Of a DNA stretch of 64,000 nucleotides, positions 1-64,000 are shown piece after piece. The stretch lies in contig NZ_QNUX01000002.1 of the NCBI RefSeq assembly GCF_003312425.1, positions 1 to 64,000 of the forward strand, read 5' to 3'. Both the position numbers and the translations under genes were made by a program. The notes under the pieces are model-generated. The model was not told where the DNA came from, searched no databases, and saw nothing but the letters and a program-made list of their open reading frames with translations. Within the stretch, counting starts at the first letter, position 1, and every line of letters starts with the position of its first letter. Origin of the DNA: Flavobacterium psychrolimnae. GTDB lineage: Bacteria > Bacteroidota > Bacteroidia > Flavobacteriales > Flavobacteriaceae.

Positions 1-92
1 TAGGTGGTCAATTTGAACTGGAAAGTGGTGGTCAGTTTGCTCCGAAACTGGTGGTCAATTTGCACTGGAATAGGATGGTCAATTTGACTGGT
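1..92. mobile_element. Terminal repeats of an IS21-family-like insertion sequence (element runs off the left edge)
   Basis: Four near-identical direct repeats with the core GGTGGTCAATTTG lie at 3-15, 27-39, 50-62 and 74-86, with a period of 23-24 bases. Tandem repeats of this kind at the tip of an element are typical of IS21-family ends, where the transposase IstA binds. The istA/istB genes are not in the window, so the family call rests on the repeats alone. The repeats interrupt the reading frame of the adjacent gene, which puts the element boundary near base 88-95. No target duplication can be checked because the other end is outside. Confidence 0.6.
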
Positions 93-439
93 TTTTCCAC
101 TAACATTTGCTTAATTGTTGCTTCGTCATGTCCAATGGCACGTAAGCGTTCTTCATATTTTTTCATTCTTTCCCTGTAATCCTGCTCGGCTTCTTTTCCA
201 CGCAGTATCAATAGGTGTGTGTTCCAGCCTGACATAGCTTCCCTAATTGTAATATCAAGTTTAAATACGTATAATCTTTCTTCAGACTGTTCTTCGTCAG
301 ACAACCCAATCTCTGCATATTGGGTTAAAACGTTCCAATAATTCAGCGACCAATCTTGTTTGTCCCTGCGTTCTGCTTTTACAAATTGGTTGAAAAGGTA
401 ATCTGCAAATTCATTTTTCTTCTTGTTTTCCTTTGTCAT
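32..439 (-). pseudogene. Small mobile-island protein truncated by the IS end
   Basis: The frame starts with MTKENKKKNEF at 439; an upstream in-frame ATG at 466 is less likely because it lies in the terminator-like stem. About 115 native residues are hydrophilic and mostly helical (ends near IKQMLVEKP). The last ~20 codons are read from the terminal repeats of the insertion sequence, so the native C-terminus has been lost or replaced. I do not recognise the family. Its position next to DUF932 and ssb genes in the same orientation suggests it belonged to the accessory cargo of a conjugative or plasmid-derived element. Whether the chimeric protein is still made cannot be told. Confidence 0.5.
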
Positions 440-451
440 GATTGTAAATTT

Positions 452-484
452 TAAAAAGGCGACCACCTCTAAAGGCAGTCGCCT
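452..484 (-). terminator. Intrinsic terminator after the DUF932 gene
   Basis: A 7-bp stem (AGGCGAC / GTCGCCT, 457-463 with 478-484) is followed on the minus strand by a T tract. It sits just after the DUF932 stop codon at 492 and before the truncated gene, so the two are probably separate transcripts or only partly coupled. Confidence 0.55.
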
Positions 485-491
485 GTAATTA

Positions 492-1565
492 TTAATTAAG
501 ATTTAAGATTTCCGCTCCTTCTATTGAAAAGGCAGTACACAATTCAAATGCTTTCTGTGATTTGATTTGAGCGGTTCCACCCATTACAATACTTTGTAAC
601 TTGGCTTCATCATCTTTGTAATTGCGCACATTCTGATAGTACCCTGTCACAGCATTGTATGCCCCGAACAATGTGCCTTTGGTGGTATCCATTTGTTGAG
701 TGTCGCTTGTCATAGCGTATGCAAAGGCATCTTGCACCACATTTTTGAACACGGTGGAAACTTCATCTTCCGCACCCTTTTTAAGCAAATCCAATGTTTC
801 CTTGTTCGGGCAAAGAGCCAATTGGATTAGTTTTTTTACTTCTTGGTCAGTCACCTTTACTTTAGCCCATTGGTTGAATATTCCTTCTAACTGGTTGCTT
901 AAGGTATCCGCTAATCCCATAACCTTGTGGGCATTTTCCAAATGCTGTTTTGCTCCCGAAGTATGTTTGATGCGTACCACGTTGCTCATCGAACGAAGCG
1001 AGGCGTTAAGGGTATTTTGGCAAACAATACGGATAGGGGTGAAGGCTGCTGTTATGCTTCCACTGCCATCGTGTGAAGTGGTCAGGAAAATGTACTTTTC
1101 CGTTACATCATCGCCATTTCCTACTCGGATATAGTCGGGTAGTTTGGCAGTGATAAAGATGCGTTCCCCTTGTCCCAATGCTCCTGCGGTTTCGTACAAT
1201 ATTCCTTGTGAACCACCTACAATAGCATCAAAAAAATTGAATGCTTCACGGTTTTGTACGATGTGATAGTCTTTGCCAACCACGCCCAATACGGCATTGT
1301 TATCGGCACGGATATTGGCATAATAGGAAGGTACTTCCAATTCGCTACTGCCTATTTCAATACCGTTTGCCATTTCAATAATGCCCGAACCTTTGGTATA
1401 TAAAGGTGTTTTGATGACTTCATAGTCTAAGCCTGCCTGTTTTATGGCTTCTTCACTTGTTGGGTATTGCTCTACGACTTGCCCTAAGCCGTGCCACGCT
1501 TTTTCTTTTACGCTAAAGAATGAATAACGTCCTGTTGTGCTGTTGAAATTGATATTATGTGCCAT
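492..1565 (-). CDS. DUF932 domain-containing protein
   Basis: The 357-residue protein begins with MAHNINFN and carries the features of the DUF932 / phage-plasmid primase-associated family (also modelled as TIGR03299): an early KEKAWHGLG segment, then VVGKDYHIVQNREAF and a central ITAAFTPIRIVCQNTL motif. Length is normal for the family. These proteins are common on conjugative elements, plasmids and phages; their biochemical role is not established. It lies 45 bases downstream of ssb on the same strand, so the two probably form one transcript. It marks the left part of the window as mobile DNA rather than core chromosome. Confidence 0.85.
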   Translation of the reverse strand: MAHNINFNSTTGRYSFFSVKEKAWHGLGQVVEQYPTSEEAIKQAGLDYEVIKTPLYTKGSGIIEMANGIEIGSSELEVPSYYANIRADNNAVLGVVGKDYHIVQNREAFNFFDAIVGGSQGILYETAGALGQGERIFITAKLPDYIRVGNGDDVTEKYIFLTTSHDGSGSITAAFTPIRIVCQNTLNASLRSMSNVVRIKHTSGAKQHLENAHKVMGLADTLSNQLEGIFNQWAKVKVTDQEVKKLIQLALCPNKETLDLLKKGAEDEVSTVFKNVVQDAFAYAMTSDTQQMDTTKGTLFGAYNAVTGYYQNVRNYKDDEAKLQSIVMGGTAQIKSQKAFELCTAFSIEGAEILNLN

Positions 1566-1610
1566 GATAAAATGATTTTAAAAGTTTGAAAATTGTTTAG
1601 ATACTTGTTA

Positions 1611-1988
1611 TTAAAATGGGAGGTCGTCCTTTTCCTTGCTATTGTTGGTTCCTGTGGGAGTTTGTACCGTTTCGGATTTTTTGCCACCCCCGTGGAGTTT
1701 GATTTGCGAGGTGTTGAAGTTCAGCCCTGCGTGTAGTTGTCCGTCACTTCCTGTCCACGCCCTTGCACTTACTCTGCCTGTCAGTTCTACCACCGTACCT
1801 TTTGTGAGTATCTGCGCTACTTTTGGACTAAGCCAATACGCACAGTCGAAGTATGTTGTCTGCTCTATGCGTTCGCCCTGCTTGTTTCTGTAGCTGTCGT
1901 TAGTAGCTACCGAAAAGTTTACTACTTGTTTTTCCAGTGACGTTCTGCGTACTTCCGCATCCCTTGTCAGTCTTCCGATGATGTTCAT
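1611..1988 (-). CDS. ssb: Single-stranded DNA-binding protein of mobile-element type
   Basis: The 125-residue protein is one OB-fold: MNIIGRLTRDAEVR at the start, the conserved VVNFSVATN strand, FDCAYWLSPKVA, and the GRVSARAW segment. It ends in the acidic tip KEKDDLPF, the tail that docks partner proteins such as exonuclease I and RecO. It binds single-stranded DNA as a tetramer. At 125 residues it is shorter than many chromosomal SSBs, and its neighbours (DUF932, IS end, serine recombinase) suggest it is the element's own copy, perhaps used during transfer of single-stranded DNA. The start gives the standard family N-terminus. Confidence 0.9.
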   Translation of the reverse strand: MNIIGRLTRDAEVRRTSLEKQVVNFSVATNDSYRNKQGERIEQTTYFDCAYWLSPKVAQILTKGTVVELTGRVSARAWTGSDGQLHAGLNFNTSQIKLHGGGKKSETVQTPTGTNNSKEKDDLPF

Positions 1989-2669
1989 GATTTTCTTTTT
2001 TAACTGTTATTCACTATTGTTACACTTGATTTTCTTTCAATCTGCTCTCCTCTGTGCGCCTTATTAGGTTTGCCTATTTTTTTAAAATATTTATTCGGCA
2101 ATGAGAGGAGGCGCTGTTTTGTTTCATTTGTAATATTTAAGTCATTGTTTTTCATATGTGACATTTTTTTTATTCGTGTAAAGAGCCGGAGTATGCTGGT
2201 TTTGTTTCATGAGCATAAAAAGGTAGGGTTCAGGAAAACCAAGGTTTTTGAGAAAAATACAACCCGCATGGGTGGAGATTTTATTCAAAACCTAAAAGGG
2301 CCTGACCTTGGTTATCCGTTAAGAGCCCGAAAATACCTTTGCTCCTGAAAAAAAAGAACCAAGCATCGGTGCTCCTCACCAAATGAAATAGGAAGAAAGG
2401 AAGTTAAATGAGATAAAACGGAGAAAAAAAAATAGCTATAAAACTAATCGAAGTCTTTATCCTAATTGTTTAGTTGTATTGGATAATTGATGACATGTGA
2501 ATAACCAGAATTATAAATGATGGGTATTTTTTTTGCAATTTGTTGAAGTATTTTTAAGAGATAGGAAATATATTTCCAGACAGAGCCAAGTACTGCCATT
2601 ATGACTATTAGAGCCAGTTTTACGGTTAAATTACTTTTTAAAAGAATATGAATTTAAAAAAGTAAGAGG
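1989..2669. other. Non-coding stretch between ssb and the recombinase operon, with dyads
   Basis: About 680 bases without a convincing gene. It should contain the promoter of the leftward ssb-DUF932 genes and that of the rightward recombinase pair. The best structure is a 9-bp inverted repeat, AACCAAGGT at 2237-2245 and ACCTTGGTT at 2305-2313, enclosing a small ACCC/GGGT dyad at 2262-2273. This part is also less AT-rich than its surroundings. It could be a recombination-directionality site, an origin of transfer or an untranslated RNA; nothing in the sequence decides between them. Confidence 0.35.
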
Positions 2670-2840
2670 ATGGAGAAGGATATGGACTATAGGGATTCAA
2701 AGCTGACGCCTGAAAGGGCTTTACATATGCTGAGATCAGAAGGATTAGATGTAACTTTCGAACAGGTACAGGAAATTTTGTATTTGTTGAGGAAAATCGC
2801 TAATATCGCTGTGTCTAAACATTTAAGCGAAAGAAGATGA
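2670..2840 (+). CDS. Small 56-residue protein coupled to the serine recombinase
   Basis: The frame reads MEKDMDYRDSKLTPERAL and ends in KHLSERR; its TGA (2838-2840) overlaps the ATG of the recombinase (2837-2839). A purine-rich AGTAAGAGG precedes the ATG. The body (LTPERALHMLRSEGLDVT, then FEQVQEILYLLRKIA) predicts two or three helices. I believe similar small proteins occur upstream of Bacteroidota recombinases, but this is from memory. The overlap implies translational coupling, so a role as a recombination-directionality factor or regulator is a reasonable guess, not a demonstrated function. An internal ATG at 2682 (MDYRD) is an alternative start. Confidence 0.7.
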   Translation: MEKDMDYRDSKLTPERALHMLRSEGLDVTFEQVQEILYLLRKIANIAVSKHLSERR

Positions 2841-4387
2841 GTAAGATAGCAGATTTATATATAAGGGTCAGCACTGACGAGCAGGCTGAGAAAGGTTTTT
2901 CACAACGTAATCAGGAAGAAATGTTGCGAAAATATTGTAACATTAATCATATGGAAATACGCAACGTAATCTATGAAGATCATTCTGCAAAGACTTTTAA
3001 CAGGCCACAGTGGAAAAAACTTTTGGTTAATCTTAAAAAACATAAAAATAAAGTAGACCTGATTCTTTTCATGAAATGGGATAGGTTCAGTCGTAATGCA
3101 GGGGATGCCTATCAAATGATAAACCTGTTAAGAAAACTAGGTGTTGAACCTCAGGCTATAGAGCAGCCTCTTGATTTAAGTGTCCCAGAAAATAAGATGA
3201 TGCTTGCATTTTATCTGGCAGCACCAGAAGTAGAAAATGACAGAAGGGCACTCAATACATTTCAAGGGCTCAGACGCGGTAAGAAAGAAGGAAGGCATAT
3301 GGGCATGGCTCCTTATGGTTATGTTAATAAAGCAACTGAAGACGGAAAAAAATATATAGCCCCCGAGCCGAAGGCAGCAACTCAGCTTATATGGGTATTT
3401 GAGCAGATTGCAAAAAATGCTTTCAGCACTGAATCCATTTACCAGATGGCAAAGGAAAAAGGGTTGCGCATTGCTAAGAGTAACATGTGGGTTATTTTGC
3501 GTAATCCGCTGTATTGTGGGAAAATCGTAGTTCCTAAATATAAAGATGAAGAGGTCCGATGGGTGGATGGACAACATGAAGCAATAATCAGTGAAGGACT
3601 ATTTTACCGAGTGCAGGATGTTCTTGACGGTAAATCCAGAACGTATAGGCCTAAGGTCAGAACAATAGAAAATTTTCCTCTAAGAGGTTTTTTCCAGTGT
3701 CCACAGTGCGGACGAAAGCTCACAGGCAGTAAATGCAAAGGGAGAAACAAATATTACTATTACTATCATTGTGATAAGCTCTGTAAATGGAGAGTCAACT
3801 CCGAAATAGCAAACAAGATATTTATTGAACAGTTAAATAAATTCAAACCTTTAGAACCAGTTAAGAAACTATATACTGCTGTGCTACTTGAAGCTTATAG
3901 AGAGCATACAGGGATTATAGCTAATAAAAAGAGAAAGTCGCTGGAACAGATTTCGGAATATGAAAAGAAATTATCAGTTGCAAGGAACTTATTGGTAACT
4001 GAAAAAATCGAGGTTGAAGATTACAATCTTATGAAAAAAGAATACAATGGCATCATAAGTAATTTAGAAAAACAGATTGGGAATGCAGATGATGATAAGG
4101 GTAATATTGAGCAATTAATGAATACAGGATTGGAAAACCTTTTAAAGCTCGGAGAAGCCTGTGAAAACAGTAGTTTAGCTGATACTAGAGAACTAATTGG
4201 TTTAATTTATCCCGAAAATTTCACGTTTCGGGAAAACCAATTCCAAACCACCCGACTCAACGAAATTATTAACTGTATCTATTTGGTAAACAATAGATTA
4301 CGGGCAAAAAAAAACGGAACAAAAGATGATATTTCTCTTTTGTCCCGAGTAGTGACCTTGACTGGATTCAAACCAGTAACCTCTTGA
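2837..4387 (+). CDS. Large serine recombinase (site-specific integrase of the island)
   Basis: The 516-residue protein has a resolvase-type catalytic domain (residues ~1-150) with the nucleophile in LYIRVSTDEQ and the arginine-bearing KWDRFSRN segment. A recombinase domain follows (~160-260, MGMAPYGYVNK). A zinc ribbon with paired cysteines (CPQCGRKL, then CDKLCKW) lies around residues 290-325, and a coiled-coil C-terminus ends the protein. Such enzymes integrate and excise conjugative elements or prophages between att sites using a serine-DNA intermediate. The start is fixed by overlap with the upstream small gene. Its last residues (VTLTGFKPVTS) are encoded by the 3' half of the tRNA-Arg gene on the opposite strand and the preceding ~15 by the tRNA terminator, so the C-terminus depends on the insertion site. 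Confidence 0.9.
   Translation: MSKIADLYIRVSTDEQAEKGFSQRNQEEMLRKYCNINHMEIRNVIYEDHSAKTFNRPQWKKLLVNLKKHKNKVDLILFMKWDRFSRNAGDAYQMINLLRKLGVEPQAIEQPLDLSVPENKMMLAFYLAAPEVENDRRALNTFQGLRRGKKEGRHMGMAPYGYVNKATEDGKKYIAPEPKAATQLIWVFEQIAKNAFSTESIYQMAKEKGLRIAKSNMWVILRNPLYCGKIVVPKYKDEEVRWVDGQHEAIISEGLFYRVQDVLDGKSRTYRPKVRTIENFPLRGFFQCPQCGRKLTGSKCKGRNKYYYYYHCDKLCKWRVNSEIANKIFIEQLNKFKPLEPVKKLYTAVLLEAYREHTGIIANKKRKSLEQISEYEKKLSVARNLLVTEKIEVEDYNLMKKEYNGIISNLEKQIGNADDDKGNIEQLMNTGLENLLKLGEACENSSLADTRELIGLIYPENFTFRENQFQTTRLNEIINCIYLVNNRLRAKKNGTKDDISLLSRVVTLTGFKPVTS
4306..4346 (-). terminator. Terminator of tRNA-Arg, embedded in the recombinase coding region
   Basis: On the minus strand a stem (arms 4316-4326 and about 4336-4346, 10 of 11 pairs) is followed by nine T residues (4306-4314). 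It lies 7 bases beyond the tRNA 3' end. The same bases encode part of the recombinase C-terminus on the plus strand. Confidence 0.75.
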
Positions 4388-4426
4388 GCCGTAATCAAGT
4401 GCGCTATTCAGTTGCGCCACAAGGCC
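4353..4426 (-). tRNA. tRNA-Arg (anticodon ACG)
   Basis: Read on the minus strand, a full cloverleaf can be folded. The 7-bp acceptor GGCCTTG/CAAGGTC has one G-U pair. The D arm is GCGC/GCGC, the anticodon stem is CTTGA/TCAAG around the loop TTACGGC, and the T arm is ACTGG/CCAGT with loop TTTGAAT. The anticodon ACG reads CGN arginine codons. The CCA end is not encoded. The T-arm half overlaps the end of the serine recombinase frame, as expected if the island is inserted at the 3' end of this tRNA and has kept it intact. Confidence 0.93.
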
Positions 4427-4462
4427 ATTTTGCAATCGGATTTATTATCCTGCTTGCGGGTG

Positions 4463-4492
4463 CAAATATAGGTATAAATGTGTAATTTGCAA
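4463..4492 (-). promoter_or_regulatory. Promoter of tRNA-Arg
   Basis: On the minus strand TTG (4490-4492) is followed after 19 bases by TATATTTG (4463-4470), matching the Bacteroidota -33/-7 pattern TTG-N19-TAnnTTTG. The tRNA begins 36 bases further on. The promoter lies on the chromosomal side of the presumed insertion point. Confidence 0.65.
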
Positions 4493-4520
4493 GTGTAAAA
4501 TTGTAAAAAAATAAAAAAAT

Positions 4521-5033
4521 ATGGCGTTGAAAAATTATATCCGTGATATTCAGGGTTTTCCTAAAGAAGGAATTTTATTTAAAGACATTACACCGTTATT
4601 AATTGACCCAATTGCAAGGAAAAAATGCCTTGAAATACTGGTTTCGTCCTTGAAAGAAAAAAAAATTGACAAGGTAATAGGAGTGGAAAGCCGGGGATTT
4701 TTCTTTGGAATGTTGATTGCTCAGGAATTGAATGTTGGTTTTATTCCAGTTCGAAAGCCCAACAAGTTGCCTTATGAAACTATTTCGGCGACTTATGATT
4801 TAGAATATGGAACAGATACTTTAGAAATTCATACCGATGCGATTCAAAAAGGGGATAGAATCCTAATTCACGATGATGTTTTGGGAACCGGAGGAACGGC
4901 TAAAGCAGTTTGTGAATTAGTCGAAAGATTGGGTGGAGAAATCGTGCAATGCAATTTCCTGATGGAATTAGCTTTCCTAAATGGAAGGGCAAAAATTAAA
5001 GGAAATGAAATTTTTGCTGCAATTACGTATTAA
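4521..5033 (+). CDS. apt: Adenine phosphoribosyltransferase
   Basis: The 170-residue protein converts adenine plus PRPP to AMP and pyrophosphate in purine salvage, in the cytoplasm. Diagnostic segments are YIRDIQGFPKEGILFKDITP at the start, the VIGVESRGFFFG strand and the PRPP-binding loop ILIHDDVLGTGGTAKA. Length is normal for the family. It is the first core gene to the right of the island and is transcribed away from the tRNA. Its stop codon overlaps the stop of a small convergent gene (5030-5170). No nearby operon partner is seen. Confidence 0.95.
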   Translation: MALKNYIRDIQGFPKEGILFKDITPLLIDPIARKKCLEILVSSLKEKKIDKVIGVESRGFFFGMLIAQELNVGFIPVRKPNKLPYETISATYDLEYGTDTLEIHTDAIQKGDRILIHDDVLGTGGTAKAVCELVERLGGEIVQCNFLMELAFLNGRAKIKGNEIFAAITY

Positions 5034-5170
5034 TCTAGCGCACGCGTCGTTACGTAGTACCTAAAACCAATAATTGCCATTTGCCATTTCTTGGCTTTTG
5101 CTAAATCCAAACGCTGCTTTGTGAAACTGGGTAAAAGGACTTTGTTTATTTTGGCTAGAATTTTATACAT
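5030..5170 (-). CDS. Conserved 46-residue flavobacterial small protein
   Basis: The minus-strand frame starts MYKILAKINKVLLPS at 5170 and ends in YVTTRALD at a TAA at 5030-5032, which overlaps the apt stop. It is basic, with a pattern (KINK.LLPS, L.LAKAKKWQMAIIG, YYVT) that I recall from short proteins in other flavobacteria, some of which databases label SsrA-binding protein. That label should not be trusted: this is far too short to be SmpB. Function is unknown. The regular codon structure and good start support it as real. Confidence 0.6.
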   Translation of the reverse strand: MYKILAKINKVLLPSFTKQRLDLAKAKKWQMAIIGFRYYVTTRALD

Positions 5171-5194
5171 GATGTTTTATTTTGGACAAAGATA

Positions 5195-5224
5195 TAAAAA
5201 AGACGGTCTTGATTGAGACCGTCT
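5195..5224 (-). terminator. Terminator of the BlaI/M56 operon
   Basis: A 9-bp stem AGACGGTCT / AGACCGTCT (5201-5224, six-base loop) is followed on the minus strand by a T tract. It lies just after the M56 gene stop at 5242. Confidence 0.75.
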
Positions 5225-5241
5225 AAATTGTGATTTTCTAT

Positions 5242-7023
5242 TTATTTTCTACCGTTAACTTTGGACTGGTATTCTTCCATTTGCTTTTCGTAGATTTTCA
5301 TTTTCTTTTCAAAATTATCCATTTGCGCATGGAAAGGTTCCATTTTTTTGTCAAATTCAGCCATTTTTTTATCAAATGCTTCCATTTCAGGTGCTAATGT
5401 TTCCATTTTTTTATTGAAATCTTCCATTTTTTTATCAAATTCTTTCCAAGCTTTTTTATCACCAGTGATAGGATCTCCTTTTGGAGCTTTAGGAGCTTTT
5501 GGAAAGACAGGTGCTTTAGGGGCTTTAAATTTAAAAGTTGGTGCAGTAGGAGGAGTTGGTGGCTCTGGTATCATTTCTTTCCCATCTAGATAGCTCTTAG
5601 TAATAATACGGATTGAATTCTTAGTTGAAGTGCCATCTTTTTGCACATTTACTGAGCTTATTTGATTTGGATTCATGCTTTCGGCCTCTAGCTGGCTTAC
5701 TTTTTTACCGTCAATAAAATATTCTGCATCACCAGGTATGCCATTTTTCTCTGTCGTTACCTTTGTAACGGTATAAGTATCTTTTGTTTTTTGACGTATA
5801 GTCACATTGTTAGGATCGACATTATCAAATCCCAAATCCGTTTTTTCTATTTCAGAATTAAAAATACTTGTACTTCCTGTAATTTTTCCTTTTGTTACAA
5901 TTCTAATTATAGATTTGTTATTCTCCTTAATGACATTCATTGTGGTTATGTCGTCCGGATTGGTTCTGTCTAATTCCTCTTTGCTCACTTTTTTTCCATC
6001 AATAAAAAATTCCGTATTTGGATCAATACCTTCATTTTTCGAGTTATTTATTACAAGTGCTTTAATTTTTTTAATGCTGTCTTTGTCTTGTTGGATTTCT
6101 AAAGTAGTGGTAACAGGATTTTTTGATTCCACTTTAATGGTTTCTTCTTTTACTTTTTCCTGAGCAATTACTTCAATTTGAAATAAAGATACAAATGCTA
6201 CTAAAGCCGGCAGAACAAGCGTGTACTTCCAGGAATTCGATTTTTTTGATTGATTTTTGTTTAACATAACAATTCGTTTTTTGATTAATGATTGATAAAA
6301 ATGATTAGTAATGGCAACACAATTTTGGTGTGTTGTTATTTTTAAAAGCGTTAATTGATACGCTTTTTTGTCGGATATTTTTTTCGTGGCTTCGTTATCG
6401 GCAATGAATTCCAGGTTTTGTAAAATCGCCTTTTTGTACAACCAAATTAACGGATTGAACCAAAAAAGGATACAAAACAGTCTTGAAATCAATACATCAA
6501 CAGTGTGATTTTGTTCGCTGTGCACTTTTTCGTGTTCCAAAATATTTTCCAATTCGGAACTGCTGTATAAGGACGAATTGTAAACGATAGTATTAAAAAA
6601 AGAGAACGGAGCGAGGTTGTCTTGTAAGTCAATAAATTTAAAATCGGCTTGACGTTTTATTATTTTTCCTTTAAATACTTTTTGTAAGCTGTAAAAATCA
6701 AAAGCAAATTTAGTTAATAGAAATAATGCACCAACGCAGTAGAGTGTTGCTAATCCAAGATAAATATATTCTTCTGTATGGTCTTCATTTACAGTTGTAG
6801 TTATAGGTAATGATGACCAATCATAATTTACAGGAGTAGGTTCGACCCAGATTATTTTCGTAAAAACGACTAACGGCAAAAGAACGGAAGTAAATAAACC
6901 CAGTAACAGAAACCAACGATTGCTGGTAAAAAAGGTTTCTTTTCGCAACATAAAATGATAAGCCAAATAAAACAGCGCAATTAATCCACTGGATTTTATA
7001 AGATAAATATAGAATGCTTCCAT
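5242..7023 (-). CDS. M56 family (BlaR1-like) membrane metallopeptidase with long C-terminal extension
   Basis: The 593-residue protein has three to four membrane segments in the first ~110 residues and a zinc-protease motif HEKVH at 164-168. Downstream acidic residues lie in LEFIADNEA (~204-212), and a further membrane span at ~267-286. In BlaR1/MecR1 systems such a protease senses an extracellular signal and inactivates the paired BlaI-type repressor, which is encoded immediately upstream here. Instead of a penicillin-binding sensor domain the C-terminus carries two copies of an FIDGKKVS module (~339-372 and ~436-462). A proline-rich linker (~486-515) and a lysine/methionine-rich coiled coil (~520-590) follow. 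The signal is therefore probably not a beta-lactam; it is unknown. Confidence 0.85.
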   Translation of the reverse strand: MEAFYIYLIKSSGLIALFYLAYHFMLRKETFFTSNRWFLLLGLFTSVLLPLVVFTKIIWVEPTPVNYDWSSLPITTTVNEDHTEEYIYLGLATLYCVGALFLLTKFAFDFYSLQKVFKGKIIKRQADFKFIDLQDNLAPFSFFNTIVYNSSLYSSSELENILEHEKVHSEQNHTVDVLISRLFCILFWFNPLIWLYKKAILQNLEFIADNEATKKISDKKAYQLTLLKITTHQNCVAITNHFYQSLIKKRIVMLNKNQSKKSNSWKYTLVLPALVAFVSLFQIEVIAQEKVKEETIKVESKNPVTTTLEIQQDKDSIKKIKALVINNSKNEGIDPNTEFFIDGKKVSKEELDRTNPDDITTMNVIKENNKSIIRIVTKGKITGSTSIFNSEIEKTDLGFDNVDPNNVTIRQKTKDTYTVTKVTTEKNGIPGDAEYFIDGKKVSQLEAESMNPNQISSVNVQKDGTSTKNSIRIITKSYLDGKEMIPEPPTPPTAPTFKFKAPKAPVFPKAPKAPKGDPITGDKKAWKEFDKKMEDFNKKMETLAPEMEAFDKKMAEFDKKMEPFHAQMDNFEKKMKIYEKQMEEYQSKVNGRK

Positions 7024-7046
7024 AAATATTGTTGTTACTATAAAGT

Positions 7047-7415
7047 TTATATTTCCTCTTTTTGATTTTCAATCATGGCTAAAATTTCCCGTAATTCAGC
7101 AGCGGAAATTTTTTCTTCTTTGGCAAAATGCGATACCATATTTTTATAAGAACTGTCAAAATAATTATCGATTGCAGTACTCATAAAGCGCTTTCTATAA
7201 TCTTCTAAACTTACTATAGGATAATATTGGTGCGTGTTCCCAAAGGCATTGTGAGAAACAAAACCTTTTTCTTCGAGGTTACGCACAATGGTTGAAAGTG
7301 TGTTGTAATGCGGTTGATCTTCTGTTATTTCTGCAAGGACTTCTTTTACGAATGCTTTTTTAAGCTTCCATAAAATGTGCATGATTTCTTCTTCTTTATT
7401 AGTCAGTTTTTGCAT
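7047..7415 (-). CDS. BlaI/MecI/CopY family transcriptional repressor
   Basis: I take the start at 7415 (MQKLTNKEEEIMHILW), which gives 122 residues, normal for the family; an upstream ATG at 7463 would add 16 unrelated residues and overlap the operator. The N-terminal winged helix contains HYNTLSTIVRNLEEKGFV, the recognition-helix region of BlaI-type repressors. The C-terminal helices should form the dimer and contain the site cut when the partner protease is triggered. The M56 gene follows 23 bases after its stop, so the two form one operon. Two dyads in the promoter are the likely operators, implying autorepression. Confidence 0.92.
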   Translation of the reverse strand: MQKLTNKEEEIMHILWKLKKAFVKEVLAEITEDQPHYNTLSTIVRNLEEKGFVSHNAFGNTHQYYPIVSLEDYRKRFMSTAIDNYFDSSYKNMVSHFAKEEKISAAELREILAMIENQKEEI

Positions 7416-7432
7416 GATATTTTTATTTGAAT

Positions 7433-7487
7433 CAAACTTACAACTAATTTTATAGTTACGCAACTATAAACATAGTTTAATAACTAT
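7433..7487 (-). promoter_or_regulatory. Promoter and tandem dyad operators of the blaI-type operon
   Basis: On the minus strand TAAGTTTG (7433-7440) fits the -7 box, and a TTG lies 20 bases upstream. Overlapping and preceding it are two inverted repeats sharing the half-site ATAGTT: TTATAGTT-ACGC-AACTATAA (7450-7469) and ATAGTT-TAAT-AACTAT (7472-7487). A lone half-site follows near 7491-7496. Spacers of four bases and placement over the -33 region suit a dimeric BlaI-type repressor. Confidence 0.65.
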
Positions 7488-7571
7488 TTTTATAGTTTTT
7501 TTAACTTATAATGGTAGCTTATGTAAACTGGAAAATCTTTTCATCAGAGAAGTAATTATGAAAATGAGGTT

Positions 7572-7620
7572 GCGTGAGGGATAAAAGCTAGCTACCGAAG
7601 TAGCGCGTATAGCCCGACGC
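7572..7620 (+). ncRNA. Flavo-1-like structured RNA motif (short form)
   Basis: The stretch runs from GCGTGAGGGAT to ATAGCCCGACGC. Outer arms GCGT/ACGC and GGG/CCC pair, and a small hairpin GCTA-CCGAAG-TAGC sits inside. The order (GGGAT, AAGC, hairpin, ATAGCCC) resembles my recollection of the Flavo-1 RNA motif of Bacteroidota. A second, longer example lies at 58220-58277. It falls between the promoter side of the blaI operon and the MFS gene terminator. The function of the motif is not known. Confidence 0.4.
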
Positions 7621-7623
7621 TAT

Positions 7624-7662
7624 AAAAAAAAGGGGCCAGTAACGATATTGTTGCTAAGCCCA
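7624..7662 (-). terminator. Terminator of the MFS gene
   Basis: The stem GGGC...GCCC with an inner AGTAAC/GTTGCT pairing spans about 7633-7660 and is followed on the minus strand by a run of eight Ts. A weaker T run on the plus side could allow bidirectional use. Confidence 0.65.
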
Positions 7663-7700
7663 TTTTTTTATAGGGTCACGCCCAAAGAATGATAATGGAA

Positions 7701-8918
7701 TTAGTTTTGTTCTTTTTGAACGAGTTTTTGCAGCCAGATGCACCCTGCGACTGATAAAATCCCTAAAGTTCCCATGACAAACCAGTTTGCCTGATAGCCA
7801 AATGCAGAAATGATTTCCAGCCCCGTTTTAGAACTTGCAATGTGTGCCAAGCTAAAACTCATAGTAAACAAAGCCATGTAGCGACCCTCGTGTCCTTTTG
7901 GCGCTCGGCTTAACGCAAAAGAATTAGAGAACGGGAAGATGAACATTTCTCCAAAAGTGATAAAAAGGATGCTCACGATTAGTATTCCTGCCCACATATT
8001 AATCATTAAAACATAGAAACTTAGAGACATCAGTAACGAACCCCAAAGAATAATTTTGAGTTTATCGATGTTTTTTCTTTGGCTAATACTCACAATTGGC
8101 ATTTCCAAGAAGAAAATCAGCAACCCATTTAAGGATAATAAAAGTCCACTTTGAAATTCGGTTAAACCAAATTTTTCATTGTGATATAAAGGCAAAGTGG
8201 TGAAAAGTTGAAAGAAAAGCATGGCCGTAATAAAACAGATAAAGAGGAAAATCCAGAATATCTTGTCTTTGAAAACGGAAGCAGGTATTTCGGTTTCACT
8301 ATTTGCGGAGTCTAAATCGGCTGGTTTTTTGCGCTCTTTCACTAATAAGGTAAAAATTAATATAGAAATAATACACGAGCTTCCATCAACCCAAAATAAT
8401 CCGCTGTATCCTAAATTCATGATTATCAAACCACCTAAAGCCGGTCCTGCAGTAAATCCTAAATTTACCGCTAATCGAACTAAAGTCAATGCTCTGGTAC
8501 GATTTTCAGGTTTGGCGTAGGTCGCTAAGGAAACGAACATGGCGGGACGAAACATATCAGCAACGGTCATAATGACGAACATACCAATGCATAATCCCCA
8601 AAACGTACGAATGTATTGTACTAAAAACAGCAGTATTCCGCTGGTGAACAAACTGAAAACCATGATTCTATAAAAACCTATTTTATCTGATAATTTGCCA
8701 CCAAGCCACGAACCAAGCATGGAACCAAAACCAAAAGCGACCATTATCCACCCGACCTGTGCATAGGAGAAACTCAAATCTTCTTTTAGATATTTGGACA
8801 AAAACGGCAAAACCATCGTACCAGCTCGATTGATAAAAGTGATGAGTGTAAGTATCCAAATTTCTCTGGTGAAGCCTTTGAAATTATTTATGTAACGTTG
8901 AAAAGCTGTTTGAAACAT
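7701..8918 (-). CDS. MFS drug-efflux-type transporter
   Basis: The 405-residue protein has 12 predicted membrane segments. The MFS signature between helices 2 and 3 is visible as GSWLGGKLSDKIGFYR, and a proton-coupled-exporter motif region (RLAVNLGFTAGPALGG) lies in helix 5. Length and layout match the MDR-type single-component exporters of the inner membrane. The substrate cannot be inferred. The gene is monocistronic and divergent from the DUF1684 gene; a TACCTTTG box on the minus strand at 8938-8945 is a candidate -7 element 20 bases before the start. Confidence 0.88.
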   Translation of the reverse strand: MFQTAFQRYINNFKGFTREIWILTLITFINRAGTMVLPFLSKYLKEDLSFSYAQVGWIMVAFGFGSMLGSWLGGKLSDKIGFYRIMVFSLFTSGILLFLVQYIRTFWGLCIGMFVIMTVADMFRPAMFVSLATYAKPENRTRALTLVRLAVNLGFTAGPALGGLIIMNLGYSGLFWVDGSSCIISILIFTLLVKERKKPADLDSANSETEIPASVFKDKIFWIFLFICFITAMLFFQLFTTLPLYHNEKFGLTEFQSGLLLSLNGLLIFFLEMPIVSISQRKNIDKLKIILWGSLLMSLSFYVLMINMWAGILIVSILFITFGEMFIFPFSNSFALSRAPKGHEGRYMALFTMSFSLAHIASSKTGLEIISAFGYQANWFVMGTLGILSVAGCIWLQKLVQKEQN

Positions 8919-8967
8919 ATAATGAGTTATTATTTTGCAAAGGTAGAAAACTTTGTTCCGATGCGTC

Positions 8968-8999
8968 TTTGTGTCCTAGTAACTTTTAAACTATTTTTG
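8968..8999 (+). promoter_or_regulatory. Promoter of the DUF1684-TatD operon
   Basis: TTTG (8968-8971) is followed after 20 bases by TATTTTTG (8992-8999), a near-ideal Bacteroidota promoter. The ATG at 9015 lies 15 bases downstream. The match also argues for the 9015 start over an upstream ATG at 8898. Confidence 0.65.
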
Positions 9000-9014
9000 C
9001 ATAAAAATAAGAAC

Positions 9015-9617
9015 ATGAGAACGCTATTCACTTTGTTTATTTTATTACACTTGAATTTAGGCTTTGGCCAAGAAAAATTTGATGTTTCGGCTGTAACCAA
9101 ATTCCAAACTGAATTGAACGAAGAATATGCGGATGCCAAGAAAAGTCCTTTGACTGCAGAAGATTTAGCAGAGTTCAAAACACTTGACTTTTATCCTATT
9201 GACGAAAAGTTTTTTGTGGTCGCAAAGTTTATCAGAACTCAAAAAGAGAAGCCATTTGAAATGGAAACATCAACGGACAGAAAACCATTGTATGTCAAAT
9301 ATGGCGAACTTTCTTTTACAATTGATGGTCGGGATTTTAAACTGAACGTTTATAAAAACATTGAACTTTCCAAAAAGAAGGAGTATAAAGACTATTTATT
9401 TCTGCCGTTTTCCGATTTGACTTCTGGCAAGGATAGTTACATCGGCGGGAAATATATCGATTTACGAATCCCAAAAGGAGATACGATTGTGATTGATTTC
9501 AATACATCATACAATCCATATTGCGCATATAACCACAAGTATTCTTGTCCAAAAGTTCCATTGGAAAATGATTTGGATATCGAAATAAAAGCGGGAGTTA
9601 AAAAATTTCACGATTAA
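9015..9617 (+). CDS. DUF1684 domain-containing secreted protein
   Basis: Starting at 9015 the 200-residue protein has a clean signal peptide (MRTLFTLFILLHLNLGFG, cut before QEKF). The rest is a DUF1684 domain: EEYADAKKSPLTAEDL, the FKTLDFYPID segment and the closing NPYCAYNHKYSCPKVP, where the family's conserved Y/C cluster lies. Members are exported proteins of unknown activity. Its stop overlaps the next start (TAATG at 9615-9619), so it is co-translated with the TatD-type gene; the two may form an operon running on towards tcdA. An upstream in-frame ATG at 8898 would place the promoter inside the gene. Confidence 0.85.
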   Translation: MRTLFTLFILLHLNLGFGQEKFDVSAVTKFQTELNEEYADAKKSPLTAEDLAEFKTLDFYPIDEKFFVVAKFIRTQKEKPFEMETSTDRKPLYVKYGELSFTIDGRDFKLNVYKNIELSKKKEYKDYLFLPFSDLTSGKDSYIGGKYIDLRIPKGDTIVIDFNTSYNPYCAYNHKYSCPKVPLENDLDIEIKAGVKKFHD

Positions 9618-10282
9618 TGGAATTCTTTAATTTGCATACGCATAAATGGACCAATCAACCGAATGTGTTGGAATTAGTGAATCAATATCCACAGGAATTT
9701 GATGTAACAATTCCGAATTATTCCATCGGGATTCATCCTTGGTTTATCGTTGAAGAACGAATAGAAGCTGACTTGGCGATAATGGAAAGTAAGTTACAAG
9801 AGGCAAATTGTCTCGCTGTTGGCGAATGCGGATTGGACAAACGCATTGAAATCTCGATGGAATTGCAGCAAATGGTTTTCGAAAAGCAATTACTTTTGGC
9901 ACAAAAATATAAAAAACCGGTTGTGATACATTGTGTTGCGGCTTTTCAGGAATTGATAGCAATCAAGAAAAAAATGAACATATCAGTTCCAATGTTGATT
10001 CATGGATTTTCGAAAAATATACAAGTCGCTAAACAATTAGTAGACAATGGATTTTATATTTCGTTTGGGAAATATTTATTGCTTAATCCAGAATTAGAAG
10101 CTGTTTTTAAAAGCGTTCCTGATAATCGATTTTTTCTGGAAACGGATACGGTTGATGAAGGAATTGAGGCAGTTTATGAATTGGCAGCGAAATATAAAGG
10201 AATTTCTGTTAAAGAAATACAGGAAATAGTGAATGCAAATTTTAATGAAATTTTTGATTTCAAAATTTTTCAAAAACATTAA
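9617..10282 (+). CDS. TatD family metal-dependent hydrolase
   Basis: The 221-residue protein has the TatD barrel metal ligands in order: HTH at residues 7-9, VGECGLD, VIHCVAAF, LIHGFSKN and ETDTVDEG. TatD proteins are metal-dependent DNases or related hydrolases. At 221 residues it is shorter than E. coli TatD (~260), as is common in Bacteroidota. Its start overlaps the stop of the DUF1684 gene by one base, and tcdA follows after 18 bases, so the three are likely one transcript. Exact substrate unknown. Confidence 0.88.
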   Translation: MEFFNLHTHKWTNQPNVLELVNQYPQEFDVTIPNYSIGIHPWFIVEERIEADLAIMESKLQEANCLAVGECGLDKRIEISMELQQMVFEKQLLLAQKYKKPVVIHCVAAFQELIAIKKKMNISVPMLIHGFSKNIQVAKQLVDNGFYISFGKYLLLNPELEAVFKSVPDNRFFLETDTVDEGIEAVYELAAKYKGISVKEIQEIVNANFNEIFDFKIFQKH

Positions 10283-10300
10283 ACTTTAAACAAAAAAACA

Positions 10301-11014
10301 ATGGCAGAGTGGACAGAAAGAGCCGAACTTTTATTTAAAAAAGAAGGTTTAGATAATTTAAAAAATGCAAATGTATTAGTTGTAGGATTGGGTGGTGTTG
10401 GTTCTTTTGCAGCTGAATTTTTGGCAAGAGCAGGAGTGGGAACCATGACTATTGTAGATGGTGACGTAGTTGATATTACCAATATAAACCGACAATTACC
10501 GGCTTTACATTCGACCGTGGGACAAGCTAAAGTTACTGTTGTTGGAGATAGATTAATGGATATCAATCCAGAATTAAAATTGACACGTGTACAGGAATTT
10601 CTTTCGCCGGAACGTGCTTTCGAAATTGTTTCAGAGGAATTTGATTATGTTTTGGATTGCATAGACAGTGTGACTCCAAAGTTGAATTTGATCATTGGTG
10701 CCAAACGAAAAAGAGTCAAAATTATAAGCAGTATGGGTGCTGGCGGGAAAATGGAAGCTTCTAAAGTGAAAGTGACTGATATCACGAATACCGTGAATTG
10801 TTATTTTGCTAAAACCATCAGAAGACGATTGAAAGAGGTGAAAATTGATAAACTGAAAGTGGTTTTTTCTTCTGAAATTCAGGATGAATCGAGTTTGAAA
10901 ATGACCGATGGATCCAATTTCAAAAAATCCTTTTACGGAACAAACAGTTACATGCCGGGATTATTTGGTTTGTATGCTGCAGAAACCGTGATTCGCTATT
11001 TACTAAAAAAATAA
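10301..11014 (+). CDS. tcdA: tRNA threonylcarbamoyladenosine dehydratase
   Basis: The 237-residue ThiF/E1-like protein has the ATP-binding glycine loop VGLGGVGS (residues 28-35), the acidic DGD after strand 2 and the NINRQ arginine segment, all features of adenylating enzymes. The TcdA subgroup cyclises threonylcarbamoyl-adenosine at position 37 of ANN-decoding tRNAs. The YVLDCIDSVTPKLNLI region and the late SNFKKSFYGTNSYMPG region fit TcdA better than MoeB or ThiF. It lies 18 bases after the TatD gene. Confidence 0.9.
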   Translation: MAEWTERAELLFKKEGLDNLKNANVLVVGLGGVGSFAAEFLARAGVGTMTIVDGDVVDITNINRQLPALHSTVGQAKVTVVGDRLMDINPELKLTRVQEFLSPERAFEIVSEEFDYVLDCIDSVTPKLNLIIGAKRKRVKIISSMGAGGKMEASKVKVTDITNTVNCYFAKTIRRRLKEVKIDKLKVVFSSEIQDESSLKMTDGSNFKKSFYGTNSYMPGLFGLYAAETVIRYLLKK

Positions 11015-11023
11015 TGTTCAGTT

Positions 11024-11050
11024 TGTCATTGCGAGGAACGAAGCAATCAC
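11024..11050 (+). repeat. Short intergenic dispersed repeat
   Basis: The stretch TCATTGCGAGGAACGAAGCA with flanking bases has the look of the short repeat scattered between genes in many flavobacterial and other genomes. It is more GC-rich than its surroundings. Only one copy of this exact form is in the window; a stretch at 58151-58177 resembles a related element. It lies in the 90-base gap between tcdA and the HAD gene. Confidence 0.45.
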
Positions 11051-11103
11051 ATATCATGCTCAGTAAAGTGTTTAGGATCTAAGAAATCTAATAATCTAAA
11101 AAA

Positions 11104-11778
11104 ATGATACAAACCGTAATTTTTGACATGGATGGTGTAATTGTCGATACTGAACCCGTACACCGTTATGCTTATTTCAAACAATTTGATGAGTTGAATA
11201 TTCCTGTTACAGAGGAAATGTATACTTCATTTACTGGTTTTTCTACTCGGAATACGTTTCAGAAATTGAAAGAAGTTTTTGTGATAGAACAGGAAGTAGA
11301 GGATTTAATTCAAAGAAAACGGACTATTTTTAATGATGCTTTTGATAGTAAAGCTGATTTGGAATTACTGGAAGGTGTCGAAAATCTTATTAAAGAATTA
11401 TATCAAAATGGCATGCAATTGATTCTGGCTTCTTCGGCATCCAAAGTTACTATTGAACGTGTGTTTTCCAGGTTTAAATTGCATGAGTATTTTACGCATG
11501 TGGTTAGCGGTGAAGATTTTCCTAAATCAAAACCACATCCTGCAATTTTTGAACATGCAGCAAGTTTATCAATTGCACCAAAAGAAAGCTGTATCGTTAT
11601 TGAAGACAGCACAAACGGAATTAAAGCGGCGAAAGCTGCCGGAATTTTGTGCGTAGGTTACAATAGTATTCACTCTGAAGCACAAGATTTATCGGAAGCT
11701 GATTTTGTGATTAATCATTTTAACGAATTGGGTTTTGATGCTATTACCAATATTGATTCTAAATTAAGGAATAATTAA
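11104..11778 (+). CDS. HAD superfamily hydrolase, beta-phosphoglucomutase-like
   Basis: The 224-residue protein carries the HAD motifs. Motif I is FDMDGVIVDTEP (nucleophile Asp8, acid Asp10), motif II is LASSASK, motif III is the lysine in FPKSKPHP, and motif IV is IVIEDSTNGIKAAKAAG. The helical cap (subclass C1) sits between motifs I and II, as in phosphoglucomutases and sugar phosphatases. It probably acts on a small phosphorylated metabolite in the cytoplasm; substrate cannot be inferred. It stands alone between a dispersed repeat and the DUF2911 gene. Confidence 0.88.
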   Translation: MIQTVIFDMDGVIVDTEPVHRYAYFKQFDELNIPVTEEMYTSFTGFSTRNTFQKLKEVFVIEQEVEDLIQRKRTIFNDAFDSKADLELLEGVENLIKELYQNGMQLILASSASKVTIERVFSRFKLHEYFTHVVSGEDFPKSKPHPAIFEHAASLSIAPKESCIVIEDSTNGIKAAKAAGILCVGYNSIHSEAQDLSEADFVINHFNELGFDAITNIDSKLRNN

Positions 11779-11829
11779 CATTTGAAAGCCGTTGAATTTG
11801 TAAATTTGAAGACATAAAAAATTTAAGAC

Positions 11830-12675
11830 ATGAAAAAAATAATCATTTTATTTGCCATTATTATAGCAAATTTCACCATTGAGGCACAAGTAAAAACACC
11901 TCAATCCAGTCCAAAATCTATCATCAAACAAGAAGTAGGTTTGACAGATGTAGAAATCAATTATTCAAGACCAAGTGCCAGAGGAAGAGCTGTTTTTGGT
12001 AATTTAATTCCTTTTGGAAAAGTTTGGAGAACCGGAGCTAATGAAAATACGACTGTATATTTTAGCGACGATGTTATTATTGATGGTAAAACCTTGAAAA
12101 AAGGAAAATATTCGTTGTATACTATTCCAAAAATAGAAAGTTGGGAAATAATTTTCTACAAAACTACTGATAACTGGGGTAATCCAGAAGAGTGGAAAGA
12201 AGAAAATGTAGCACTTAAAGCCACTGTTAAACCAGAAACTTTAAATAAAAGTGTGGAAACATTTACAATTGGAATTAGTGGTCTAGATAATAATTTTGCC
12301 TTTTTAGAAATTTACTGGGAGAACTCGTATGCAGCTTTAAAATTTGAAGTTCCTACACAACAAAAAGCAACAGCTAATATCGAGAAAGCATTAGCAGGAC
12401 CTACTGGAGCAGATTATTTTGCTGCAGCTCAATTTTTATTCCAATCAAATGGTGACAATGCAAAAGCTTTAGTTTACATAAATAAAGCTTTGGATATGAC
12501 AAAAGACAAACCGTTTTGGTATAACAGATTGAAATCATTGATTCAAGCTAAACTTGGTGATAAAAAAGGAGCTATTGAAACTGCTAAAGCATCACTTGCA
12601 GCAGCTGAAATCGCTAAAAATCAAGATTATGTAAAAATGAATAAAGATAGTATTGCAGAGTGGAGTAAGAACTAA
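11830..12675 (+). CDS. DUF2911 domain-containing secreted protein
   Basis: The 281-residue protein has a signal peptide (first ~19 residues, ending IEAQ) followed by a DUF2911 domain. Recognisable parts are QEVGLTDVEINYSRPSARGR, the PFGKVWRTGANENTT motif, KKGKYSLYTIP and WGNPEEW. The last ~90 residues are alanine-rich helices of TPR character (FLFQSNGDNAKALVYINKAL). Proteins of this family are exported in Bacteroidota and have no assigned function. A TAAATTTG at 11801-11808 with TTTG 16 bases upstream is a possible promoter. A strong terminator follows the gene. Confidence 0.88.
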   Translation: MKKIIILFAIIIANFTIEAQVKTPQSSPKSIIKQEVGLTDVEINYSRPSARGRAVFGNLIPFGKVWRTGANENTTVYFSDDVIIDGKTLKKGKYSLYTIPKIESWEIIFYKTTDNWGNPEEWKEENVALKATVKPETLNKSVETFTIGISGLDNNFAFLEIYWENSYAALKFEVPTQQKATANIEKALAGPTGADYFAAAQFLFQSNGDNAKALVYINKALDMTKDKPFWYNRLKSLIQAKLGDKKGAIETAKASLAAAEIAKNQDYVKMNKDSIAEWSKN

Positions 12676-12698
12676 TTAACCTCACTGTTTTCCAATTA

Positions 12699-12733
12699 AT
12701 CCCGTCTTGATTATCGAGACGGGATTTTTTTTT
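12699..12733 (+). terminator. Terminator of the DUF2911 gene
   Basis: A 9-bp stem ATCCCGTCT / AGACGGGAT with nine-base loop is followed by ten Ts on the plus strand. Confidence 0.85.
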
Positions 12734-12804
12734 TGAAATTTTGAATTGTATAATTTGTAAATGTTTGAGAATAATGGGTTTCATAATGTAAACCTGTAAG
12801 AACC

Positions 12805-12852
12805 AAAAAACCGCAGATTCGGAAATTATTATAATTTCCGAATCTGCGGTTT
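12805..12852 (-). terminator. Terminator of the PIG-L/symporter operon
   Basis: An almost uninterrupted inverted repeat, AACCGCAGATTCGGAAAT and its complement, spans 12809-12851 and is followed on the minus strand by six Ts. It sits 44 bases past the symporter stop. The stem, up to 21 bp, is unusually long for a simple terminator. Confidence 0.75.
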
Positions 12853-12895
12853 ATAAAATTAGAAACTAATATAATAATTAGTTTTACTGTTTTTA

Positions 12896-14620
12896 TTAGG
12901 CTATAATCGCTCTCTGTTTCCTGAAAATTGTCCATTGTAACAGTAACGAAATAACAATCGTTAACATTGCGCCAATGAAATTAAGCCATAAATAACCCAG
13001 TTTTTCTTCTCCGCTTGGGAAAATATAAATAGCATAATAGTAGATGATGAAAATAGTAATTTGACTAATAACAGCGCCGTAAAATATAGCTTTGGATTGG
13101 ACTTTGTGTAGATAAAAACCAACCAGGAAAATCCCTAATACCGTTCCGTAAAATATAGATCCAATGATATTTACCAACTGAATTAAATTTTCAAACAACG
13201 TTCCAATACAAGCAAAAAGGATTGCAATTACTCCCCACAACAATGTAAAGAATTTTGTGGCATACAGATAATGGCGTTCTGATTTTTCTCCTTTTACATT
13301 TCGTTTGTAAATATCGATTGCTGTTGTAGATGCCAATGCATTCAATCCGGAAGCAGTTGATGACATGGCCGCAGAAATGATAACGGCCAACAATAAGCCG
13401 ATAAGTCCTTTTGGCAAATAATTCAGGATAAAGTGAAAAAATACATAATCTTTGTCATTAGTTTCACTGTTGCTGTCGGCTTTTAGGATTATTTCTTTAG
13501 CGCGATCTCTTAAATCTTTTTCTTTATTGGACAAAGCCACCAGTTCTTTTCGAAGAATTGGATTGTCATAATCCTGATTGAGCTGATCGATGTACAACAA
13601 GTTAATTACCTTTTTATCTTCGGATAAACCGTCTAATTTTTGCTCCAAAGCATTGTATTCACCTTTATAAGCCGATTTTTCAATCATGGCTTTGTTGTTT
13701 GGATTAAAATTTAATGGAACAGGATTGAATTGAAAAAAAACAAAAACCATAACTCCGGTTAATAAAATAAAGAACTGCATAGGAACTTTTAGCAGCCCAT
13801 TCATAATCAGTCCCATTTGACTTTCCCTAACTGATCTTCCTGATAAATAACGTCCTACCTGCGATTGGTCAGTTCCAAAATAAGCCAATGCAAGGAAAAA
13901 ACCTCCTGTGATTCCGCTCCAAAAAGTATATTTTTCTTCCGGGTCAAAAGAGAAATTGACAATATTCATTTTATCATTTGCACCAGCAATATGAAGCGCA
14001 CTAGTAAATGTCATGTCATTAGGAAGATAATGCAATATCAGAAAAAAGGTGATAAACATTCCCGACATAATCACAAACATTTGTTGTTTTTGAGTTACGT
14101 TAACGGCTTTAGTTCCACCTGAAAAAGTATAAATGATGACTAAAACACCAATAATAATATTCATGTATGTAAGATTCCAACCCAATATTGCCGACAAAAT
14201 AATCGCCGGAGCGTAAATAGTTAATCCAGTTCCTAGACCTCTTTGAAACAAGAAAAGAATGGCTGCAAGGGAACGCGTTTTTAAATCAAATCTTTTTTCG
14301 AGATACTCATAAGCCGTATATACTTTGTATTTGTGGTATAAAGGGATAAAGGTTACGCAAATTACAACCATGGCAATTGGCAGTCCAAAGTAGAATTGGA
14401 CAAAACCCATCCCATCGTGATAAGCTTGTCCTGGAGTAGAAAGAAACGTAATGGCGCTGGCTTGAGTTGCCATCACGGAAAGTCCCACGACATGCCAAGG
14501 CGTTTCATTGCTTCCTAAAATAAAGTCTTCTACATTTTTACTTCCTTTGGTTTTCCATGCACCGTAAATTACGATGAACAGTAAAGTAACTATGAGTATA
14601 ATCCAATCAAATAATTGCAT
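12896..14620 (-). CDS. Sodium:solute symporter family protein
   Basis: The 574-residue inner-membrane protein has about 13 hydrophobic segments and the SSS family pattern: VEDFILGSNETPWHVVGLSV, the GFVQFYFGLPIAM helix, YTFSGGTKAVNVT and a conserved FGTDQSQVGRYLSG stretch. A hydrophilic, charged insert of ~90 residues lies between two spans (about residues 300-390), larger than in well-studied SSS members. It couples Na+ influx to uptake of an unknown solute. It is the last gene of a compact operon behind the PIG-L deacetylase and a 35-residue membrane peptide, suggesting import of the released product. Confidence 0.92.
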   Translation of the reverse strand: MQLFDWIILIVTLLFIVIYGAWKTKGSKNVEDFILGSNETPWHVVGLSVMATQASAITFLSTPGQAYHDGMGFVQFYFGLPIAMVVICVTFIPLYHKYKVYTAYEYLEKRFDLKTRSLAAILFLFQRGLGTGLTIYAPAIILSAILGWNLTYMNIIIGVLVIIYTFSGGTKAVNVTQKQQMFVIMSGMFITFFLILHYLPNDMTFTSALHIAGANDKMNIVNFSFDPEEKYTFWSGITGGFFLALAYFGTDQSQVGRYLSGRSVRESQMGLIMNGLLKVPMQFFILLTGVMVFVFFQFNPVPLNFNPNNKAMIEKSAYKGEYNALEQKLDGLSEDKKVINLLYIDQLNQDYDNPILRKELVALSNKEKDLRDRAKEIILKADSNSETNDKDYVFFHFILNYLPKGLIGLLLAVIISAAMSSTASGLNALASTTAIDIYKRNVKGEKSERHYLYATKFFTLLWGVIAILFACIGTLFENLIQLVNIIGSIFYGTVLGIFLVGFYLHKVQSKAIFYGAVISQITIFIIYYYAIYIFPSGEEKLGYLWLNFIGAMLTIVISLLLQWTIFRKQRAIIA

Positions 14621-14623
14621 AAT

Positions 14624-14731
14624 TTAAGAGTATAATTTCATGATGAGACAAAAGATCAAGATGTATATAGCATTGGCTACAAGCACCCAGGTATAGTTCT
14701 TCTTCCAGGTTTTTATTTTTTTTGTTTCCAT
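14624..14731 (-). CDS. 35-residue single-span membrane protein
   Basis: The minus-strand frame starts METKKIKTWKKNYTWVLV at 14731 and stops at 14624, three bases before the symporter ATG. A basic N-terminus is followed by one hydrophobic helix (WVLVANAIYILIFCLIM). It lies 11 bases after the deacetylase stop. Short hydrophobic partners precede several symporters, so it may be an accessory subunit, but no family is recognised. Tight spacing on both sides and intact codons support translation. Confidence 0.65.
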   Translation of the reverse strand: METKKIKTWKKNYTWVLVANAIYILIFCLIMKLYS

Positions 14732-14742
14732 TGCAGACTGTT

Positions 14743-17274
14743 TTAGTTTTTGATTTTTTGGGGAGGAATAGTTTCGGATGATTTCAGCGAAATGATATTT
14801 GAAATTAATTTATACGCCCCGGTTACGCCTTCAGGTAATTCTCTAAAAAAGCTTAATCCCGTATAAATATAGTGCCCTTTTCCGTAAGGAGCAATCAGTA
14901 AAGCACCATTTTTAGGTGTTTCTCCTTTGTCATTAGAAGATAAAATAGGAGTAAATGCTTTGTCATATACGCTTGGATAATACAATCCCTGCTCTTGTTT
15001 CCAACCTTGAAAGTCTTTAGAAGTGATTTTGTTTGGAAAATTCAAAACGGGATGGTTTGGTGCTAAAAATCGAACTTCGGCATCTTCTTCAGTAACACGG
15101 TCGCGGGACAGTTTCAATGGATAAGGCGCGATATTTTCGGTTACCAAATCGCCTGCAGTATTGTATTGAACGAGCATTGTTTTTCCGCCTTTTACAAAAT
15201 CAAAAAGTATATTTTGCTTATTTGCTAATGCTGTAACGGTATTGTAAGCACGAACACCTGTCATCACTACATCAAAATTTTCTAATTTCTCTGGTGTTAT
15301 TTCTTCGGGTTTCAGCAGGGTAACCGAGTATCCTAATTGAATCAGACTGCCAGGAACTTCATCTCCGGCACCCATAATGTAGGCAATTTTTTCACTGTTA
15401 GTTTTTAAATCCGTTTTGATGCATTTAGCCTCTGCCGATTGTAAAACTTGCTGTTTCGTGATGTGGTCATAATTAATGATGATTTGTTCTTTGTCAAATC
15501 GCTTGTTATCAATTATCGCAACACTTTTTGCAACTGCTTCATCTGATTTGCTAGGCGCAGTTACTTCAAAATAAACAATTTGTTCCGTTCCCTTTTTTGG
15601 GATGTTAAAAGGAATAGATTTTGGTGAAACATTCCAATTTTGAGGCAGTTCAAGTTGAAGATGTCCTTTAACGGCATCTTTACCTGCTTTGATTTTTACG
15701 CCTACATATTTAATTTTGCTATCTTTAAAAAGCAATACTTTGTCTACAATTGAAGTGGTAACTTCAGGAACAATATCCAGATAATTATAGACTTCGCCTT
15801 TTACATCATCATTATATTTATAAACTACGGTACGCTCAAATGGGATTTCTATTCCGTTGATTTGAACGTTAAATACCACTTTAGCTTCCCGAATTATATC
15901 TGGAATTCCGATACTTTCTTGGTCATTTACAGCATACATTCCCACGGTTCCGTTTTCTCTTAACCAATACGGTTGTGTATAGTTAATTGATTCTGGTAAT
16001 TTTAAATCTAAGTTGATGCTATTTCGAATATTATTTTTTAAATCCCGATTTTGAGCTGTCGTAATTTGATTTGGTAAAGTGCTCACACTTATTAATTGAA
16101 AAGGCAATGTACTTCTATTAATGGCTTCGAGTTTCAATTTAATTGTGCTTCCGGGAGTCGCTTCCTGATTTTGGGCAACGGCTTCAAGATACAAACCAGA
16201 ACAAGCCGCTATAATTTCTTTTATGGCTGCTGATTTCAATGGCGCCCAATGATTTTCGTCTAAAAAATTTATCATAATGTAGGCTTTCGCCAAATTAGGA
16301 ATGCTTGCCGAAGGATTATTATGGTTGAATTCAGCGGCAATAGTTGTCAATAATTCTCCTATTGCTTTTCCTCCTTTTACTCGGTTCCAAGAAGTATCAA
16401 TTCCTTCAAAAAGTGATTTTTTATCTTTTAAAGCATCTCCATTTATGAATTCTAAATATTCTTTTTCTTCACCGCGCTCACCAGTACTTCCAAATCCTTG
16501 TGATTGATGACGGCTGCGGCTTAGTGCTGCAATTTCTTGATTTGATTTTCCTAATCCTGCATAATAAACACCGGTTTCTAAAGCTATTAAATTCTTTTTG
16601 TCAGCAGCATTAAATTTTTCGATAGTACCATAAAACCACCAGGAAGTATTGAAAAACTGTCGTTTGGTTTGCCAAGGTTTTACAAATTTTAATTGTTCTG
16701 GAAAAATAGTTGGATTGTTAGCCAGTTCAAAACTTTCGACGCTCAACATTGCCGATGAAGTGTGATGACCGTGCGTAGTTCCTGGAGAGCGATGATCAAA
16801 TCGGTTGACAATTACATCAGGTTGAAATTTTCTGATGGCCCAAATAACGTCTGCCAATACTTTTTCTTTATCCCAAATTTCTAAGGTTTCTGTTGGATTT
16901 TTGGAAAAACCAAAATCATTGGCACGGGAAAAAAACTGTTCTCCGCCATCAATTTTTCGGGCTTCAATAAGTTCTTGGGTTCTTATGACTCCTAATAATT
17001 CGCGTAATTGTGTTCCTATTAGGTTTTGGCCACCATCGCCGCGTGTCAAAGACAAATATCCGGTTCTCGCTTTTTGTTCATTGGATAAATATGAAATTAA
17101 TCGGGTGTTTTCATCATCAGGATGTGCTGCTATATAAAGTACCGAACCCAGAAAATTGAGTTTTTCGATTTGGTTGTAAATTTCAACAGAATTTAATTTT
17201 GCAGGTTGTTGAGCGGTTGTTATTTGAAAACAAACTAAAATTGCTATTATGGCTGAGGAGAGTTTTTTATGCAT
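14743..17274 (-). CDS. PIG-L (LmbE) family deacetylase with large C-terminal region
   Basis: With the start at 17274 (MHKKLSSAIIAI) there is a signal peptide ending near TTAQ and 843 residues in all; an ATG 30 bases upstream would only add charged residues. The PIG-L catalytic domain occupies residues ~25-280, with the zinc motif AHPDDE at 50-55 and a second histidine cluster THGHHTSS. PIG-L enzymes remove N-acetyl groups from amino-sugar conjugates. The remaining ~550 residues hold a beta-rich region and a ThuA/glutamine-amidotransferase-like end (VVMTGVRAYN, HYIYTGLSFFREL). It heads an operon with a 35-aa peptide and a sodium symporter; I infer periplasmic processing of a glycan followed by uptake. 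Confidence 0.88.
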   Translation of the reverse strand: MHKKLSSAIIAILVCFQITTAQQPAKLNSVEIYNQIEKLNFLGSVLYIAAHPDDENTRLISYLSNEQKARTGYLSLTRGDGGQNLIGTQLRELLGVIRTQELIEARKIDGGEQFFSRANDFGFSKNPTETLEIWDKEKVLADVIWAIRKFQPDVIVNRFDHRSPGTTHGHHTSSAMLSVESFELANNPTIFPEQLKFVKPWQTKRQFFNTSWWFYGTIEKFNAADKKNLIALETGVYYAGLGKSNQEIAALSRSRHQSQGFGSTGERGEEKEYLEFINGDALKDKKSLFEGIDTSWNRVKGGKAIGELLTTIAAEFNHNNPSASIPNLAKAYIMINFLDENHWAPLKSAAIKEIIAACSGLYLEAVAQNQEATPGSTIKLKLEAINRSTLPFQLISVSTLPNQITTAQNRDLKNNIRNSINLDLKLPESINYTQPYWLRENGTVGMYAVNDQESIGIPDIIREAKVVFNVQINGIEIPFERTVVYKYNDDVKGEVYNYLDIVPEVTTSIVDKVLLFKDSKIKYVGVKIKAGKDAVKGHLQLELPQNWNVSPKSIPFNIPKKGTEQIVYFEVTAPSKSDEAVAKSVAIIDNKRFDKEQIIINYDHITKQQVLQSAEAKCIKTDLKTNSEKIAYIMGAGDEVPGSLIQLGYSVTLLKPEEITPEKLENFDVVMTGVRAYNTVTALANKQNILFDFVKGGKTMLVQYNTAGDLVTENIAPYPLKLSRDRVTEEDAEVRFLAPNHPVLNFPNKITSKDFQGWKQEQGLYYPSVYDKAFTPILSSNDKGETPKNGALLIAPYGKGHYIYTGLSFFRELPEGVTGAYKLISNIISLKSSETIPPQKIKN

Positions 17275-17373
17275 TATTTTAAATTTAATTTGCAATAGCT
17301 TCAAATGTAGGAATTAAATATTTTTTTCTGAAATGTTTTTAGTTTTCTTTATGTAATAGCATTTTGATAAAAT

Positions 17374-17412
17374 AAAAAAAGAGAGAAAACTAATTGTAGC
17401 TTTCTCTCTTTG
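17374..17412 (-). terminator. Terminator of the first secreted paralog
   Basis: AAAGAGAGAAA and its complement (about 17378-17411) form a hairpin followed on the minus strand by a run of Ts, just past the stop at 17429. Confidence 0.7.
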
Positions 17413-17428
17413 ATGTTATTTTATTTTT

Positions 17429-18004
17429 TTAGTCTCTATCGTGACCTCTACCGTGTCCGCGTCCGTGATCACCACCATGACCTTTTTCATGGCCTTTTCC
17501 ATGGCCTTTTCCTCTGTCATCGTTATAGTTCCTATTGTCTCTGTGATTGTTGTTATCTCTGTGATTATTGTAATATCTTCGGTTATCATTTTGTCTTTGA
17601 CTTACATATACACGACGATTATTATTATAACCTATATTTCTTTGTTCTCTCCCATGATATCCTTTATAATATTTGACTTTATGGTTTCTAAAATTATTGT
17701 AAGGTCTTGATCCACGATAATCATTGAGTACAACTTTGTAACCGCCATACAAATCATAATTTCTGTATTGGTTAGGTAAATTTCTGGAACGAATCCATCG
17801 TCCACCACCGAAATATATAAATTGGGTAGCTCTCACATCATAATAAGCTTCAACATCTGGTAAGTAATAATATTGTGCTTCAGCATATCCTACAGGTCCC
17901 CAAGATGGCGGGCTACCAATGTTTACATTAACTGAAACTTGTGCATGTATGGTACTTGATGCAAAAAGTATAATTCCTACGGCGATTAATTTTAGTGTTC
18001 TCAT
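17429..18004 (-). CDS. Secreted protein with His/Gly/Arg-rich tail (tandem paralog A)
   Basis: Start at 18004 (MRTLKLIAVGIILF) gives 191 residues with a signal peptide cut near IHAQ. The core (VSVNVNIGSPPSWGP, YYYLPDVEAYYDVR, NYDLYGGYKVVLNDYRG, KVKYYKGYHG) is shared with the adjacent gene at 18183-18674. From ~residue 125 the tail is low-complexity: Asn/Arg runs, then repeats of GHGKGHEKGH type. Tails rich in His and Asp can bind metal, but this is inference. I do not know a function for the family; an envelope or periplasmic location is likely. Each paralog has its own terminator. Confidence 0.78.
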   Translation of the reverse strand: MRTLKLIAVGIILFASSTIHAQVSVNVNIGSPPSWGPVGYAEAQYYYLPDVEAYYDVRATQFIYFGGGRWIRSRNLPNQYRNYDLYGGYKVVLNDYRGSRPYNNFRNHKVKYYKGYHGREQRNIGYNNNRRVYVSQRQNDNRRYYNNHRDNNNHRDNRNYNDDRGKGHGKGHEKGHGGDHGRGHGRGHDRD

Positions 18005-18130
18005 GTTCTTTAATTTTAATAATTTTATATGACTCTTTAATTGATATATCTTTTTACTGATTTCCAACAACTGTGCCAACGTAAAATAATTAACATTTTT
18101 TTAAGATTTAATTAAGACTGTGTTTTTAGT

Positions 18131-18159
18131 AAAAAAAAAGAACCTCGATTGGAGGTTCT
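18131..18159 (-). terminator. Terminator of the second secreted paralog
   Basis: AGAACCTC / GAGGTTCT stem (18139-18159, with a five-base loop) followed on the minus strand by nine Ts. Confidence 0.75.
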
Positions 18160-18182
18160 GATTTTTAGGATTTTATAAAGGA

Positions 18183-18674
18183 TTAATGTTTGTCTTTTCC
18201 GTGTCCTTTTCCATTTCCGTTATTTCCATTTTTTTGATGTCCATTACCGTTATTTCCTCTTTTATAAGAATCTTTATGAACTACCACTTTTCGTACTCCT
18301 ATTGTTTTTTGTGGTTTTCCTTTATATCCTTTATAATATTTAACTTTATGACTATTAAAGTTGCTATACGGTCTTGAACCATGATAATCATTTAACACCA
18401 CTTTGTATCCATTATACAAATCATAGTTTCTATATTGTGTTGGCAAATTTCTGGAACGAACCCATTGTCCTCCGCCCAAATAAATAAACTGACTCTGTCT
18501 TACATCATAATAAGCTTGAACATCTGGTAAATAATAATACTCAGCAGCTGAGTAACCTGAAGGACCCCAAGCAGGAGGACTACCAATATTTACATTTACT
18601 GAAACTTGCGCTTGCATCGCAGTAGTGGATACTAAAAGTATTATTCCCGCGGCGATTAATTTTAATGTCTTCAT
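18183..18674 (-). CDS. Secreted protein with Asn/Gly/His-rich tail (tandem paralog B)
   Basis: 163 residues with signal peptide MKTLKLIAAGIILLVSTT, cut near MQAQ. The mature core aligns nearly residue for residue with its neighbour at 17429-18004 (VSVNVNIGSPPAWGP, YYYLPDVQAYYDVR, NYDLYNGYKVVLNDYHG). The C-terminal tail differs: NNGNGHQKNGNNGNGKGHGK instead of the Arg/Asp-rich repeats of the other copy. The two arose by tandem duplication, with the core constrained and the tails free to change. Function unknown. Confidence 0.78.
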   Translation of the reverse strand: MKTLKLIAAGIILLVSTTAMQAQVSVNVNIGSPPAWGPSGYSAAEYYYLPDVQAYYDVRQSQFIYLGGGQWVRSRNLPTQYRNYDLYNGYKVVLNDYHGSRPYSNFNSHKVKYYKGYKGKPQKTIGVRKVVVHKDSYKRGNNGNGHQKNGNNGNGKGHGKDKH

Positions 18675-18777
18675 ATTTTCAAATTTTAATTAATAATCTA
18701 TTTAAAGGTAACTCACTAAGTCAATATTTTCTTTACAAAAGCCAACAACTATGCCACTAATGAATTATGCATCGCAT

Positions 18778-18811
18778 AAAAAAAGGAAACGGTAGTCCGT
18801 TTCCTTTTTTT
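18778..18811 (-). terminator. Terminator of the 105-residue membrane protein gene
   Basis: GGAAACGG / CCGTTTCC-type stem (about 18784-18804) flanked by A and T runs on both sides; it lies just past the stop at 18831. Confidence 0.75.
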
Positions 18812-18830
18812 ATTTGTAATTTTTATTGGA

Positions 18831-19148
18831 TTATAACAAAAGAATCAGCAATAAAATAACAATGATAATTGCTCCTACAGATAAATAAATACCATTTCCA
18901 GTTGATTTCAATTCTGCTTTTATAGCACGAACTTCTTTACGTAATTCTTTTTTCTCAGTTGAACTTAATTCAGACTTGTCCATTGCTTTTATTTCGTCAA
19001 GACGATTCAGCAATACTTTAACTTCAGCAGGAACTTCTTTTGGGGTATTTGAAACCGAAGTTGGAGTTTTTTCAGCAGCTAACATTTGCGTAGGAACAAC
19101 ACTCAATGACAATACCATCATCATTAAATAAAAGGTAACTTTTTTCAT
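18831..19148 (-). CDS. Small exported protein with C-terminal membrane anchor
   Basis: 105 residues: a signal peptide (MKKVTFYLMMMVLSLSVVPT), a charged helical middle (LLNRLDEIKAMDKSELSSTE, then ELRKEVRAIKAEL) and a strongly hydrophobic C-terminal helix (residues ~88-105). The design suggests a periplasmic helical hairpin held by one membrane span. Similar short proteins are common in flavobacteria but I know no function. It is monocistronic with its own terminator. Confidence 0.7.
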   Translation of the reverse strand: MKKVTFYLMMMVLSLSVVPTQMLAAEKTPTSVSNTPKEVPAEVKVLLNRLDEIKAMDKSELSSTEKKELRKEVRAIKAELKSTGNGIYLSVGAIIIVILLLILLL

Positions 19149-19331
19149 TTCTTTAGGTTTTAGTTAAAAATTTCTATTTGATAAATGTAACAAATAATAC
19201 GCTACAAATTCTTATACTATTAATGTCATTACTTATATAATTTCCACTAATATATGACGTCTAATTTTTGATGTTTTAAAAATTAGTATTCCAAAAATTT
19301 AAATTTTTTGTACTATCATTAAAGATTTGTT

Positions 19332-21152
19332 TTACCTATAAATTACAGTTCTTGGTTTTGCTAATTCAAAATCCTGAAAACCAAAATCAGTGGTCTCAAA
19401 GGAATTTGTTTTAAAAATATGCTCACCATATCCCGGTATTGAAGGATAATAGGAAATTGAAATTTGGAACGAACTAAAAACCAAATAATCGTTGTTGATA
19501 ATGAAACCAACTCCAATTTTTGAATATGCTTTACTTTCTGTAAAGCCGTTCTTAGCATTCCCGAGTAATGCAACTGAATAATTTAGAAAAGGATTTAATC
19601 GAAAACCCCATAAATCCCAAGGTGCGTAGGCTTGAGTTTGCAGTGTTAATAGTGCTTTTTTGGTACCATATTGCGCAATCGTAAATCCATTGAGTCCATA
19701 ATTTTCGTTGATTGAAAGTTGATCTCCAATAGCTTCCATTCGGTTGGAACCAATGACTAGTTGTGGTTTTACAAACTGACGCAATTTCCATCTTCCAATG
19801 CTTAGCAGATTGGTAAAATAATTGGCCTGAAAAGAAAATGCTGTTTGTTTTGTTGTTGCTTTTTCAAAAAAAGTTCCAATTTCAAAATTAGCGCTTAGAA
19901 ACCCCCATTTATAGAAGTTTCCAAAAGCGGCACGACCACCCAAATAGTATCTTCCAGCACTGTTTTTATATTGATAACCGGTTGTTATTCCGTATATTCT
20001 TCCAATGGGCACATCCTCAATAATTCCGTTTCTGAATATAAAGCGGTCTCTAATAAATTTACGTGATGAAATACCAATGCCAACCAAAGCGAGTTTTTCA
20101 TTGGAATAAAAATCATCGGGATCATATTCAAAAACTGGACTTTCCTGGTATTTAAGATGTAAAAATCGGCCTGTAGTAACAAGATTTGTCGTTCTTTCAC
20201 TTTCGGTATTACCCTTAAAAATTCTAAAAGCACGTCCAAGCCAAAAATCGTGTGTGTTGTATTTAAAATTCTGATAAGCAAAAACTAGATTAGAGTCAGG
20301 AACAGTGTCTTTTCTAAATTGCTGATCGACATAAATTCCTCCCGCCCATTTTGTCAAAGGAGAATAAAAAGGACGATCAATAGCTATACTTTTACCATAA
20401 TATTCATCTAAATCAATCTGATAACTGACCCTAGTGTTTATAAATGTGTTTTTTATGTTTGGAATACTGTACGCAACGGAATAAGCGCTTTTACCATCAC
20501 TGAATCTATTTCTTATTTTGTTTTCAAATTGATGACCTGATCCTAAAAAATTGCGATCGTTCAGCCCAAAGCTTACTCGTGAACTGGAAAGCGAGCCTTT
20601 AGGAACCAAACTCCACGAATCTAAAACTCGGATAGCAATATCAACAGAATCAGAGCTATTCGGAATTAATTTGGGAGCAATATCCACGCGGTTTATAAAG
20701 CGTTGTGTACGTATCAAACGTTCTGATTCTTTCACAAGCAGCGAATCAAAAGGTTTGTTTTTTTTGATAAGCAATAAATTTCTTATTGCAAGTCGGTTAG
20801 TTTTAATATGGATTTTATTTCCATTTCTTTCCGCCCAATTTTTAGGCTTTTTTAAAGTGTCAGTTTCAGAATAACCAAAAGGATCGAGCGTTAGAATAGT
20901 AATGTTCCTTATGATTTTACCTTCAAAACTTCTGTATTCTTTTTGGACTTCTTTTGTTATTTCGTTTTTTATAACTGGCGTTCTAAAAACGATTTTATGC
21001 ATTAATCTGGTGAACTTATTTTTTTTGGAATAGTTTTTAATATCTGAATAAAAGTTAGAGGAATCTTTTTTGGTCTTTGTTTCTTGTGCAATAGTTATCT
21101 GAGAAACACAGACAAAAAGAAGAAATAATAGCAGTTTTATTTTTTTATACAT
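19332..21152 (-). CDS. Outer-membrane beta-barrel protein (Omp85/BamA-like)
   Basis: Start at 21152 (MYKKIKLLLFLLFVCV) gives 606 residues and a proper signal peptide ending near TIAQ; an upstream ATG at 21191 adds 13 unneeded residues. The N-terminal third contains a POTRA-like stretch (KIIRNITILTLDPFGYS, then NRLAIRNLLL, FINRVDIAP). The rest is rich in alternating aromatic strands typical of an outer-membrane barrel (e.g. GKSAYSVAYSIPNI, AGRYYLGGRAAFG). It ends in a hydrophobic strand (ELAKPRTVIYR). Sequence resembles the barrel proteins annotated as OMA87/BamA-like in flavobacteria; it is not the main BamA, being too short. Role unknown. Confidence 0.75.
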   Translation of the reverse strand: MYKKIKLLLFLLFVCVSQITIAQETKTKKDSSNFYSDIKNYSKKNKFTRLMHKIVFRTPVIKNEITKEVQKEYRSFEGKIIRNITILTLDPFGYSETDTLKKPKNWAERNGNKIHIKTNRLAIRNLLLIKKNKPFDSLLVKESERLIRTQRFINRVDIAPKLIPNSSDSVDIAIRVLDSWSLVPKGSLSSSRVSFGLNDRNFLGSGHQFENKIRNRFSDGKSAYSVAYSIPNIKNTFINTRVSYQIDLDEYYGKSIAIDRPFYSPLTKWAGGIYVDQQFRKDTVPDSNLVFAYQNFKYNTHDFWLGRAFRIFKGNTESERTTNLVTTGRFLHLKYQESPVFEYDPDDFYSNEKLALVGIGISSRKFIRDRFIFRNGIIEDVPIGRIYGITTGYQYKNSAGRYYLGGRAAFGNFYKWGFLSANFEIGTFFEKATTKQTAFSFQANYFTNLLSIGRWKLRQFVKPQLVIGSNRMEAIGDQLSINENYGLNGFTIAQYGTKKALLTLQTQAYAPWDLWGFRLNPFLNYSVALLGNAKNGFTESKAYSKIGVGFIINNDYLVFSSFQISISYYPSIPGYGEHIFKTNSFETTDFGFQDFELAKPRTVIYR

Positions 21153-21265
21153 TGTCAAAGAATCAACTGTAAAAATAGTGAAGCAAATCAAGAATATAGC
21201 TCTTTGATTACATAAGATTTAAAAGGTTCAGAATTTGAAAGTGATATTTTTTTTGAATACTTAAT

Positions 21266-22465
21266 CTAATTATTGGTTCGGTTTGAATCAGTTTCTGTAG
21301 TAGTTTCGGTAAAAACAGGAACAATGACATCAGCTTTGATTATGATTTTTTCAGATGGTGCTTCAGAATCAAAGAGCGGTAATTTAATTTTACGCCACGT
21401 ATACGTTTTAGGTAAATGATCGCCCATTAAATATCCCCAAGGTTCCAATGATTCAATTCTGTCGAAAATCACTTTTAAAACAGCAAGAATAGGAAGTGCT
21501 AAAAACATTCCGGAAACTCCGGCAATTGCACCACCAATAATGATTCCAACAATCGATACAAATGCGTTTATTTCAACTTTTGAACTTACAATTAATGGTA
21601 CAATTACATTATTATCAATTAGCTGAACCACGATTGTAATTACAATTACACCAACAATTATTGATAAATCAGGGGAACCGGTAAGTGAAGCTACAATACT
21701 TAAAACGCCTGCAAATAGAATTCCTATGTACGGAATCAAATTTAAAATTCCAGTAATTATTCCCAATAAAATGGCGTATTTCACACCTATAAGCATAAAT
21801 CCGAGCGTTGTCATTACAGATATTAAAATCATTTCTATAATCAAACCCACAATATAACTGTTGATGGCTACTCTAACATTCGTAAGAATATTTTTTAGCT
21901 GATCATGATTTTCTTTTTTAATTAATTTTGATAAAAACAGTAAAAAATGAGTTCTGTATAAAAGAATTAAAAAAGTATAAATAGGAATCAAAGTTAAATT
22001 TACCAGCGTATCCGTAAATGACATTAATGTAGTTCCAATGATTTCTTTTCCTTTTTCCATCGAATCTTCAGTAGCAGTATCAATATATTGCTTTTGCTCT
22101 CTCGAACTCAAATGAAAATTATCTCTAACAAATCCTTGAATATTTCTAAGATGAATGTTAATATTTCTTTCAATTTTATCAAAATCATCGGCGAAATCAC
22201 TAATTTGAAAAGATAGGAATACAAAAAGTCCGATAAAAATTAATACAAACAATATCACCGCTATCATTACAGCCAATACATGCGGAAAACGAAGTTTTGA
22301 TTTGAAAAACTGAACAATAGGATACAATAAGATGGCAAATAAAAACGACATCATTACAGGAATCAATATGTCTTGACCAATGTAAAAAATAAAGACAATC
22401 GAAATTAAACCCAGTAAAGTCAAGCTTAATTTTGCATAAAATGGAAGTTTTAGGATGTCATTCAT
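21266..22465 (-). CDS. AI-2E family transporter (YdiK/PerM-like permease)
   Basis: The 399-residue inner-membrane protein has seven to eight hydrophobic segments arranged as in the family formerly named UPF0118: three N-terminal spans, a helical soluble region (~70-140), then the conserved ILNLIPYIGILFAG and LIDNNVIVPLIVSSK segments and a closing GVSGMFLALPILAVLKV span. Members export small molecules or ions; AI-2 transport is shown only for some. A charged C-terminal tail of ~50 residues follows. It is 175 bases downstream of the mechanosensitive channel gene, on the same strand. Confidence 0.9.
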   Translation of the reverse strand: MNDILKLPFYAKLSLTLLGLISIVFIFYIGQDILIPVMMSFLFAILLYPIVQFFKSKLRFPHVLAVMIAVILFVLIFIGLFVFLSFQISDFADDFDKIERNINIHLRNIQGFVRDNFHLSSREQKQYIDTATEDSMEKGKEIIGTTLMSFTDTLVNLTLIPIYTFLILLYRTHFLLFLSKLIKKENHDQLKNILTNVRVAINSYIVGLIIEMILISVMTTLGFMLIGVKYAILLGIITGILNLIPYIGILFAGVLSIVASLTGSPDLSIIVGVIVITIVVQLIDNNVIVPLIVSSKVEINAFVSIVGIIIGGAIAGVSGMFLALPILAVLKVIFDRIESLEPWGYLMGDHLPKTYTWRKIKLPLFDSEAPSEKIIIKADVIVPVFTETTTETDSNRTNN

Positions 22466-22640
22466 ATCTTTTTGGTTTTGTTTTATAAATCAACTGTTTT
22501 TTACCAGTTTTCAACCGACAAATATGTGTTAATATAAAAATTAAAGTATTACATATTTTTTAGCAATTTTTGCATAATTATCACTTCTTAATCAAGTGAT
22601 TTAGTAATAAAAAAAAAATTACTATTTATAAAGTTATGAA

Positions 22641-23177
22641 TTAATCTACGAATTCTCTATTTTCAAAATGATTTTTTAAAATCGAGATTCCTTTTTGCAA
22701 AAGCAAATTGTTGGGATAAATAATCTTTTCGCCTTCAATCGTTTTTAAGAAAACATGAAAGGCACCAATATCTTCAATTTCTGCTTCAATTGGAAAATCT
22801 TTATCATGGATTTTGATAATATCGCCTATTTTAAAAGGAAAAGAAAAAAACAAAATAACACCGGAAGTGATGTTGCTCAGGATGGACCATTGCGCAAACA
22901 TAGCAACTCCTACAACGGTTGTAATTGATGAAAGTGCAATGAAAATATCCTTGGTCTGAACTCCCCAAATGACTATTAAAGCAATTATTACCAAGATATT
23001 TATCAGTAAATGAATGTATTTGATAACCAAATTGGTTCTGTGCTCCATCTTTTGGTTTAATTTTGCATAACGGCGTACCAATTTTGTTGAAATTATTCGC
23101 AATAAAATCAGCAGAATGCCTAATACCCCGGTTGCAATTAATTCTCGGGTAAACTCCTTTATAAATGACATTTCCAT
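22641..23177 (-). CDS. Small-conductance mechanosensitive channel (MscS family)
   Basis: 178 residues, close to the minimal MscS core. Hydrophobic spans lie in the first ~75 residues, and the pore helix and beta domain in ITTVVGVAMFAQWSILSNI and SGVILFFSFPFKIGDIIKI, the hallmark of the family. It lacks the C-terminal alpha/beta vestibule of E. coli MscS. Such channels release solutes on hypo-osmotic shock. The start may be 23177 or the ATG two codons later (MSFIKEF, 23171). It is the last gene of the kdsC-UbiA-maf run, six bases after maf. Confidence 0.88.
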   Translation of the reverse strand: MEMSFIKEFTRELIATGVLGILLILLRIISTKLVRRYAKLNQKMEHRTNLVIKYIHLLINILVIIALIVIWGVQTKDIFIALSSITTVVGVAMFAQWSILSNITSGVILFFSFPFKIGDIIKIHDKDFPIEAEIEDIGAFHVFLKTIEGEKIIYPNNLLLQKGISILKNHFENREFVD

Positions 23178-23183
23178 AAACGA

Positions 23184-23768
23184 CTAGGATAAATTATTTA
23201 AATATTCGTACACTTTATCCGTGGGCATTCCCATAACATTCGCATAAGAACCTTCAATTTTTGAAACACCAATAAAGCCAATCCATTCCTGAATTCCGTA
23301 CGAACCTGCTTTGTCATACGGCTTGTAGTTTTCTAAATAATAATAAATGGCTTCATCGCTTAATTCAGTGAAAGTAACTTTTGTTATTTCGTATAAAATC
23401 TCAACTTTTTTATTGGTTTTAAAACAAACAGAAGTAATGACTTCATGAGTAGCATTTGATAAAGATCTCAAGATTTCAAAAGCATCTTGTTCATCTTTTG
23501 GTTTCCCCAAAGCTATATTGTTGTGCCAAACGATGGTGTCGCTGGTTATCAGAATTTCATTTGGGTTTAATTCTCCTTCAAAAGCGCTGGCTTTAAGTTC
23601 AGCCAAATAATTAGTGATTTCATGCGCTTTCAATTCTGGCGGATAAATTTCTTCGATTTCTTTCAACCGAATTTCAAAATCCAAGTCTAAATCTTTAAAA
23701 AATTGCTGGCGTCTCGGTGAACCCGAAGCCAGAATTAAAGTGTATTTTTCTAATTTATTTCTAAGCAT
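23184..23768 (-). CDS. maf: Maf family nucleoside-triphosphate pyrophosphatase
   Basis: 194 residues with the Maf signature LASGSPRRQQFF near the N-terminus, the EITNYLAELKASAF segment, the acidic ITSDTIVWHNN and a closing KAGSYGIQEWIGFIGVSKIEG loop. Maf proteins hydrolyse modified or canonical NTPs (dTTP, UTP, m5UTP) to monophosphates, preventing their incorporation. It overlaps the end of the upstream UbiA gene by eight bases and precedes the MscS gene by six, which indicates translational coupling within the operon. Confidence 0.93.
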   Translation of the reverse strand: MLRNKLEKYTLILASGSPRRQQFFKDLDLDFEIRLKEIEEIYPPELKAHEITNYLAELKASAFEGELNPNEILITSDTIVWHNNIALGKPKDEQDAFEILRSLSNATHEVITSVCFKTNKKVEILYEITKVTFTELSDEAIYYYLENYKPYDKAGSYGIQEWIGFIGVSKIEGSYANVMGMPTDKVYEYLNNLS

Positions 23769-24693
23769 TATATTTTATATTTAAACTGATAACAACAACG
23801 GAAAGGATTCCAAAGAGCAAAATGCATTTTAAAAGTATACTCAAAAAATGAAATTCTTTTTTGGTTTTAGCAGTCCACACTTTTACAGTGAAAAAAATTA
23901 GCGGACCAACAACAAAAAGCAACAGATATAGTGTAACGAAAAGTAATTCGAACAAGTATTTATTGATGTAAAATAAAATAAAAAAAAGTGGAATAAAACT
24001 TAATCCAAAAACTATTTTTCCAGTTCTGGATTTTCCTATTGCAATAGGTAAGGTGTTCATTCCTTGATTGTAATCACCATCGGTATCCTCAATGTCTTTA
24101 ACGATTTCCCGAAGCAGATTAATCATAAAAGCAAAAATAGCGTAATCAAGTAAAATAGAAAAAAACAATCCCATTTGTTGTTGATTGTCTAATCCTGTGG
24201 CAGGATATAAATCAAAAATCCCAATTATAATTACACTAAACGAAAGCAACAATGCTACAATAATATTGCCAATGAGCATCATTTGTTTCAGGCTTGTGGC
24301 ATATAAATAAAGTGTAGCTGCAACCAAAATAAAAATGGAAGCAAAACCTGGTTTTACAATAACATTTGATATATAGAAACCAATTGCGACGCCTGTTACA
24401 GTAAGTCCAATATATAAATTATAGGCTTGTATTTCCGAAATGTCTTTGCCTACAATAACAGTTTTGGGTTTGTTTATAACATCCGTATGTTGGTCAAAAA
24501 TATTATTAATCACATAGCCACCAGCAGCAATCAAAACGGTTGACAAAATCAATAATCCATATTGCCAATCAGCTAAAGCCAAAGGAATATTTTGAATTTT
24601 AAAAAATCCGTACCTAAAAATAAGCTGCATAAAAGCAAGCATAAGTAGGTTTTGGTATCGGATGAGTTTTAGAAATGGAACCACAAATGTCAT
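23761..24693 (-). CDS. UbiA-superfamily prenyltransferase (geranylgeranylglycerol-phosphate type)
   Basis: The 310-residue integral membrane protein has about nine spans and both aspartate-rich motifs of UbiA enzymes: NNIFDQHTDVINKP in loop 2-3 and DIEDTDGDYNQGMNTLP in loop 6-7. Flavobacterial proteins of this type are usually labelled geranylgeranylglycerol-phosphate geranylgeranyltransferase. It is distinct from the menaquinone enzyme MenA, which is present at 63034-63996. It transfers an isoprenoid chain to a polar acceptor that is not determined here. It lies between kdsC and maf in one operon. Confidence 0.82.
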   Translation of the reverse strand: MTFVVPFLKLIRYQNLLMLAFMQLIFRYGFFKIQNIPLALADWQYGLLILSTVLIAAGGYVINNIFDQHTDVINKPKTVIVGKDISEIQAYNLYIGLTVTGVAIGFYISNVIVKPGFASIFILVAATLYLYATSLKQMMLIGNIIVALLLSFSVIIIGIFDLYPATGLDNQQQMGLFFSILLDYAIFAFMINLLREIVKDIEDTDGDYNQGMNTLPIAIGKSRTGKIVFGLSFIPLFFILFYINKYLFELLFVTLYLLLFVVGPLIFFTVKVWTAKTKKEFHFLSILLKCILLFGILSVVVISLNIKYNA

Positions 24694-24725
24694 TTAAAAT
24701 TTATATTTTAATATTTAAAATAGCA

Positions 24726-25253
24726 CTAATCGTGTTTCCCGTCAAAATGCGCCATCCATTTTCCTTGCGCTTTCATAACTTGTTCAATCACGTCTCTTGC
24801 GGCACCTTTTCCTCCATTTTTATGAGAAATATATCTTGAAATCCCTTTTATTTCAGGACTTGCGTCTTGAGGACAAGTTGGTAATCCCACTAATTTCATC
24901 ACATGATAATCTGGAATATCATCGCCCATATACAATACGTGTTCTGGTTTTATTTGATGCACATCTGTATATTCATCAAAGGTTTCCACTTTATCAGGTG
25001 TGCCCAAATAAATATCAGTAATGCCAAGATTTCGCAGTCTAACTCTCACGCCTTCATTGCTTCCACCTGAAATAATACATACATTATAACCGCTTTCAAC
25101 GGCTGCTTTCATTGCATAACCATCTCTGATGTTCATAGTTCGCAAAATTTCTCCTTCATTGGTTACAAAAACAGAACTGTCCGTAAGTACGCCATCGACA
25201 TCAAAAATAAAAGTTGTGATATCGTTCATTATTTCTTTATAACTTTTTGCCAT
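24726..25253 (-). CDS. kdsC: 3-deoxy-D-manno-octulosonate 8-phosphate phosphatase (KdsC-type HAD)
   Basis: 175 residues without a cap domain, as expected for tetrameric KdsC-type HAD enzymes. Motif I is FIFDVDGVLTDSSVFV, followed by the beta-hairpin NEGEILRTMNIRDGYAMK. Motif II is IISGGSN and motif IV YMGDDIPDYHVM. It dephosphorylates KDO-8-phosphate in lipopolysaccharide core synthesis. The start at 25253 overlaps the previous gene by 17 bases; MNDITTF at 25229 is an alternative that removes most of the overlap. It follows DUF2520 and precedes the UbiA gene by 32 bases. Confidence 0.88.
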   Translation of the reverse strand: MAKSYKEIMNDITTFIFDVDGVLTDSSVFVTNEGEILRTMNIRDGYAMKAAVESGYNVCIISGGSNEGVRVRLRNLGITDIYLGTPDKVETFDEYTDVHQIKPEHVLYMGDDIPDYHVMKLVGLPTCPQDASPEIKGISRYISHKNGGKGAARDVIEQVMKAQGKWMAHFDGKHD

Positions 25254-26010
25254 TCTCTTGTATTGATTGTGTTAGTGTTTTATAAATTTTAAGGTAATTT
25301 TCGTTGGCCAAAAAAGCTTCATGCGCTTCGATAGTTGCCGTATCATTGCGTTTTGCAGGACCAGTTTGCGCCTCTTCCGGAGAAAGTACCATTATTTTAT
25401 TGGCGGTTTCAGCTATTAAAGGTTTCAGAATTTCGAAAGGAACTTGGTTTTCCTGACAAATTTCCTGACCTATTTGGTACAAATGATTCGTAAAATTATT
25501 GACAAAAACTGCTGCCACGTGCAAGGCTTTTCGTTGTTCTGAATTGATTGCGAAAACTTTTTCAGAAATTGATTTGGCTACCTTATCCAGTAATTGATAA
25601 TCAGTAGCATTTTCACTTTCTAAACAAATGGGAATAGTTTTAAAATCAACTGGTTTGTTTTTGGTAAAGGTTTGCAAAGGATAAAAAACTCCTTTTCGAT
25701 TGTCTTCATTCAAAATATTCAACGGAACACTTCCTGAAGTATGCACTACCAACCGGTTTTTAAACGGAAGTTGTGACGAAATTGCTCCAATTGCATCGTC
25801 AGAAACAGCAATAATATACAAGTCCGCTTCCGCCAAAGCATCTAAATCATTTGTGATTTGATCTAAATCGAGTAGGTGAGATACACTTGCTGTTTGTCTG
25901 GAATACACCTGAATTAGCTCGATTTCTGTTCCTGAATTTTGAGCATTTTGAAAAGCAGCAATCAGATGTTGCGCAACATTTCCGGAACCAATAATTACTA
26001 CTTTGACCAT
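25237..26010 (-). CDS. DUF2520 / Rossmann-fold protein
   Basis: 257 residues. An N-terminal Rossmann domain with VVIIGSGNVAQHLIAAF as nucleotide-binding loop is followed by ADLYIIAVSDDAIGAI and VVHTSGSVPLNIL. A C-terminal helical DUF2520 domain follows, with HVAAVFVNNFTNHLYQIG and the LSPEEAQTGPAKRND segment. The layout resembles ketopantoate-reductase or pyrroline-carboxylate-reductase-like dehydrogenases, but the substrate is unknown. It heads the kdsC-UbiA-maf-mscS operon and is divergent from the cytochrome c biogenesis gene. Confidence 0.87.
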   Translation of the reverse strand: MVKVVIIGSGNVAQHLIAAFQNAQNSGTEIELIQVYSRQTASVSHLLDLDQITNDLDALAEADLYIIAVSDDAIGAISSQLPFKNRLVVHTSGSVPLNILNEDNRKGVFYPLQTFTKNKPVDFKTIPICLESENATDYQLLDKVAKSISEKVFAINSEQRKALHVAAVFVNNFTNHLYQIGQEICQENQVPFEILKPLIAETANKIMVLSPEEAQTGPAKRNDTATIEAHEAFLANENYLKIYKTLTQSIQENGKKL

Positions 26011-26209
26011 GCGACAAAATTAGCAAAAAAATATTAAGAGTTTTATTCGAAAATTACACGAATAAAAAAGGGAAATTAGCCTTGAAAAGAGCCTTTTCTG
26101 TCTTTGACTTTCATTCTTAATTTTGGATTTAATTAACAAATGTCAGAATAAAGAAGTCAACATTTTTAAGTACTTTTGTGGCACTTTTACAAAACATAAT
26201 CCCATAAAA

Positions 26210-29200
26210 ATGGATAAAAAAATTTTCTCTTTTTTGTTTTCTACCCGATTAATGGCTTTTTTATTTATTTCCTATGCCGTTGCAATGGCCACCGGAACTT
26301 TTATCGAAAGTAAATACAACACCGATACCGCCAAAATTTTAATTTACAATGCCTGGTGGTTTGAAGCCATTCACGTATTTTTCTTGATCAATTTCATTGG
26401 AAATATTAAGCGTTACCAACTCTTAAAAAAAGAAAAATGGGCTACTTTATTACTCCATTTGTCTTTTATATTCATTATTGCGGGTGCTTTTGTAACGCGT
26501 TACATCAGTTATGAAGGAATGATGCCCATCAGAGAAGGCGCTTCAGAAAATCAAATATTTTCAGATAAAACCTTTCTGACAGTTTTTGTTGATGGTGAAT
26601 ATAAAGGCGAAATGAAACGACGCGTTTTTGAAAAACAAGTGTTGCTCTCTCCGGCTGTAAATAATAATTTCCGTATTTCTGAAAAGTTTGCCGACACACC
26701 ATTTGAAGTAAAATATGAAAATTTCATAATGGGAGCCAAAGAATATATTAAGCCTGATCCAAAGGGAACAATATTTTTAAAAATTGTAGAAGCTGGTGAT
26801 GGCGGTCGTCACGAGCATTTCTTGAAAGAGGGCGAAGTACAAAATATTCATAATGTTTTATTTTCGTTAAATAAATTTACGGATGGAGCCATAAATATCA
26901 ATACGACTGGAAGTGCCTACACAATTCAAACGCCTTTTGAAGGAAACTTTATGCGAATGGCGGATAAATTACAGGGCAAAGTGACTAAAGATAATGCGCA
27001 ACCCTTGATGATGCGTTCGTTATATAGCATCGGTGAAATGCGATTTGTATTTCCAGATCCTGCAGTAAAAGGAATTGTTGATTATGAATCGGATAATGAT
27101 TTCAAAGCTAAAAATCATGAGGATGCGGTAACGGTTAAAGTTATTGCTGACGGTCAAGAAAAAACTGTTACTGTTTTAGGTTCCAAAGGTAAAATAGGAG
27201 AGGCCAAAACTGTAAAAATTGGGAATATTGATTACTCTTTTTTCTACGGAAGTAAAGCGTATGTGTTGCCTTTTAAGATAAAATTGAATGATTTTATTGC
27301 TCAGAAATATCCAGGAACGGAGAAAAGTTATTCTTCGTTTGAAAGTAAAGTAACCGTTGAAGATAAAGAACCATTTGATGCCAGAATTTATATGAATAAT
27401 GTATTGGACCACAAAGGATATCGCTTTTTTCAGTCTAGTTTTGATCCTGATGAAAAAGGAACTGTTTTGTCTGTAAACCATGATTTTTGGGGAACTACGC
27501 TGACTTACATTGGTTATTTTATGTTGTACTTTGCAATGATGGCAATTATGTTTACAAAATATTCTCGTTTTGCAGATATCAAACGTAAGCTGGAAGTCGT
27601 TAAAACTAAGAAAGCTAAATTGTTGACTATTTTAATTTTTATGTTCAGTTTCAGCAGTTTTGCACAAGAACAGGAACACAATCACGCGGATCACGAAGGA
27701 CATGCGCACACAGAAGCTGAAGCAGCGCCGGCAACGCACGCAAATCATTCTAAAAAAGTATTCAGTCAGGATGAACTGAATGATTTGATTACTAAGTATA
27801 AAGTTCCTGCAGAACATGCAGCAAAATTTGGTAGACTTGTAATTCAAGATGGTGGCGGTAGAATGAAACCGATTAATACGTTTTCATCAGAATTGTTGCG
27901 TAAAGTAAGCCAAAGTGATTCATACAATGATATGAATTCAGACCAAGTTTTCTTATCAATGACTCAGTATGCCAGTTATTGGATAGAGATTCCAATCATT
28001 TATTTAAGAAGAGGTAACGACAGTTTAAGACAAATAATAGGTGTTGATAAGAAAGCTAAATTTGCACCTTTCGTAGCTTTCTTTGATGCTAAAGGCAATT
28101 ATAAACTTTCTAAATATTTAGAAGAATCATTTAAAGCGGCTAACCCCAATCAATTTGAAAAGGATTTTATCGAAACAGATAAAAGAGTAAACTTGATGGA
28201 ATCGGCGTTAAGCGGTCGAATATTGAAAATTTTCCCTATTCCAGATGATAAAAATAACAAGTGGGTTTCTTATTTAGAACTCAACGAAGCAGGTTTCAAA
28301 GGGATGGAAGCGACGTATACTAAAAATGTATTGCCTTTGTATTTTGGTTCTTTGGCAAACGCTTCAACTTCTAATGATTACAAAACTGCCGATGAACTGC
28401 TTGAAAGTATCAATGGTTTCCAAAAGCGTTTTGGTAGTAAAGTGAGACCAAGTGAAGAAAGAATTACATCAGAAGTGTTGTATAATAAATATGATGTTTT
28501 TAATAAACTTTTTTATTGGTATGTTTTAGCTGCAATTTTGATGTTGTTTTTTACAATTATGCAAATCTTCAAAGAGCGCAAAGCATTAGCTATAGCAGTA
28601 AATACAATGCATATTATTGTAGGATTATTATTTGGATTGCATACTGTGGGCTTAATTGCCCGTTGGTATATTTCTGGTCACGCACCTTGGAGTAATGCGT
28701 ATGAATCAATTATATATATAGCTTGGGCAACCATGTTTTTTGGTTTGGCTTTCGACAGAAAATCAAAACTTACTGTGGCTTCATCAGCTTTTGTAACCGC
28801 AATGATTCTTTGGGCTGCAAATCTAAACTGGATTGATCCGGAGATTGCAAATCTGCAACCAGTTTTAAATTCCTATTGGTTGATGATTCACGTTGCGGTA
28901 ATTGTGGCTAGTTATGGCCCGTTTGCATTAGGATTTATTTTAGGAGCAGTTTCTTTATTACTGATTTCTTTTACAAATGAAAAGAACAAAGCCAAAATGG
29001 ATTTGAATATTCAGGAAATCACTTATATCAACGAATTAGCATTAACGATAGGTTTGATAATGTTAACTATTGGAAACTTCCTTGGAGGACAGTGGGCCAA
29101 TGAAAGTTGGGGACGTTACTGGGGATGGGATCCAAAAGAAACTTGGGCCTTGATCAGTATTATGGTCTATGCTTTTGTAATTCATGCTCGATTTGTTCCT

Positions 29201-29416
29201 TCTTTACGAGGAAAATGGATTTTCAATTTGATGAGTATGTTTGCTTTTATATCCATTTTGTTTACGTATTATGGAGTGAATTTTCACTTGGTAGGATTGC
29301 ATTCGTATGCAAGTGGTGAAGCACATTCGTTGAGTTGGATTTGGTATTCTCTTGGAGGAATTACGTTGTTTGGTGCAATTTCCTATCCAAAATATAAGAA
29401 GTATTACAAGAAATAA
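26210..29416 (+). CDS. ccsBA: Fused cytochrome c biogenesis protein (ResB/CcsB plus CcsA)
   Basis: Start at 26210 (MDKKIFSFLFSTRLM) gives 1068 residues; the in-frame ATG at 26123 would add 29 residues with no membrane character. The N-terminal ResB-like half has spans at ~15-35, ~45-65 and ~80-100, a long periplasmic region and a span near residue 430. A second predicted signal-like span (LLTILIFMFSFSSFA) and a His/Glu-rich linker follow. The CcsA half has several spans and the haem-handling WGWDPKETWALI motif near the C-terminus. The protein exports haem and attaches it to apocytochromes c (system II). TACTTTTG at 26171-26178 may be its -7 box. Confidence 0.92.
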   Translation: MDKKIFSFLFSTRLMAFLFISYAVAMATGTFIESKYNTDTAKILIYNAWWFEAIHVFFLINFIGNIKRYQLLKKEKWATLLLHLSFIFIIAGAFVTRYISYEGMMPIREGASENQIFSDKTFLTVFVDGEYKGEMKRRVFEKQVLLSPAVNNNFRISEKFADTPFEVKYENFIMGAKEYIKPDPKGTIFLKIVEAGDGGRHEHFLKEGEVQNIHNVLFSLNKFTDGAININTTGSAYTIQTPFEGNFMRMADKLQGKVTKDNAQPLMMRSLYSIGEMRFVFPDPAVKGIVDYESDNDFKAKNHEDAVTVKVIADGQEKTVTVLGSKGKIGEAKTVKIGNIDYSFFYGSKAYVLPFKIKLNDFIAQKYPGTEKSYSSFESKVTVEDKEPFDARIYMNNVLDHKGYRFFQSSFDPDEKGTVLSVNHDFWGTTLTYIGYFMLYFAMMAIMFTKYSRFADIKRKLEVVKTKKAKLLTILIFMFSFSSFAQEQEHNHADHEGHAHTEAEAAPATHANHSKKVFSQDELNDLITKYKVPAEHAAKFGRLVIQDGGGRMKPINTFSSELLRKVSQSDSYNDMNSDQVFLSMTQYASYWIEIPIIYLRRGNDSLRQIIGVDKKAKFAPFVAFFDAKGNYKLSKYLEESFKAANPNQFEKDFIETDKRVNLMESALSGRILKIFPIPDDKNNKWVSYLELNEAGFKGMEATYTKNVLPLYFGSLANASTSNDYKTADELLESINGFQKRFGSKVRPSEERITSEVLYNKYDVFNKLFYWYVLAAILMLFFTIMQIFKERKALAIAVNTMHIIVGLLFGLHTVGLIARWYISGHAPWSNAYESIIYIAWATMFFGLAFDRKSKLTVASSAFVTAMILWAANLNWIDPEIANLQPVLNSYWLMIHVAVIVASYGPFALGFILGAVSLLLISFTNEKNKAKMDLNIQEITYINELALTIGLIMLTIGNFLGGQWANESWGRYWGWDPKETWALISIMVYAFVIHARFVPSLRGKWIFNLMSMFAFISILFTYYGVNFHLVGLHSYASGEAHSLSWIWYSLGGITLFGAISYPKYKKYYKK

Positions 29417-29437
29417 GATTTGTTTAATTTAGATGCT

Positions 29438-29470
29438 AAAAAGGTTCAACCCAAGTTGAACCTTTTTTTT
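29438..29470. terminator. Bidirectional terminator between ccsBA and the AraC-type gene
   Basis: AAAAAGGTTCAAC-CCAA-GTTGAACCTTTTT: a 13-bp stem with A and T runs on both flanks, placed between two convergent genes. Confidence 0.85.
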
Positions 29471-30641
29471 ATTCCTCAAAATCAGCTTTATTCATTTTAT
29501 AATATTCTAATGGAGATACACCTGCAATTTCTTTAAAGCTTGTAAAGAAAGGGTTGTACGAGGTAAACCCAACCTTTTTTGATAAAGAATCTAACGTGTT
29601 ATTTTTTAAATAGTTTTGTTCAATTTGATTGATGGCATCATGAATCCGAATTACTTTTTTATATTCAGAAAACGAGATTGTTGAGTGGTATTTAAATAAA
29701 TAGGAAAGATGACTTTTTGGAATTTTCAGGCTATTCGCTAAGTCTGAAATAGTCAGATTTGAATTTCTAAACAATTCAAATTTCAGTGAGATAGACTCAA
29801 TTTCCTTAATATAATCAATAATATTTGAATCTATTTTTTCTTTAAGAACTAAATGTTGGTTGTTATTTAATTGAATGTCAGTATTTTTTTTCCAAATATC
29901 ATTCAAGACTAAAGTATTATTTTTATTCTCATTAATCTTCTGGTGTAGTACATTATAACCGTAAAGAATTTCTGGAGAGCGTAATATTTTGAACAAAATG
30001 GTCAACCAAATCAATGCGGATATCCATTGATAACTGTGTCCTCTGATACTTTCATCAAAATATATTTCCTTTGAAATTGATATGAAAAGTCGGGATATCG
30101 TGAGTATTAGTCCAATAAATAAAAAAAGTGTCCAGTTATTTATTAACTTATTTTGTTTCTGAATCACTTTTATATCTCCTTTTCTAGTCCAAATAGTAGT
30201 TCTTAATAGTCGAAAACATAAAATTACATACGTAATGGCAAAAATAAAAAATATGCCATATATTATGATTTCTATTTGTTTTGAATTATAATCGAAATAA
30301 TCTCGATTGATAGTAACTAAAAATAGCGCTACGGGAAATATGAAATGTAAAAGCTCCTTTGAATTTAGTTTTCTGTTATTTTCAGATAAATTTTTAAAGT
30401 ACAGATAACAAATTGGGATTACTATCAGCGAAAAGTTTGAATATTTGAAATAAGTAGTTCTAAAATTGGAGTCGAAAACGAAATTGGTCAATCCGGATAA
30501 GAAAAAGCGTAAAGAAATAATAAGTATAAAAAGAATAATGTAAAGGTTCATTATTCTATTGGATTTATAATTTGTAAAAATTAAAAAAGTAGTTATTAAT
30601 CCAATTAATCCTGTAATTATGAAAAGTAAATTTGAAAGCAT
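29469..30641 (-). CDS. Membrane-anchored AraC-family transcriptional regulator
   Basis: 390 residues. The first ~235 contain about seven hydrophobic segments, and the C-terminal ~100 residues are an AraC DNA-binding domain with two helix-turn-helix units (NLTISDLANSLKIPKSHLSY and LDSLSKKVGFTSYNPFFTSF, then KEIAGVSPLEYYK). This seven-span plus AraC arrangement is frequent in flavobacteria and suggests a sensor that binds DNA from the membrane; signal and targets are unknown. It is convergent with ccsBA and divergent from the adhesin-like cluster, whose first gene it might control. Confidence 0.88.
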   Translation of the reverse strand: MLSNLLFIITGLIGLITTFLIFTNYKSNRIMNLYIILFILIISLRFFLSGLTNFVFDSNFRTTYFKYSNFSLIVIPICYLYFKNLSENNRKLNSKELLHFIFPVALFLVTINRDYFDYNSKQIEIIIYGIFFIFAITYVILCFRLLRTTIWTRKGDIKVIQKQNKLINNWTLFLFIGLILTISRLFISISKEIYFDESIRGHSYQWISALIWLTILFKILRSPEILYGYNVLHQKINENKNNTLVLNDIWKKNTDIQLNNNQHLVLKEKIDSNIIDYIKEIESISLKFELFRNSNLTISDLANSLKIPKSHLSYLFKYHSTISFSEYKKVIRIHDAINQIEQNYLKNNTLDSLSKKVGFTSYNPFFTSFKEIAGVSPLEYYKMNKADFEE

Positions 30642-30938
30642 TTTTGTTAATTTTTTCTAAATTTAAAATTACAATTTTTTTTTAAAGTTGAATTATTTAG
30701 TTGCTATAAATTGAAAAATAACCAAATGTTATTTTAGAATTGTCTTTTTTTTTGGAAATTATAACTCCTTATTAATGTCAATATTTACAATCAGTTGCAA
30801 TATTTTTTTTCTCTAATTTATAGTTTTAGAGTTACTAAAAACTGAAAAGTTCTTACTAATCAATTGCATTTCCGTTTAAATGCATTTTTTATCGATGAAA
30901 TACATTATTTTAGATTAATATTGTCTAAAATAAATTTC
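30642..30938. other. AT-rich intergenic region upstream of the adhesin-like locus
   Basis: About 300 bases between two divergent genes. It must hold the promoters of the AraC-type gene and of the T9SS-sorted protein. It is extremely AT-rich with many T and A runs; I see no clear TTG-N19-TAnnTTTG pair, no hairpin and no small gene. Confidence 0.4.
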
Positions 30939-31409
30939 ATGAGGTACTTACTTATATTTTTTACGGTCACCTTTCACGGACAAGTTTTGCACCATCAAAT
31001 GGTATCATCTCAAGGTACGTCCAAAATTTTGTCAAATGGAACGGTGATATCTCAAACAATCGGACAGCAAAGTCTCACTGGAACTTCAAACAAGTATTAT
31101 GTTGTGATGCAGGGTTTTCAACAAAGCTTTTGGGGAAACTATATTGCTTCTAATACAGTTGAAACAATCAAAACGACAACATTTCCTAATCCATTTGTTC
31201 AAACAGTGAACTTTGAATTTTCAAAAGTTATTACAGAAGAGATAGATATTAATGTATTTGATTTAGGCGGCCGTTTGGTATTTGAACAAAAGAAAAAAGC
31301 TGATAATTTAATTCTGACCATTACACTTCCTTTCTTGCCCAGCTCACAATATTTAGTTCGATTAAGCACCTCAAGTTTTACACATTTCACTAAAATCATC
31401 AAAATATGA
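30939..31409 (+). CDS. Secreted protein with type A T9SS C-terminal sorting domain
   Basis: Start at 30939 (MRYLLIFFTVTFHGQVL) gives 156 residues; in-frame codons upstream lack signal character. After the signal peptide comes a short module (HHQMVSSQGTSKILSNGTVI, then SQTIGQQSLTGTSN, VMQGFQQSFWG) that recurs in flavobacterial secreted proteins. The C-terminal ~75 residues are a type A sorting domain: TTFPNPFVQTVNFEFS, the INVFDLGGRLVFEQ strand and a final TKIIKI. Such tails direct export by the type IX system and attachment to the surface. It is the first gene of a cluster with a 2652- and a 1027-residue protein that lack such tails. Confidence 0.82.
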   Translation: MRYLLIFFTVTFHGQVLHHQMVSSQGTSKILSNGTVISQTIGQQSLTGTSNKYYVVMQGFQQSFWGNYIASNTVETIKTTTFPNPFVQTVNFEFSKVITEEIDINVFDLGGRLVFEQKKKADNLILTITLPFLPSSQYLVRLSTSSFTHFTKIIKI

Positions 31410-31714
31410 TAAAAAAATACTTTTTGTTTATTGCTCTTATCACAACTTGTCAAGTTTTTTCTAAAGGATTTTACCGGAATTTAGAAAATAATTTGAATGC
31501 TGATGTAACTCAAGCTTCATTTGGATTCCCAAATGTAAACACCTGTACTTTATTCATTAATTTTTATTATTTAGATCTAATAAATCCATTTAATCAGGTT
31601 AGATGTAATTCCTTTTTTTCTTGTTTTAATCATTTCTCAATAAAAAGTAATGATTTAATTCTGTTAGAATCGATCGGATCTACCACGTATTTAAGAAAAG
31701 GAATAAAGGCTTAA
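31406..31714 (+). CDS. Possible small secreted protein or decayed gene
   Basis: A 102-codon frame starts with ATG overlapping the stop of the T9SS gene (ATGA at 31406-31409). The first ~19 residues (MIKKYFLFIALITTCQVFS) are a good signal peptide, but the rest (e.g. NTCTLFINFYYLDLINPF) has no recognisable domain and low-quality composition. It could be a real short exported protein or the 5' remnant of a longer one that lost its frame. The overlap favours a once-functional operon partner. If it is not a gene, 31410-31839 is an empty gap. Confidence 0.35.
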   Translation: MIKKYFLFIALITTCQVFSKGFYRNLENNLNADVTQASFGFPNVNTCTLFINFYYLDLINPFNQVRCNSFFSCFNHFSIKSNDLILLESIGSTTYLRKGIKA

Positions 31715-31839
31715 CAATCCTTTAAGTTGTACATAGTATTCTTTTTTATAGAAACTAATATGTTATTTACAATTCCCAAGAAAATTTATCATTTACTCTA
31801 ATCGAATTTAGAATTCATTTCACTAAAAATTATTGAACC

Positions 31840-34800
31840 ATGAAAAAAATAATTTTACTTTTTATATTTTTTTTATGCGCTAAGAGTTTTGCGCAAACCA
31901 ATGGGATTACCTACCAAGCTTTAATTCTAAATCCAACAGAAGGAAAAGTATCAACTGCAACTAATACAAATTCACCTTTAGTGAGTAAGGATATTTGTAT
32001 GCTATTTAAATTTGTTGATGAGTTTTCAAATGTTGAATATCAGGAAGTTATTAGAACCAAAACAGACCCATACGGAATGGTTAACCTAATCATTGGAACT
32101 GGAACACAAACGGCTGGATATTCAACTTCTTTCGATAAAATTTCTTGGGATTCAGTACAAAAGAATTTGGTGGTTGGGATAAGTTTTACTGGAGACTGTT
32201 CTTCATTTACAGAAATTAGCAATCAACCTTTTAGTTCTGTTCCTTTTGCTTATTCATCAATAAATGCTGTGAATGTTACAGGTGTTGTGGCCTTAGAAAA
32301 TGGAGGTACAAATGCGACTACAGTACTTGGTGCTAAAACTAATTTGGGACTTGAAAATGTAGATAACACTACTGATTTGAATAAACCAATTAGTACTGCT
32401 TCAAAATTAGCATTGAATTTAAAAGAAGATACTATAAATAAAAGTACTAATGTAACTACAGATGGAAATTCAGATATTAAATACCCAACTGTAAAATCTG
32501 TTAAAAACTATGTAGATTCAAGTGTTTCCTTCAATTTATCAGGTTTGACCAATGAAATTTCCAGAGCGACTTTAGCAGAAAATGCTATTGCAGCGAATTT
32601 AGTTACGGAAACCGAAAGAGCAACTTTAGCGGAAACAAACAGCGCAACTGCAATAACTGCTGAAACAACTCGTGCGACTTTAGCGGAAGCTACTAAAGAA
32701 GATGCAGCAAATAAAAGTACAGATGGAAGTTTTGCTTCGAATTCAGATGTAAAATTCCCAACAGAAAAAGCGACTAAAACTTATGTTGATGCAACTGCTT
32801 CATCCAGTTCTTTGGCTTTGAACAATGAAATTTCCAGAGCGACTTTGGCGGAAAATGCTATTGCAGCGAATTTAGTTATGCAAACCGAAAGAGCAACTTT
32901 AGCGGAAACAACCAATACAACTGCAATTACTGCTGAGACAAATCGTGCAACTTTAGCGGAAGCTACTTTAACAACAAACTTTACTGCAGAAGTAAATCGC
33001 GCCACAACAGCTGAAGCTACTAAAGAAGATACAGCAAATAAAAGTACAGATGGAAGTTTTACTTCGAATTCAGATGTGAAATTCCCAACTGAAAAAGCTA
33101 CGAAAACCTATGTTGATGCATCTGCTTCATCCAATTCTTTGGCTTTGAACAATGAAATTTCAAGAGCGACTTTAGCAGAAAATAATATCGCAGCAAATTT
33201 GGTTTTAGAGACCGAAAGAGCAACTTTGGCGGAAACTACTTTATCAACGAACTTAATTGCTGAGACAAATCGTGCAACGATCGCTGAAGCGACTAAAGAA
33301 GACGCAGCAAATAAAAGTACAGATGGAAGTTTTACTTCGAATTCAGATGTGAAATTTCCAACCGAAAAAGCCACGAAAACCTATGTTGATGCAACTGCTT
33401 CATCCAATTCTTTTGCTTTAAACAATGAAATTTCGAGAGCGACTTTAGCGGAAAATACTATTGCAACGAATTTAACTTTAGAAACCGAAAGAGCAACTTT
33501 GGCGGAAACTACTTTAGCAACTAACTTGGCTGCTGAGACAAATCGTGCCACAACTGCAGAAGCGACTAAAGAAAATGCAATAAATAAAAGTATAGACGGA
33601 AGTTTTGCTTCGAATTCAGATGTGAAATTCCCAACTGAAAAAGCAACGAAAACCTATGTTGATGCATCTGCTTCTTCAAATTCTTTAGCTTTGAACAATG
33701 AAATTTCAAGAGCGACTTTAGCGGAAACAAACAACGCAACAGCTATAACTGCTGAAACAACTCGTGCGACTTTAGCGGAAGCTACATTAACAACAAACTT
33801 AACTGCTGAAGTAAATCGTGCCACAACTGCCGAAGCGACTAAAGAAAATTCCATAAATAAAAGTATAGACGGAAGTTTTGCTTCGAATTCAGATGTGAAA
33901 TTCCCAACTGAAAAAGCAACGAAAACCTATGTTGATGCAACTGCTTCATCAAATTCTTTAGCTTTAATCAATGAAATTTCCAGAGCAACTACAGCGGAAA
34001 ATACTATCGTTGCAAATTTGGTTTCAGAAACTGAAAGAGCGACTTTAGCCGAAGCTACAAACGCAACAGCAATAAATGCTGAAACAAATCGTGCGAATTT
34101 AGCGGAAACTACTTTGACAACAAACTTAACTGCTGAAGTAAATCGCGCCACGACCGCCGAAGCGACTAAAGAAGATGCAGCAAATAAAAGCACAGATGGA
34201 AGTTTTACTTTGAATTCAGATGTGAAATTCCCAACAGAAAAAGCAACGAAAACCTATGTTGATGCATCTGCTTCATCCAATTCTTTGGCTTTGACCAATG
34301 AAATTTCAAGAGCGACTTTAGCAGAAAATACTATCGCAGCAAATTTGGTTTCAGAAAACGAAAGAGCAACTTTAGCGGAAGCTACAAATGCAACGGCTAT
34401 AACTGCTGAAACTAATCGTGCAACTTTAGCTGAAACTACTTTATCGACTAATTTAAATGCTGAAGTAATCCGTGCCACAGCTGCCGAAGCGACCAAAGAA
34501 GATGCTGTAAATAAAAGTATAGACGGAAGTTTTGCTTCGAATTCAGATGTGAAATTCCCAACTGAAAAAGCTACGAAAACCTATGTTGATGCATCTGCTT
34601 CATCCAATTCTTTGGCTTTGAACAATGAAATTTCAAGAGCGACTTTAGCAGAAAATACTATCGCAGCAAATTTGGTTTCAGAAACTGAAAGAGCCACTTC
34701 TGCGGAAGCTAACAATGCCACAGCTATCACTGCTGAAACAAATCGCGCGACTTTGGCGGAAAATACTTTAACAACGAACCTAGCTGCAGAAGTAAATCGT

Positions 34801-37800
34801 GCAAAAACAGCAGAAGCAACTAAAGAAGATGCAGCAAATAAAAGTATTGATGGAAGTTTTACTTCAAATTCAGATGTGAAATTCCCAACCGAAAAAGCGA
34901 CTAAAACCTATGTTGACGCATCTTCTTCCTCCAATTCTTTGGCTTTAACCAATGAAGTTTCTAGAGCGACTTTAGTAGAGAATACTATCGCAGCGAATTT
35001 GGTTTTAGAAACTGAAAGAGCAACTTTAGCGGAAGCTTCAAATACAACTGCAATAACTACTGAAACTAATCGTGCGAATTTAGCAGAAACTACTCTAACA
35101 ACAAACTTAGCTGCAGAAGTAAATCGCGCCACAACTGCAGAAGCAACTAAAGAAGATTCAGTAAATAAAAGTACTGACGGAAGTTTTGCTTCGAATTCAG
35201 ATGTGAAATTCCCAACTGAAAAAGCGACTAAAACCTATGTTGATGCAACTGCTTCATCCAATTCTTTGGCTTTAACCAATGAAATTTCAAGAGCGACTTT
35301 AGCAGAAAATACTATCGCAGCAAATTTGGTTTCAGAAACTGAAAGAGCCACTTCTGCGGAAGCTAACAATGCCACAGCTATCACTGCCGAAACAAATCGT
35401 GCAACTTTAGCGGAAACTACATTAACAACAAACTTAACTGCAGAAGTAAACCGTGCCACAGTTGCCGAAACCTCTAAAGAAGATGCTGTAAATAAAAGTA
35501 CAGACGGAACCTTTACTTCAAATTCTGATGTGAAATTCCCAACCGAAAAAGCAACGAAAATGTATGTGGATGCGAGTGCTTCATCAAATTCTTTAGCTTT
35601 GACCAATGAAATTTCCAGAGCAACTTTAGCGGAAACAAACAACGCAACAGCTATAACTGCTGAAACAACTCGTGCAACTTTAGCGGAAGCTACTTTAACA
35701 ACAAACTTGACTGCAGAAGTAAATCGCGCCACAACAGCTGAAGCGACTAAAGAAGATGCAGTAAATAAAAGTACAGACGGAAGTTTTGTTGCAAATTCAG
35801 ATGTAAAGTTCCCAACCGAAAAAGCGACTAAAACCTATGTGGACGCGAGTGCTTCATCCAATTCTTTGGCTTTAACCAATGAAATCACTAGAGCAACTAC
35901 AGCGGAAAATATTATCGCAGCAAATTTGGTTTCAGAAACTGAAAGAGCAACTTTAGCGGAAACTTCCAACGCAACTGCAATCACTTCTGAAATAACTCGT
36001 GCAACTTTAGCGGAAACTACTTTAACAACAAACTTAACTGCTGAAGTAAACCGTGCCACAAGTTCAGAAGCGACTAAAGAAGATTCATCAAATAAAAGTA
36101 CAGACGGAAGTTTTGCTTCAAATTCAGATGTGAAATTTCCAACTGAAAAAGCAACTAAAACGTATGTTGATGCAACTGCTTCATCCAATTCTTTAGCTTT
36201 GACCAATGAAATTTCAAGAGCAACTTTAGCGGAAAATACTATCGCAGCAAATTTGGTTTCAGAAACTGAAAGAGCTACTTCGGCGGAAGCTAACAATGCC
36301 ATAGCAATCACTGCCGAAACAAATCGTGCGACTTTAGCGGAATCTACTTTAACAACAAACTTAACTGCAGAAGTAAATCGTGCTACAACCGCCGAAGCAA
36401 CCAAAGAAGATACAATAAATAAAAGTACTGATGGAAGTTTTACTTCAAATTCTGATGTGAAATTCCCAACAGAAAAAGCAACTAAGACTTATGTGGATGC
36501 AAGTGCTTCATCCAATTCTTTAGCTTTGAACAATGAAATCATTAGAGCAACTACAGCAGAAAATACTATCGCAGCGAATTTGGTTTCAGAAACCGAAAGA
36601 GCAACTTTGGCGGAAGCTACTTCATCAACGAATTTAACTGCTGAAACAAATCGTGCAACTTTAGCGGAAGCTACATTAGCAACAAACTTAGCTGCAGAAG
36701 TAAATCGCGCCACGATCGCAGAAGCGACTAAAGAAGATGCAGCAAATAAAAGCACAGACGGAAGTTTCACTTCAAATTCAGATGTGAAATTCCCAACTGA
36801 AAAAGCGACTAAAACGTATGTTGATGTGAGCGCTTCATCCAGTTCTTTGGCTTTGACCAATGAAATTTCGAGAGCAACTACAGCGGAAAATAATATCGCA
36901 GCAAATTTGGTTTTAGAAACTGAAAGAGCAACTTTAGCCGAAGCTACAAACGCAACTGCTATAACTGCTGAAACAACTCGTGCGACTTTAGCGGAAGCTA
37001 CATTAACAACAAACTTAACTGCAGAAGTAAATCGTGCTACGACCTCAGAAGCAACTAAAGAAGATGCAGCAAATAAAAGTACTGACGGAAGTTTTACTTC
37101 GAATTCTGATGTGAAATTCCCAACCGAAAAAGCTACGAAAACCTATGTTGACGCTTCTGCCTCCTCCAATTCTTTGGCTTTGACCAATGAAATTTCAAGA
37201 GCAACTTTAGCAGAAAATACTATCGCAGCAAATTTGGTTTTAGAAACTGAAAGAGCAACTTTAGCGGAAGCTACAAATGCAACGGCAATAACTGCTGAAA
37301 CAAATCGTGCAACTTTAGCGGAAGCTACATTATCAACGAATTTAACTGCTGAAACAAATCGTGCGACTTTAGCAGAAAATACTTTATCAACTAACTTAAC
37401 TGCAGAAGTAAATCGCGCCACAGCTGCCGAAGCGACTAAAGAAGATGCAGCAAATAAAAGTACAGACGCAACCTTTACTTCGAATTCAGATGTGAAATTC
37501 CCAACTGAAAAAGCGACTAAAACCTATGTGGATGCAAGCGCTTCATCTAATTCTTTGGCTTTAACTAATGAAATTTCAAGAGCGACTTTAGCGGAAAATG
37601 CTATTGCAGCGAATTTAGTTACGGAAACCGAAAGAGCAACTTTATCGGAAACAAACAACGCAACAGCAATAACTTCTGAAACAAATCGTGCGACTTTGGC
37701 GGAAACAAACAACGCAACTGCAATAACTGCTGAAACAACTCGTGCGACTTTAGCGGAAGCTACTAAAGAAGATGCAGCAAATAAAAGCACAGACGGAAGT

Positions 37801-39798
37801 TTTACTTCGAATTCAGATGTGAAATTCCCAACTGAAAAAGCGACTAAAACCTATGTTGACGCATCTGCTTCATCCAATTCTTTAGCTTTAACCAATGAGA
37901 TTTCAAGAGCGACTTTGGCGGAAACTACAAATGCAACTGCAATTACTACGGAAGTAAACAGAGCAATTGTTGCTGAAGCAAAGAAAGAAGATGCTGTAAA
38001 TAAAAGTACAGACGGAAGTTTTACTTCAAATTCAGATGTGAAATTCCCAACCGAAAAAGCGACAAAAACATATGTGGACGCAAGTTCATCTTCAAATTCT
38101 TTGGCTTTAACGAATGAGATTTCCAGAGCAACTTTAGCGGAAAATACAATTGCTAGTAATTTGGTTATAGAAACCGAAAGAGCAACTTTGGCCGAAAATA
38201 CTTTAGCTACTAATTTGGACTTAAAAGCTAATTTGGCTTCCCCAAACTTTACAGGAACACCATCATTACCAACCGGAACAATTGCTGTAACACAATCTGC
38301 TGAAAATAATTCAACAGCTTTAGCAACTACTGCTTTCGTTACAGCTGCAAACGCAACAAATGCTAATTTAACTGGTGATGTTACAAGTATTGGAAACTTA
38401 ACCACTATTGCTACTAATGTAATAACAACTACTAAAATTGCTGATAGTAACATAACCAATGCTAAATTAGACAAAGCAAATATTCCTCTGAGTGGTTTTG
38501 GAGTAGCTGCTAGTGCTGTTGCTTTAGGCAATAATAAGTTAACAGAAGTAGCCGATCCAACAAATCCTCAAGATGCAGCTACTAAAAATTATGTAGACGC
38601 ATTAACTTCCATAGGTGTTACAGGGAACGGAACAACTAATTATATTCCAAAATTTTCTTCATCGCGTGCTTTAGCGAATAGTCTAATTTTTGATTCGGGA
38701 ACTCAAATAGGGATTGGAACTAATGCGCCTACTTCTTTGTTTCAAATAGGAGGTAATGGTTCAGGTGATAATCCACTTAAATATGACTATGATGGTGGAG
38801 GTAACGGCGCTTTGAAATTTGGTTTTAGACAATACGAATACAGAATAAAATCAAATCAGAATAGTGGCGTTTTAGAAAATTTGACATTTTCATATTATAA
38901 TCAAAGTACAGGAGTGGATAGTGATCGTTTTGTAATTGCAAATGATGGAATTTATATCCCAGGAAAATTAAATGTGACTGGCACCGTTAATGGAGGAGCA
39001 GCAACTTTATCCAGCTTAAACGTTAATAACAGTCAGTTTAATGTAAATAGTTCTACAAATACAATTGGATTTTTTACCGATAGTCCCACTTCTAAATTCC
39101 AAATTGGTGGTGATGGTAATTTTGATAATCCACTGAAATATGATTATGGATACGGGTCTGGTGAAGGAGCTTTAAAATTTGGTTTTAGACAAAATGAATT
39201 TAGAATTAAAACAAATCAAAACAGCGGAGTGTTAGAAAAACTGACTTTTTCATATTACAAAAATGCTGATGGTACTGATATTGAATCTATGCATATTGAT
39301 AACAACGGAGTGGTTTCTATTACTAAATTAGCGGTAACTGCAGGAAGTCCAGGAAATGGAAAAGTTCTTACTTCGGATGCCTTCGGTAATGCTAGTTGGG
39401 TTGCCCCTGTTGTTGCTTCAAGCAATGAGTTTGTTGACTTAACTACCACACAAACTATAGCTGGGGCAAAAACATTTAGTAGTACAGTTACTGGAAATTC
39501 TTTTGTGAAATCAGGAGGAACCTCAGCACAATATTTAATGGCAGATGGAACCGTTTCAACCGGTGCTGCTCCAGTACGTGAAGTTGCAGACGAAACATCT
39601 GCTGCAGCAAGTCAAAATAGTTTTACATTGACTCAAACTCCATCAATTAATAGTAAAGTAAAAATGTATGTTAATGGAATTAGAATCAGTAATGCTGCTT
39701 ATAGTGTAAGTGGAACAACATTAACCTATTTTCCAGCTAATAATGGTTCTTACATATTATCTGTTAATGATAGAGTTCAGTTTGATTATTTTTATTAA
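31840..39798 (+). CDS. Giant secreted repeat protein with phage-tail-fibre-like architecture
   Basis: 2652 residues. A signal peptide (MKKIILLFIFFLCAKSFA) is followed by a ~150-residue N-terminal domain (GITYQALILNPTEGK, then PFSSVPFAYSS). A tail-fibre linker comes next (NLGLENVDNTTDLNKPIS). Residues ~197-2127 are 19 repeats ending in NKSTDGSFTSNSDVKFPTEK plus a YVDA segment; the first is degenerate. The C-terminal ~500 residues include SPNFTGTPSLPTGT, PQDAATKNYVDA and two copies of a module starting FQIGG and containing LKFGFRQ. These are tail-fibre and tail-collar motifs, but the signal peptide and lack of other phage genes point to a surface fibre or adhesin. No T9SS tail is seen; the protein ends in NDRVQFDYFY. 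Likely transcribed with the next gene (25-base gap). Confidence 0.85.
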   Translation: MKKIILLFIFFLCAKSFAQTNGITYQALILNPTEGKVSTATNTNSPLVSKDICMLFKFVDEFSNVEYQEVIRTKTDPYGMVNLIIGTGTQTAGYSTSFDKISWDSVQKNLVVGISFTGDCSSFTEISNQPFSSVPFAYSSINAVNVTGVVALENGGTNATTVLGAKTNLGLENVDNTTDLNKPISTASKLALNLKEDTINKSTNVTTDGNSDIKYPTVKSVKNYVDSSVSFNLSGLTNEISRATLAENAIAANLVTETERATLAETNSATAITAETTRATLAEATKEDAANKSTDGSFASNSDVKFPTEKATKTYVDATASSSSLALNNEISRATLAENAIAANLVMQTERATLAETTNTTAITAETNRATLAEATLTTNFTAEVNRATTAEATKEDTANKSTDGSFTSNSDVKFPTEKATKTYVDASASSNSLALNNEISRATLAENNIAANLVLETERATLAETTLSTNLIAETNRATIAEATKEDAANKSTDGSFTSNSDVKFPTEKATKTYVDATASSNSFALNNEISRATLAENTIATNLTLETERATLAETTLATNLAAETNRATTAEATKENAINKSIDGSFASNSDVKFPTEKATKTYVDASASSNSLALNNEISRATLAETNNATAITAETTRATLAEATLTTNLTAEVNRATTAEATKENSINKSIDGSFASNSDVKFPTEKATKTYVDATASSNSLALINEISRATTAENTIVANLVSETERATLAEATNATAINAETNRANLAETTLTTNLTAEVNRATTAEATKEDAANKSTDGSFTLNSDVKFPTEKATKTYVDASASSNSLALTNEISRATLAENTIAANLVSENERATLAEATNATAITAETNRATLAETTLSTNLNAEVIRATAAEATKEDAVNKSIDGSFASNSDVKFPTEKATKTYVDASASSNSLALNNEISRATLAENTIAANLVSETERATSAEANNATAITAETNRATLAENTLTTNLAAEVNRAKTAEATKEDAANKSIDGSFTSNSDVKFPTEKATKTYVDASSSSNSLALTNEVSRATLVENTIAANLVLETERATLAEASNTTAITTETNRANLAETTLTTNLAAEVNRATTAEATKEDSVNKSTDGSFASNSDVKFPTEKATKTYVDATASSNSLALTNEISRATLAENTIAANLVSETERATSAEANNATAITAETNRATLAETTLTTNLTAEVNRATVAETSKEDAVNKSTDGTFTSNSDVKFPTEKATKMYVDASASSNSLALTNEISRATLAETNNATAITAETTRATLAEATLTTNLTAEVNRATTAEATKEDAVNKSTDGSFVANSDVKFPTEKATKTYVDASASSNSLALTNEITRATTAENIIAANLVSETERATLAETSNATAITSEITRATLAETTLTTNLTAEVNRATSSEATKEDSSNKSTDGSFASNSDVKFPTEKATKTYVDATASSNSLALTNEISRATLAENTIAANLVSETERATSAEANNAIAITAETNRATLAESTLTTNLTAEVNRATTAEATKEDTINKSTDGSFTSNSDVKFPTEKATKTYVDASASSNSLALNNEIIRATTAENTIAANLVSETERATLAEATSSTNLTAETNRATLAEATLATNLAAEVNRATIAEATKEDAANKSTDGSFTSNSDVKFPTEKATKTYVDVSASSSSLALTNEISRATTAENNIAANLVLETERATLAEATNATAITAETTRATLAEATLTTNLTAEVNRATTSEATKEDAANKSTDGSFTSNSDVKFPTEKATKTYVDASASSNSLALTNEISRATLAENTIAANLVLETERATLAEATNATAITAETNRATLAEATLSTNLTAETNRATLAENTLSTNLTAEVNRATAAEATKEDAANKSTDATFTSNSDVKFPTEKATKTYVDASASSNSLALTNEISRATLAENAIAANLVTETERATLSETNNATAITSETNRATLAETNNATAITAETTRATLAEATKEDAANKSTDGSFTSNSDVKFPTEKATKTYVDASASSNSLALTNEISRATLAETTNATAITTEVNRAIVAEAKKEDAVNKSTDGSFTSNSDVKFPTEKATKTYVDASSSSNSLALTNEISRATLAENTIASNLVIETERATLAENTLATNLDLKANLASPNFTGTPSLPTGTIAVTQSAENNSTALATTAFVTAANATNANLTGDVTSIGNLTTIATNVITTTKIADSNITNAKLDKANIPLSGFGVAASAVALGNNKLTEVADPTNPQDAATKNYVDALTSIGVTGNGTTNYIPKFSSSRALANSLIFDSGTQIGIGTNAPTSLFQIGGNGSGDNPLKYDYDGGGNGALKFGFRQYEYRIKSNQNSGVLENLTFSYYNQSTGVDSDRFVIANDGIYIPGKLNVTGTVNGGAATLSSLNVNNSQFNVNSSTNTIGFFTDSPTSKFQIGGDGNFDNPLKYDYGYGSGEGALKFGFRQNEFRIKTNQNSGVLEKLTFSYYKNADGTDIESMHIDNNGVVSITKLAVTAGSPGNGKVLTSDAFGNASWVAPVVASSNEFVDLTTTQTIAGAKTFSSTVTGNSFVKSGGTSAQYLMADGTVSTGAAPVREVADETSAAASQNSFTLTQTPSINSKVKMYVNGIRISNAAYSVSGTTLTYFPANNGSYILSVNDRVQFDYFY
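32562..38220 (+). repeat. Two-level tandem repeat array inside the giant fibre gene
   Basis: The YVDA-type anchor motif recurs at about 32781, 33111, 33381, 33657, 33927, 34257, 34587, 34911, 35238, 35567, 35838, 36168, 36495, 36816, 37146, 37527, 37857 and 38076. Distances fall into classes near 219, 270-276, 321-330 and 381 bases. These match 2, 3, 4 or 5 copies of a ~54-base (18-residue) submodule of the type ERATLAEATNATAITAET. Nucleotide identity between units is high, so unequal recombination can add or remove either level. Confidence 0.85.
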
Positions 39799-39823
39799 TA
39801 GTGACTTCTAAAAAAGTTATATC

Positions 39824-42800
39824 ATGAAGTTTTATAAAAAAATAGTTTTCTTTTTTTTGATTGTTGCTACTTTAGAAGTTTATGCTCAAAACACGCTAGA
39901 CAATTTAGGGCTTACTAGCGCTACACCAGCGGCTGGAGCTTATAGTTTGAGGAAATTAAGCAGCTCTTACGCTGGTAGTGCCGTACAGGTAAGACGAAGT
40001 ACAGACAATACCACTCAGGATATTGGTTTTGATGGTAATGGAGATTTAAACACGGCTGCTTTATTGACTTTTGTTGGTGCAAATAATGGTTTCGTGACTA
40101 TTTGGTACGATCAAAGTGGGAATGCAAGGAATTTGATTAAAACCGATTATAATCTTCAACCACAAATAGTATTTAACGGAGCGTTCAAATACATTGGAAC
40201 TAAAGTGGCGATTGATTTTTCAGGAAATAAGGGACTGGTTTATTCGGGTTCATTAATTTTAGCAAGTATTACTAGTGTTATAAGATCAGAAAGTACTAGT
40301 TGGCCAAGTTATCATACTATTCTTGAGGGAAGTCCAAGAATAGGAGGGATATTAGAAACTGGAGGGACAACATTTCATTCTAACGTTTATCCACTTGCAA
40401 TATGGAAAAATGGGATTTCGAAAACAACTGCTGAATCCCTTACTCCTGTTAATGAAGGTATGGTTTTATCCATAAGTTCTCGAACGGATAACTTAAATAA
40501 AATCTTTATAGGTAATTACGATGGAGGTGGAAGTGGAGGTTCCATTTTAGAAAGTGAAGCCATCGGATTTTCTACTTTAAATGCGAATAATATTCGGGAA
40601 TCAATAGAATGTAATCAAGGTACTTATTTTGGAATTTCAATGACATTATGTGCTACTGCAATACTGAAAAATCCTGCTTCTTCAATTCAAAACACATGTA
40701 TGGGGGCAACGGCAATTCCATTGACAGTTCAGGCTTCAGGAAAAAATATAACGTATCAATGGTACAGTAATTCCAGTCCAAGCGCAACTGGAGGAACTTT
40801 AATTAATGGTGCTATTACTAATACTTTTACTCCGCCAACATCTGTTAGCGGGACAACGTATTATTATGTTGTTGTTTCCGATTTACAAGGAACTACAATT
40901 ACTAGCGGTATTTCTGGAGCAATAATAGTAGAGAATTTAACTGCAATAACTGTTACACCATCAGCTGTAAGCATTAATTCAGGAGACTCAATTACTCTTA
41001 CTGCATCAGGAGCGAGTACTTATTTGTGGGGTACAGGTATAACAACGCCATTGGACCAAGTTGCAAGTTGTAAACTTGCTGTTGGTTTGCGTTTACTTAG
41101 GACTGAATATACAGGACCTGCAGTTCGTTTGAGACGTGCGAGCGACAATGTAGAAGCTGATTTTGGATTTACACTTACGGATTTAAATACAGCAGCGATA
41201 TCTTCTTGGTTGGGTATGTCAGCAGGATATTGTGTTAAACTTTATGATCAATCAGGTAATGGGAATGATATGGTTCCACCATCTGTAAATGCGCAACCAC
41301 TTTATGTTTATAATGGATTGAATGCTAAACCGATTTTGAGATTTAATACTGCACAAAGTATAAAAAATAATATCAATTTCACACCACCATACACAGTAGT
41401 TTATGGTGCAAAACAGACAGGTCCAAGTAGAGGTCGTGTTTTAAATGCAAATAATAACTGGTTGCTTGGTTGGTGGAATGGAAGTAAAAGTCAAGCTCAC
41501 TATGACGGTTGGGTTTCTAGAGATGGAAACACTACGGCTGATAACAACGCATATGTATACACTGCGACGGGAACTGGAAGTGCCTCAAGAATTTTTGAAA
41601 ATGGGATTTCTAAAACTTTAAATACCAATGGAGGATTGAACGGTCCAAATGGATTAAGAATAAATGAAAGTGAACCTTCAGACGCTGATGTGGCAGATAT
41701 ATTTGTATTTAATTCCGTGTTATCAGACAATAATAGGGAAAAAATCGAACAAAGTACCGCTTCTTATTACGGTATTTATGGACAACCAATGGTACCGGGA
41801 CAAACATTTACAGTTACTCCAACAGAAACTACTACTTATCAAGTTACGGGTTATTCTGCTAATGAAGGCTGTTCTGTTTCTAGTAGTGTGACTGTAACCG
41901 TACTAAAAAATCCAAATTTAGGTAATTTTAATTCACAAATAAAAACGTATTTTGATGGTTCTTATACAATTTCACCACCAAGTACCAGTAGTACGGACGC
42001 TATTAGTTATGCAAGTAGTAATACTGCTGTAGCAACTATCATTGGTACAACAGTAACAATTGTAGGAGCGGGAAGCACCACAATTACCGCTACTCAAGCA
42101 GCTAATTCGACTCATTATGGTGATTCTATAAGTGCTACTTTGACAGTAAATGCGGTTTCTGTTTTAACAAAAAATGGACAAGTTTCTACAACTGATTTCA
42201 ATTATGTTAATAAAAATGGGGCTATAAGGAGTGATTTTGGGGTTAATAAAAATGGGCTCTCTATTCAAACAAAATCTTATGATTTATTAACTGGTTTGGT
42301 AATGAATTTAGATGCTGGTAATCTAGCCAGCTACCTGGGAACTGGAACTACTTGGACCGACTTAAGTGGTTTGGGAAATAATGGAATATTAGTAAATAAC
42401 CCTGTTTATAATTCTTCTAATGGAGGTAACCTTGTGTTTAATGGATCCAATACTTATGTAGATGCCCCGCTTACAAAAACTGCATCATGTACATTCTCAG
42501 TATGGACTAAATCGACTTCTGCAAGCAATATGTTATTTAATGCGGGTAATGATGGTTCTGGTCCAGATTTATTTTTTTACGGCGGGGTTCTCAGTTGGAA
42601 TACTTGGGACAGCTCTAATAATCCTTTTGGAAATATACCTGCTACGGCAGCAAATGGTAATTGGCATAATTATGTGGTGGTTAACGATGCTGTGTCTAAT
42701 ACTGCAAGATTGTATTATGACGGCGTACTTTATGGAACAGCTGGCTACAGAAACGCCTCTGCAAATACTAAATTATATATAGGAGGCTCTAATGGTGGGT

Positions 42801-42907
42801 GGCAATGGAATGGTGCAATTGGGAATTTCCAAGTTTATAATAGAATTTTAAGCCCGGCGGAGATCATTCAAAACTTTAACAATCTTAAAACAAGGTACGG
42901 CTTGTAG
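39824..42907 (+). CDS. Large secreted protein with two arabinofuranosidase-B-like domains and a LamG-like end
   Basis: 1027 residues with signal peptide (first ~21, ending VYAQ). Two modules of the arabinofuranosidase-B catalytic-like fold are visible: residues ~30-270 (GAYSLRKLSSSYAGSAVQVR, then WYDQSGNARNL) and ~415-655 (VGLRLLRTEYTGPAVRLR, then LYDQSGNGNDM). Between and after them are Ig-like regions (ITYQWYSNSSPSATGG; ITVTPSAVSINSGDSITLTA). The C-terminal ~180 residues are a LamG/concanavalin-like domain (MNLDAGNLASYLGTG, FSVWTKSTS, GAIGNFQVYNRILSPAEI). Such modules bind or hydrolyse glycans; a binding role fits better because the fold appears as repeated carriers. No T9SS sorting tail is present. 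Confidence 0.8.
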   Translation: MKFYKKIVFFFLIVATLEVYAQNTLDNLGLTSATPAAGAYSLRKLSSSYAGSAVQVRRSTDNTTQDIGFDGNGDLNTAALLTFVGANNGFVTIWYDQSGNARNLIKTDYNLQPQIVFNGAFKYIGTKVAIDFSGNKGLVYSGSLILASITSVIRSESTSWPSYHTILEGSPRIGGILETGGTTFHSNVYPLAIWKNGISKTTAESLTPVNEGMVLSISSRTDNLNKIFIGNYDGGGSGGSILESEAIGFSTLNANNIRESIECNQGTYFGISMTLCATAILKNPASSIQNTCMGATAIPLTVQASGKNITYQWYSNSSPSATGGTLINGAITNTFTPPTSVSGTTYYYVVVSDLQGTTITSGISGAIIVENLTAITVTPSAVSINSGDSITLTASGASTYLWGTGITTPLDQVASCKLAVGLRLLRTEYTGPAVRLRRASDNVEADFGFTLTDLNTAAISSWLGMSAGYCVKLYDQSGNGNDMVPPSVNAQPLYVYNGLNAKPILRFNTAQSIKNNINFTPPYTVVYGAKQTGPSRGRVLNANNNWLLGWWNGSKSQAHYDGWVSRDGNTTADNNAYVYTATGTGSASRIFENGISKTLNTNGGLNGPNGLRINESEPSDADVADIFVFNSVLSDNNREKIEQSTASYYGIYGQPMVPGQTFTVTPTETTTYQVTGYSANEGCSVSSSVTVTVLKNPNLGNFNSQIKTYFDGSYTISPPSTSSTDAISYASSNTAVATIIGTTVTIVGAGSTTITATQAANSTHYGDSISATLTVNAVSVLTKNGQVSTTDFNYVNKNGAIRSDFGVNKNGLSIQTKSYDLLTGLVMNLDAGNLASYLGTGTTWTDLSGLGNNGILVNNPVYNSSNGGNLVFNGSNTYVDAPLTKTASCTFSVWTKSTSASNMLFNAGNDGSGPDLFFYGGVLSWNTWDSSNNPFGNIPATAANGNWHNYVVVNDAVSNTARLYYDGVLYGTAGYRNASANTKLYIGGSNGGWQWNGAIGNFQVYNRILSPAEIIQNFNNLKTRYGL

Positions 42908-42950
42908 GTATAATTTAAAAGTTATTCTATTCCAATATTATAAAATCCAT

Positions 42951-43156
42951 TTAAAATATTGTATTTCTTGCCATTAATATCTCTGTAATAGCCGCTTCAT
43001 AATTTCGGATGCTCTTGGCTTTTTTTCTTTATGAAAATTGTAAAATATAACGGAGAAATATTTACATAAATAATTTATTTTCAGAAATATATGGGTATTT
43101 TAGGAAAGGGATTTGCTATATTCCTAATATAAGATATAATGAAAAGCACTTTAGCT
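42951..43156 (-). pseudogene. Decayed 3' fragment of a tRNA-dihydrouridine synthase gene
   Basis: On the minus strand the last ~70 codons align with the C-terminus of the intact Dus gene at 50581-51531. For example SIRNYEAAITEI matches SIRNYEAAVAEI, and HIFLKINYLCKYFS matches HILLKMYHLWEYFS. The aligned frame contains three in-frame stops (43151-43153, 43124-43126 and 43100-43102). It also has a one-base shift plus a small deletion in the A run near 43021-43027. Similarity fades upstream at about 43156, where the terminator of the neighbouring anti-sigma gene lies. It is a relic of a second, diverged dus copy. Confidence 0.75.
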
Positions 43157-43161
43157 CATAT

Positions 43162-43195
43162 AAAAAAACCAGACTTTCACTGAAAGTCTGGTTTT
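43162..43195 (-). terminator. Terminator of the sigma/anti-sigma operon
   Basis: ACCAGACTTTC-ACT-GAAAGTCTGGT, an 11-bp stem with three-base loop, followed on the minus strand by seven Ts; located 26 bases past the anti-sigma stop. Confidence 0.88.
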
Positions 43196-43220
43196 AATAT
43201 GAATTCAAATTTTAAAAGAA

Positions 43221-44006
43221 TTATACTTTTCCTAACGTATATAATTGTTCCATTGTAGGAGTCAAACTTCCTCCTTTAGGCTCAAGTGTAATTCCAAAAG
43301 CTTCAGCTTCATTGGCATTATTCACTGCAAATAATTTTTGCTCATTTACATCAAAGTCTTCTAATAATCCAATGCTGGTTGGAGTCAACGGGCTTAATTT
43401 TAAAGCCCAAACCTGATACACCATTCCTTCCGGTGGTTCAGGTAAACCTGCTGCATCTATATAGACAACCTTGGTCTCTTGATTCCAATACACTTTAGCC
43501 GAAGATTCGGGAGCAACTGCTTGTCCACCAAGAGCTACAACCGTATTTTTAATGTCTCTGACAACCGCTAAACTTGTTTCGTTAGCCGCATTTTTTAATT
43601 TCAAGACATTAAACTCTTTTTCTAGTTTTGCTTTTTCAATTTCAGTATTAGCCACTTGCGTTGATGTTTGGTTCAACTGATTGTATTGGTATCCAATACC
43701 TACCAATAATAACACAGCTGCTGCCCATCCAATGTATTGAGACCTGTTTTTACGAGGTTCTAATTGAATGACTTCGGCATGTTTCAGCTCTAATTTCTCT
43801 TTAATTTTTTCGAAATTAGCTACCGAATGAAATGGTGAAAAGCTAGATGATAGTGCAACAATCGCTTTTTCAATAGCTATAATTTCAGCATTTATTTCCG
43901 GGTTATTTTTTGCCATAGCTGTAACTTCTTCGTTTTCGTTTTCACTTAATAAACCGTAAACATAAAGTTCCAGAATTCCTGATTCAATATATTCTTTTGT
44001 TTCCAT
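43221..44006 (-). CDS. Anti-sigma factor (RskA-like)
   Basis: 261 residues. The N-terminal ~80 residues are a zinc-less anti-sigma domain (YIESGILELYVYGLLSENEN, then EVTAMAKNNPEI). One membrane span lies at ~residues 92-106 (YIGWAAAVLLLVGIGY), followed by a coiled-coil stretch. The C-terminal periplasmic RskA domain contains PPEGMVYQVWAL and FGITLEPKGGSLTPT. It would hold the ECF sigma factor at the membrane until an envelope signal releases it. Its start overlaps the sigma stop (TAATG), so the pair is translationally coupled. Confidence 0.9.
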   Translation of the reverse strand: METKEYIESGILELYVYGLLSENENEEVTAMAKNNPEINAEIIAIEKAIVALSSSFSPFHSVANFEKIKEKLELKHAEVIQLEPRKNRSQYIGWAAAVLLLVGIGYQYNQLNQTSTQVANTEIEKAKLEKEFNVLKLKNAANETSLAVVRDIKNTVVALGGQAVAPESSAKVYWNQETKVVYIDAAGLPEPPEGMVYQVWALKLSPLTPTSIGLLEDFDVNEQKLFAVNNANEAEAFGITLEPKGGSLTPTMEQLYTLGKV

Positions 44007-44536
44007 TATACTTTCAAATAATTTCGTAGATCGTTAATACAATTTCTATTTTGCGTTTTTACCGTTCCTAAAGGAATTGCCAATTCGTCCGAAGCTTCCT
44101 GTTGGGTATAGCCTTTGAAAAACAGTAAATCAATTATTTGAATACATTTTGGTTTCAGTCTTTTTACAAATTCCTGTAAACCTATAGTATCCACTTTGTC
44201 CGACAGTTTCGAACTGTCTTCAAAGTGATTTACGAAATTATCAGTAGAAAGGTTTTTTTGACTGTTATTAAAATTCTTAGAACGCAGTTTATCAATAGAA
44301 GTATTTCGGGCAATATTCAGTATCCAAGTATAAAATCTTCCTTTGCTTTCATGGTAGGAATCAATGTTTTTCCAGATTTTAACAAATACTTCCTGTAGCA
44401 CGTCTTCGGCCTCTTCTCTATTTTTTACAAGAACATTAATTACCGAAAATAAACTTTTGGAATACATATCATAGAGATGTGTAAATGCTCTTTCGTCTTT
44501 CTTGTAAATTAATACTAATAATTCTTCTTGACTCAT
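44006..44536 (-). CDS. ECF-type RNA polymerase sigma factor
   Basis: 176 residues. Region 2 (EERAFTHLYDMYSKSLFSVI, then DVLQEVFVKIWKNI, RFYTWILNIARNTSIDKLR) and region 4 (CIQIIDLLFFKGYTQQEASD, IPLGTVKTQNRNCINDLR) are clear; no region 1 or 3. It directs RNA polymerase to a small regulon under control of the coupled anti-sigma factor. It is divergent from the DUF4331 genes with a 220-base gap, which suggests it controls that cluster and perhaps itself; TAAGTTTG on the minus strand at 44559-44566 is a candidate -7 box of housekeeping type. Confidence 0.93.
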   Translation of the reverse strand: MSQEELLVLIYKKDERAFTHLYDMYSKSLFSVINVLVKNREEAEDVLQEVFVKIWKNIDSYHESKGRFYTWILNIARNTSIDKLRSKNFNNSQKNLSTDNFVNHFEDSSKLSDKVDTIGLQEFVKRLKPKCIQIIDLLFFKGYTQQEASDELAIPLGTVKTQNRNCINDLRNYLKV

Positions 44537-44757
44537 ACGTTTATTTATTTAACTAATACAAACTTATACATTCTTATCTAAAAATAACAGATTATCTAGT
44601 TGCCAACATCAAAATAAAAATAATTTTACTTTTTTTAAGTATTTAAATTATTAATAATCAGTTGTTTGTGTATTATTTTAATTTTTTTTTAGTATTTAAA
44701 AAACCAAATCGGAAACAATACCGTAAATGCATTTATAACCTTTTAATTTAAAACAAA

Positions 44758-45411
44758 ATGAAAAAAACAAAAATGCTTTTAGGTCTGTCGCTAGTGGCGG
44801 TTTCGGGCTTAATTTTAGTAGCAGCGGATCACATTGATGCACCGGCTACAATGTCAGGAGACGCAGGTGATATTACAGATGTTTATGCTTTTCAAGGGCA
44901 AAACACAAGTAATTTAGTATTTGCAGTAAACACTCAAGGATTGTTAAGTCCTAATGCTACTGGTGCTGCCACATTCAAAGATAATGTGATGGTGGAAATA
45001 AACATTGACAATAATGGTGACAATGTTGAAGATTTAGTGATTCAGGCAATTAAGAGAGACGACAAAATGTATTTCTTTGGACCTGTAGCTCCAGGAACAA
45101 CTGGAACTTCAAGTACCGTTAAAACTGCAGCAGCCTCAGGAAGTGTTACTATATCTAAATATGGTACAGCAGCTTTGACAGCAGAACAAAACGGAATGAA
45201 ATTTTTCGCAGGACCAAGAGACGATCCCTTCTTTTTTGATTTAGGTCGCTTTCAAGCAATTCTTGGCGGAACAGCTACAGGATTTAATAATCCGGGGACA
45301 GACACATTTGCAGGTACTAATGTAATGTCTATAGTTGTTGAAGTTCCAAAATCAATGTTGGGTTCATCAAGTACTGTTGGTGTTTGGGCTGAAACTAAGA
45401 AAAAACAATAA
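44758..45411 (+). CDS. DUF4331 family protein, N-terminal half
   Basis: 217 residues with a signal peptide (first ~22) and the DUF4331 hallmark ADHIDAPATMSGDAGDITDV right after it. VYAFQGQN, VEINIDNNGDN and the FFAGPRDDPFFFDLGRF motif follow. These correspond to the first part of the longer single-chain DUF4331 proteins known from other phyla; the matching second part is encoded by the next gene. Function unknown; members are exported. It starts the transcript divergent from the sigma factor. Confidence 0.85.
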   Translation: MKKTKMLLGLSLVAVSGLILVAADHIDAPATMSGDAGDITDVYAFQGQNTSNLVFAVNTQGLLSPNATGAATFKDNVMVEINIDNNGDNVEDLVIQAIKRDDKMYFFGPVAPGTTGTSSTVKTAAASGSVTISKYGTAALTAEQNGMKFFAGPRDDPFFFDLGRFQAILGGTATGFNNPGTDTFAGTNVMSIVVEVPKSMLGSSSTVGVWAETKKKQ

Positions 45412-45440
45412 TTAAATTTATTTAAAAAAAGCAAAAACAT

Positions 45441-45463
45441 GAAATCGAAGATTTTTGATTTCG
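45441..45463 (+). other. Hairpin between the two DUF4331 genes
   Basis: GAAATC...GATTTC with a ~10-base loop lies in the 76-base gap, followed by A-rich sequence. It lacks a T tract, so it is more likely an mRNA-stabilising or processing element than a terminator. Confidence 0.3.
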
Positions 45464-45487
45464 AAAAAATTTTAAAATATAAACATC

Positions 45488-46042
45488 ATGAGTAAAACAA
45501 ATAAATTCAAAATTATAACAATCGCACTAGTAGCTGCAGTTGTTTCAGTAAATTGTGATAATGACGATTCAAACGGTGATTCTAGTGTAAGCCTTGATTT
45601 TTCAGGCACTTATGTTCAGCAAGATCAAATGGCGAGACCAGCAATCAATACAGTATTCGTTGCTTCAGGACAACCTAAAGATGATTTCAATGCTGCCATT
45701 CCATCAGCAATGGGAGCTAAATACCAATCTATTTTTCAATCCAGATTATTGGCTTTGAATCCTGCATATACTACAAATGCTTTAGGACAAACTGCCGCGC
45801 AGCTTACAGGTCTTTTAGCTACAGATGTATTAGGAGTGTCTAAAACTGCACCAACAACTTTCTTTGACGGAACTAATGTTTTGACAGGAAGAGCTTTGGC
45901 AGATGACGTAATAGATGTTGAATTATTATTGATTTTTGGAGGACCAATGGGAACTTCTAATCCAGGTCTGACTAAAGATAATGTAAATGCAAATGATAAG
46001 GCATTTGGAACAACTTTCCCTTACCTAGCTTCTGCTTGGTAG
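45488..46042 (+). CDS. DUF4331 family lipoprotein, C-terminal half
   Basis: 184 residues. A hydrophobic N-terminus ends at Cys23 followed by DNDD, which suggests a lipoprotein, though the lipobox (SVNC) is not canonical. The body shows the second half of DUF4331: QQDQMARPAINTVFVASGQP (compare RMGNPLVNE-type segments) and GRALADDVIDVELLLIFGG. With the previous gene it covers the domain that is one chain elsewhere, so the two proteins probably associate. A terminator follows at 46059-46098. Confidence 0.8.
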   Translation: MSKTNKFKIITIALVAAVVSVNCDNDDSNGDSSVSLDFSGTYVQQDQMARPAINTVFVASGQPKDDFNAAIPSAMGAKYQSIFQSRLLALNPAYTTNALGQTAAQLTGLLATDVLGVSKTAPTTFFDGTNVLTGRALADDVIDVELLLIFGGPMGTSNPGLTKDNVNANDKAFGTTFPYLASAW

Positions 46043-46058
46043 TATTTCCTCAAAAAAA

Positions 46059-46098
46059 ACAGAGCGTTTACAACATTACTATTCGCTCTGTTTTTTTT
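46059..46098 (+). terminator. Terminator after the DUF4331 genes
   Basis: ACAGAGCG (46059-46066) pairs with CGCTCTGT (46084-46091), followed by eight Ts. It separates the DUF4331 pair from the TPR-TonB genes, or attenuates reading into them. Confidence 0.75.
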
Positions 46099-46102
46099 AA
46101 TA

Positions 46103-46130
46103 AAACAAACAAACAAACAAACAAACAAAC
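46103..46130 (+). repeat. (AAAC)7 tetranucleotide tract upstream of the TPR lipoprotein
   Basis: Seven perfect AAAC units fill the space between the terminator and the start codon at 46145. The tract ends 14 bases before the ATG. Tetranucleotide tracts in this position can change length by slippage and so alter promoter spacing or translation initiation. Confidence 0.8.
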
Positions 46131-46144
46131 AAAATAATTAGAGT

Positions 46145-47440
46145 ATGAAAACTTTAAAAACAACTTTCCTTTTTGTTTTCACAACCCTACTTTTATTAGG
46201 TTGTGAAAGTAAATCAGAAGAAATCACCAGCAAAGAAGACTATTCTAAATACTTGAGTCTAAAAGACAATAAATCGTTGTCTTTTGCTCATAAAGAAATT
46301 GATTTTTGGCAGAAAAAATATAACGGTGCTCCAAACCAAATCAGTTATTTAAGTCAACTTGCGGCAAACTATAACACACTTTTTGAATATACTGGTGATA
46401 TCAAAAACTTATATAAATCAGAAGATTTATTGACTAAATCAAATGAAGCATACAATTATTCAAGGGTTTCCACAGTTCGATCATTGGCAAGAAATTATAT
46501 TTCACAACATAGGTTTAAGGAAGCACTTGAACTTGCTAATAAAGCATTAGCTATAGGCGAAGGAAAAAAAGAAACTCAAAAATTACTGTTCGATGTTCAA
46601 ATGGAATTGGGAAATTATCCGGAAGCGGTTAAAAATCTGAATGCAATAAGAGACATGAATAGTTTCGATTATTTGATTCGCTTGGCTAAATGGAACGATC
46701 ACAAAGGCGATTTAGAAACGGCGATAACTTTCATGGAAAAGGCACGAGATATTGCTGAAAAAGAAGACAATAAAGTGCTGAAAATCTGGTCCTATTCGAA
46801 TTTGGGGGATTTTTATGGACATTCTGGAAGAATTCAAGAATCGTACGATAGTTACCTCAAAACATTAGCACTAGATCCTAATTATTCCTATGCGTTAAAA
46901 GGAATTGCATGGATTGTTTTTTCTAAAGAAAGAAATGTAAACGAGGCCAATAGAATTATTGATGCTATTGCAGCAACTCATAATACACCGGATTTTTATT
47001 TATTGAAATCTCAAATTGCTCAATTTGAAGGCAATAAAAGTGAGGAAGTAAAAAACAGAAATGCCTATTTTTCTATGATGGAAAAGAATAATTATGGTGC
47101 GATGTACAATAAATACAATGCTCTAATTTATGCTGATGATAAACAAACCGCTCAAAAAGCATTAGAAATTGCCAAAATTGAAGTAGATCACAGACCTACA
47201 GCTGATTCTTACGATTTATTAGCTTGGGCGTATTTAAATGTAGGAGAAAATAAAAAAGCATTAGAAATTGCTCAGAATCATGTGGTTGGAAAATCCTTTG
47301 AACCAAAGGTGCAATACCACTTGGCAATGATTTACAAATCAAATAATTTAGCGCTCAAAACGAAACCTATTAAGGAGGAATTACTATCCAGTTTATATGA
47401 ATTGGGTCCTAATTTCGAGAAAAAGGTAAATCAATTATAG
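46145..47440 (+). CDS. TPR-repeat lipoprotein
   Basis: 431 residues. A lipoprotein signal peptide ends in LLLLGC with Cys20, followed by ESKSEE. The rest is helical repeats of TPR type, e.g. RFKEALELANKALAIGEG, YPEAVKNLNAIRDM, LETAITFMEKARDIAE and ENKKALEIAQNHVVG, with no enzymatic domain. It probably sits in the periplasm or outer membrane as a scaffold. It is separated by only three bases from the TonB-dependent receptor gene, so the two products are likely partners. Expression may be tuned by the (AAAC)7 tract just upstream. Confidence 0.85.
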   Translation: MKTLKTTFLFVFTTLLLLGCESKSEEITSKEDYSKYLSLKDNKSLSFAHKEIDFWQKKYNGAPNQISYLSQLAANYNTLFEYTGDIKNLYKSEDLLTKSNEAYNYSRVSTVRSLARNYISQHRFKEALELANKALAIGEGKKETQKLLFDVQMELGNYPEAVKNLNAIRDMNSFDYLIRLAKWNDHKGDLETAITFMEKARDIAEKEDNKVLKIWSYSNLGDFYGHSGRIQESYDSYLKTLALDPNYSYALKGIAWIVFSKERNVNEANRIIDAIAATHNTPDFYLLKSQIAQFEGNKSEEVKNRNAYFSMMEKNNYGAMYNKYNALIYADDKQTAQKALEIAKIEVDHRPTADSYDLLAWAYLNVGENKKALEIAQNHVVGKSFEPKVQYHLAMIYKSNNLALKTKPIKEELLSSLYELGPNFEKKVNQL

Positions 47441-47443
47441 CGT

Positions 47444-49657
47444 ATGAAAAATATTATTTTAGTGTTGATTATCCTTTTTGGAGTGTCAACTTATGCCCAA
47501 ATTCAAAAAGGTAAAGTGTTGGATAGTGACGGTAATCCTGTTGAAAACGCATATTTAGTGAATACAAATTCTGAAAGCCATGCACATACCAATGAATTTG
47601 GGTTGTTCAGTTTGGATAAAACGGTTCTAGGTGATATTATCAAAATAACCGCTTTAGGATATAAAAAATCAAATTTCACTATTGTTTCCTCTGATGATAC
47701 AATTATCATTGAAGATGATATTTTTAGATTGAATGAAATCGTAATTCAACCGAAACTTTCCGCAATGAATGTTATTTCAAAAATAGATTTGCAAACGACT
47801 CCAGTGAATTCTTCTCAGGAAATTCTTAGAAAAGTTCCTGGATTATTCATCGGGCAACATGCCGGCGGAGGAAAAGCAGAGCAAATATTTTTGAGAGGAT
47901 TTGACATCGATCACGGAACTGATATTGCCATTTCAGTAGACGGAATGCCAGTAAATATGGTGTCTCACGCACATGGTCAAGGTTATGCAGATTTGCATTT
48001 TGTTATTCCGGAAACGGTAGAAAAAATAGATTTTGGAAAAGGAACGTATTATGCTAACAAAGGGGATTTTGCAACGGCAGGATACGTTACCTTCCAAACT
48101 AAAGATAAAATAGAAAAAAGTAGTATTGGCGTAGAAGTAGGACAATTTAACACGCTGAGAACGGTAGGACTTTTTAATCTTTTGGGCAACCAAAAAACAC
48201 AAAGTGCTTACATTGCCACAGAATATATCTTGACAGATGGTCCGTTTGATTCTCCTCAAAATTTTAATAGAATAAACTTGTTAGGGAAATATTCCGCTAT
48301 TTTGAAGGATAACAGCAAGTTTTCAATTTTGGCTTCTCGCTTTTCAAGCAAATGGGATGCTTCGGGACAAATTCCGCAGCGTTTGGTTGATAATGGAACG
48401 ATTTCAAGATTTGGTGCTGTTGATGATACCGAAGGAGGGAATACATCCCGAACCAATTTTAATGCGAGTTTGAGCAAACCAATTGATGAAAATACATTTT
48501 TGAAAGCGAATGCTTTTTATTCAAACTATCAATTTGAATTGTATTCTAATTTTACGTTCTTTTTGGATGATCCTATTAATGGGGACCAAATTAAACAGAA
48601 AGAAAATCGCGATATCTATGGAATGAATGCGGAGTTGAATAAGAAGACGAAAATAAATGATACAGATGTTTTGTTGCAATTTGGAGCTGGTTTTCGTGCC
48701 GATGCGACAACAGATACGGAGCTTTCACACACTTTGAACAGAAGAACGGTTCTTGAGAATATAAAATTAGGTGATATTGATGAATCAAATTTGTTTACTT
48801 ATTTGAATTCAGAATTTAATTTTGGGAAACTGATGATTAATCCGGCCATTCGATTGGATTATTTCAAATTCAATTATCAAGATAAATTGATGGAGAATTA
48901 CAAAACACAATCGGAATCAAAAGTTAAGTTTTCTCCAAAACTGAATTTCATTTATTCGCAAAATAATAATTTGCAGTTTTTTGTAAAATCAGGAATGGGT
49001 TTCCATTCGAATGATGCTCGTGTTGTCGTTCAAAACAGTGGAAAACAAATTTTACCAACCGCAATAGGAACAGATATTGGTACCATTTGGAAACCATTTC
49101 CTAAGTTGATTGTGATTTCAGCTTTATGGTATTTATTTTTAGAACAGGAGTTTGTTTACGTTGGAGATGCCGGAATTATTGAGCCAAGCGGAAAATCAAA
49201 ACGTATGGGAGCAGAGCTTGGATTGCGTTATCAATTGAACGATTGGTTGTATTTTGATGCTGATGCAAATTATACGTATGCCAGAAGTATTGATGAACCA
49301 AAAGGACAAGATTACATTCCATTAGCACCAGATTTCACTACTACCGGAGGATTAAGTTTCCAAAAGTTGAATGGTTTTTCAGGAGGAATTAGGTATCGTT
49401 ATTTAAAAAATCGTCCGGCAAATGAAGATAATTCTATTGTTGCCAAAGGTTATTTTATTTCCGACTTAAATGTTAATTATCAATATAAAAATATCAATTT
49501 CGGAATTGCAGTAGAGAATATTTTTGACACGGCATGGAACGAAACACAATTTGCCACTGAATCCAGGCTTCAAAATGAGCCTGAAAGTGTTGAAGAAATT
49601 CATTTTACTCCAGGAACGCCTTTCTTCATGAAAGGAAAAATTACCTATACGTTTTAA
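47444..49657 (+). CDS. TonB-dependent outer-membrane receptor
   Basis: 737 residues. Signal peptide (first ~18), then a carboxypeptidase-regulatory-like domain (~20-95, KGKVLDSDGNPVENAYL), a plug domain (~110-215, QEILRKVPGLFIGQHAGGG, then QIFLRGFDIDHGTDIAISVD) and a 22-strand-type barrel ending in a terminal aromatic strand (MKGKITYTF). The plug has an unusual histidine cluster, VSHAHGQGYADLHFV. It imports a ligand across the outer membrane with energy from TonB; no SusD partner is nearby, which argues against a polysaccharide and leaves a metal, siderophore or peptide as options. Confidence 0.92.
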   Translation: MKNIILVLIILFGVSTYAQIQKGKVLDSDGNPVENAYLVNTNSESHAHTNEFGLFSLDKTVLGDIIKITALGYKKSNFTIVSSDDTIIIEDDIFRLNEIVIQPKLSAMNVISKIDLQTTPVNSSQEILRKVPGLFIGQHAGGGKAEQIFLRGFDIDHGTDIAISVDGMPVNMVSHAHGQGYADLHFVIPETVEKIDFGKGTYYANKGDFATAGYVTFQTKDKIEKSSIGVEVGQFNTLRTVGLFNLLGNQKTQSAYIATEYILTDGPFDSPQNFNRINLLGKYSAILKDNSKFSILASRFSSKWDASGQIPQRLVDNGTISRFGAVDDTEGGNTSRTNFNASLSKPIDENTFLKANAFYSNYQFELYSNFTFFLDDPINGDQIKQKENRDIYGMNAELNKKTKINDTDVLLQFGAGFRADATTDTELSHTLNRRTVLENIKLGDIDESNLFTYLNSEFNFGKLMINPAIRLDYFKFNYQDKLMENYKTQSESKVKFSPKLNFIYSQNNNLQFFVKSGMGFHSNDARVVVQNSGKQILPTAIGTDIGTIWKPFPKLIVISALWYLFLEQEFVYVGDAGIIEPSGKSKRMGAELGLRYQLNDWLYFDADANYTYARSIDEPKGQDYIPLAPDFTTTGGLSFQKLNGFSGGIRYRYLKNRPANEDNSIVAKGYFISDLNVNYQYKNINFGIAVENIFDTAWNETQFATESRLQNEPESVEEIHFTPGTPFFMKGKITYTF

Positions 49658-49694
49658 ATACCACATTAAGATTTGTTGTTTATTTGTTTGGAAG

Positions 49695-49729
49695 CCTGGC
49701 ATTTTCATAGTGTCAGGTTTTCTTTTTTA
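49695..49729 (+). terminator. Terminator of the TPR-TonB operon
   Basis: CCTGGCA (49695-49701) pairs with TGTCAGG (49711-49717, one G-U), followed by a T-rich run. Confidence 0.65.
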
Positions 49730-49801
49730 TTTAACTACTGTTTAACTAAAAAATGCTTTGATAAAACAAATTTTTATCTAATTTTATAAAAAATTTCAAT
49801 T

Positions 49802-50389
49802 ATGAAAAATCTAGTATACATAGCGACTTGCGCTTTGATGTTATTTAGTTGTCAAAACCAGGCACAACCACAAAAATCTGAAAATAAAATGAGTACACCA
49901 GTAGTTGCTAAAGAAACGATTTATCAGTTCAAAGTAGAAGATTTATCAGGTAAAAGTTTTGACTTTGCTTCTTTGAAAGGAAAAAAAATCATGATTGTAA
50001 ATACCGCTTCAAAATGTGGATTAACTCCACAATACAAAGATCTTGAAGCAGTTTATAAAGAATATAAAGACAAAGGATTAGTAATTGTAGGTTTTCCAGC
50101 AAATAACTTTGCGTCACAAGAGCCAGGAACTAATGAAGAAATTGCAACTTTTTGCCAAATGAATTATGGAGTTACTTTCCCAATGATGGATAAAGTTTCT
50201 GTAAAAGGAGATGACATGGCGGCTATTTATCAATTTTTGACTCAGAAATCTAAAAATGGATTGCAAGATTCAACTGTAGAATGGAATTTTCAAAAATACC
50301 TAATCAACGAAAAAGGGGAATTGGAAAAAGTAATTGCTCCAAGAACATTAGTAACAGATCCAGAAGTATTGAATTGGATTAAAGCATAA
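49802..50389 (+). CDS. Glutathione peroxidase family lipoprotein
   Basis: 195 residues. A lipoprotein signal peptide ends in MLFSC (Cys17). The thioredoxin-fold peroxidase domain has the peroxidatic cysteine in NTASKCGLTPQY, the GFPANNFASQEPGTNEEI segment and the WNFQKYL motif, with cysteine in place of selenocysteine. Such enzymes reduce hydrogen or lipid peroxides, usually with thioredoxin in bacteria. Anchoring to the envelope would place it near outer-membrane or inner-membrane lipids. It is separated from the TonB gene by a terminator and has its own. Confidence 0.9.
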   Translation: MKNLVYIATCALMLFSCQNQAQPQKSENKMSTPVVAKETIYQFKVEDLSGKSFDFASLKGKKIMIVNTASKCGLTPQYKDLEAVYKEYKDKGLVIVGFPANNFASQEPGTNEEIATFCQMNYGVTFPMMDKVSVKGDDMAAIYQFLTQKSKNGLQDSTVEWNFQKYLINEKGELEKVIAPRTLVTDPEVLNWIKA

Positions 50390-50431
50390 TTTTCTACCGC
50401 TAATTTGATAATTTTTATTAAGTAAATAATC

Positions 50432-50469
50432 AAAAGAGATTTTCAGTCAAATGAAAATCTCTTTTTTTT
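50432..50469 (+). terminator. Terminator of the glutathione peroxidase gene
   Basis: AAAGAGATTTTCA and its complement form a ~12-bp stem followed by eight Ts. Confidence 0.8.
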
Positions 50470-50509
50470 GTGGTTTAAGTAGGTGTCGAATATTTTCTAA
50501 AAATTTAAA

Positions 50510-50567
50510 CATTAAGAAATTAAGTTACATTAAGAATCAGAGCTTAATTTTTCTTAATTTCTTAATG
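50510..50567. repeat. 15-bp inverted repeat between convergent genes
   Basis: CATTAAGAAATTAAG (50510-50524) and its exact complement (50553-50567) enclose a copy-like variant of the same AATTAAG/CTTAATT motif. It lies just past the Dus stop and could act as a leftward terminator or be a degraded dispersed repeat. Confidence 0.45.
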
Positions 50568-50580
50568 GTTTATTTTTTCT

Positions 50581-51531
50581 TTAGAATTTTTCGTTTTTGA
50601 AAATTTCAGCTACAGCAGCTTCGTAATTCCGAATACTTTGCGCTTTTTTTATTTTTTTTAAAACCTTATGGGGATTCGAAAAAGTAGCTGAAAAATATTC
50701 CCATAAATGGTACATCTTCAATAAAATATGGGTTGAACCAGAAAGAGATTCACTATAAATAGAATACAAAGTATCGTGGAACGCACTGAACAATTCTATT
50801 TTGTTTGCAGGATATTCTAATGTATTGTTTTTTATCATACTGGGTAAAAATGGATCCGAAATTAATCCTCGGCCAATCATCCAATGATCAATAGTTGGAA
50901 AGCGTTGCTGCATTTCATGAAATTTAGCAACGGAGGTTATATCACCATTGTAATACAATTTATGTTTGGTATTATCTACACATAACTGAAACGCATCTAA
51001 GTTTACGCCACCTTTATACAATTGCTTTCCAATGCGAGCATGAATCGCAATATTCTTAATAGGATAGGTATCTAAAATAGGTAAGACATCCAGGATTTCT
51101 TCACTGTTTTCATACCCCAAACGCATTTTCATAGACACAATAATGTCAGATTCATTGTGTGCTCTGTGAAGGATATTGTTGATTTTTTCGGGATTACTTA
51201 TTAAGCCGGAACCCATGCCAGACTTGGTCACCATAGGATAAGGACAGCCTAAATTCCAGTTTAATTCTTTATAACCCAATTCTCTAACATATTTTGCTAC
51301 AAATAAAAATTCATCGGCATCGTTTGTTATCACTTGTGGAATTACCTCTAAATCAAGATTATTCTCTGGAAGCAGGTCGCGTTCGTAAGATGGTTTGATA
51401 ACCATTTTTCCGTTTAAGCGAATGTAAGGCGAGTAAAAAGTGTCAATTCCTCCAAATAATTTGTTTTGGGCATTTCTAAAACGAAAGTCGGTAAATCCCT
51501 GTAAAGGCGATGAAAGTAAGGTATAATCCAT
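50581..51531 (-). CDS. tRNA-dihydrouridine synthase family protein
   Basis: 316 residues of the FMN-dependent Dus barrel: LLSSPLQGFTDFRFRNAQNK at the start, the catalytic cysteine in WNLGCPYPMVTKSGMGSGL, IVSMKMRLGYENSEEI and HARIGKQLYKGGVNLD, then YNGDITSV and MIGRGLISDPFLP. It reduces specific uridines in tRNA to dihydrouridine with NADPH. The position modified cannot be assigned. A decayed relative of its C-terminus lies at 42951-43156. It is convergent with the glutathione peroxidase gene. Confidence 0.92.
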   Translation of the reverse strand: MDYTLLSSPLQGFTDFRFRNAQNKLFGGIDTFYSPYIRLNGKMVIKPSYERDLLPENNLDLEVIPQVITNDADEFLFVAKYVRELGYKELNWNLGCPYPMVTKSGMGSGLISNPEKINNILHRAHNESDIIVSMKMRLGYENSEEILDVLPILDTYPIKNIAIHARIGKQLYKGGVNLDAFQLCVDNTKHKLYYNGDITSVAKFHEMQQRFPTIDHWMIGRGLISDPFLPSMIKNNTLEYPANKIELFSAFHDTLYSIYSESLSGSTHILLKMYHLWEYFSATFSNPHKVLKKIKKAQSIRNYEAAVAEIFKNEKF

Positions 51532-51639
51532 GAAATTTTTAGTTGCGCAAATATACTATAAAGTAGCAGGTCTTAAAGTTATAAAATTCATAAAGTCAAA
51601 ACATAGCACAAAATGAACTACATGATGATAAAATTCGCT

Positions 51640-52137
51640 TTATTCTAAAATCAATTGCATGAACACAGAGTGCAACCAACGATCAAATTTATAACCGGAT
51701 TCCTTGATGATTCCCACAGTTTTAAAACCAAATTTCTCATGAAATTCTACACTGCTTTGATTTTCAGCATCAATTACGGCAATCATGGTATGTAATTTCT
51801 GATTCTTAGCAAGACGGATTAATTCCTGCAGCAGAATTTTTCCAATACCTTTCCCATGGTGGTCTTGGTTGACATAAACTGAATGTTCAACCGTAAATTT
51901 ATAGGCTTCCCGAAAACGAAACTCACTATACATTCCAAAACCAACAACTGTCCCCTCTAATTCCGCTACAATCACCGGGAAGTTTTTTCCAATTTTTTCT
52001 TCGAGTATGGCTTTTTGTTGCTCAAATGTTCGGATGTTGTAATCATACAGCGCTGTGGAGTGCAAAATATTGTAATTAATTATGTCCAAAATAGCCTGAG
52101 TATCTTCCGTTTTATAAGCTCGTAATTTAATTTCCAT
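51640..52137 (-). CDS. GNAT family N-acetyltransferase (phosphinothricin-acetyltransferase-like)
   Basis: 165 residues with the acetyl-CoA-binding motif A, VNQDHHGKGIGKILLQELIR, and the preceding strands IVAELEGTVVGFGMYSEFR. The C-terminal NQSSVEFHEKFGFKTVGII is typical of the phosphinothricin/methionine-sulfoximine acetyltransferase branch. Such enzymes acetylate amino groups of small molecules. The natural substrate is unknown. It is divergent from menD and 108 bases upstream of the Dus start. Confidence 0.88.
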   Translation of the reverse strand: MEIKLRAYKTEDTQAILDIINYNILHSTALYDYNIRTFEQQKAILEEKIGKNFPVIVAELEGTVVGFGMYSEFRFREAYKFTVEHSVYVNQDHHGKGIGKILLQELIRLAKNQKLHTMIAVIDAENQSSVEFHEKFGFKTVGIIKESGYKFDRWLHSVFMQLILE

Positions 52138-52233
52138 GTGTTGTTTATTTGCTTCAAAATTAAGAAATAACCGTTAAAAATAAAGGAAAAAGGGATGCAA
52201 GTTTGTAACTTTGTATTTCAGAAAATTTACACA

Positions 52234-53907
52234 ATGATTTACCCCAAAATACCTTTAGCACAAAGCATTATTGAAATTTGTTTGGCCAAAGGAATCACCA
52301 CCATAATTATTTCTCCGGGTTCTCGAAATGCCCCGCTTACAATTGGTTTTGTAAACAATCCCGCCTTTCAATGTTACAGTATTGCTGATGAGCGTTCGGC
52401 TGCATTTTTTGCATTGGGAATCGCACAACAAACCAAGCAGCCAGTGGCATTGGTCTGTACTTCCGGTTCTGCATTATTGAATTATTACCCAGCTTTTGCG
52501 GAAGCATTTTACAGCCAGATTCCTATGATTGTGATTTCGGCAGACAGACCGCAAAGCAAAATTGATATTGGTGACGGACAAACCATCCGACAGGAAAATG
52601 TATTCGAAAACCATTCGCTATACAATGCTAATTTGCATGAAGATGTTTCAGCCGAGAATGATTTAAAAATTAACGAAGCGATTAATACGGCTATCACTCA
52701 AAAAGGTCCTGTTCACATCAATGCGCCTTTTGAAGAGCCCTTATATGAAACCGTTTCTGAGCTTTCAGTTAAAGTCAATACTGTTGCTTTCGCAAATGCT
52801 ACTCAGACGATTTCCATGGAAGATGTTTTAGAATACGCAACGATTTGGAACAATTCCACCAAAAAAATGATTCTGGTTGGCGTGAATGAACCGAATGCAA
52901 TCAATGAAAAAATAATTGAGGCTTTCGCCAAAGATGAGTCGGTTGTAGTGTTGACCGAAACGACTTCTAACTTGCATCATGATACTTTTATCAATAATAT
53001 TGACACGATAATTACGCCTTTTACGAATGAAGATTTTGAAAATTTTCGTCCGGAAATATTGGTGACTTTTGGCGGAATGGTCGTTTCAAAACGAATCAAG
53101 GCTTTTTTAAGAAAATACAAACCAAAACACCACTGGCATATTGATTCTTGGAGAGCGTATGATACGTTTGGCGCTTTGACTAAACATTTTGAAGTTGACC
53201 CAAATGTGTTTTTTGACACTTTCTTGCCACTTATAAACGCAATAGAAAGTAATTATTTCGAGCAATTAGACGCTGTTAAAGCGTTGCGAAAGCTAAAAAG
53301 TGATATTTATTTAAACAAAATTCCTTTTTCGGATTTTAAAGTTTTCGAAAAAGTGATGCACTGTTTGCCCATCAACAGTCAATTGCAAATCAGCAATAGT
53401 TCAGCGATTCGATATGCACAATTAATAGATATTGATCCTTCCATTGAAGTGTATTGCAATCGTGGTACCAGCGGAATCGACGGAAGTACTTCTACTGCTA
53501 TAGGTGCGGCTGTCTCGTCTTTAGGACGAGATGATAAACAAACTGTTTTTATAACAGGAGATATTGGATTTTTGTACGATAGCAATGCGTTATGGAACAA
53601 TTATATCCCAAAGAACTTCAAGATTATTTTAATCAATAATGGAGGTGGCGGAATTTTTAGGATTTTACCAGGACACGAAGAGAGTCCTGTTTTTAATACT
53701 TTCTTTGAAACTTCCCATTGTTTAACTGCGGAACATTTGGCTAAAATGTATGGTTTTGAATATAGTATTGCCAGCGATGAAGCTAGTTTATCAAGAAGTT
53801 TGACCGCTTTATATGCTCAAAATGAAAAACCAAGTATTTTGGAAATTTTCACACCCACATTAAAAAATGACAGCATTTTACTGCAATATTTTAAAGAATT
53901 AGTCTAA
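52234..53907 (+). CDS. menD: 2-succinyl-5-enolpyruvyl-6-hydroxy-3-cyclohexene-1-carboxylate synthase
   Basis: Start at 52234 (MIYPKIPLAQSIIE) gives 557 residues, normal for MenD; the ATG 39 bases upstream adds a non-conserved stretch. Motifs include IISPGSRNAPLTIGF, DERSAAFFALG, CTSGSALLNYYPAF and VISADRP in the N-terminal half. The ThDP/Mg site GDIGFLYDSNALWNN lies in the C-terminal half. It condenses isochorismate with 2-oxoglutarate (ThDP-dependent) in menaquinone synthesis. menB and menA lie 6-11 kb downstream on the same strand, so the pathway is scattered rather than in one operon. TAACTTTG at 52206-52213 is a possible -7 box. Confidence 0.95.
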   Translation: MIYPKIPLAQSIIEICLAKGITTIIISPGSRNAPLTIGFVNNPAFQCYSIADERSAAFFALGIAQQTKQPVALVCTSGSALLNYYPAFAEAFYSQIPMIVISADRPQSKIDIGDGQTIRQENVFENHSLYNANLHEDVSAENDLKINEAINTAITQKGPVHINAPFEEPLYETVSELSVKVNTVAFANATQTISMEDVLEYATIWNNSTKKMILVGVNEPNAINEKIIEAFAKDESVVVLTETTSNLHHDTFINNIDTIITPFTNEDFENFRPEILVTFGGMVVSKRIKAFLRKYKPKHHWHIDSWRAYDTFGALTKHFEVDPNVFFDTFLPLINAIESNYFEQLDAVKALRKLKSDIYLNKIPFSDFKVFEKVMHCLPINSQLQISNSSAIRYAQLIDIDPSIEVYCNRGTSGIDGSTSTAIGAAVSSLGRDDKQTVFITGDIGFLYDSNALWNNYIPKNFKIILINNGGGGIFRILPGHEESPVFNTFFETSHCLTAEHLAKMYGFEYSIASDEASLSRSLTALYAQNEKPSILEIFTPTLKNDSILLQYFKELV

Positions 53908-53995
53908 TATTTTTTTCTAATTCGTGAAATGAGATGAATTAATGTTTAAATTTGGTTATATAAAAACCTATTAATCAATAACAAAATCTTAATTT

Positions 53996-54337
53996 ATGAG
54001 TGCAAGAGAAGAATTAATTGTAAAGTACGCCGCTGATTTAAAAGACAAATGTGGTGTAAGTCCAGACATGGATTTGTTGACAAAAGTAACTATTGGTTGT
54101 GGACCGTCAATTTATAATGCTGATTCGGCAACGGTTGCCGGAAGTCAGCAAGCCGAATTAGATACGGTAAAAAACAATTTCTTAATCAAGAAATTAGGAC
54201 TTAGTGACGGACCGGAATTAGATGCGGCAATAGATGCCGTGATGGAAAAATACGGTCGTTCTAACAAGAATAAATACAGAGTGGTAATTTATTATTTACT
54301 GACTGTTCACTTCAAAAAAGAGAGTGTTTACAATTAA
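53996..54337 (+). CDS. DUF2853 family protein
   Basis: 113 residues, all in one DUF2853 domain: MSAREELIVKYAADLKDKCG, VTIGCGPSIYNADSATVAGS (the conserved core), LGLSDGPELDAAID and NKYRVVIYYLLTVHFKK. It is a small, soluble helical protein of unknown role, widespread in Bacteroidota and some proteobacteria. It is monocistronic between menD and a strong bidirectional terminator. Confidence 0.9.
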   Translation: MSAREELIVKYAADLKDKCGVSPDMDLLTKVTIGCGPSIYNADSATVAGSQQAELDTVKNNFLIKKLGLSDGPELDAAIDAVMEKYGRSNKNKYRVVIYYLLTVHFKKESVYN

Positions 54338-54362
54338 TATTTAATTTGTAAATGATACCCAT

Positions 54363-54398
54363 AAAAAAAGCGTTTGCCTCAGGCAAACGCTTTTTTTA
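54363..54398. terminator. Bidirectional terminator between DUF2853 and M28 genes
   Basis: AGCGTTTGCCT / AGGCAAACGCT, an 11-bp stem flanked by seven As and seven Ts, between convergent genes. Confidence 0.9.
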
Positions 54399-54416
54399 TT
54401 TAGTATTGAATGCTTT

Positions 54417-55769
54417 TTAGCGAATTGGTATTGGAAAAACCGGTAAACTGGAATGTCCTAATGCATCTACAGCTTGAACAGCGAAGAAAAAATTGTCTTT
54501 AGAATATGGGATTTCAGCTTTTGTGTCTTTAACAAAAATTGTTTTTTCCCAATGCTGTGATGACGTCTCTCTGATAAGAATGTTATATCCATAAACCGAC
54601 TTTCCTTCAGGAGCTGTCCAAACTAAAGTAGAGAAATTAGTCAAATCCTTTACTTCAATTCCTACGTTTGTAGGTGCTTTAGGTGACCAAGCCAAATTGC
54701 TGAATGTAGCCAAGTTAGAACAGGTCACTTTCTTCATGTATTCAAAGTCCATAAATTCAGCTAAATCACCGTACTGGATGTTGTTTTCTTTTCGCACGTT
54801 TTGATGTTGGTGATCGTAGTTTTCGTTCATTTCACAAAAACGAATCGCTGTAAATCCGTTTTGACTGAATGGAGTGTGATCTCCTCCACGCAAGAAACGG
54901 TCGTTGCGATAGACTAAATTAATATCCAGTTGCTCTACATATTGATTCGTAACTGTTTTGATATATCGGGCTAATTGTCTCGATGGACTGTCATTATCAC
55001 GATTGGTAGATTTACGCATTTTTGATTCTGCTTCCGTTTCTAAGAATGGAATTGTTTCACTGAAAACGCGAACTTTAGTATTGTCTCTCAATAAAGTTCC
55101 GCTGGATAAACTGTTTCCAATCATGTCATTATTGATCATCGCAATTACATTCCATTTTCCATCTTTGGCAACATCCGCTAAATGTTTAGCTCCGTACAAT
55201 CCTTGTTCTTCACCAACAACTGCCACAAAAATCAGCGTAAAAGGGAATTCTCTTTGGCTCAATATTCGGGCAAGTTCCATCATCGCTGCAACTCCAGAAG
55301 CATCGTCATTAGCACCTGGCGCATCTGATTTAGCATCCATAACATCTGAAGCACGGGAATCTAGATGGCCGCTTATGATCAATACACGATCATCTGTAGG
55401 GTCAGTTCCTTTTAAGGTTGCCATCACGTTCCCCAACTGGCTGTCGGTGGTAATACGTCTTCCGTCTGCTTTGATGGTAAAAAAATCAATAACTGAAGTT
55501 AGTCTTCCGTTTGATGCCAAAGCATATTTATCAAACTCTGATTTTACCCAGCGTTGCGCCGCACCAATACCGCGGGTGTTGCTTTTGGTGTCACTTAATG
55601 TATGTCGGGTTCCAAAGGATACGAGTTTACGAACGGTAGCTTCCATGTTTTTCGATTGTACTTCGGTAATCATTTTTTTTATTTCGGGATCATCGACTGT
55701 GGTTTGTGCGTAATTGGTATGAGAAATGAATAGTAGTAGGAACAAACAGAATATTGAGGTTGGTTTCAT
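54417..55769 (-). CDS. Secreted M28 family aminopeptidase with C-terminal FN3-like domain
   Basis: 450 residues with a signal peptide (first ~21, ending NYAQ). The M28 zinc peptidase domain contains the metal ligands in order: GHLDSRASD, GANDDASGVAAM, VVGEEQGLYG, NNDMIGN and GGDHTPFSQNG. The last ~95 residues (APTNVGIEVKDLTNFSTLVW, then YGYNILIRE, FFAVQAVDALGHSS) look like a fibronectin type III domain. It probably removes amino acids from peptides outside the inner membrane. No T9SS tail is seen. It is monocistronic. Confidence 0.92.
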   Translation of the reverse strand: MKPTSIFCLFLLLFISHTNYAQTTVDDPEIKKMITEVQSKNMEATVRKLVSFGTRHTLSDTKSNTRGIGAAQRWVKSEFDKYALASNGRLTSVIDFFTIKADGRRITTDSQLGNVMATLKGTDPTDDRVLIISGHLDSRASDVMDAKSDAPGANDDASGVAAMMELARILSQREFPFTLIFVAVVGEEQGLYGAKHLADVAKDGKWNVIAMINNDMIGNSLSSGTLLRDNTKVRVFSETIPFLETEAESKMRKSTNRDNDSPSRQLARYIKTVTNQYVEQLDINLVYRNDRFLRGGDHTPFSQNGFTAIRFCEMNENYDHQHQNVRKENNIQYGDLAEFMDFEYMKKVTCSNLATFSNLAWSPKAPTNVGIEVKDLTNFSTLVWTAPEGKSVYGYNILIRETSSQHWEKTIFVKDTKAEIPYSKDNFFFAVQAVDALGHSSLPVFPIPIR

Positions 55770-56028
55770 TAATAGGTTTTTTTAGTTTTCTCAAAGTTAG
55801 TAAAAAAGAAAAAGAAAGTATAAACGAAATTGAGTTTTAAGATTTGTTTAATTATCTATCAATGCTACTTAGAAATTATTTCTAGCTCTAAAAGCCTTTG
55901 ATTTTGAGATGCCCTTCTTAGTATCTGACCACTTAATCAATGGTTTTTATTGATTGTGGTTTAGAAATTCTTTTACTTTTTCAAGGTGGACATTTTGCGA
56001 ACTGAAGCAAGTTGATTTATCTTATTAT

Positions 56029-57924
56029 TCAGTCAGTTATTTCTAATCCCAATTCATATCTTATTTTACCTTTATTGTCTCTTACAATAATACATGAATA
56101 GGTTTTACCTCTCTCATAATAATCCCGGTCTTCCTCATGTATTTGTATATTTAAAATCTGATGATGTGTTTGTACCTTAGCAATGAAAAAAAAATTATCT
56201 TGAAAAATTAGAGATCTAGAGGATATGAAAAGGACTTTTATTTCGCGATGTTTTGGATCAAATATACTAGAGCTATTATTTTCCGTTTCACAAAATTTAC
56301 AACATTCTAATCCGAAATTTTCGAATATAATTTTATCAAAATCAATAATACCTTTTTTAAAGGTCCACATAAAATAATCAATTAGATTTTTTATAACTAT
56401 TTCTTTTATTTTTCTATATTCAATTAAAAATTCTTTAATTTTTATTATTTCCAAAAGAGAGGATTCTTCATAAAAAAGCGACTTCATTTTCTCTCGAATA
56501 TACAAATCATCTCTCTCTATTAAATAATCATGTTTTAATAATTTTTTATACCAATAAGGTTTGCGTTGTAATATTAATTCTGTTTTTATAACACATTCTT
56601 CTAGTGTATCTAAAAAAAACTCATGGGTAAATTCACTGTTAATAGTTATTGAACCGGAATGCTCTATAATTTTAATTAATTCGTAATTTTCATTTAAAGC
56701 AGGAACACCTAACTGTTTCCTAAATTCAGTATTATATTTGTATAATATTAAAGACTTATCTATCTCTCCTTTTTCTATTTGTTCTTTAAATTTATTATCA
56801 ATAAACCAATCTCTGTATTTCTTTACCGCTTCAATTCCAAGATTGCCTATTTCTGATGGAACAGTGTAGTTTTGATAATCATTTTTCAGATAAACACAAT
56901 CTGAATTTAAATGGTATTTTAATGTCCGACCACTTTGTTCAAAAACATATGAATTTGAGTCATTAGATTTAGCGGTCATCTCATAAAAACTAATTTCTCC
57001 ATTAAGCATGTTTTTTACATTAAAGAGATATTTTAAATCTAGTTTATTGAAAAATTTTGAAATTTTATGATTTTCATATATATGTTTGAAAAAAAAATCT
57101 TTATTAATTTCTTCTTTGACATCTAATTTTTTACATAATTTTTCAAAACTGTATTTTGAGATATAAACCCCAGTGGTTCCTCCAGGTATCATTATTGATT
57201 CTATATTAGGTTTAGTAGATTTTTGCTTAACTCTTTTATTAAATTCACTAATTGGCATGCTATAAATTAAGATGTTTTCATCATCACCATATGTAAATTC
57301 ATTGATTTCATATATCTGAGAACCGTATTCATCCACTAGTTTTTCTCCTCCTTTACTCATCTTGGACAGTCTTTTTAAGTCTTCGTCTTGTTTAGTTGTT
57401 CTATTTTCTGGAAGAGTATTTAAAATGTTTGCAATTCGGTACGGCAATTTACTTATGTCTGAGTTGGCATATTGTCTTACAGAGATTGTTGGAATTTGTT
57501 CAGAACCGTCAGATAACTTAATTTTATTAAAAGGGGAAAATATTGAAAGTACTTCGTCGTCTTTCAATTCACCTACTTGTTTATGTAATTCTAATCCGCT
57601 TATTTGCTCAGCTAATTGAGGAAACATTTTTTCGTAACCTTCGATGGTCTTTTTCAGCCAAACTCTTATGGCTCTGTTGTTTACTGTAAATTTGTTATTT
57701 CTTATATCTAAGGTATCTAATAGATTCCCTTTTGTATCTGGTACTTTTAAATTTTTTAATTGAACTATCTCTAACATCATTTGATGAGTGCCTTGGTAAT
57801 CCTTGATTTTTCCAACTCCTGCAACGAATATAGTTCCTGTCGGTACTAACGTCATTGCTTTTTGAACACTTGTTTTTAAAGATTCTTTGCTTACTACTGC
57901 TGTTTTAAATATGTGATTTGCCAT
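56029..57924 (-). CDS. Orphan 631-residue protein of unknown function
   Basis: The protein starts MANHIFKTAVVSKESLKTSV and has no signal peptide or membrane span, so it should be cytoplasmic. I recognise no domain. Visible features are a TGTIFVAGVGKI strand near residue 30, an SGRTLKYHLNSDCVYLKNDY stretch near 340-360, and a cysteine cluster CCKFCETE near 550 that could bind metal with other residues. The C-terminal half is Lys/Ile/Phe-rich and strikingly AT-rich, more so than its neighbours. It stands alone, with 260 bases before the next gene and no operon partner, flanked downstream by a core peptidase and upstream by intergenic repeats. The setting fits recent acquisition; an island-type function such as defence is only a guess. 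Confidence 0.7.
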   Translation of the reverse strand: MANHIFKTAVVSKESLKTSVQKAMTLVPTGTIFVAGVGKIKDYQGTHQMMLEIVQLKNLKVPDTKGNLLDTLDIRNNKFTVNNRAIRVWLKKTIEGYEKMFPQLAEQISGLELHKQVGELKDDEVLSIFSPFNKIKLSDGSEQIPTISVRQYANSDISKLPYRIANILNTLPENRTTKQDEDLKRLSKMSKGGEKLVDEYGSQIYEINEFTYGDDENILIYSMPISEFNKRVKQKSTKPNIESIMIPGGTTGVYISKYSFEKLCKKLDVKEEINKDFFFKHIYENHKISKFFNKLDLKYLFNVKNMLNGEISFYEMTAKSNDSNSYVFEQSGRTLKYHLNSDCVYLKNDYQNYTVPSEIGNLGIEAVKKYRDWFIDNKFKEQIEKGEIDKSLILYKYNTEFRKQLGVPALNENYELIKIIEHSGSITINSEFTHEFFLDTLEECVIKTELILQRKPYWYKKLLKHDYLIERDDLYIREKMKSLFYEESSLLEIIKIKEFLIEYRKIKEIVIKNLIDYFMWTFKKGIIDFDKIIFENFGLECCKFCETENNSSSIFDPKHREIKVLFISSRSLIFQDNFFFIAKVQTHHQILNIQIHEEDRDYYERGKTYSCIIVRDNKGKIRYELGLEITD

Positions 57925-58150
57925 GATAAATTTGTTTTTGTTTTTTACCTTATATAAAGTAGCAATGTTTACGAAAATAGGTCTTGTCTGAATTGATTTA
58001 ATTTTGTTCTAAAGTATGAAATTGTAATCGTAGTTTTACAAAGTTAATTTCTGTTTTTTTAAATGAACGTCCTGTCTATTTCAATTGTCATTTTTCAGTA
58101 CTTCATTTCATGTTTAGTGTTTACATTATATTTAAATGAATATTTATAAT

Positions 58151-58177
58151 GAGATTCCTCCTTAGTCGGAATGACAG
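58151..58177. repeat. Short dispersed-repeat-like element
   Basis: GAGATTCCTCCTTAGTCGGA followed by ATGACAG resembles the short repeats with ends like those at 11024-11050 (TCATTGCGAGG...) that are scattered in flavobacterial intergenic DNA. Only recollection supports the family; a single copy is in this window. Confidence 0.35.
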
Positions 58178-58219
58178 AGAGAGTGATTTATCTTTTTGAA
58201 AAACAAAACGTCCTAATCT

Positions 58220-58277
58220 AGCCCCGATGGAAGTAAGTATCCCACGCTTTTGGGCGTGAATACTGCGGACAGCGGGA
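58220..58277 (+). ncRNA. Flavo-1-like structured RNA motif (long form)
   Basis: AGCCCCGATGGAAG pairs at its base with GCGGACAGCGGGA (CCCG/CGGG). Inside is AGTAT/ATACT stacked on the hairpin CACGC-TTTTGG-GCGTG. The order of elements matches the shorter example at 7572-7620. It sits ~140 bases upstream of the S1 protein start and ahead of its promoter, so it is probably a free-standing element rather than part of that 5' leader. Confidence 0.5.
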
Positions 58278-58370
58278 CAACTCGTGATGAAAAAAGCGGA
58301 AAGTGCTGCTCCTAAAAAAGAAAATAGCCATCGGATTTGGACTTTGTTTTTTTGTGGACGGTTTCTTAAT

Positions 58371-58397
58371 TTGCTATTTTCAAACTTCGTACCTTTG
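58371..58397 (+). promoter_or_regulatory. Candidate promoter of the S1 protein gene
   Basis: TTG (58371-58373) and TACCTTTG (58390-58397) separated by 16 bases; the -7 box is a perfect TAnnTTTG but the spacing is somewhat short. The ATG follows 21 bases downstream. Confidence 0.5.
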
Positions 58398-58418
58398 CGC
58401 TTTAGAAATTGAAAGAAA

Positions 58419-59273
58419 ATGATTGAAATAGGAAAATACAATACGCTTACCATTTTACGTGATACCAAAGTGGGTTTGTTTCTGGGAAATCCAGAAAAAG
58501 ATCCCGAAGGAATTCATGACATTCTATTGCCTAACAAATACGTGCCAAACGAATTTGAAATAGGTGAGGAGTTGATTGTTTTTGTGTATTTGGACCACGA
58601 AGAAAGACCCGTTGCCACGACATTAGAGCCGTATGTATTATTGAATGAATTTGCACTTTTGCGTGTGAATTATACCAATCAGATTGGTGCTTTTATGGAT
58701 TGGGGAATGGAAAAGGATATTTTGGTTCCGTTTAAAGAGCAGGCGCGTCCGATGGAAAAAGGAAAACGCTACCTGGTTTACCTTTATATGGACGAGAAAA
58801 CCAATCGTTTGGTGGCTTCCAGTAAATTGAATCAGTTTTTAAAAAATGATCACCTGACGGTTGAAAAAGGGGAAGAAGTAGATTTAATTGTTTCTCATAT
58901 TACTGAATTAGGAATTAACGTTATCATCAACGAAAAGTACAAAGGTTTGATGTACAAAGATGAAGTTTATGATGATGCGATTCGCACGGGAGACCGCATG
59001 CGAGGGTATATCAAGACAATACGTCCGGATAATAAGATTGATGTGGCACTGCAAGTTCAAGGATATCAAAGTATAGAGCCAAATGCAGAAAAAATTCTGG
59101 ATGAGTTAAGAGCGAGCAGAGGTTTCTTGCGTTTGACTGATAATTCACATCCGGAAGATATTAAAACGGTTTTGAAAATGAGTAAGAAAACCTTCAAGAA
59201 AGCCATTGGCGCTTTATATCGAGAGAAATTAATCGAAATCAAGGAAGACGGAATTTACTTGGTTAAGGAATAA
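58419..59273 (+). CDS. CvfB/YitL-like S1 RNA-binding protein
   Basis: 284 residues made of three S1-like OB folds plus a C-terminal winged helix. The order is MIEIGKYNTLTILRDTKVGL, the second domain NYTNQIGAFMDWGMEKDILV with PFKEQARPMEKG, the third SHITELGINVIINEKYKGLM, and the closing LKMSKKTFKKAIGALYREKL. This is the layout of CvfB, an RNA-binding protein linked to gene regulation in Gram-positive bacteria. In flavobacteria the role is not known. It is monocistronic with a terminator. Confidence 0.9.
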   Translation: MIEIGKYNTLTILRDTKVGLFLGNPEKDPEGIHDILLPNKYVPNEFEIGEELIVFVYLDHEERPVATTLEPYVLLNEFALLRVNYTNQIGAFMDWGMEKDILVPFKEQARPMEKGKRYLVYLYMDEKTNRLVASSKLNQFLKNDHLTVEKGEEVDLIVSHITELGINVIINEKYKGLMYKDEVYDDAIRTGDRMRGYIKTIRPDNKIDVALQVQGYQSIEPNAEKILDELRASRGFLRLTDNSHPEDIKTVLKMSKKTFKKAIGALYREKLIEIKEDGIYLVKE

Positions 59274-59279
59274 AAAAAA

Positions 59280-59315
59280 GAAAGACTAATCGTAACGGTT
59301 AGTCTTTCTCTTTTT
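59280..59315 (+). terminator. Terminator of the S1 protein gene
   Basis: GAAAGACTAA / TTAGTCTTTC stem (59280-59308) followed by TCTTTTT. Confidence 0.8.
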
Positions 59316-60001
59316 AATGCTGTTTTAGAATATTAAATTCTGGCAACATTAAAATAAATTTGAAGTTCAAAGTAGCTTTATCCGCTTCTAAGCGCAATAG
59401 TATACTCGATACTATTTTAAAAATATTAACTTAAGCGTAAGTACTTTAAAAGATAGTTTTGTCTTTAAATGTACAATCACTTGCTTGAGAGTTAAGAAAT
59501 AATTTCACAATAAGGCCGTTGGTTTTCTATATATTGGAAGATAATTTTCTAAACAATTGTTTATTAATGTCTCACTTTTGCAAGGACAAGAAAATAGTTC
59601 TTTAATTAACCGTAGGTGTTACTTTTTATTTTTTACTGCTGGGGCAAATGCTAGTATCATTAGCTCGTTTATCGGGGCTTTGAAAATATTTTTATAAGTT
59701 ATTACCGTAGAAAAAGGAGCGACAACATTTTTAATTGCATTCAATACATTCTTTTTTTAGGTTAATAAATCAGTGAAGAATCAATAATTAATCAAGATAA
59801 AGAATTTGTATTCATCTGATTAGCTTGTCCTAAAATTAAAAATAATTTGAATTGGCGACTGTTAAAATGCTGTTTTTTTATTGTTTTTTAACGTTTTAAA
59901 GCCTTTAATCAGAGAAGGATTACCATAAGGTTATGCAAATAGAATAGATAAAATGTAAAAAATGATTTATTTTTACACTAAAATAATTTAAATCAATTGT
60001 A
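59316..60001. other. Long intergenic region upstream of menB
   Basis: About 690 bases without a convincing gene. A leftward frame free of stops for ~45 codons (59619-59756, read as NVLNAIKNVVAPFSTVITYK and ending AFAPAVKNKK) has protein-like composition but no ATG at its start and a stop just upstream, so it may be the end of a lost gene. The last 250 bases are very AT-rich and must contain the menB promoter; I could not place it. Confidence 0.35.
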
Positions 60002-60832
60002 ATGGATTGGATCACTGCTAAAGAATACGAAGATATCACTTATAAGAAATGCAATGGCGTTGCCAGAATTGCGTTCAACAGACCAGATGTGCGCAATGCG
60101 TTCCGTCCGAAAACTACTGCTGAATTGTATAATGCCTTTTACGATGCACAAGAAGATACTTCAATTGGTGTCGTTTTACTTTCTGCCGAAGGGCCTTCGT
60201 CTAAAGATGACGTGTATTCTTTTTGCAGTGGCGGCGATCAAAACGCACGCGGGCATCAAGGTTATGTAGGTGATGATGGACAACATCGTTTGAATATTTT
60301 AGAAGTGCAACGTTTAATTCGATTCATGCCAAAAGTAGTTATCGCTGTAGTTCCAGGTTGGGCAGTAGGTGGAGGACACAGTTTACATGTGGTGTGCGAT
60401 TTGACTTTGGCGAGTAAAGAACACGCTATTTTCAAACAAACAGATGCTGACGTAACCAGTTTTGACGGTGGATACGGTTCGGCTTATTTAGCTAAAATGG
60501 TTGGACAGAAAAAAGCACGTGAGATTTTCTTCTTGGGACGCAACTATTCGGCTCAGGATGCTATGGATATGGGAATGGTGAATGCGGTAATTCCGCATGC
60601 TGAACTAGAAGATACGGCTTACGAATGGGCTCAGGAAATTTTGCAAAAATCTCCAATGGCGATTAAAATGCTGAAATTTGCGATGAATCTTACCGATGAT
60701 GGAATGGTGGGACAACAGGTTTTTGCCGGTGAAGCAACAAGACTTGCGTATATGACCGAAGAAGCTAAAGAAGGAAGAAACGCATTTTTGGAGAAAAGAA
60801 AACCGAATTTCGAGAAAAAATGGTTGCCATAA
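60002..60832 (+). CDS. menB: 1,4-dihydroxy-2-naphthoyl-CoA synthase
   Basis: 276 residues of the crotonase fold: VARIAFNRPDVRNAFRPKT (family N-terminal motif), FCSGGDQNARG and AVVPGWAVGGGHSLHVVCDL forming the oxyanion hole, TDADVTSFDGGYGSAYLAKM and a C-terminal FLEKRKPNFEKKWLP, all specific to MenB. It closes the second ring of the naphthoquinone from o-succinylbenzoyl-CoA in menaquinone synthesis. Two PH-domain genes and menA follow on the same strand. Confidence 0.96.
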   Translation: MDWITAKEYEDITYKKCNGVARIAFNRPDVRNAFRPKTTAELYNAFYDAQEDTSIGVVLLSAEGPSSKDDVYSFCSGGDQNARGHQGYVGDDGQHRLNILEVQRLIRFMPKVVIAVVPGWAVGGGHSLHVVCDLTLASKEHAIFKQTDADVTSFDGGYGSAYLAKMVGQKKAREIFFLGRNYSAQDAMDMGMVNAVIPHAELEDTAYEWAQEILQKSPMAIKMLKFAMNLTDDGMVGQQVFAGEATRLAYMTEEAKEGRNAFLEKRKPNFEKKWLP

Positions 60833-60839
60833 AAAGTTT

Positions 60840-60903
60840 GATGTTTAAAGCTTAAAGTTGTTTTGAAAAGTAACTTTAAACTTTAGACCTTGCGCTTTAA
60901 ACA
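60840..60903. repeat. TTTAAAG-type spacer repeat (copy 1)
   Basis: The 82-base gap between menB and the first PH gene is made of an inverted arrangement of GTTTAAAG/CTTTAAAC-like words (e.g. TTTAAAGCTTAAAGTTGT and ACTTTAAACTTTA). A similar spacer separates the second PH gene from menA at 62955-63015. Confidence 0.45.
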
Positions 60904-60914
60904 AAATTTTATAA

Positions 60915-61436
60915 ATGGAAAATTTTACAAACGAAACGATTGATACGCGCCAACTTCCAAAATTTGAGGAAGTAACTTTTACGAATTTGCATTCTAAATA
61001 CATTTGGGTGGTATTGATTAATTTGGCGTTATTTATTGGTATACTTATTCTTGTTCCAATATTTGTTTCCATGTTTAAACCCGAACTGTTTTCTGGAAGA
61101 GTCTGGTTGATTATAGGTGTCGTTATTCCTGTATTCTCAGTTTTGTTGGTAGCATTTTCTATTATTGCATTTAAGAAAAAAGGATTTGCATTCAGAGAAC
61201 ACGATGTGCTTTTCAGGTACGGAATTATTGCTACAAATACAATCGTAATTCCTTATAATAGAGTACAGCACGTGGCTTTGCATGAAGGATTAATTTCACG
61301 GTATTTTGGTCTGGCTAAAATTGAAATTTTTACTGCTGGTGGAAGTTCCAGTGATATTGAAATACCTGGAATCGAAAAAGAACAAGCTGAAAATATCAAA
61401 CAATTGTTGATGGGTAAAATACAAAAACAATTGTAA
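60915..61436 (+). CDS. Bacterial PH-domain membrane protein (YdbS-like)
   Basis: 173 residues with two membrane spans (~36-58 and ~68-90) followed by a bacterial PH domain: FAFREHDVLFRYGIIATNTI, PYNRVQHVALHEGLISRYFG, LAKIEIFTAGGSSSDIEIPG. This is the YdbS layout. Its stop overlaps the start of the next, YdbT-like gene (TAATG). The pair is known as a conserved unit in many bacteria; function is not established. It lies between menB and menA, where it may be co-transcribed by chance or for membrane-related reasons. Confidence 0.9.
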   Translation: MENFTNETIDTRQLPKFEEVTFTNLHSKYIWVVLINLALFIGILILVPIFVSMFKPELFSGRVWLIIGVVIPVFSVLLVAFSIIAFKKKGFAFREHDVLFRYGIIATNTIVIPYNRVQHVALHEGLISRYFGLAKIEIFTAGGSSSDIEIPGIEKEQAENIKQLLMGKIQKQL

Positions 61437-62950
61437 TGGGAGCCGATTTTAGTCAGCCACAAAGGCAATCTTCAATAGGGATTTTGGTGATGTTTTTTTA
61501 CACGCTTCAGCAATACGCCAGAGCGTTGTGGCCTATGATTGTGATTTGGATTTTTAAGTTTGACGAGGTTAATAAATTGTATTTTTTCCTTGGGATACTT
61601 GCCGTATTTGTAAGTATTGGAGTTATTTCTTATTTGAAATACCTGAATTTTACTTTCTTTTTGGATTCCGAAAACGACGAATTTATCATTACAGAAGGCG
61701 TTTTTAATAAAACCAAAACTGCGATTCAACTGCGTAAAATCCAACAAGTAAATATCAACCAGTCTTTTATTCAAAAGTTAGTTAGTGTTTATGAATTGGA
61801 TGTAGACACAGCCGGAAGCAATAAAAAAGAAGGCGCTATCAAAGCGATTTCACATGAATTGGCTTTAGAATTGAAATTTCGTTTATTGGAAAATGAAGAA
61901 CTAAAGACTACAATTGGAACAGAAACAACTTCATTGGAGGAAACCGAGCAAAAACTTTTTGAAGCCGCGCATCCTTTTATTAAAATCAGTTTTTTGAGTT
62001 TGTTGAAAGTTGGAATCACGTCCAATTATGGAAGAAGTATAGCTTTATTAGTGATTTTCTTTAGTACGATATATGAGAATTTTCAAAATTTTGGAGACGA
62101 AAGTAAAGTTTATGAAGAAAAAGTAGGTTCGTACATCGATAAAAACTTAGTGCTGCAAACTATTTTAACATCGATAATACTATTGTTTGTAGTGGTTTTG
62201 GTTGTGAATGTAATCCGTACTGTTTTCAAATACTATGATTACAAAATAACCCGACAAAAAGGATCTTTGCTTTTGTCTTTTGGATTGTTGAACACAAAAA
62301 GCACTATTATCAAGCCTGAAAAAGTTCAGATTACGACCGTTAAAAGGAATTATTTCCAAAAGAAAATGGGGATTCTGGAGCTGAAAATTAGACAAGCGAC
62401 CAGCGGAGAAAAAGAAGAACGAAAATCAATAATTGAAATTCCGGGATGTAGTGAAGCAGAGAGAGATTCGATATTGAGATTATTGTTTCATAAAATTCCT
62501 GAAAAAGGGTTGATGTTGCAACCTAATTTTCGTAAACTTATGTTTTCGATTTTCTTGACAATAGGATTACCTTTGTTGGGATTTATGGCGGTTGGGTATT
62601 GGCTTGAGCCTATAATTTTTGAATATAGTTATGTGGTGCCGGTGTTTGTAGTTGTTATTGGATTAATCCAGTATTTTAGATTTAAAAATAATCGATTATT
62701 TATTCACCAGAATTTTATAATAAAGCAAAGTGGCGCTTGGGATATCAGCAATGATATTATTGAGCCCAGTAAAATACAAGCAATTACAACTTCGCAGCTT
62801 TTCTGGCATAAAAAGTTAGATATTGGTTCCGTAATATTGCATACTGCAGGAGGAAATATAGATTTTCAGTTAGCGAATTATTCAATAGTAAAACAACAAG
62901 TCAATCTTTGGTTGTACGAAATAGAAACTTCCGATAGCAATTGGATGTAA
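61436..62950 (+). CDS. Bacterial PH-domain membrane protein (YdbT-like)
   Basis: 504 residues, the larger partner of the YdbS/YdbT pair. Three PH-like modules alternate with pairs of membrane spans: ~residues 75-140 (EFIITEGVFNKTKTAIQLRK), ~275-345 (GSLLLSFGLLNTKSTIIKPE) and ~410-480 (LFIHQNFIIKQSGAWDIS). The repeating pattern 'interface strand - I.P..K.Q' (QLRKIQQVNI, IIKPEKVQITTV, PSKIQAITTSQ) is clear. It overlaps the stop of the preceding gene and ends 83 bases before menA. Role unknown; in Bacillus the pair affects resistance to some peptides. Confidence 0.9.
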   Translation: MGADFSQPQRQSSIGILVMFFYTLQQYARALWPMIVIWIFKFDEVNKLYFFLGILAVFVSIGVISYLKYLNFTFFLDSENDEFIITEGVFNKTKTAIQLRKIQQVNINQSFIQKLVSVYELDVDTAGSNKKEGAIKAISHELALELKFRLLENEELKTTIGTETTSLEETEQKLFEAAHPFIKISFLSLLKVGITSNYGRSIALLVIFFSTIYENFQNFGDESKVYEEKVGSYIDKNLVLQTILTSIILLFVVVLVVNVIRTVFKYYDYKITRQKGSLLLSFGLLNTKSTIIKPEKVQITTVKRNYFQKKMGILELKIRQATSGEKEERKSIIEIPGCSEAERDSILRLLFHKIPEKGLMLQPNFRKLMFSIFLTIGLPLLGFMAVGYWLEPIIFEYSYVVPVFVVVIGLIQYFRFKNNRLFIHQNFIIKQSGAWDISNDIIEPSKIQAITTSQLFWHKKLDIGSVILHTAGGNIDFQLANYSIVKQQVNLWLYEIETSDSNWM

Positions 62951-62954
62951 CAAA

Positions 62955-63015
62955 ATGGTTTAAAGTGTAAGGTTTAAAGTTGTCTGTGCAACAAATCTTA
63001 AGTTTTAAACTGCAA
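62955..63015. repeat. TTTAAAG-type spacer repeat (copy 2)
   Basis: The gap holds GTTTAAAGTTGT...CAACA...TTTTAAAC, an imperfect inverted repeat of the same words as 60840-60903. In flavobacteria such TTTAAAG runs are common between genes; here both copies lie within the men/PH cluster. Confidence 0.45.
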
Positions 63016-63033
63016 ATTTTTAAATAAAAAAAT

Positions 63034-63996
63034 ATGAAACATTGGATTGAAGCCGCACGATTACGAACCTTACCCTTATCGGTTTCTGGAATAATAGTTG
63101 GGAGTATGTATGCTTTGGCGCACCCAACAGATAGTATATTAACGCCAACCGAGGTCTTTAATTGGCGATTATTTGGATTTGCTATATTGACAACATTAGG
63201 ATTGCAAATACTGTCCAATTTTGCTAATGATTACGGTGATGGCATGAAAGGAACAGATAATGAAGATCGGGTAGGGCCAAAACGGGCGATACAAAGCGGT
63301 GTGATTACTCCACAAGCCATGAAGCGCGCTATTATAATTACATCAGCCTTGACGTTGCTTTCAGCGATGTTGTTGATTTATTATGCGTTTAGAGATACAA
63401 ATCTATGGTATTCCTTTTTCTATTTAGTATTGGGAATTCTGTCAATTGTATCTGCCATTCGCTATACGGTTGGAAATACGGCGTACGGCTACCGTGGATT
63501 TGGCGATGTATTTGTCTTTGTATTTTTCGGATTGGTGAGTACTTTAGGAGTGAATTTTTTATACTCGAAACAATTGGATGCGTTGTTGGTTTTGCCGGCG
63601 GTCGCTATAGGATTATTGAGCGTGGGTGTTTTGAATTTGAACAATATGCGAGATGAAGCATCGGATAGAAAATCAAATAAAAACACGATTGTTGTGAAAA
63701 TTGGCGGAGCCAAAGCTAAAATATACCATTATTTTCTGATTGTAGCGGCGATGGTTTTGGTGTTGATTTTTGCATTTACTGACGATTTTCATTTTGATCA
63801 ATACTTGTTTTTATTAGCCTATATCCCTTTAATCAAACATTTAATTACCGTTTATAAAAATCAAAACGCTAAGGAATTAGATCCTGAATTAAAAAAACTG
63901 GCGCTGAGTACTTTTGCACTTTCAGTGTTACTCTCATTAGGTATGATTTACTTTTTTTCGGATATCATTGTGAATACTTTTTTAGGCGGGAGATAA
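63034..63996 (+). CDS. menA: 1,4-dihydroxy-2-naphthoate polyprenyltransferase
   Basis: 320 residues, integral membrane protein of the UbiA superfamily with about nine spans. The start (MKHWIEAARLRTLPLSVSGI) is the characteristic MenA N-terminus. NFANDYGDGMKGTDNEDRVG contains the first aspartate-rich motif, which binds the prenyl pyrophosphate, and NLNNMRDEASDRKSNKNT the second. It attaches the isoprenoid side chain to dihydroxynaphthoate to give demethylmenaquinone. The gene is complete; the stop lies at 63994-63996, four bases before the window edge. Confidence 0.95.
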   Translation: MKHWIEAARLRTLPLSVSGIIVGSMYALAHPTDSILTPTEVFNWRLFGFAILTTLGLQILSNFANDYGDGMKGTDNEDRVGPKRAIQSGVITPQAMKRAIIITSALTLLSAMLLIYYAFRDTNLWYSFFYLVLGILSIVSAIRYTVGNTAYGYRGFGDVFVFVFFGLVSTLGVNFLYSKQLDALLVLPAVAIGLLSVGVLNLNNMRDEASDRKSNKNTIVVKIGGAKAKIYHYFLIVAAMVLVLIFAFTDDFHFDQYLFLLAYIPLIKHLITVYKNQNAKELDPELKKLALSTFALSVLLSLGMIYFFSDIIVNTFLGGR

Positions 63997-64000
63997 ATTA

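Follow-up and report, generated by a model that had tools for sequence, protein, structure and literature searches.

A conserved Bacteroidota gene set of a small type IX-sorted protein and a tail-fibre-like protein, a possible surface fibre with exchangeable ends

What does a protein of 2652 residues that is built like a phage tail fibre do on a Flavobacterium chromosome, downstream of a small protein sorted by the type IX secretion system (T9SS)? The locus that raises this question is found at positions 30939-42907 of the window, by which we mean the whole stretch of 64,000 nucleotides analysed (Flavobacterium psychrolimnae, GCF_003312425.1, contig NZ_QNUX01000002.1, positions 1-64,000, forward strand). 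An earlier sequence-only reading had placed three open reading frames here, and all three (TS, FIB and the partner below) were recovered. A further element, the remnant of a conserved barrel-like gene (OMP), is absent from that description.

29469..30641, minus strand: AraC-type transcription regulator, 390 aa, divergent (HTH_18 E 1.1e-9)
30939..31409, plus strand: TS, a small protein of 156 aa sorted by the T9SS (PF18962, Por_Secre_tail, E 9.4e-9)
31406..31714, plus strand: decayed OMP remnant, 102 codons, its first 4 nt taking in the TS stop codon
31840..39798, plus strand: FIB, a fibre protein of 2652 aa with a Sec signal peptide judged by inspection, T9SS CTD not found
39824..42907, plus strand: partner protein of 1027 aa with a signal peptide judged by inspection, T9SS CTD not found

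The description of FIB as a Sec-exported, tail-fibre-like protein agrees with its signal peptide and with the matches of its shaft to phrog_13589 (E 1.3e-79 over 14 stretches) and to the tail fibre family phrog_9851 (E 3.2e-19), which mark the repeats as fibre-type. Three parts of the protein can be distinguished.

31840..32289, plus strand: N-terminal residues 1-150, comprising the signal peptide and the conserved base, a beta-sandwich, from an alignment of relatives (A1)
32710..38259, plus strand: repeat shaft, in which 18-residue repeats of helical type alternate with steps of 55 residues
39571..39795, plus strand: C-terminal tip of the 'KMYVNGIRISN...DRVQFDYFY' type, tip cluster 0

The repeat array lies far above chance, with TRF scores reaching 2778. 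Between residues 291 and 2140 there are 65 'RA[TNIK]' anchors, spaced by 18 (47 times) or 55 (17 times) residues and by no other distance, and the shaft resolves into 18 units; those followed by a further unit, 17 in number, are 73, 91, 109 or 127 residues long (55+18k). The 55-residue steps contain NKSTDG...FPTEKATKTYVD. Full-length fibres of the family span 312 to 2711 aa. Searches of the repeats and tip region against solved structures gave no match apart from a weak one of 32 residues to a tail fibre (E 0.0084). By sequence, the base gave nothing above noise in Pfam and no relative in the PDB. Its model reaches pLDDT 84-95 by blocks over residues 51-130, and its fold matches are generic Ig-like sandwiches only (GH2 sandwich domains, adhesin repeats and the PorU C-terminal domain), with VIA Z at most 7.1, middling by the tool's scale, and best Foldseek E-values of 2.8e-3 in the PDB and 2.7e-3 among viral models. 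Because these matches are generic and their scores modest, a named fold for the base was dropped.

Phage tail fibres are built from a repeat shaft, a 'NGGTNATT' linker and an exchangeable tip, and have a matched downstream partner protein. FIB resembles them in all of these features. The locus could be a prophage remnant or encode the tail fibre of a contractile injection system. Besides the phrog_13589 and phrog_9851 matches of the shaft, this would fit the FIB linker at residues 143-198, which shares ~62% identity with minor tail proteins from three Mycobacterium phages, and the partner, which matches phage virion families (phrog_10356 E 4.6e-28) and whose modules are present in 30 phage records; LamG-region matches were obtained in Synechococcus and Flavobacterium phages. 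However, FIB differs from a phage tail fibre in its Sec signal peptide, in its T9SS and barrel partners and in its chromosomal host context, and among 23 candidates from viral contigs there were no relatives of the base. Ten genes scanned around the locus include no phage gene, with ccsBA-type cytochrome c assembly, DUF2520, HAD, UbiA, Maf and MscS genes upstream and two DUF4331 genes, a TPR gene and a TonB-dependent receptor downstream, and the AraC, RskA and ECF sigma genes are likewise not phage genes. For these neighbours the statement that no phage genes are near is confirmed, and FIB, carrying a signal peptide, lies in no phage structural module. The context is moreover shared with relatives, as ccsBA was found in at least 29, RskA/ECF sigma in at least 17 and both in at least 13 of 79 named loci, counts which are lower bounds because loci end at 10 kb or at contig ends. 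Because of this shared context, the Sec-type N-termini (by inspection) and a base without viral-contig relatives, the proposal of a host locus built on tail-fibre architecture is well supported, and the prophage or injection-system alternative is highly improbable. A phage origin of the locus was rejected, since phage tblastn searches, viral contigs and neighbouring genes reveal shared modules only. If the surface-fibre reading given below is true, it explains a group of large Bacteroidota proteins that are likely misread as phage tail fibres.

The TS and FIB genes are part of a conserved Bacteroidota locus. A small type IX-sorted TS precedes the FIB N-terminal domain in 75 of the 79 named loci, and OMP (at least 180 aa) precedes the FIB base in 58. 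A survey of 150 genomes from the genus gave 46 matches to the TS motif, 39 of them no more than 2 kb from FIB, and 36 to OMP, 34 of them no more than 1 kb from FIB (37 rows, two pieces of one gene having been joined). Counted from the strong FIB matches in the genus, TS is present at 39/41 (own genome included) and OMP at 34/40 (own genome excluded). Seven of the 46 TS-motif matches have no nearby FIB, some of them sitting at contig ends. With respect to the three-gene order that the sequence-only reading wished to see surveyed, TS followed by FIB held, while the downstream gene is variable; the more conserved third partner is OMP, lost in the window. The trio is intact in, for example, F. flevense (L077) and F. 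granuli (L083). In 44 of 56 pairs the TS and OMP genes share 4 nt, and of 58 gaps between OMP and FIB, 55 measure from -4 to 20 nt. Because of these overlaps and short gaps, TS, OMP and FIB likely form one operon. The divergent AraC-type gene, homologues of which were found in 41 of the 79 loci, is a candidate regulator of the TS-FIB locus.

In relatives, intact OMP is an outer-membrane-barrel-like protein of ~205 aa; PF13505 (OMP_b-brl) matches 5 of 15 such proteins at E <=0.1 (best 8.6e-11), and no relative was found in the PDB (best E 0.35). The remnant in the window was identified by tblastn of the relatives' OMP against a 480-base stretch, the best match (E 1.6e-9) covering the N-terminal ~60 residues. 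Searching the window's own genome with OMP at E <=1 and with the OMP profile gave no match; among the 150 Flavobacterium genomes surveyed, 26 have a match to the profile. On whether the remnant could be read as a still functional short protein, omega is 0.19 for the L059-L073 pair vs 0.99 for the window-L058 pair. In L057, stop codons and a frameshift interrupt the OMP gene. The window clade and three of four Pedobacter loci retain FIB with OMP either decayed or missing, so OMP is not needed in every lineage. The remnant with its omega near 1, the broken L057 copy and the fibre of L069, which is divided between two ORFs, might also indicate that the locus as a whole is decaying and non-functional in the window species. 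This is very unlikely, as the 8-kb repeat ORF is free of stops, and omega in pairs including the window is 0.12-0.17 for TS and 0.10-0.19 for the FIB base, both being under purifying selection.

The small protein in front of the fibre is T9SS-sorted, as had been claimed, its PF18962 match lying above the gathering score (35.9 bits, cut-off 27) and TIGR04183 giving 37.8 bits (cut-off 23), which places its C-terminus among type A T9SS cargo.

30984-31136, plus strand: conserved pre-CTD segment of TS, residues 16-66
about 31173-31406, plus strand: type A CTD of TS

In the predicted structure the CTD forms a sandwich at about residues 79-155, with pLDDT >90 in ten-residue blocks from residue 81 on, and the closest PDB fold match is 8glk_D, a 75-residue chain in a T9SS NucA-substrate complex. 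The pre-CTD motif has a single match in its own genome (E <=1e-5), at this locus. The genome encodes the T9SS translocon SprA (TIGR04189 2829.8 bits, cut-off 200). Type A CTDs lead to static surface anchoring or release, according to the available part of PMC12618676. No Por_Secre_tail was found on FIB or in the Pfam matches of 49 fibre C-termini (the L069 entry being the end of a half fibre), nor on the partner or in the Pfam matches of 39 downstream proteins.

The partner protein is itself modular.

39890..40678, plus strand: module 1, resembling the N-terminal part of GH54 (profile A5 against 1wd3/2d43 residues 12-86, E 2.8e-9)
40682..40876, plus strand: Ig_7 domain (PF19081 E 2.1e-7)
41024..41809, plus strand: module 2, of the module 1 family, 30% identical to module 1 in alignment A5
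42269..42904, plus strand: terminal LamG/ConA-like module, horizontally exchanged as judged from Pedobacter identity

Of the duplicated arabinofuranosidase-like modules that had been described, the duplication stands and the label is weak. The similarity stops at AbfB residue 86, short of a complete GH54 catalytic domain, and the AbfB catalytic residues are presumably situated beyond it. The window partner has no Pfam arabinofuranosidase match at E <=1, and one of the 39 downstream proteins, other than the window's, matches PF09206 (E 1.6e-15). An arabinofuranosidase function for the window partner was dropped because the similarity is limited to ~75 residues.

Fibre tips and downstream proteins change together and have been swapped repeatedly between species. 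Tip cluster 0, defined on the last 90 residues, is common to 20 of 49 loci including the window. Tip and partner clusters coincide, with 174 pairs alike in both against a mean of 54 and a maximum of 111 in 2000 shuffles that ignore relatedness. The FIB-base tree places the 'FGE' tip type on 5 changes, and its partner cluster is the same in 6/6 loci. Pair tests that keep relatedness, too small for significance, gave 5/5 (p 0.0625) and 3.6/6 with none opposite (p 0.125). Exceptions are L075 and L077, with the window's tip type and a different partner, and L101 and L105, with the window's partner cluster and another tip. The LamG module of the window is 76-88% identical, in 50-residue windows, to that of Pedobacter cryophilus L090, and only 18-31% identical at the same positions to the near relatives L073 and L069, the end of L073 being unrelated. 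The swap point lies at about residue 800 of the partner. If the surface-fibre reading is true, such swaps of tips across families would make its ligands a testable ecological trait.

We lean somewhat towards the locus encoding a fibre that type IX secretion helps to display on the surface and whose binding end can be exchanged. Judged from domain content and evolution, an adhesin or contact fibre would be the best reading. The gene set and its linkage, the purifying selection acting on TS and the FIB base, the co-variation of tip with partner and the horizontal exchange of the end module are shown by the data, and surface location, trimerisation, TS-FIB contact and ligand binding are parts of the reading that we infer. 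By a rough estimate, a shaft of 18 units would extend over some hundreds of nanometres. FIB would be exported by Sec and trimerise through its 18-residue repeats, its conserved N-terminal sandwich remaining at the outer membrane, and TS would supply the type A T9SS signal absent from both FIB and the partner. The conserved and apparently unfolded pre-CTD segment of TS probably makes contact with the FIB base, or else with the barrel, and TS would either escort the base across the outer membrane or clamp it on the surface. OMP, encoded between TS and FIB in many relatives and lost in the window lineage, may be an accessory anchor or pore. The variable tip would hold the matching downstream protein, the lectin-like end of which (LamG here, other domains elsewhere) may bind glycans or other cells. 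If this is true, Flavobacterium and its relatives possess a surface-fibre system of modular design, its base fixed and its binding ends exchangeable, which falls outside known T9SS adhesins and autotransporters.

Counting against a surface fibre is that FIB and the partner bear no recognised outer-membrane export signal. An OmpA domain, normally periplasmic, terminates the fibre in 2 of 49 relatives (L063 and L076, with L037 as a third by eye), which for that reason also counts against it. Together with a Sec signal unaccompanied by a T9SS CTD, the OmpA ends would suit FIB as a periplasmic or envelope-spanning structural protein rather than a surface adhesin. We regard this as improbable, since fibres of 2000-2700 aa would exceed the periplasm, ends and partners are lectin-type and frequently swapped, and linkage to TS, the bearer of a surface-sorting signal, is near-constant.

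As to how a surface fibre would be displayed, one tentative proposal is a split-signal mode of secretion, in which the 156-aa TS acts in trans and binds a CTD-less, trimeric FIB through its pre-CTD segment, the T9SS translocon exporting or surface-anchoring the whole fibre. A single signal would then serve each fibre, whose universal base could take any tip. If true, the T9SS gains a way to handle signal-less proteins. It is also conceivable, though we hold it doubtful, that FIB surfaces by its own route through the barrel or other outer-membrane machinery, TS being an independent operon-mate such as a cap or decoy. OMP, where present, is as tightly linked to FIB as TS is, and no precedent for T9SS export in trans was found in a term search of a T9SS effector review (PMC10202324). 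However, TS is more constant than OMP (75 vs 58 of 79); the window keeps it without an intact OMP, as do the Pedobacter loci L086, L090 and L131.

The sequence-only reading knew of no counterpart, and our survey of the literature, which covered titles and abstract starts with subscription journals and bioRxiv mostly outside its scope, likewise found no description of the TS-OMP-FIB gene set. Within this genus, SprB/SprF and further T9SS pairs of a type B CTD adhesin and its shuttle likewise set a giant surface protein beside an outer-membrane protein dedicated to it (PMC12618676, available part). However, FIB carries neither a CTD, which is on the separate TS, nor SprB repeats (PF13573; the genome's matches are located elsewhere, C19), and the barrel of ~205 aa is OMP_b-brl-like, not PorP/SprF. 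Identity as a SprB-type adhesin was rejected because FIB is without SprB repeats. Trimeric autotransporter adhesins (YadA type, T5cSS) share the long repetitive shaft, whereas no YadA anchor family is among the Pfam matches of the 49 fibre ends or of the window FIB, FIB has its conserved base at the N-terminus, and any barrel is encoded as a protein of its own. The Legionella collagen-like adhesin Lcl, a trimeric surface adhesin binding glycosaminoglycans, has an exported trimeric shaft, a C-terminal glycan-binding head and a variable repeat number (PMC11162425, available part), to which FIB, if trimeric, may be likened. Lcl differs as a T2SS substrate with a collagen shaft, where FIB has tail-fibre repeats, TS and a barrel-like protein, and the window tip is not Lcl_C. 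Among the 49 fibre ends of the family, Lcl_C is found in two, YadA_head repeats in four and collagen in one.

The three open reading frames that the sequence-only reading had joined into a surface-fibre locus are all present as described, and the gene set is wider than that reading had it:

30939-31409 (+): TS, small T9SS-sorted protein
31406-31714 (+): remnant of the barrel, an outer-membrane-barrel-like gene of about 205 aa between TS and FIB in many relatives
31840-39798 (+): FIB, fibre protein
39824-42907 (+): partner, 1027-aa protein downstream of FIB

At a cut-off of E 1e-3, residues 1-196 of FIB have a match in 59 of the 150 genus genomes (own included), in many of these a weak one. A search of named genomes with a profile of the FIB base, the conserved N-terminal domain (within residues 1-150), yielded 194 coding matches, the best 80 of which represent 79 distinct loci. 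By record title, which may be wrong for MAGs, these loci are largely from Flavobacterium, with others from Pedobacter, Crocinitomicaceae and other Bacteroidota; they are non-independent, two or three coming from some genomes. Among the 79 loci (best 80 of 194 matches), 75 have TS at most 1.3 kb upstream of FIB, and 58 have in the same interval a barrel gene that is intact (at least 180 aa); a divergent AraC-sized gene is present in 46. In 44 of 56 pairs the TS and barrel genes share exactly 4 nt, and for 55 of 58 barrel genes the distance to FIB is between -4 and 20 nt. Converse searches of the 150 genomes show that the TS motif and the barrel are dedicated to FIB: of 36 barrel matches, 34 are no more than 1 kb from FIB (the other two are one in the same cluster, 6 kb off, and one weak and isolated), and of 46 TS-motif matches, 39 are no more than 2 kb from it, several of the remaining seven being at contig ends. 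Where FIB is matched strongly (E up to 2.9e-19), the barrel is present in 34 of 40 cases (own excluded) and TS in 39 of 41 (own included). Within the own genome a single match each was found for the FIB base, the partner and the TS motif preceding the C-terminal sorting domain (CTD). One relative's locus (L124:5947-13895) carries one TS and one barrel gene, then four tandem FIB-type genes.

Across the phylum the base domain turned up in 52 of 296 genomes and in 29 of 139 genera, most of the matches being weak, so it is a broad Bacteroidota domain. It has no sequence relatives in Pfam (24 members scanned, noise only) or in PDB. Its model shows a common type of Ig-like sandwich, with a mean pLDDT of 72 because the part past residue 133 is poorly predicted.

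FIB (2652 aa) carries a signal peptide, by inspection, and a Pfam scan gave no family over threshold. Its shaft comprises 18 units, the 17 measurable ones being 73, 91, 109 or 127 residues long (55+18k), and the 65 'RA' anchors in residues 291-2140 are spaced by 18 (47 times) or 55 (17 times) and by no other distance. The shaft matches the PHROG phage families phrog_13589 (E 1.3e-79 over 14 stretches) and phrog_9851 (tail fibre, E 3.2e-19), and the partner matches phrog_10356 (virion structural, E 4.6e-28). Prophage membership of the giant gene in relatives, which the earlier reading had named as what would overturn it, did not emerge: viral contigs searched for base relatives gave 23 candidates and 0 confirmed, and phage records reach only FIB residues 92-198 (4 records) and parts of the partner (30 records). 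On this evidence the conserved locus does not belong to a phage.

The partner contains two related modules, an Ig_7 domain, a LamG-like end and a weak Big_2 match under cut-off. Its modules had been called arabinofuranosidase-like, a label that the window does not bear out: a profile of the modules and their relatives matches GH54 AbfB in residues 12-86 only (E 2.8e-9), and a catalytic role is therefore unsupported for this partner. One of 39 downstream proteins, from a locus other than the window's, matched PF09206 (E 1.6e-15). Those 39 include ordinary neighbours, such as glutathione peroxidase in three, which are probably not partners; among the others, outside the window, are proteins with FGE-sulfatase, Laminin_G_3, Fibrinogen_C, Beta_helix or ALK_LTK_GRD domains.

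The named loci (best 80 of 194 matches) contain 48 complete fibre ORFs, of which the shortest (L069, 296 aa) is the first half of a fibre running on into a second ORF, and the remaining 47 span 312 to 2711 aa. The fibre at L067:8141-10561 has a tail-fibre-like shaft and a collagen-like stretch, with no same-strand ORF within 400 nt downstream. When tips (last 90 residues) and downstream proteins were clustered separately by single linkage, the two groupings coincided: 174 locus pairs fall together for tip and downstream protein alike, where 2000 shuffles, made without regard to relatedness, gave 54 on average and 111 at most. On a base-domain tree of 49 rows, our tip labels (14 unlike tips pooled as 'other', cluster 1 split in two by partner type) require 18 changes, where at least 6 are needed and shuffled labels take 25.3 on average, which argues that tips are inherited in part and frequently exchanged. 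The tip we label 'FGE' occurs in six loci in Flavobacterium, Pedobacter and Crocinitomicaceae, with five changes on the tree and a partner of one cluster (485-498 aa) in all six; we infer that these partners are the six downstream proteins with the FGE-sulfatase match. Independent pairs agreed in direction in 5 of 5 for the FGE tip (p 0.0625) and, on average, in 3.6 of 6 for the window tip type, with none opposite (p 0.125). However, two loci (L075, L077) have the window tip with a different partner, and two (L101, L105) have a window-cluster partner with a different tip. Identity of the window partner to that of a near relative (L073) is 62-90% to residue 800, then 18-26%, whereas to that of Pedobacter cryophilus (L090) it is 19-68% to residue 700, then 62-88%, with 77.6% identity in DNA over 987 aligned bases. 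This reversed pattern points to horizontal exchange of the partner end module between families.

Of 15 barrel proteins of relatives that were scanned, five match OMP_b-brl (E up to 0.1, best 8.6e-11); the barrel protein has no relative in PDB (best E 0.35). In the window 102 codons are left (tblastn against that stretch, best E 1.6e-9, over the N-terminal part), and no further copy was found in the own genome. The same remnant occurs in L058, L059 and L073, and the L057 barrel is broken. Omega, a selection measure, is 0.12-0.17 for TS and 0.10-0.19 for the FIB base; for the remnant it is 0.99 between the window and L058 but 0.19 between L059 and L073, so part of the clade may still be retaining it. 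In those two species, L059 and L073, the shortened remnant has an open frame (L059:9560-9868, L073:9570-9878) and might represent a novel short secreted protein. The barrel is likewise missing from three of four Pedobacter loci (L086, L090 and L131, L105 being the exception), and these three keep TS and FIB. Since TS and FIB are retained where the barrel is lost, TS is the constant companion of FIB and the barrel is accessory.

TS (156 aa) has a type A T9SS sorting domain at its C-terminus (PF18962 E 9.4e-9; TIGR04183 37.8 bits), modelled as a confident sandwich over about residues 79-155. The best PDB match of the model is chain D of the T9SS NucA-substrate complex (8glk, E 1.3e-4); the mirolase CTD is third (E 7e-4), after a DUF3244 protein. 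The part before the CTD is highly conserved yet does not fold alone in the model (ten-residue pLDDT block means 50-72 over residues 11-60), which suggests a binding peptide.

In the most likely model, all parts would be exported by Sec, and TS would be carried to the surface by T9SS; SprA was found in the genome. Type A CTDs are described as leading to static anchoring or release, with PorV as the shuttle (PMC12618676). TS may hold or escort the FIB base, with the barrel, where retained, as an added anchor, and the shaft, probably a trimer, would project a tip to which the partner, with a lectin-like end, is attached. That a CTD-less protein is exported in trans is our own proposal, for which we found no precedent in the literature searched. 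For the outer half of the model the nearest experimental precedent is Lcl, described as a trimeric glycan-binding surface fibre (PMC11162425); two of the 49 fibre ends analysed here belong to its head domain family, Lcl_C. The host surface-fibre interpretation is largely upheld; among the strongest facts against it are the C-terminal OmpA domains of two fibres (L063, L076; 2 of 49 ends), which are odd at a surface tip.

Elsewhere in the window, a perfect tandem repeat, (AAAC)7.8 (46103-46133), ends 11 bases ahead of a TPR-protein ORF (46145-47440) and is a candidate slipped-strand switch. Two adjoining ORFs (44758-46042) match separate parts of DUF4331 (best stretches 134-238 and 368-420) beside an anti-sigma/ECF sigma pair (43221-44536). 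Tandem repeats of 21 bp and 63 bp (5275-5461) lie in the 3' (C-terminal) part of ORF 5242-7023 (-).
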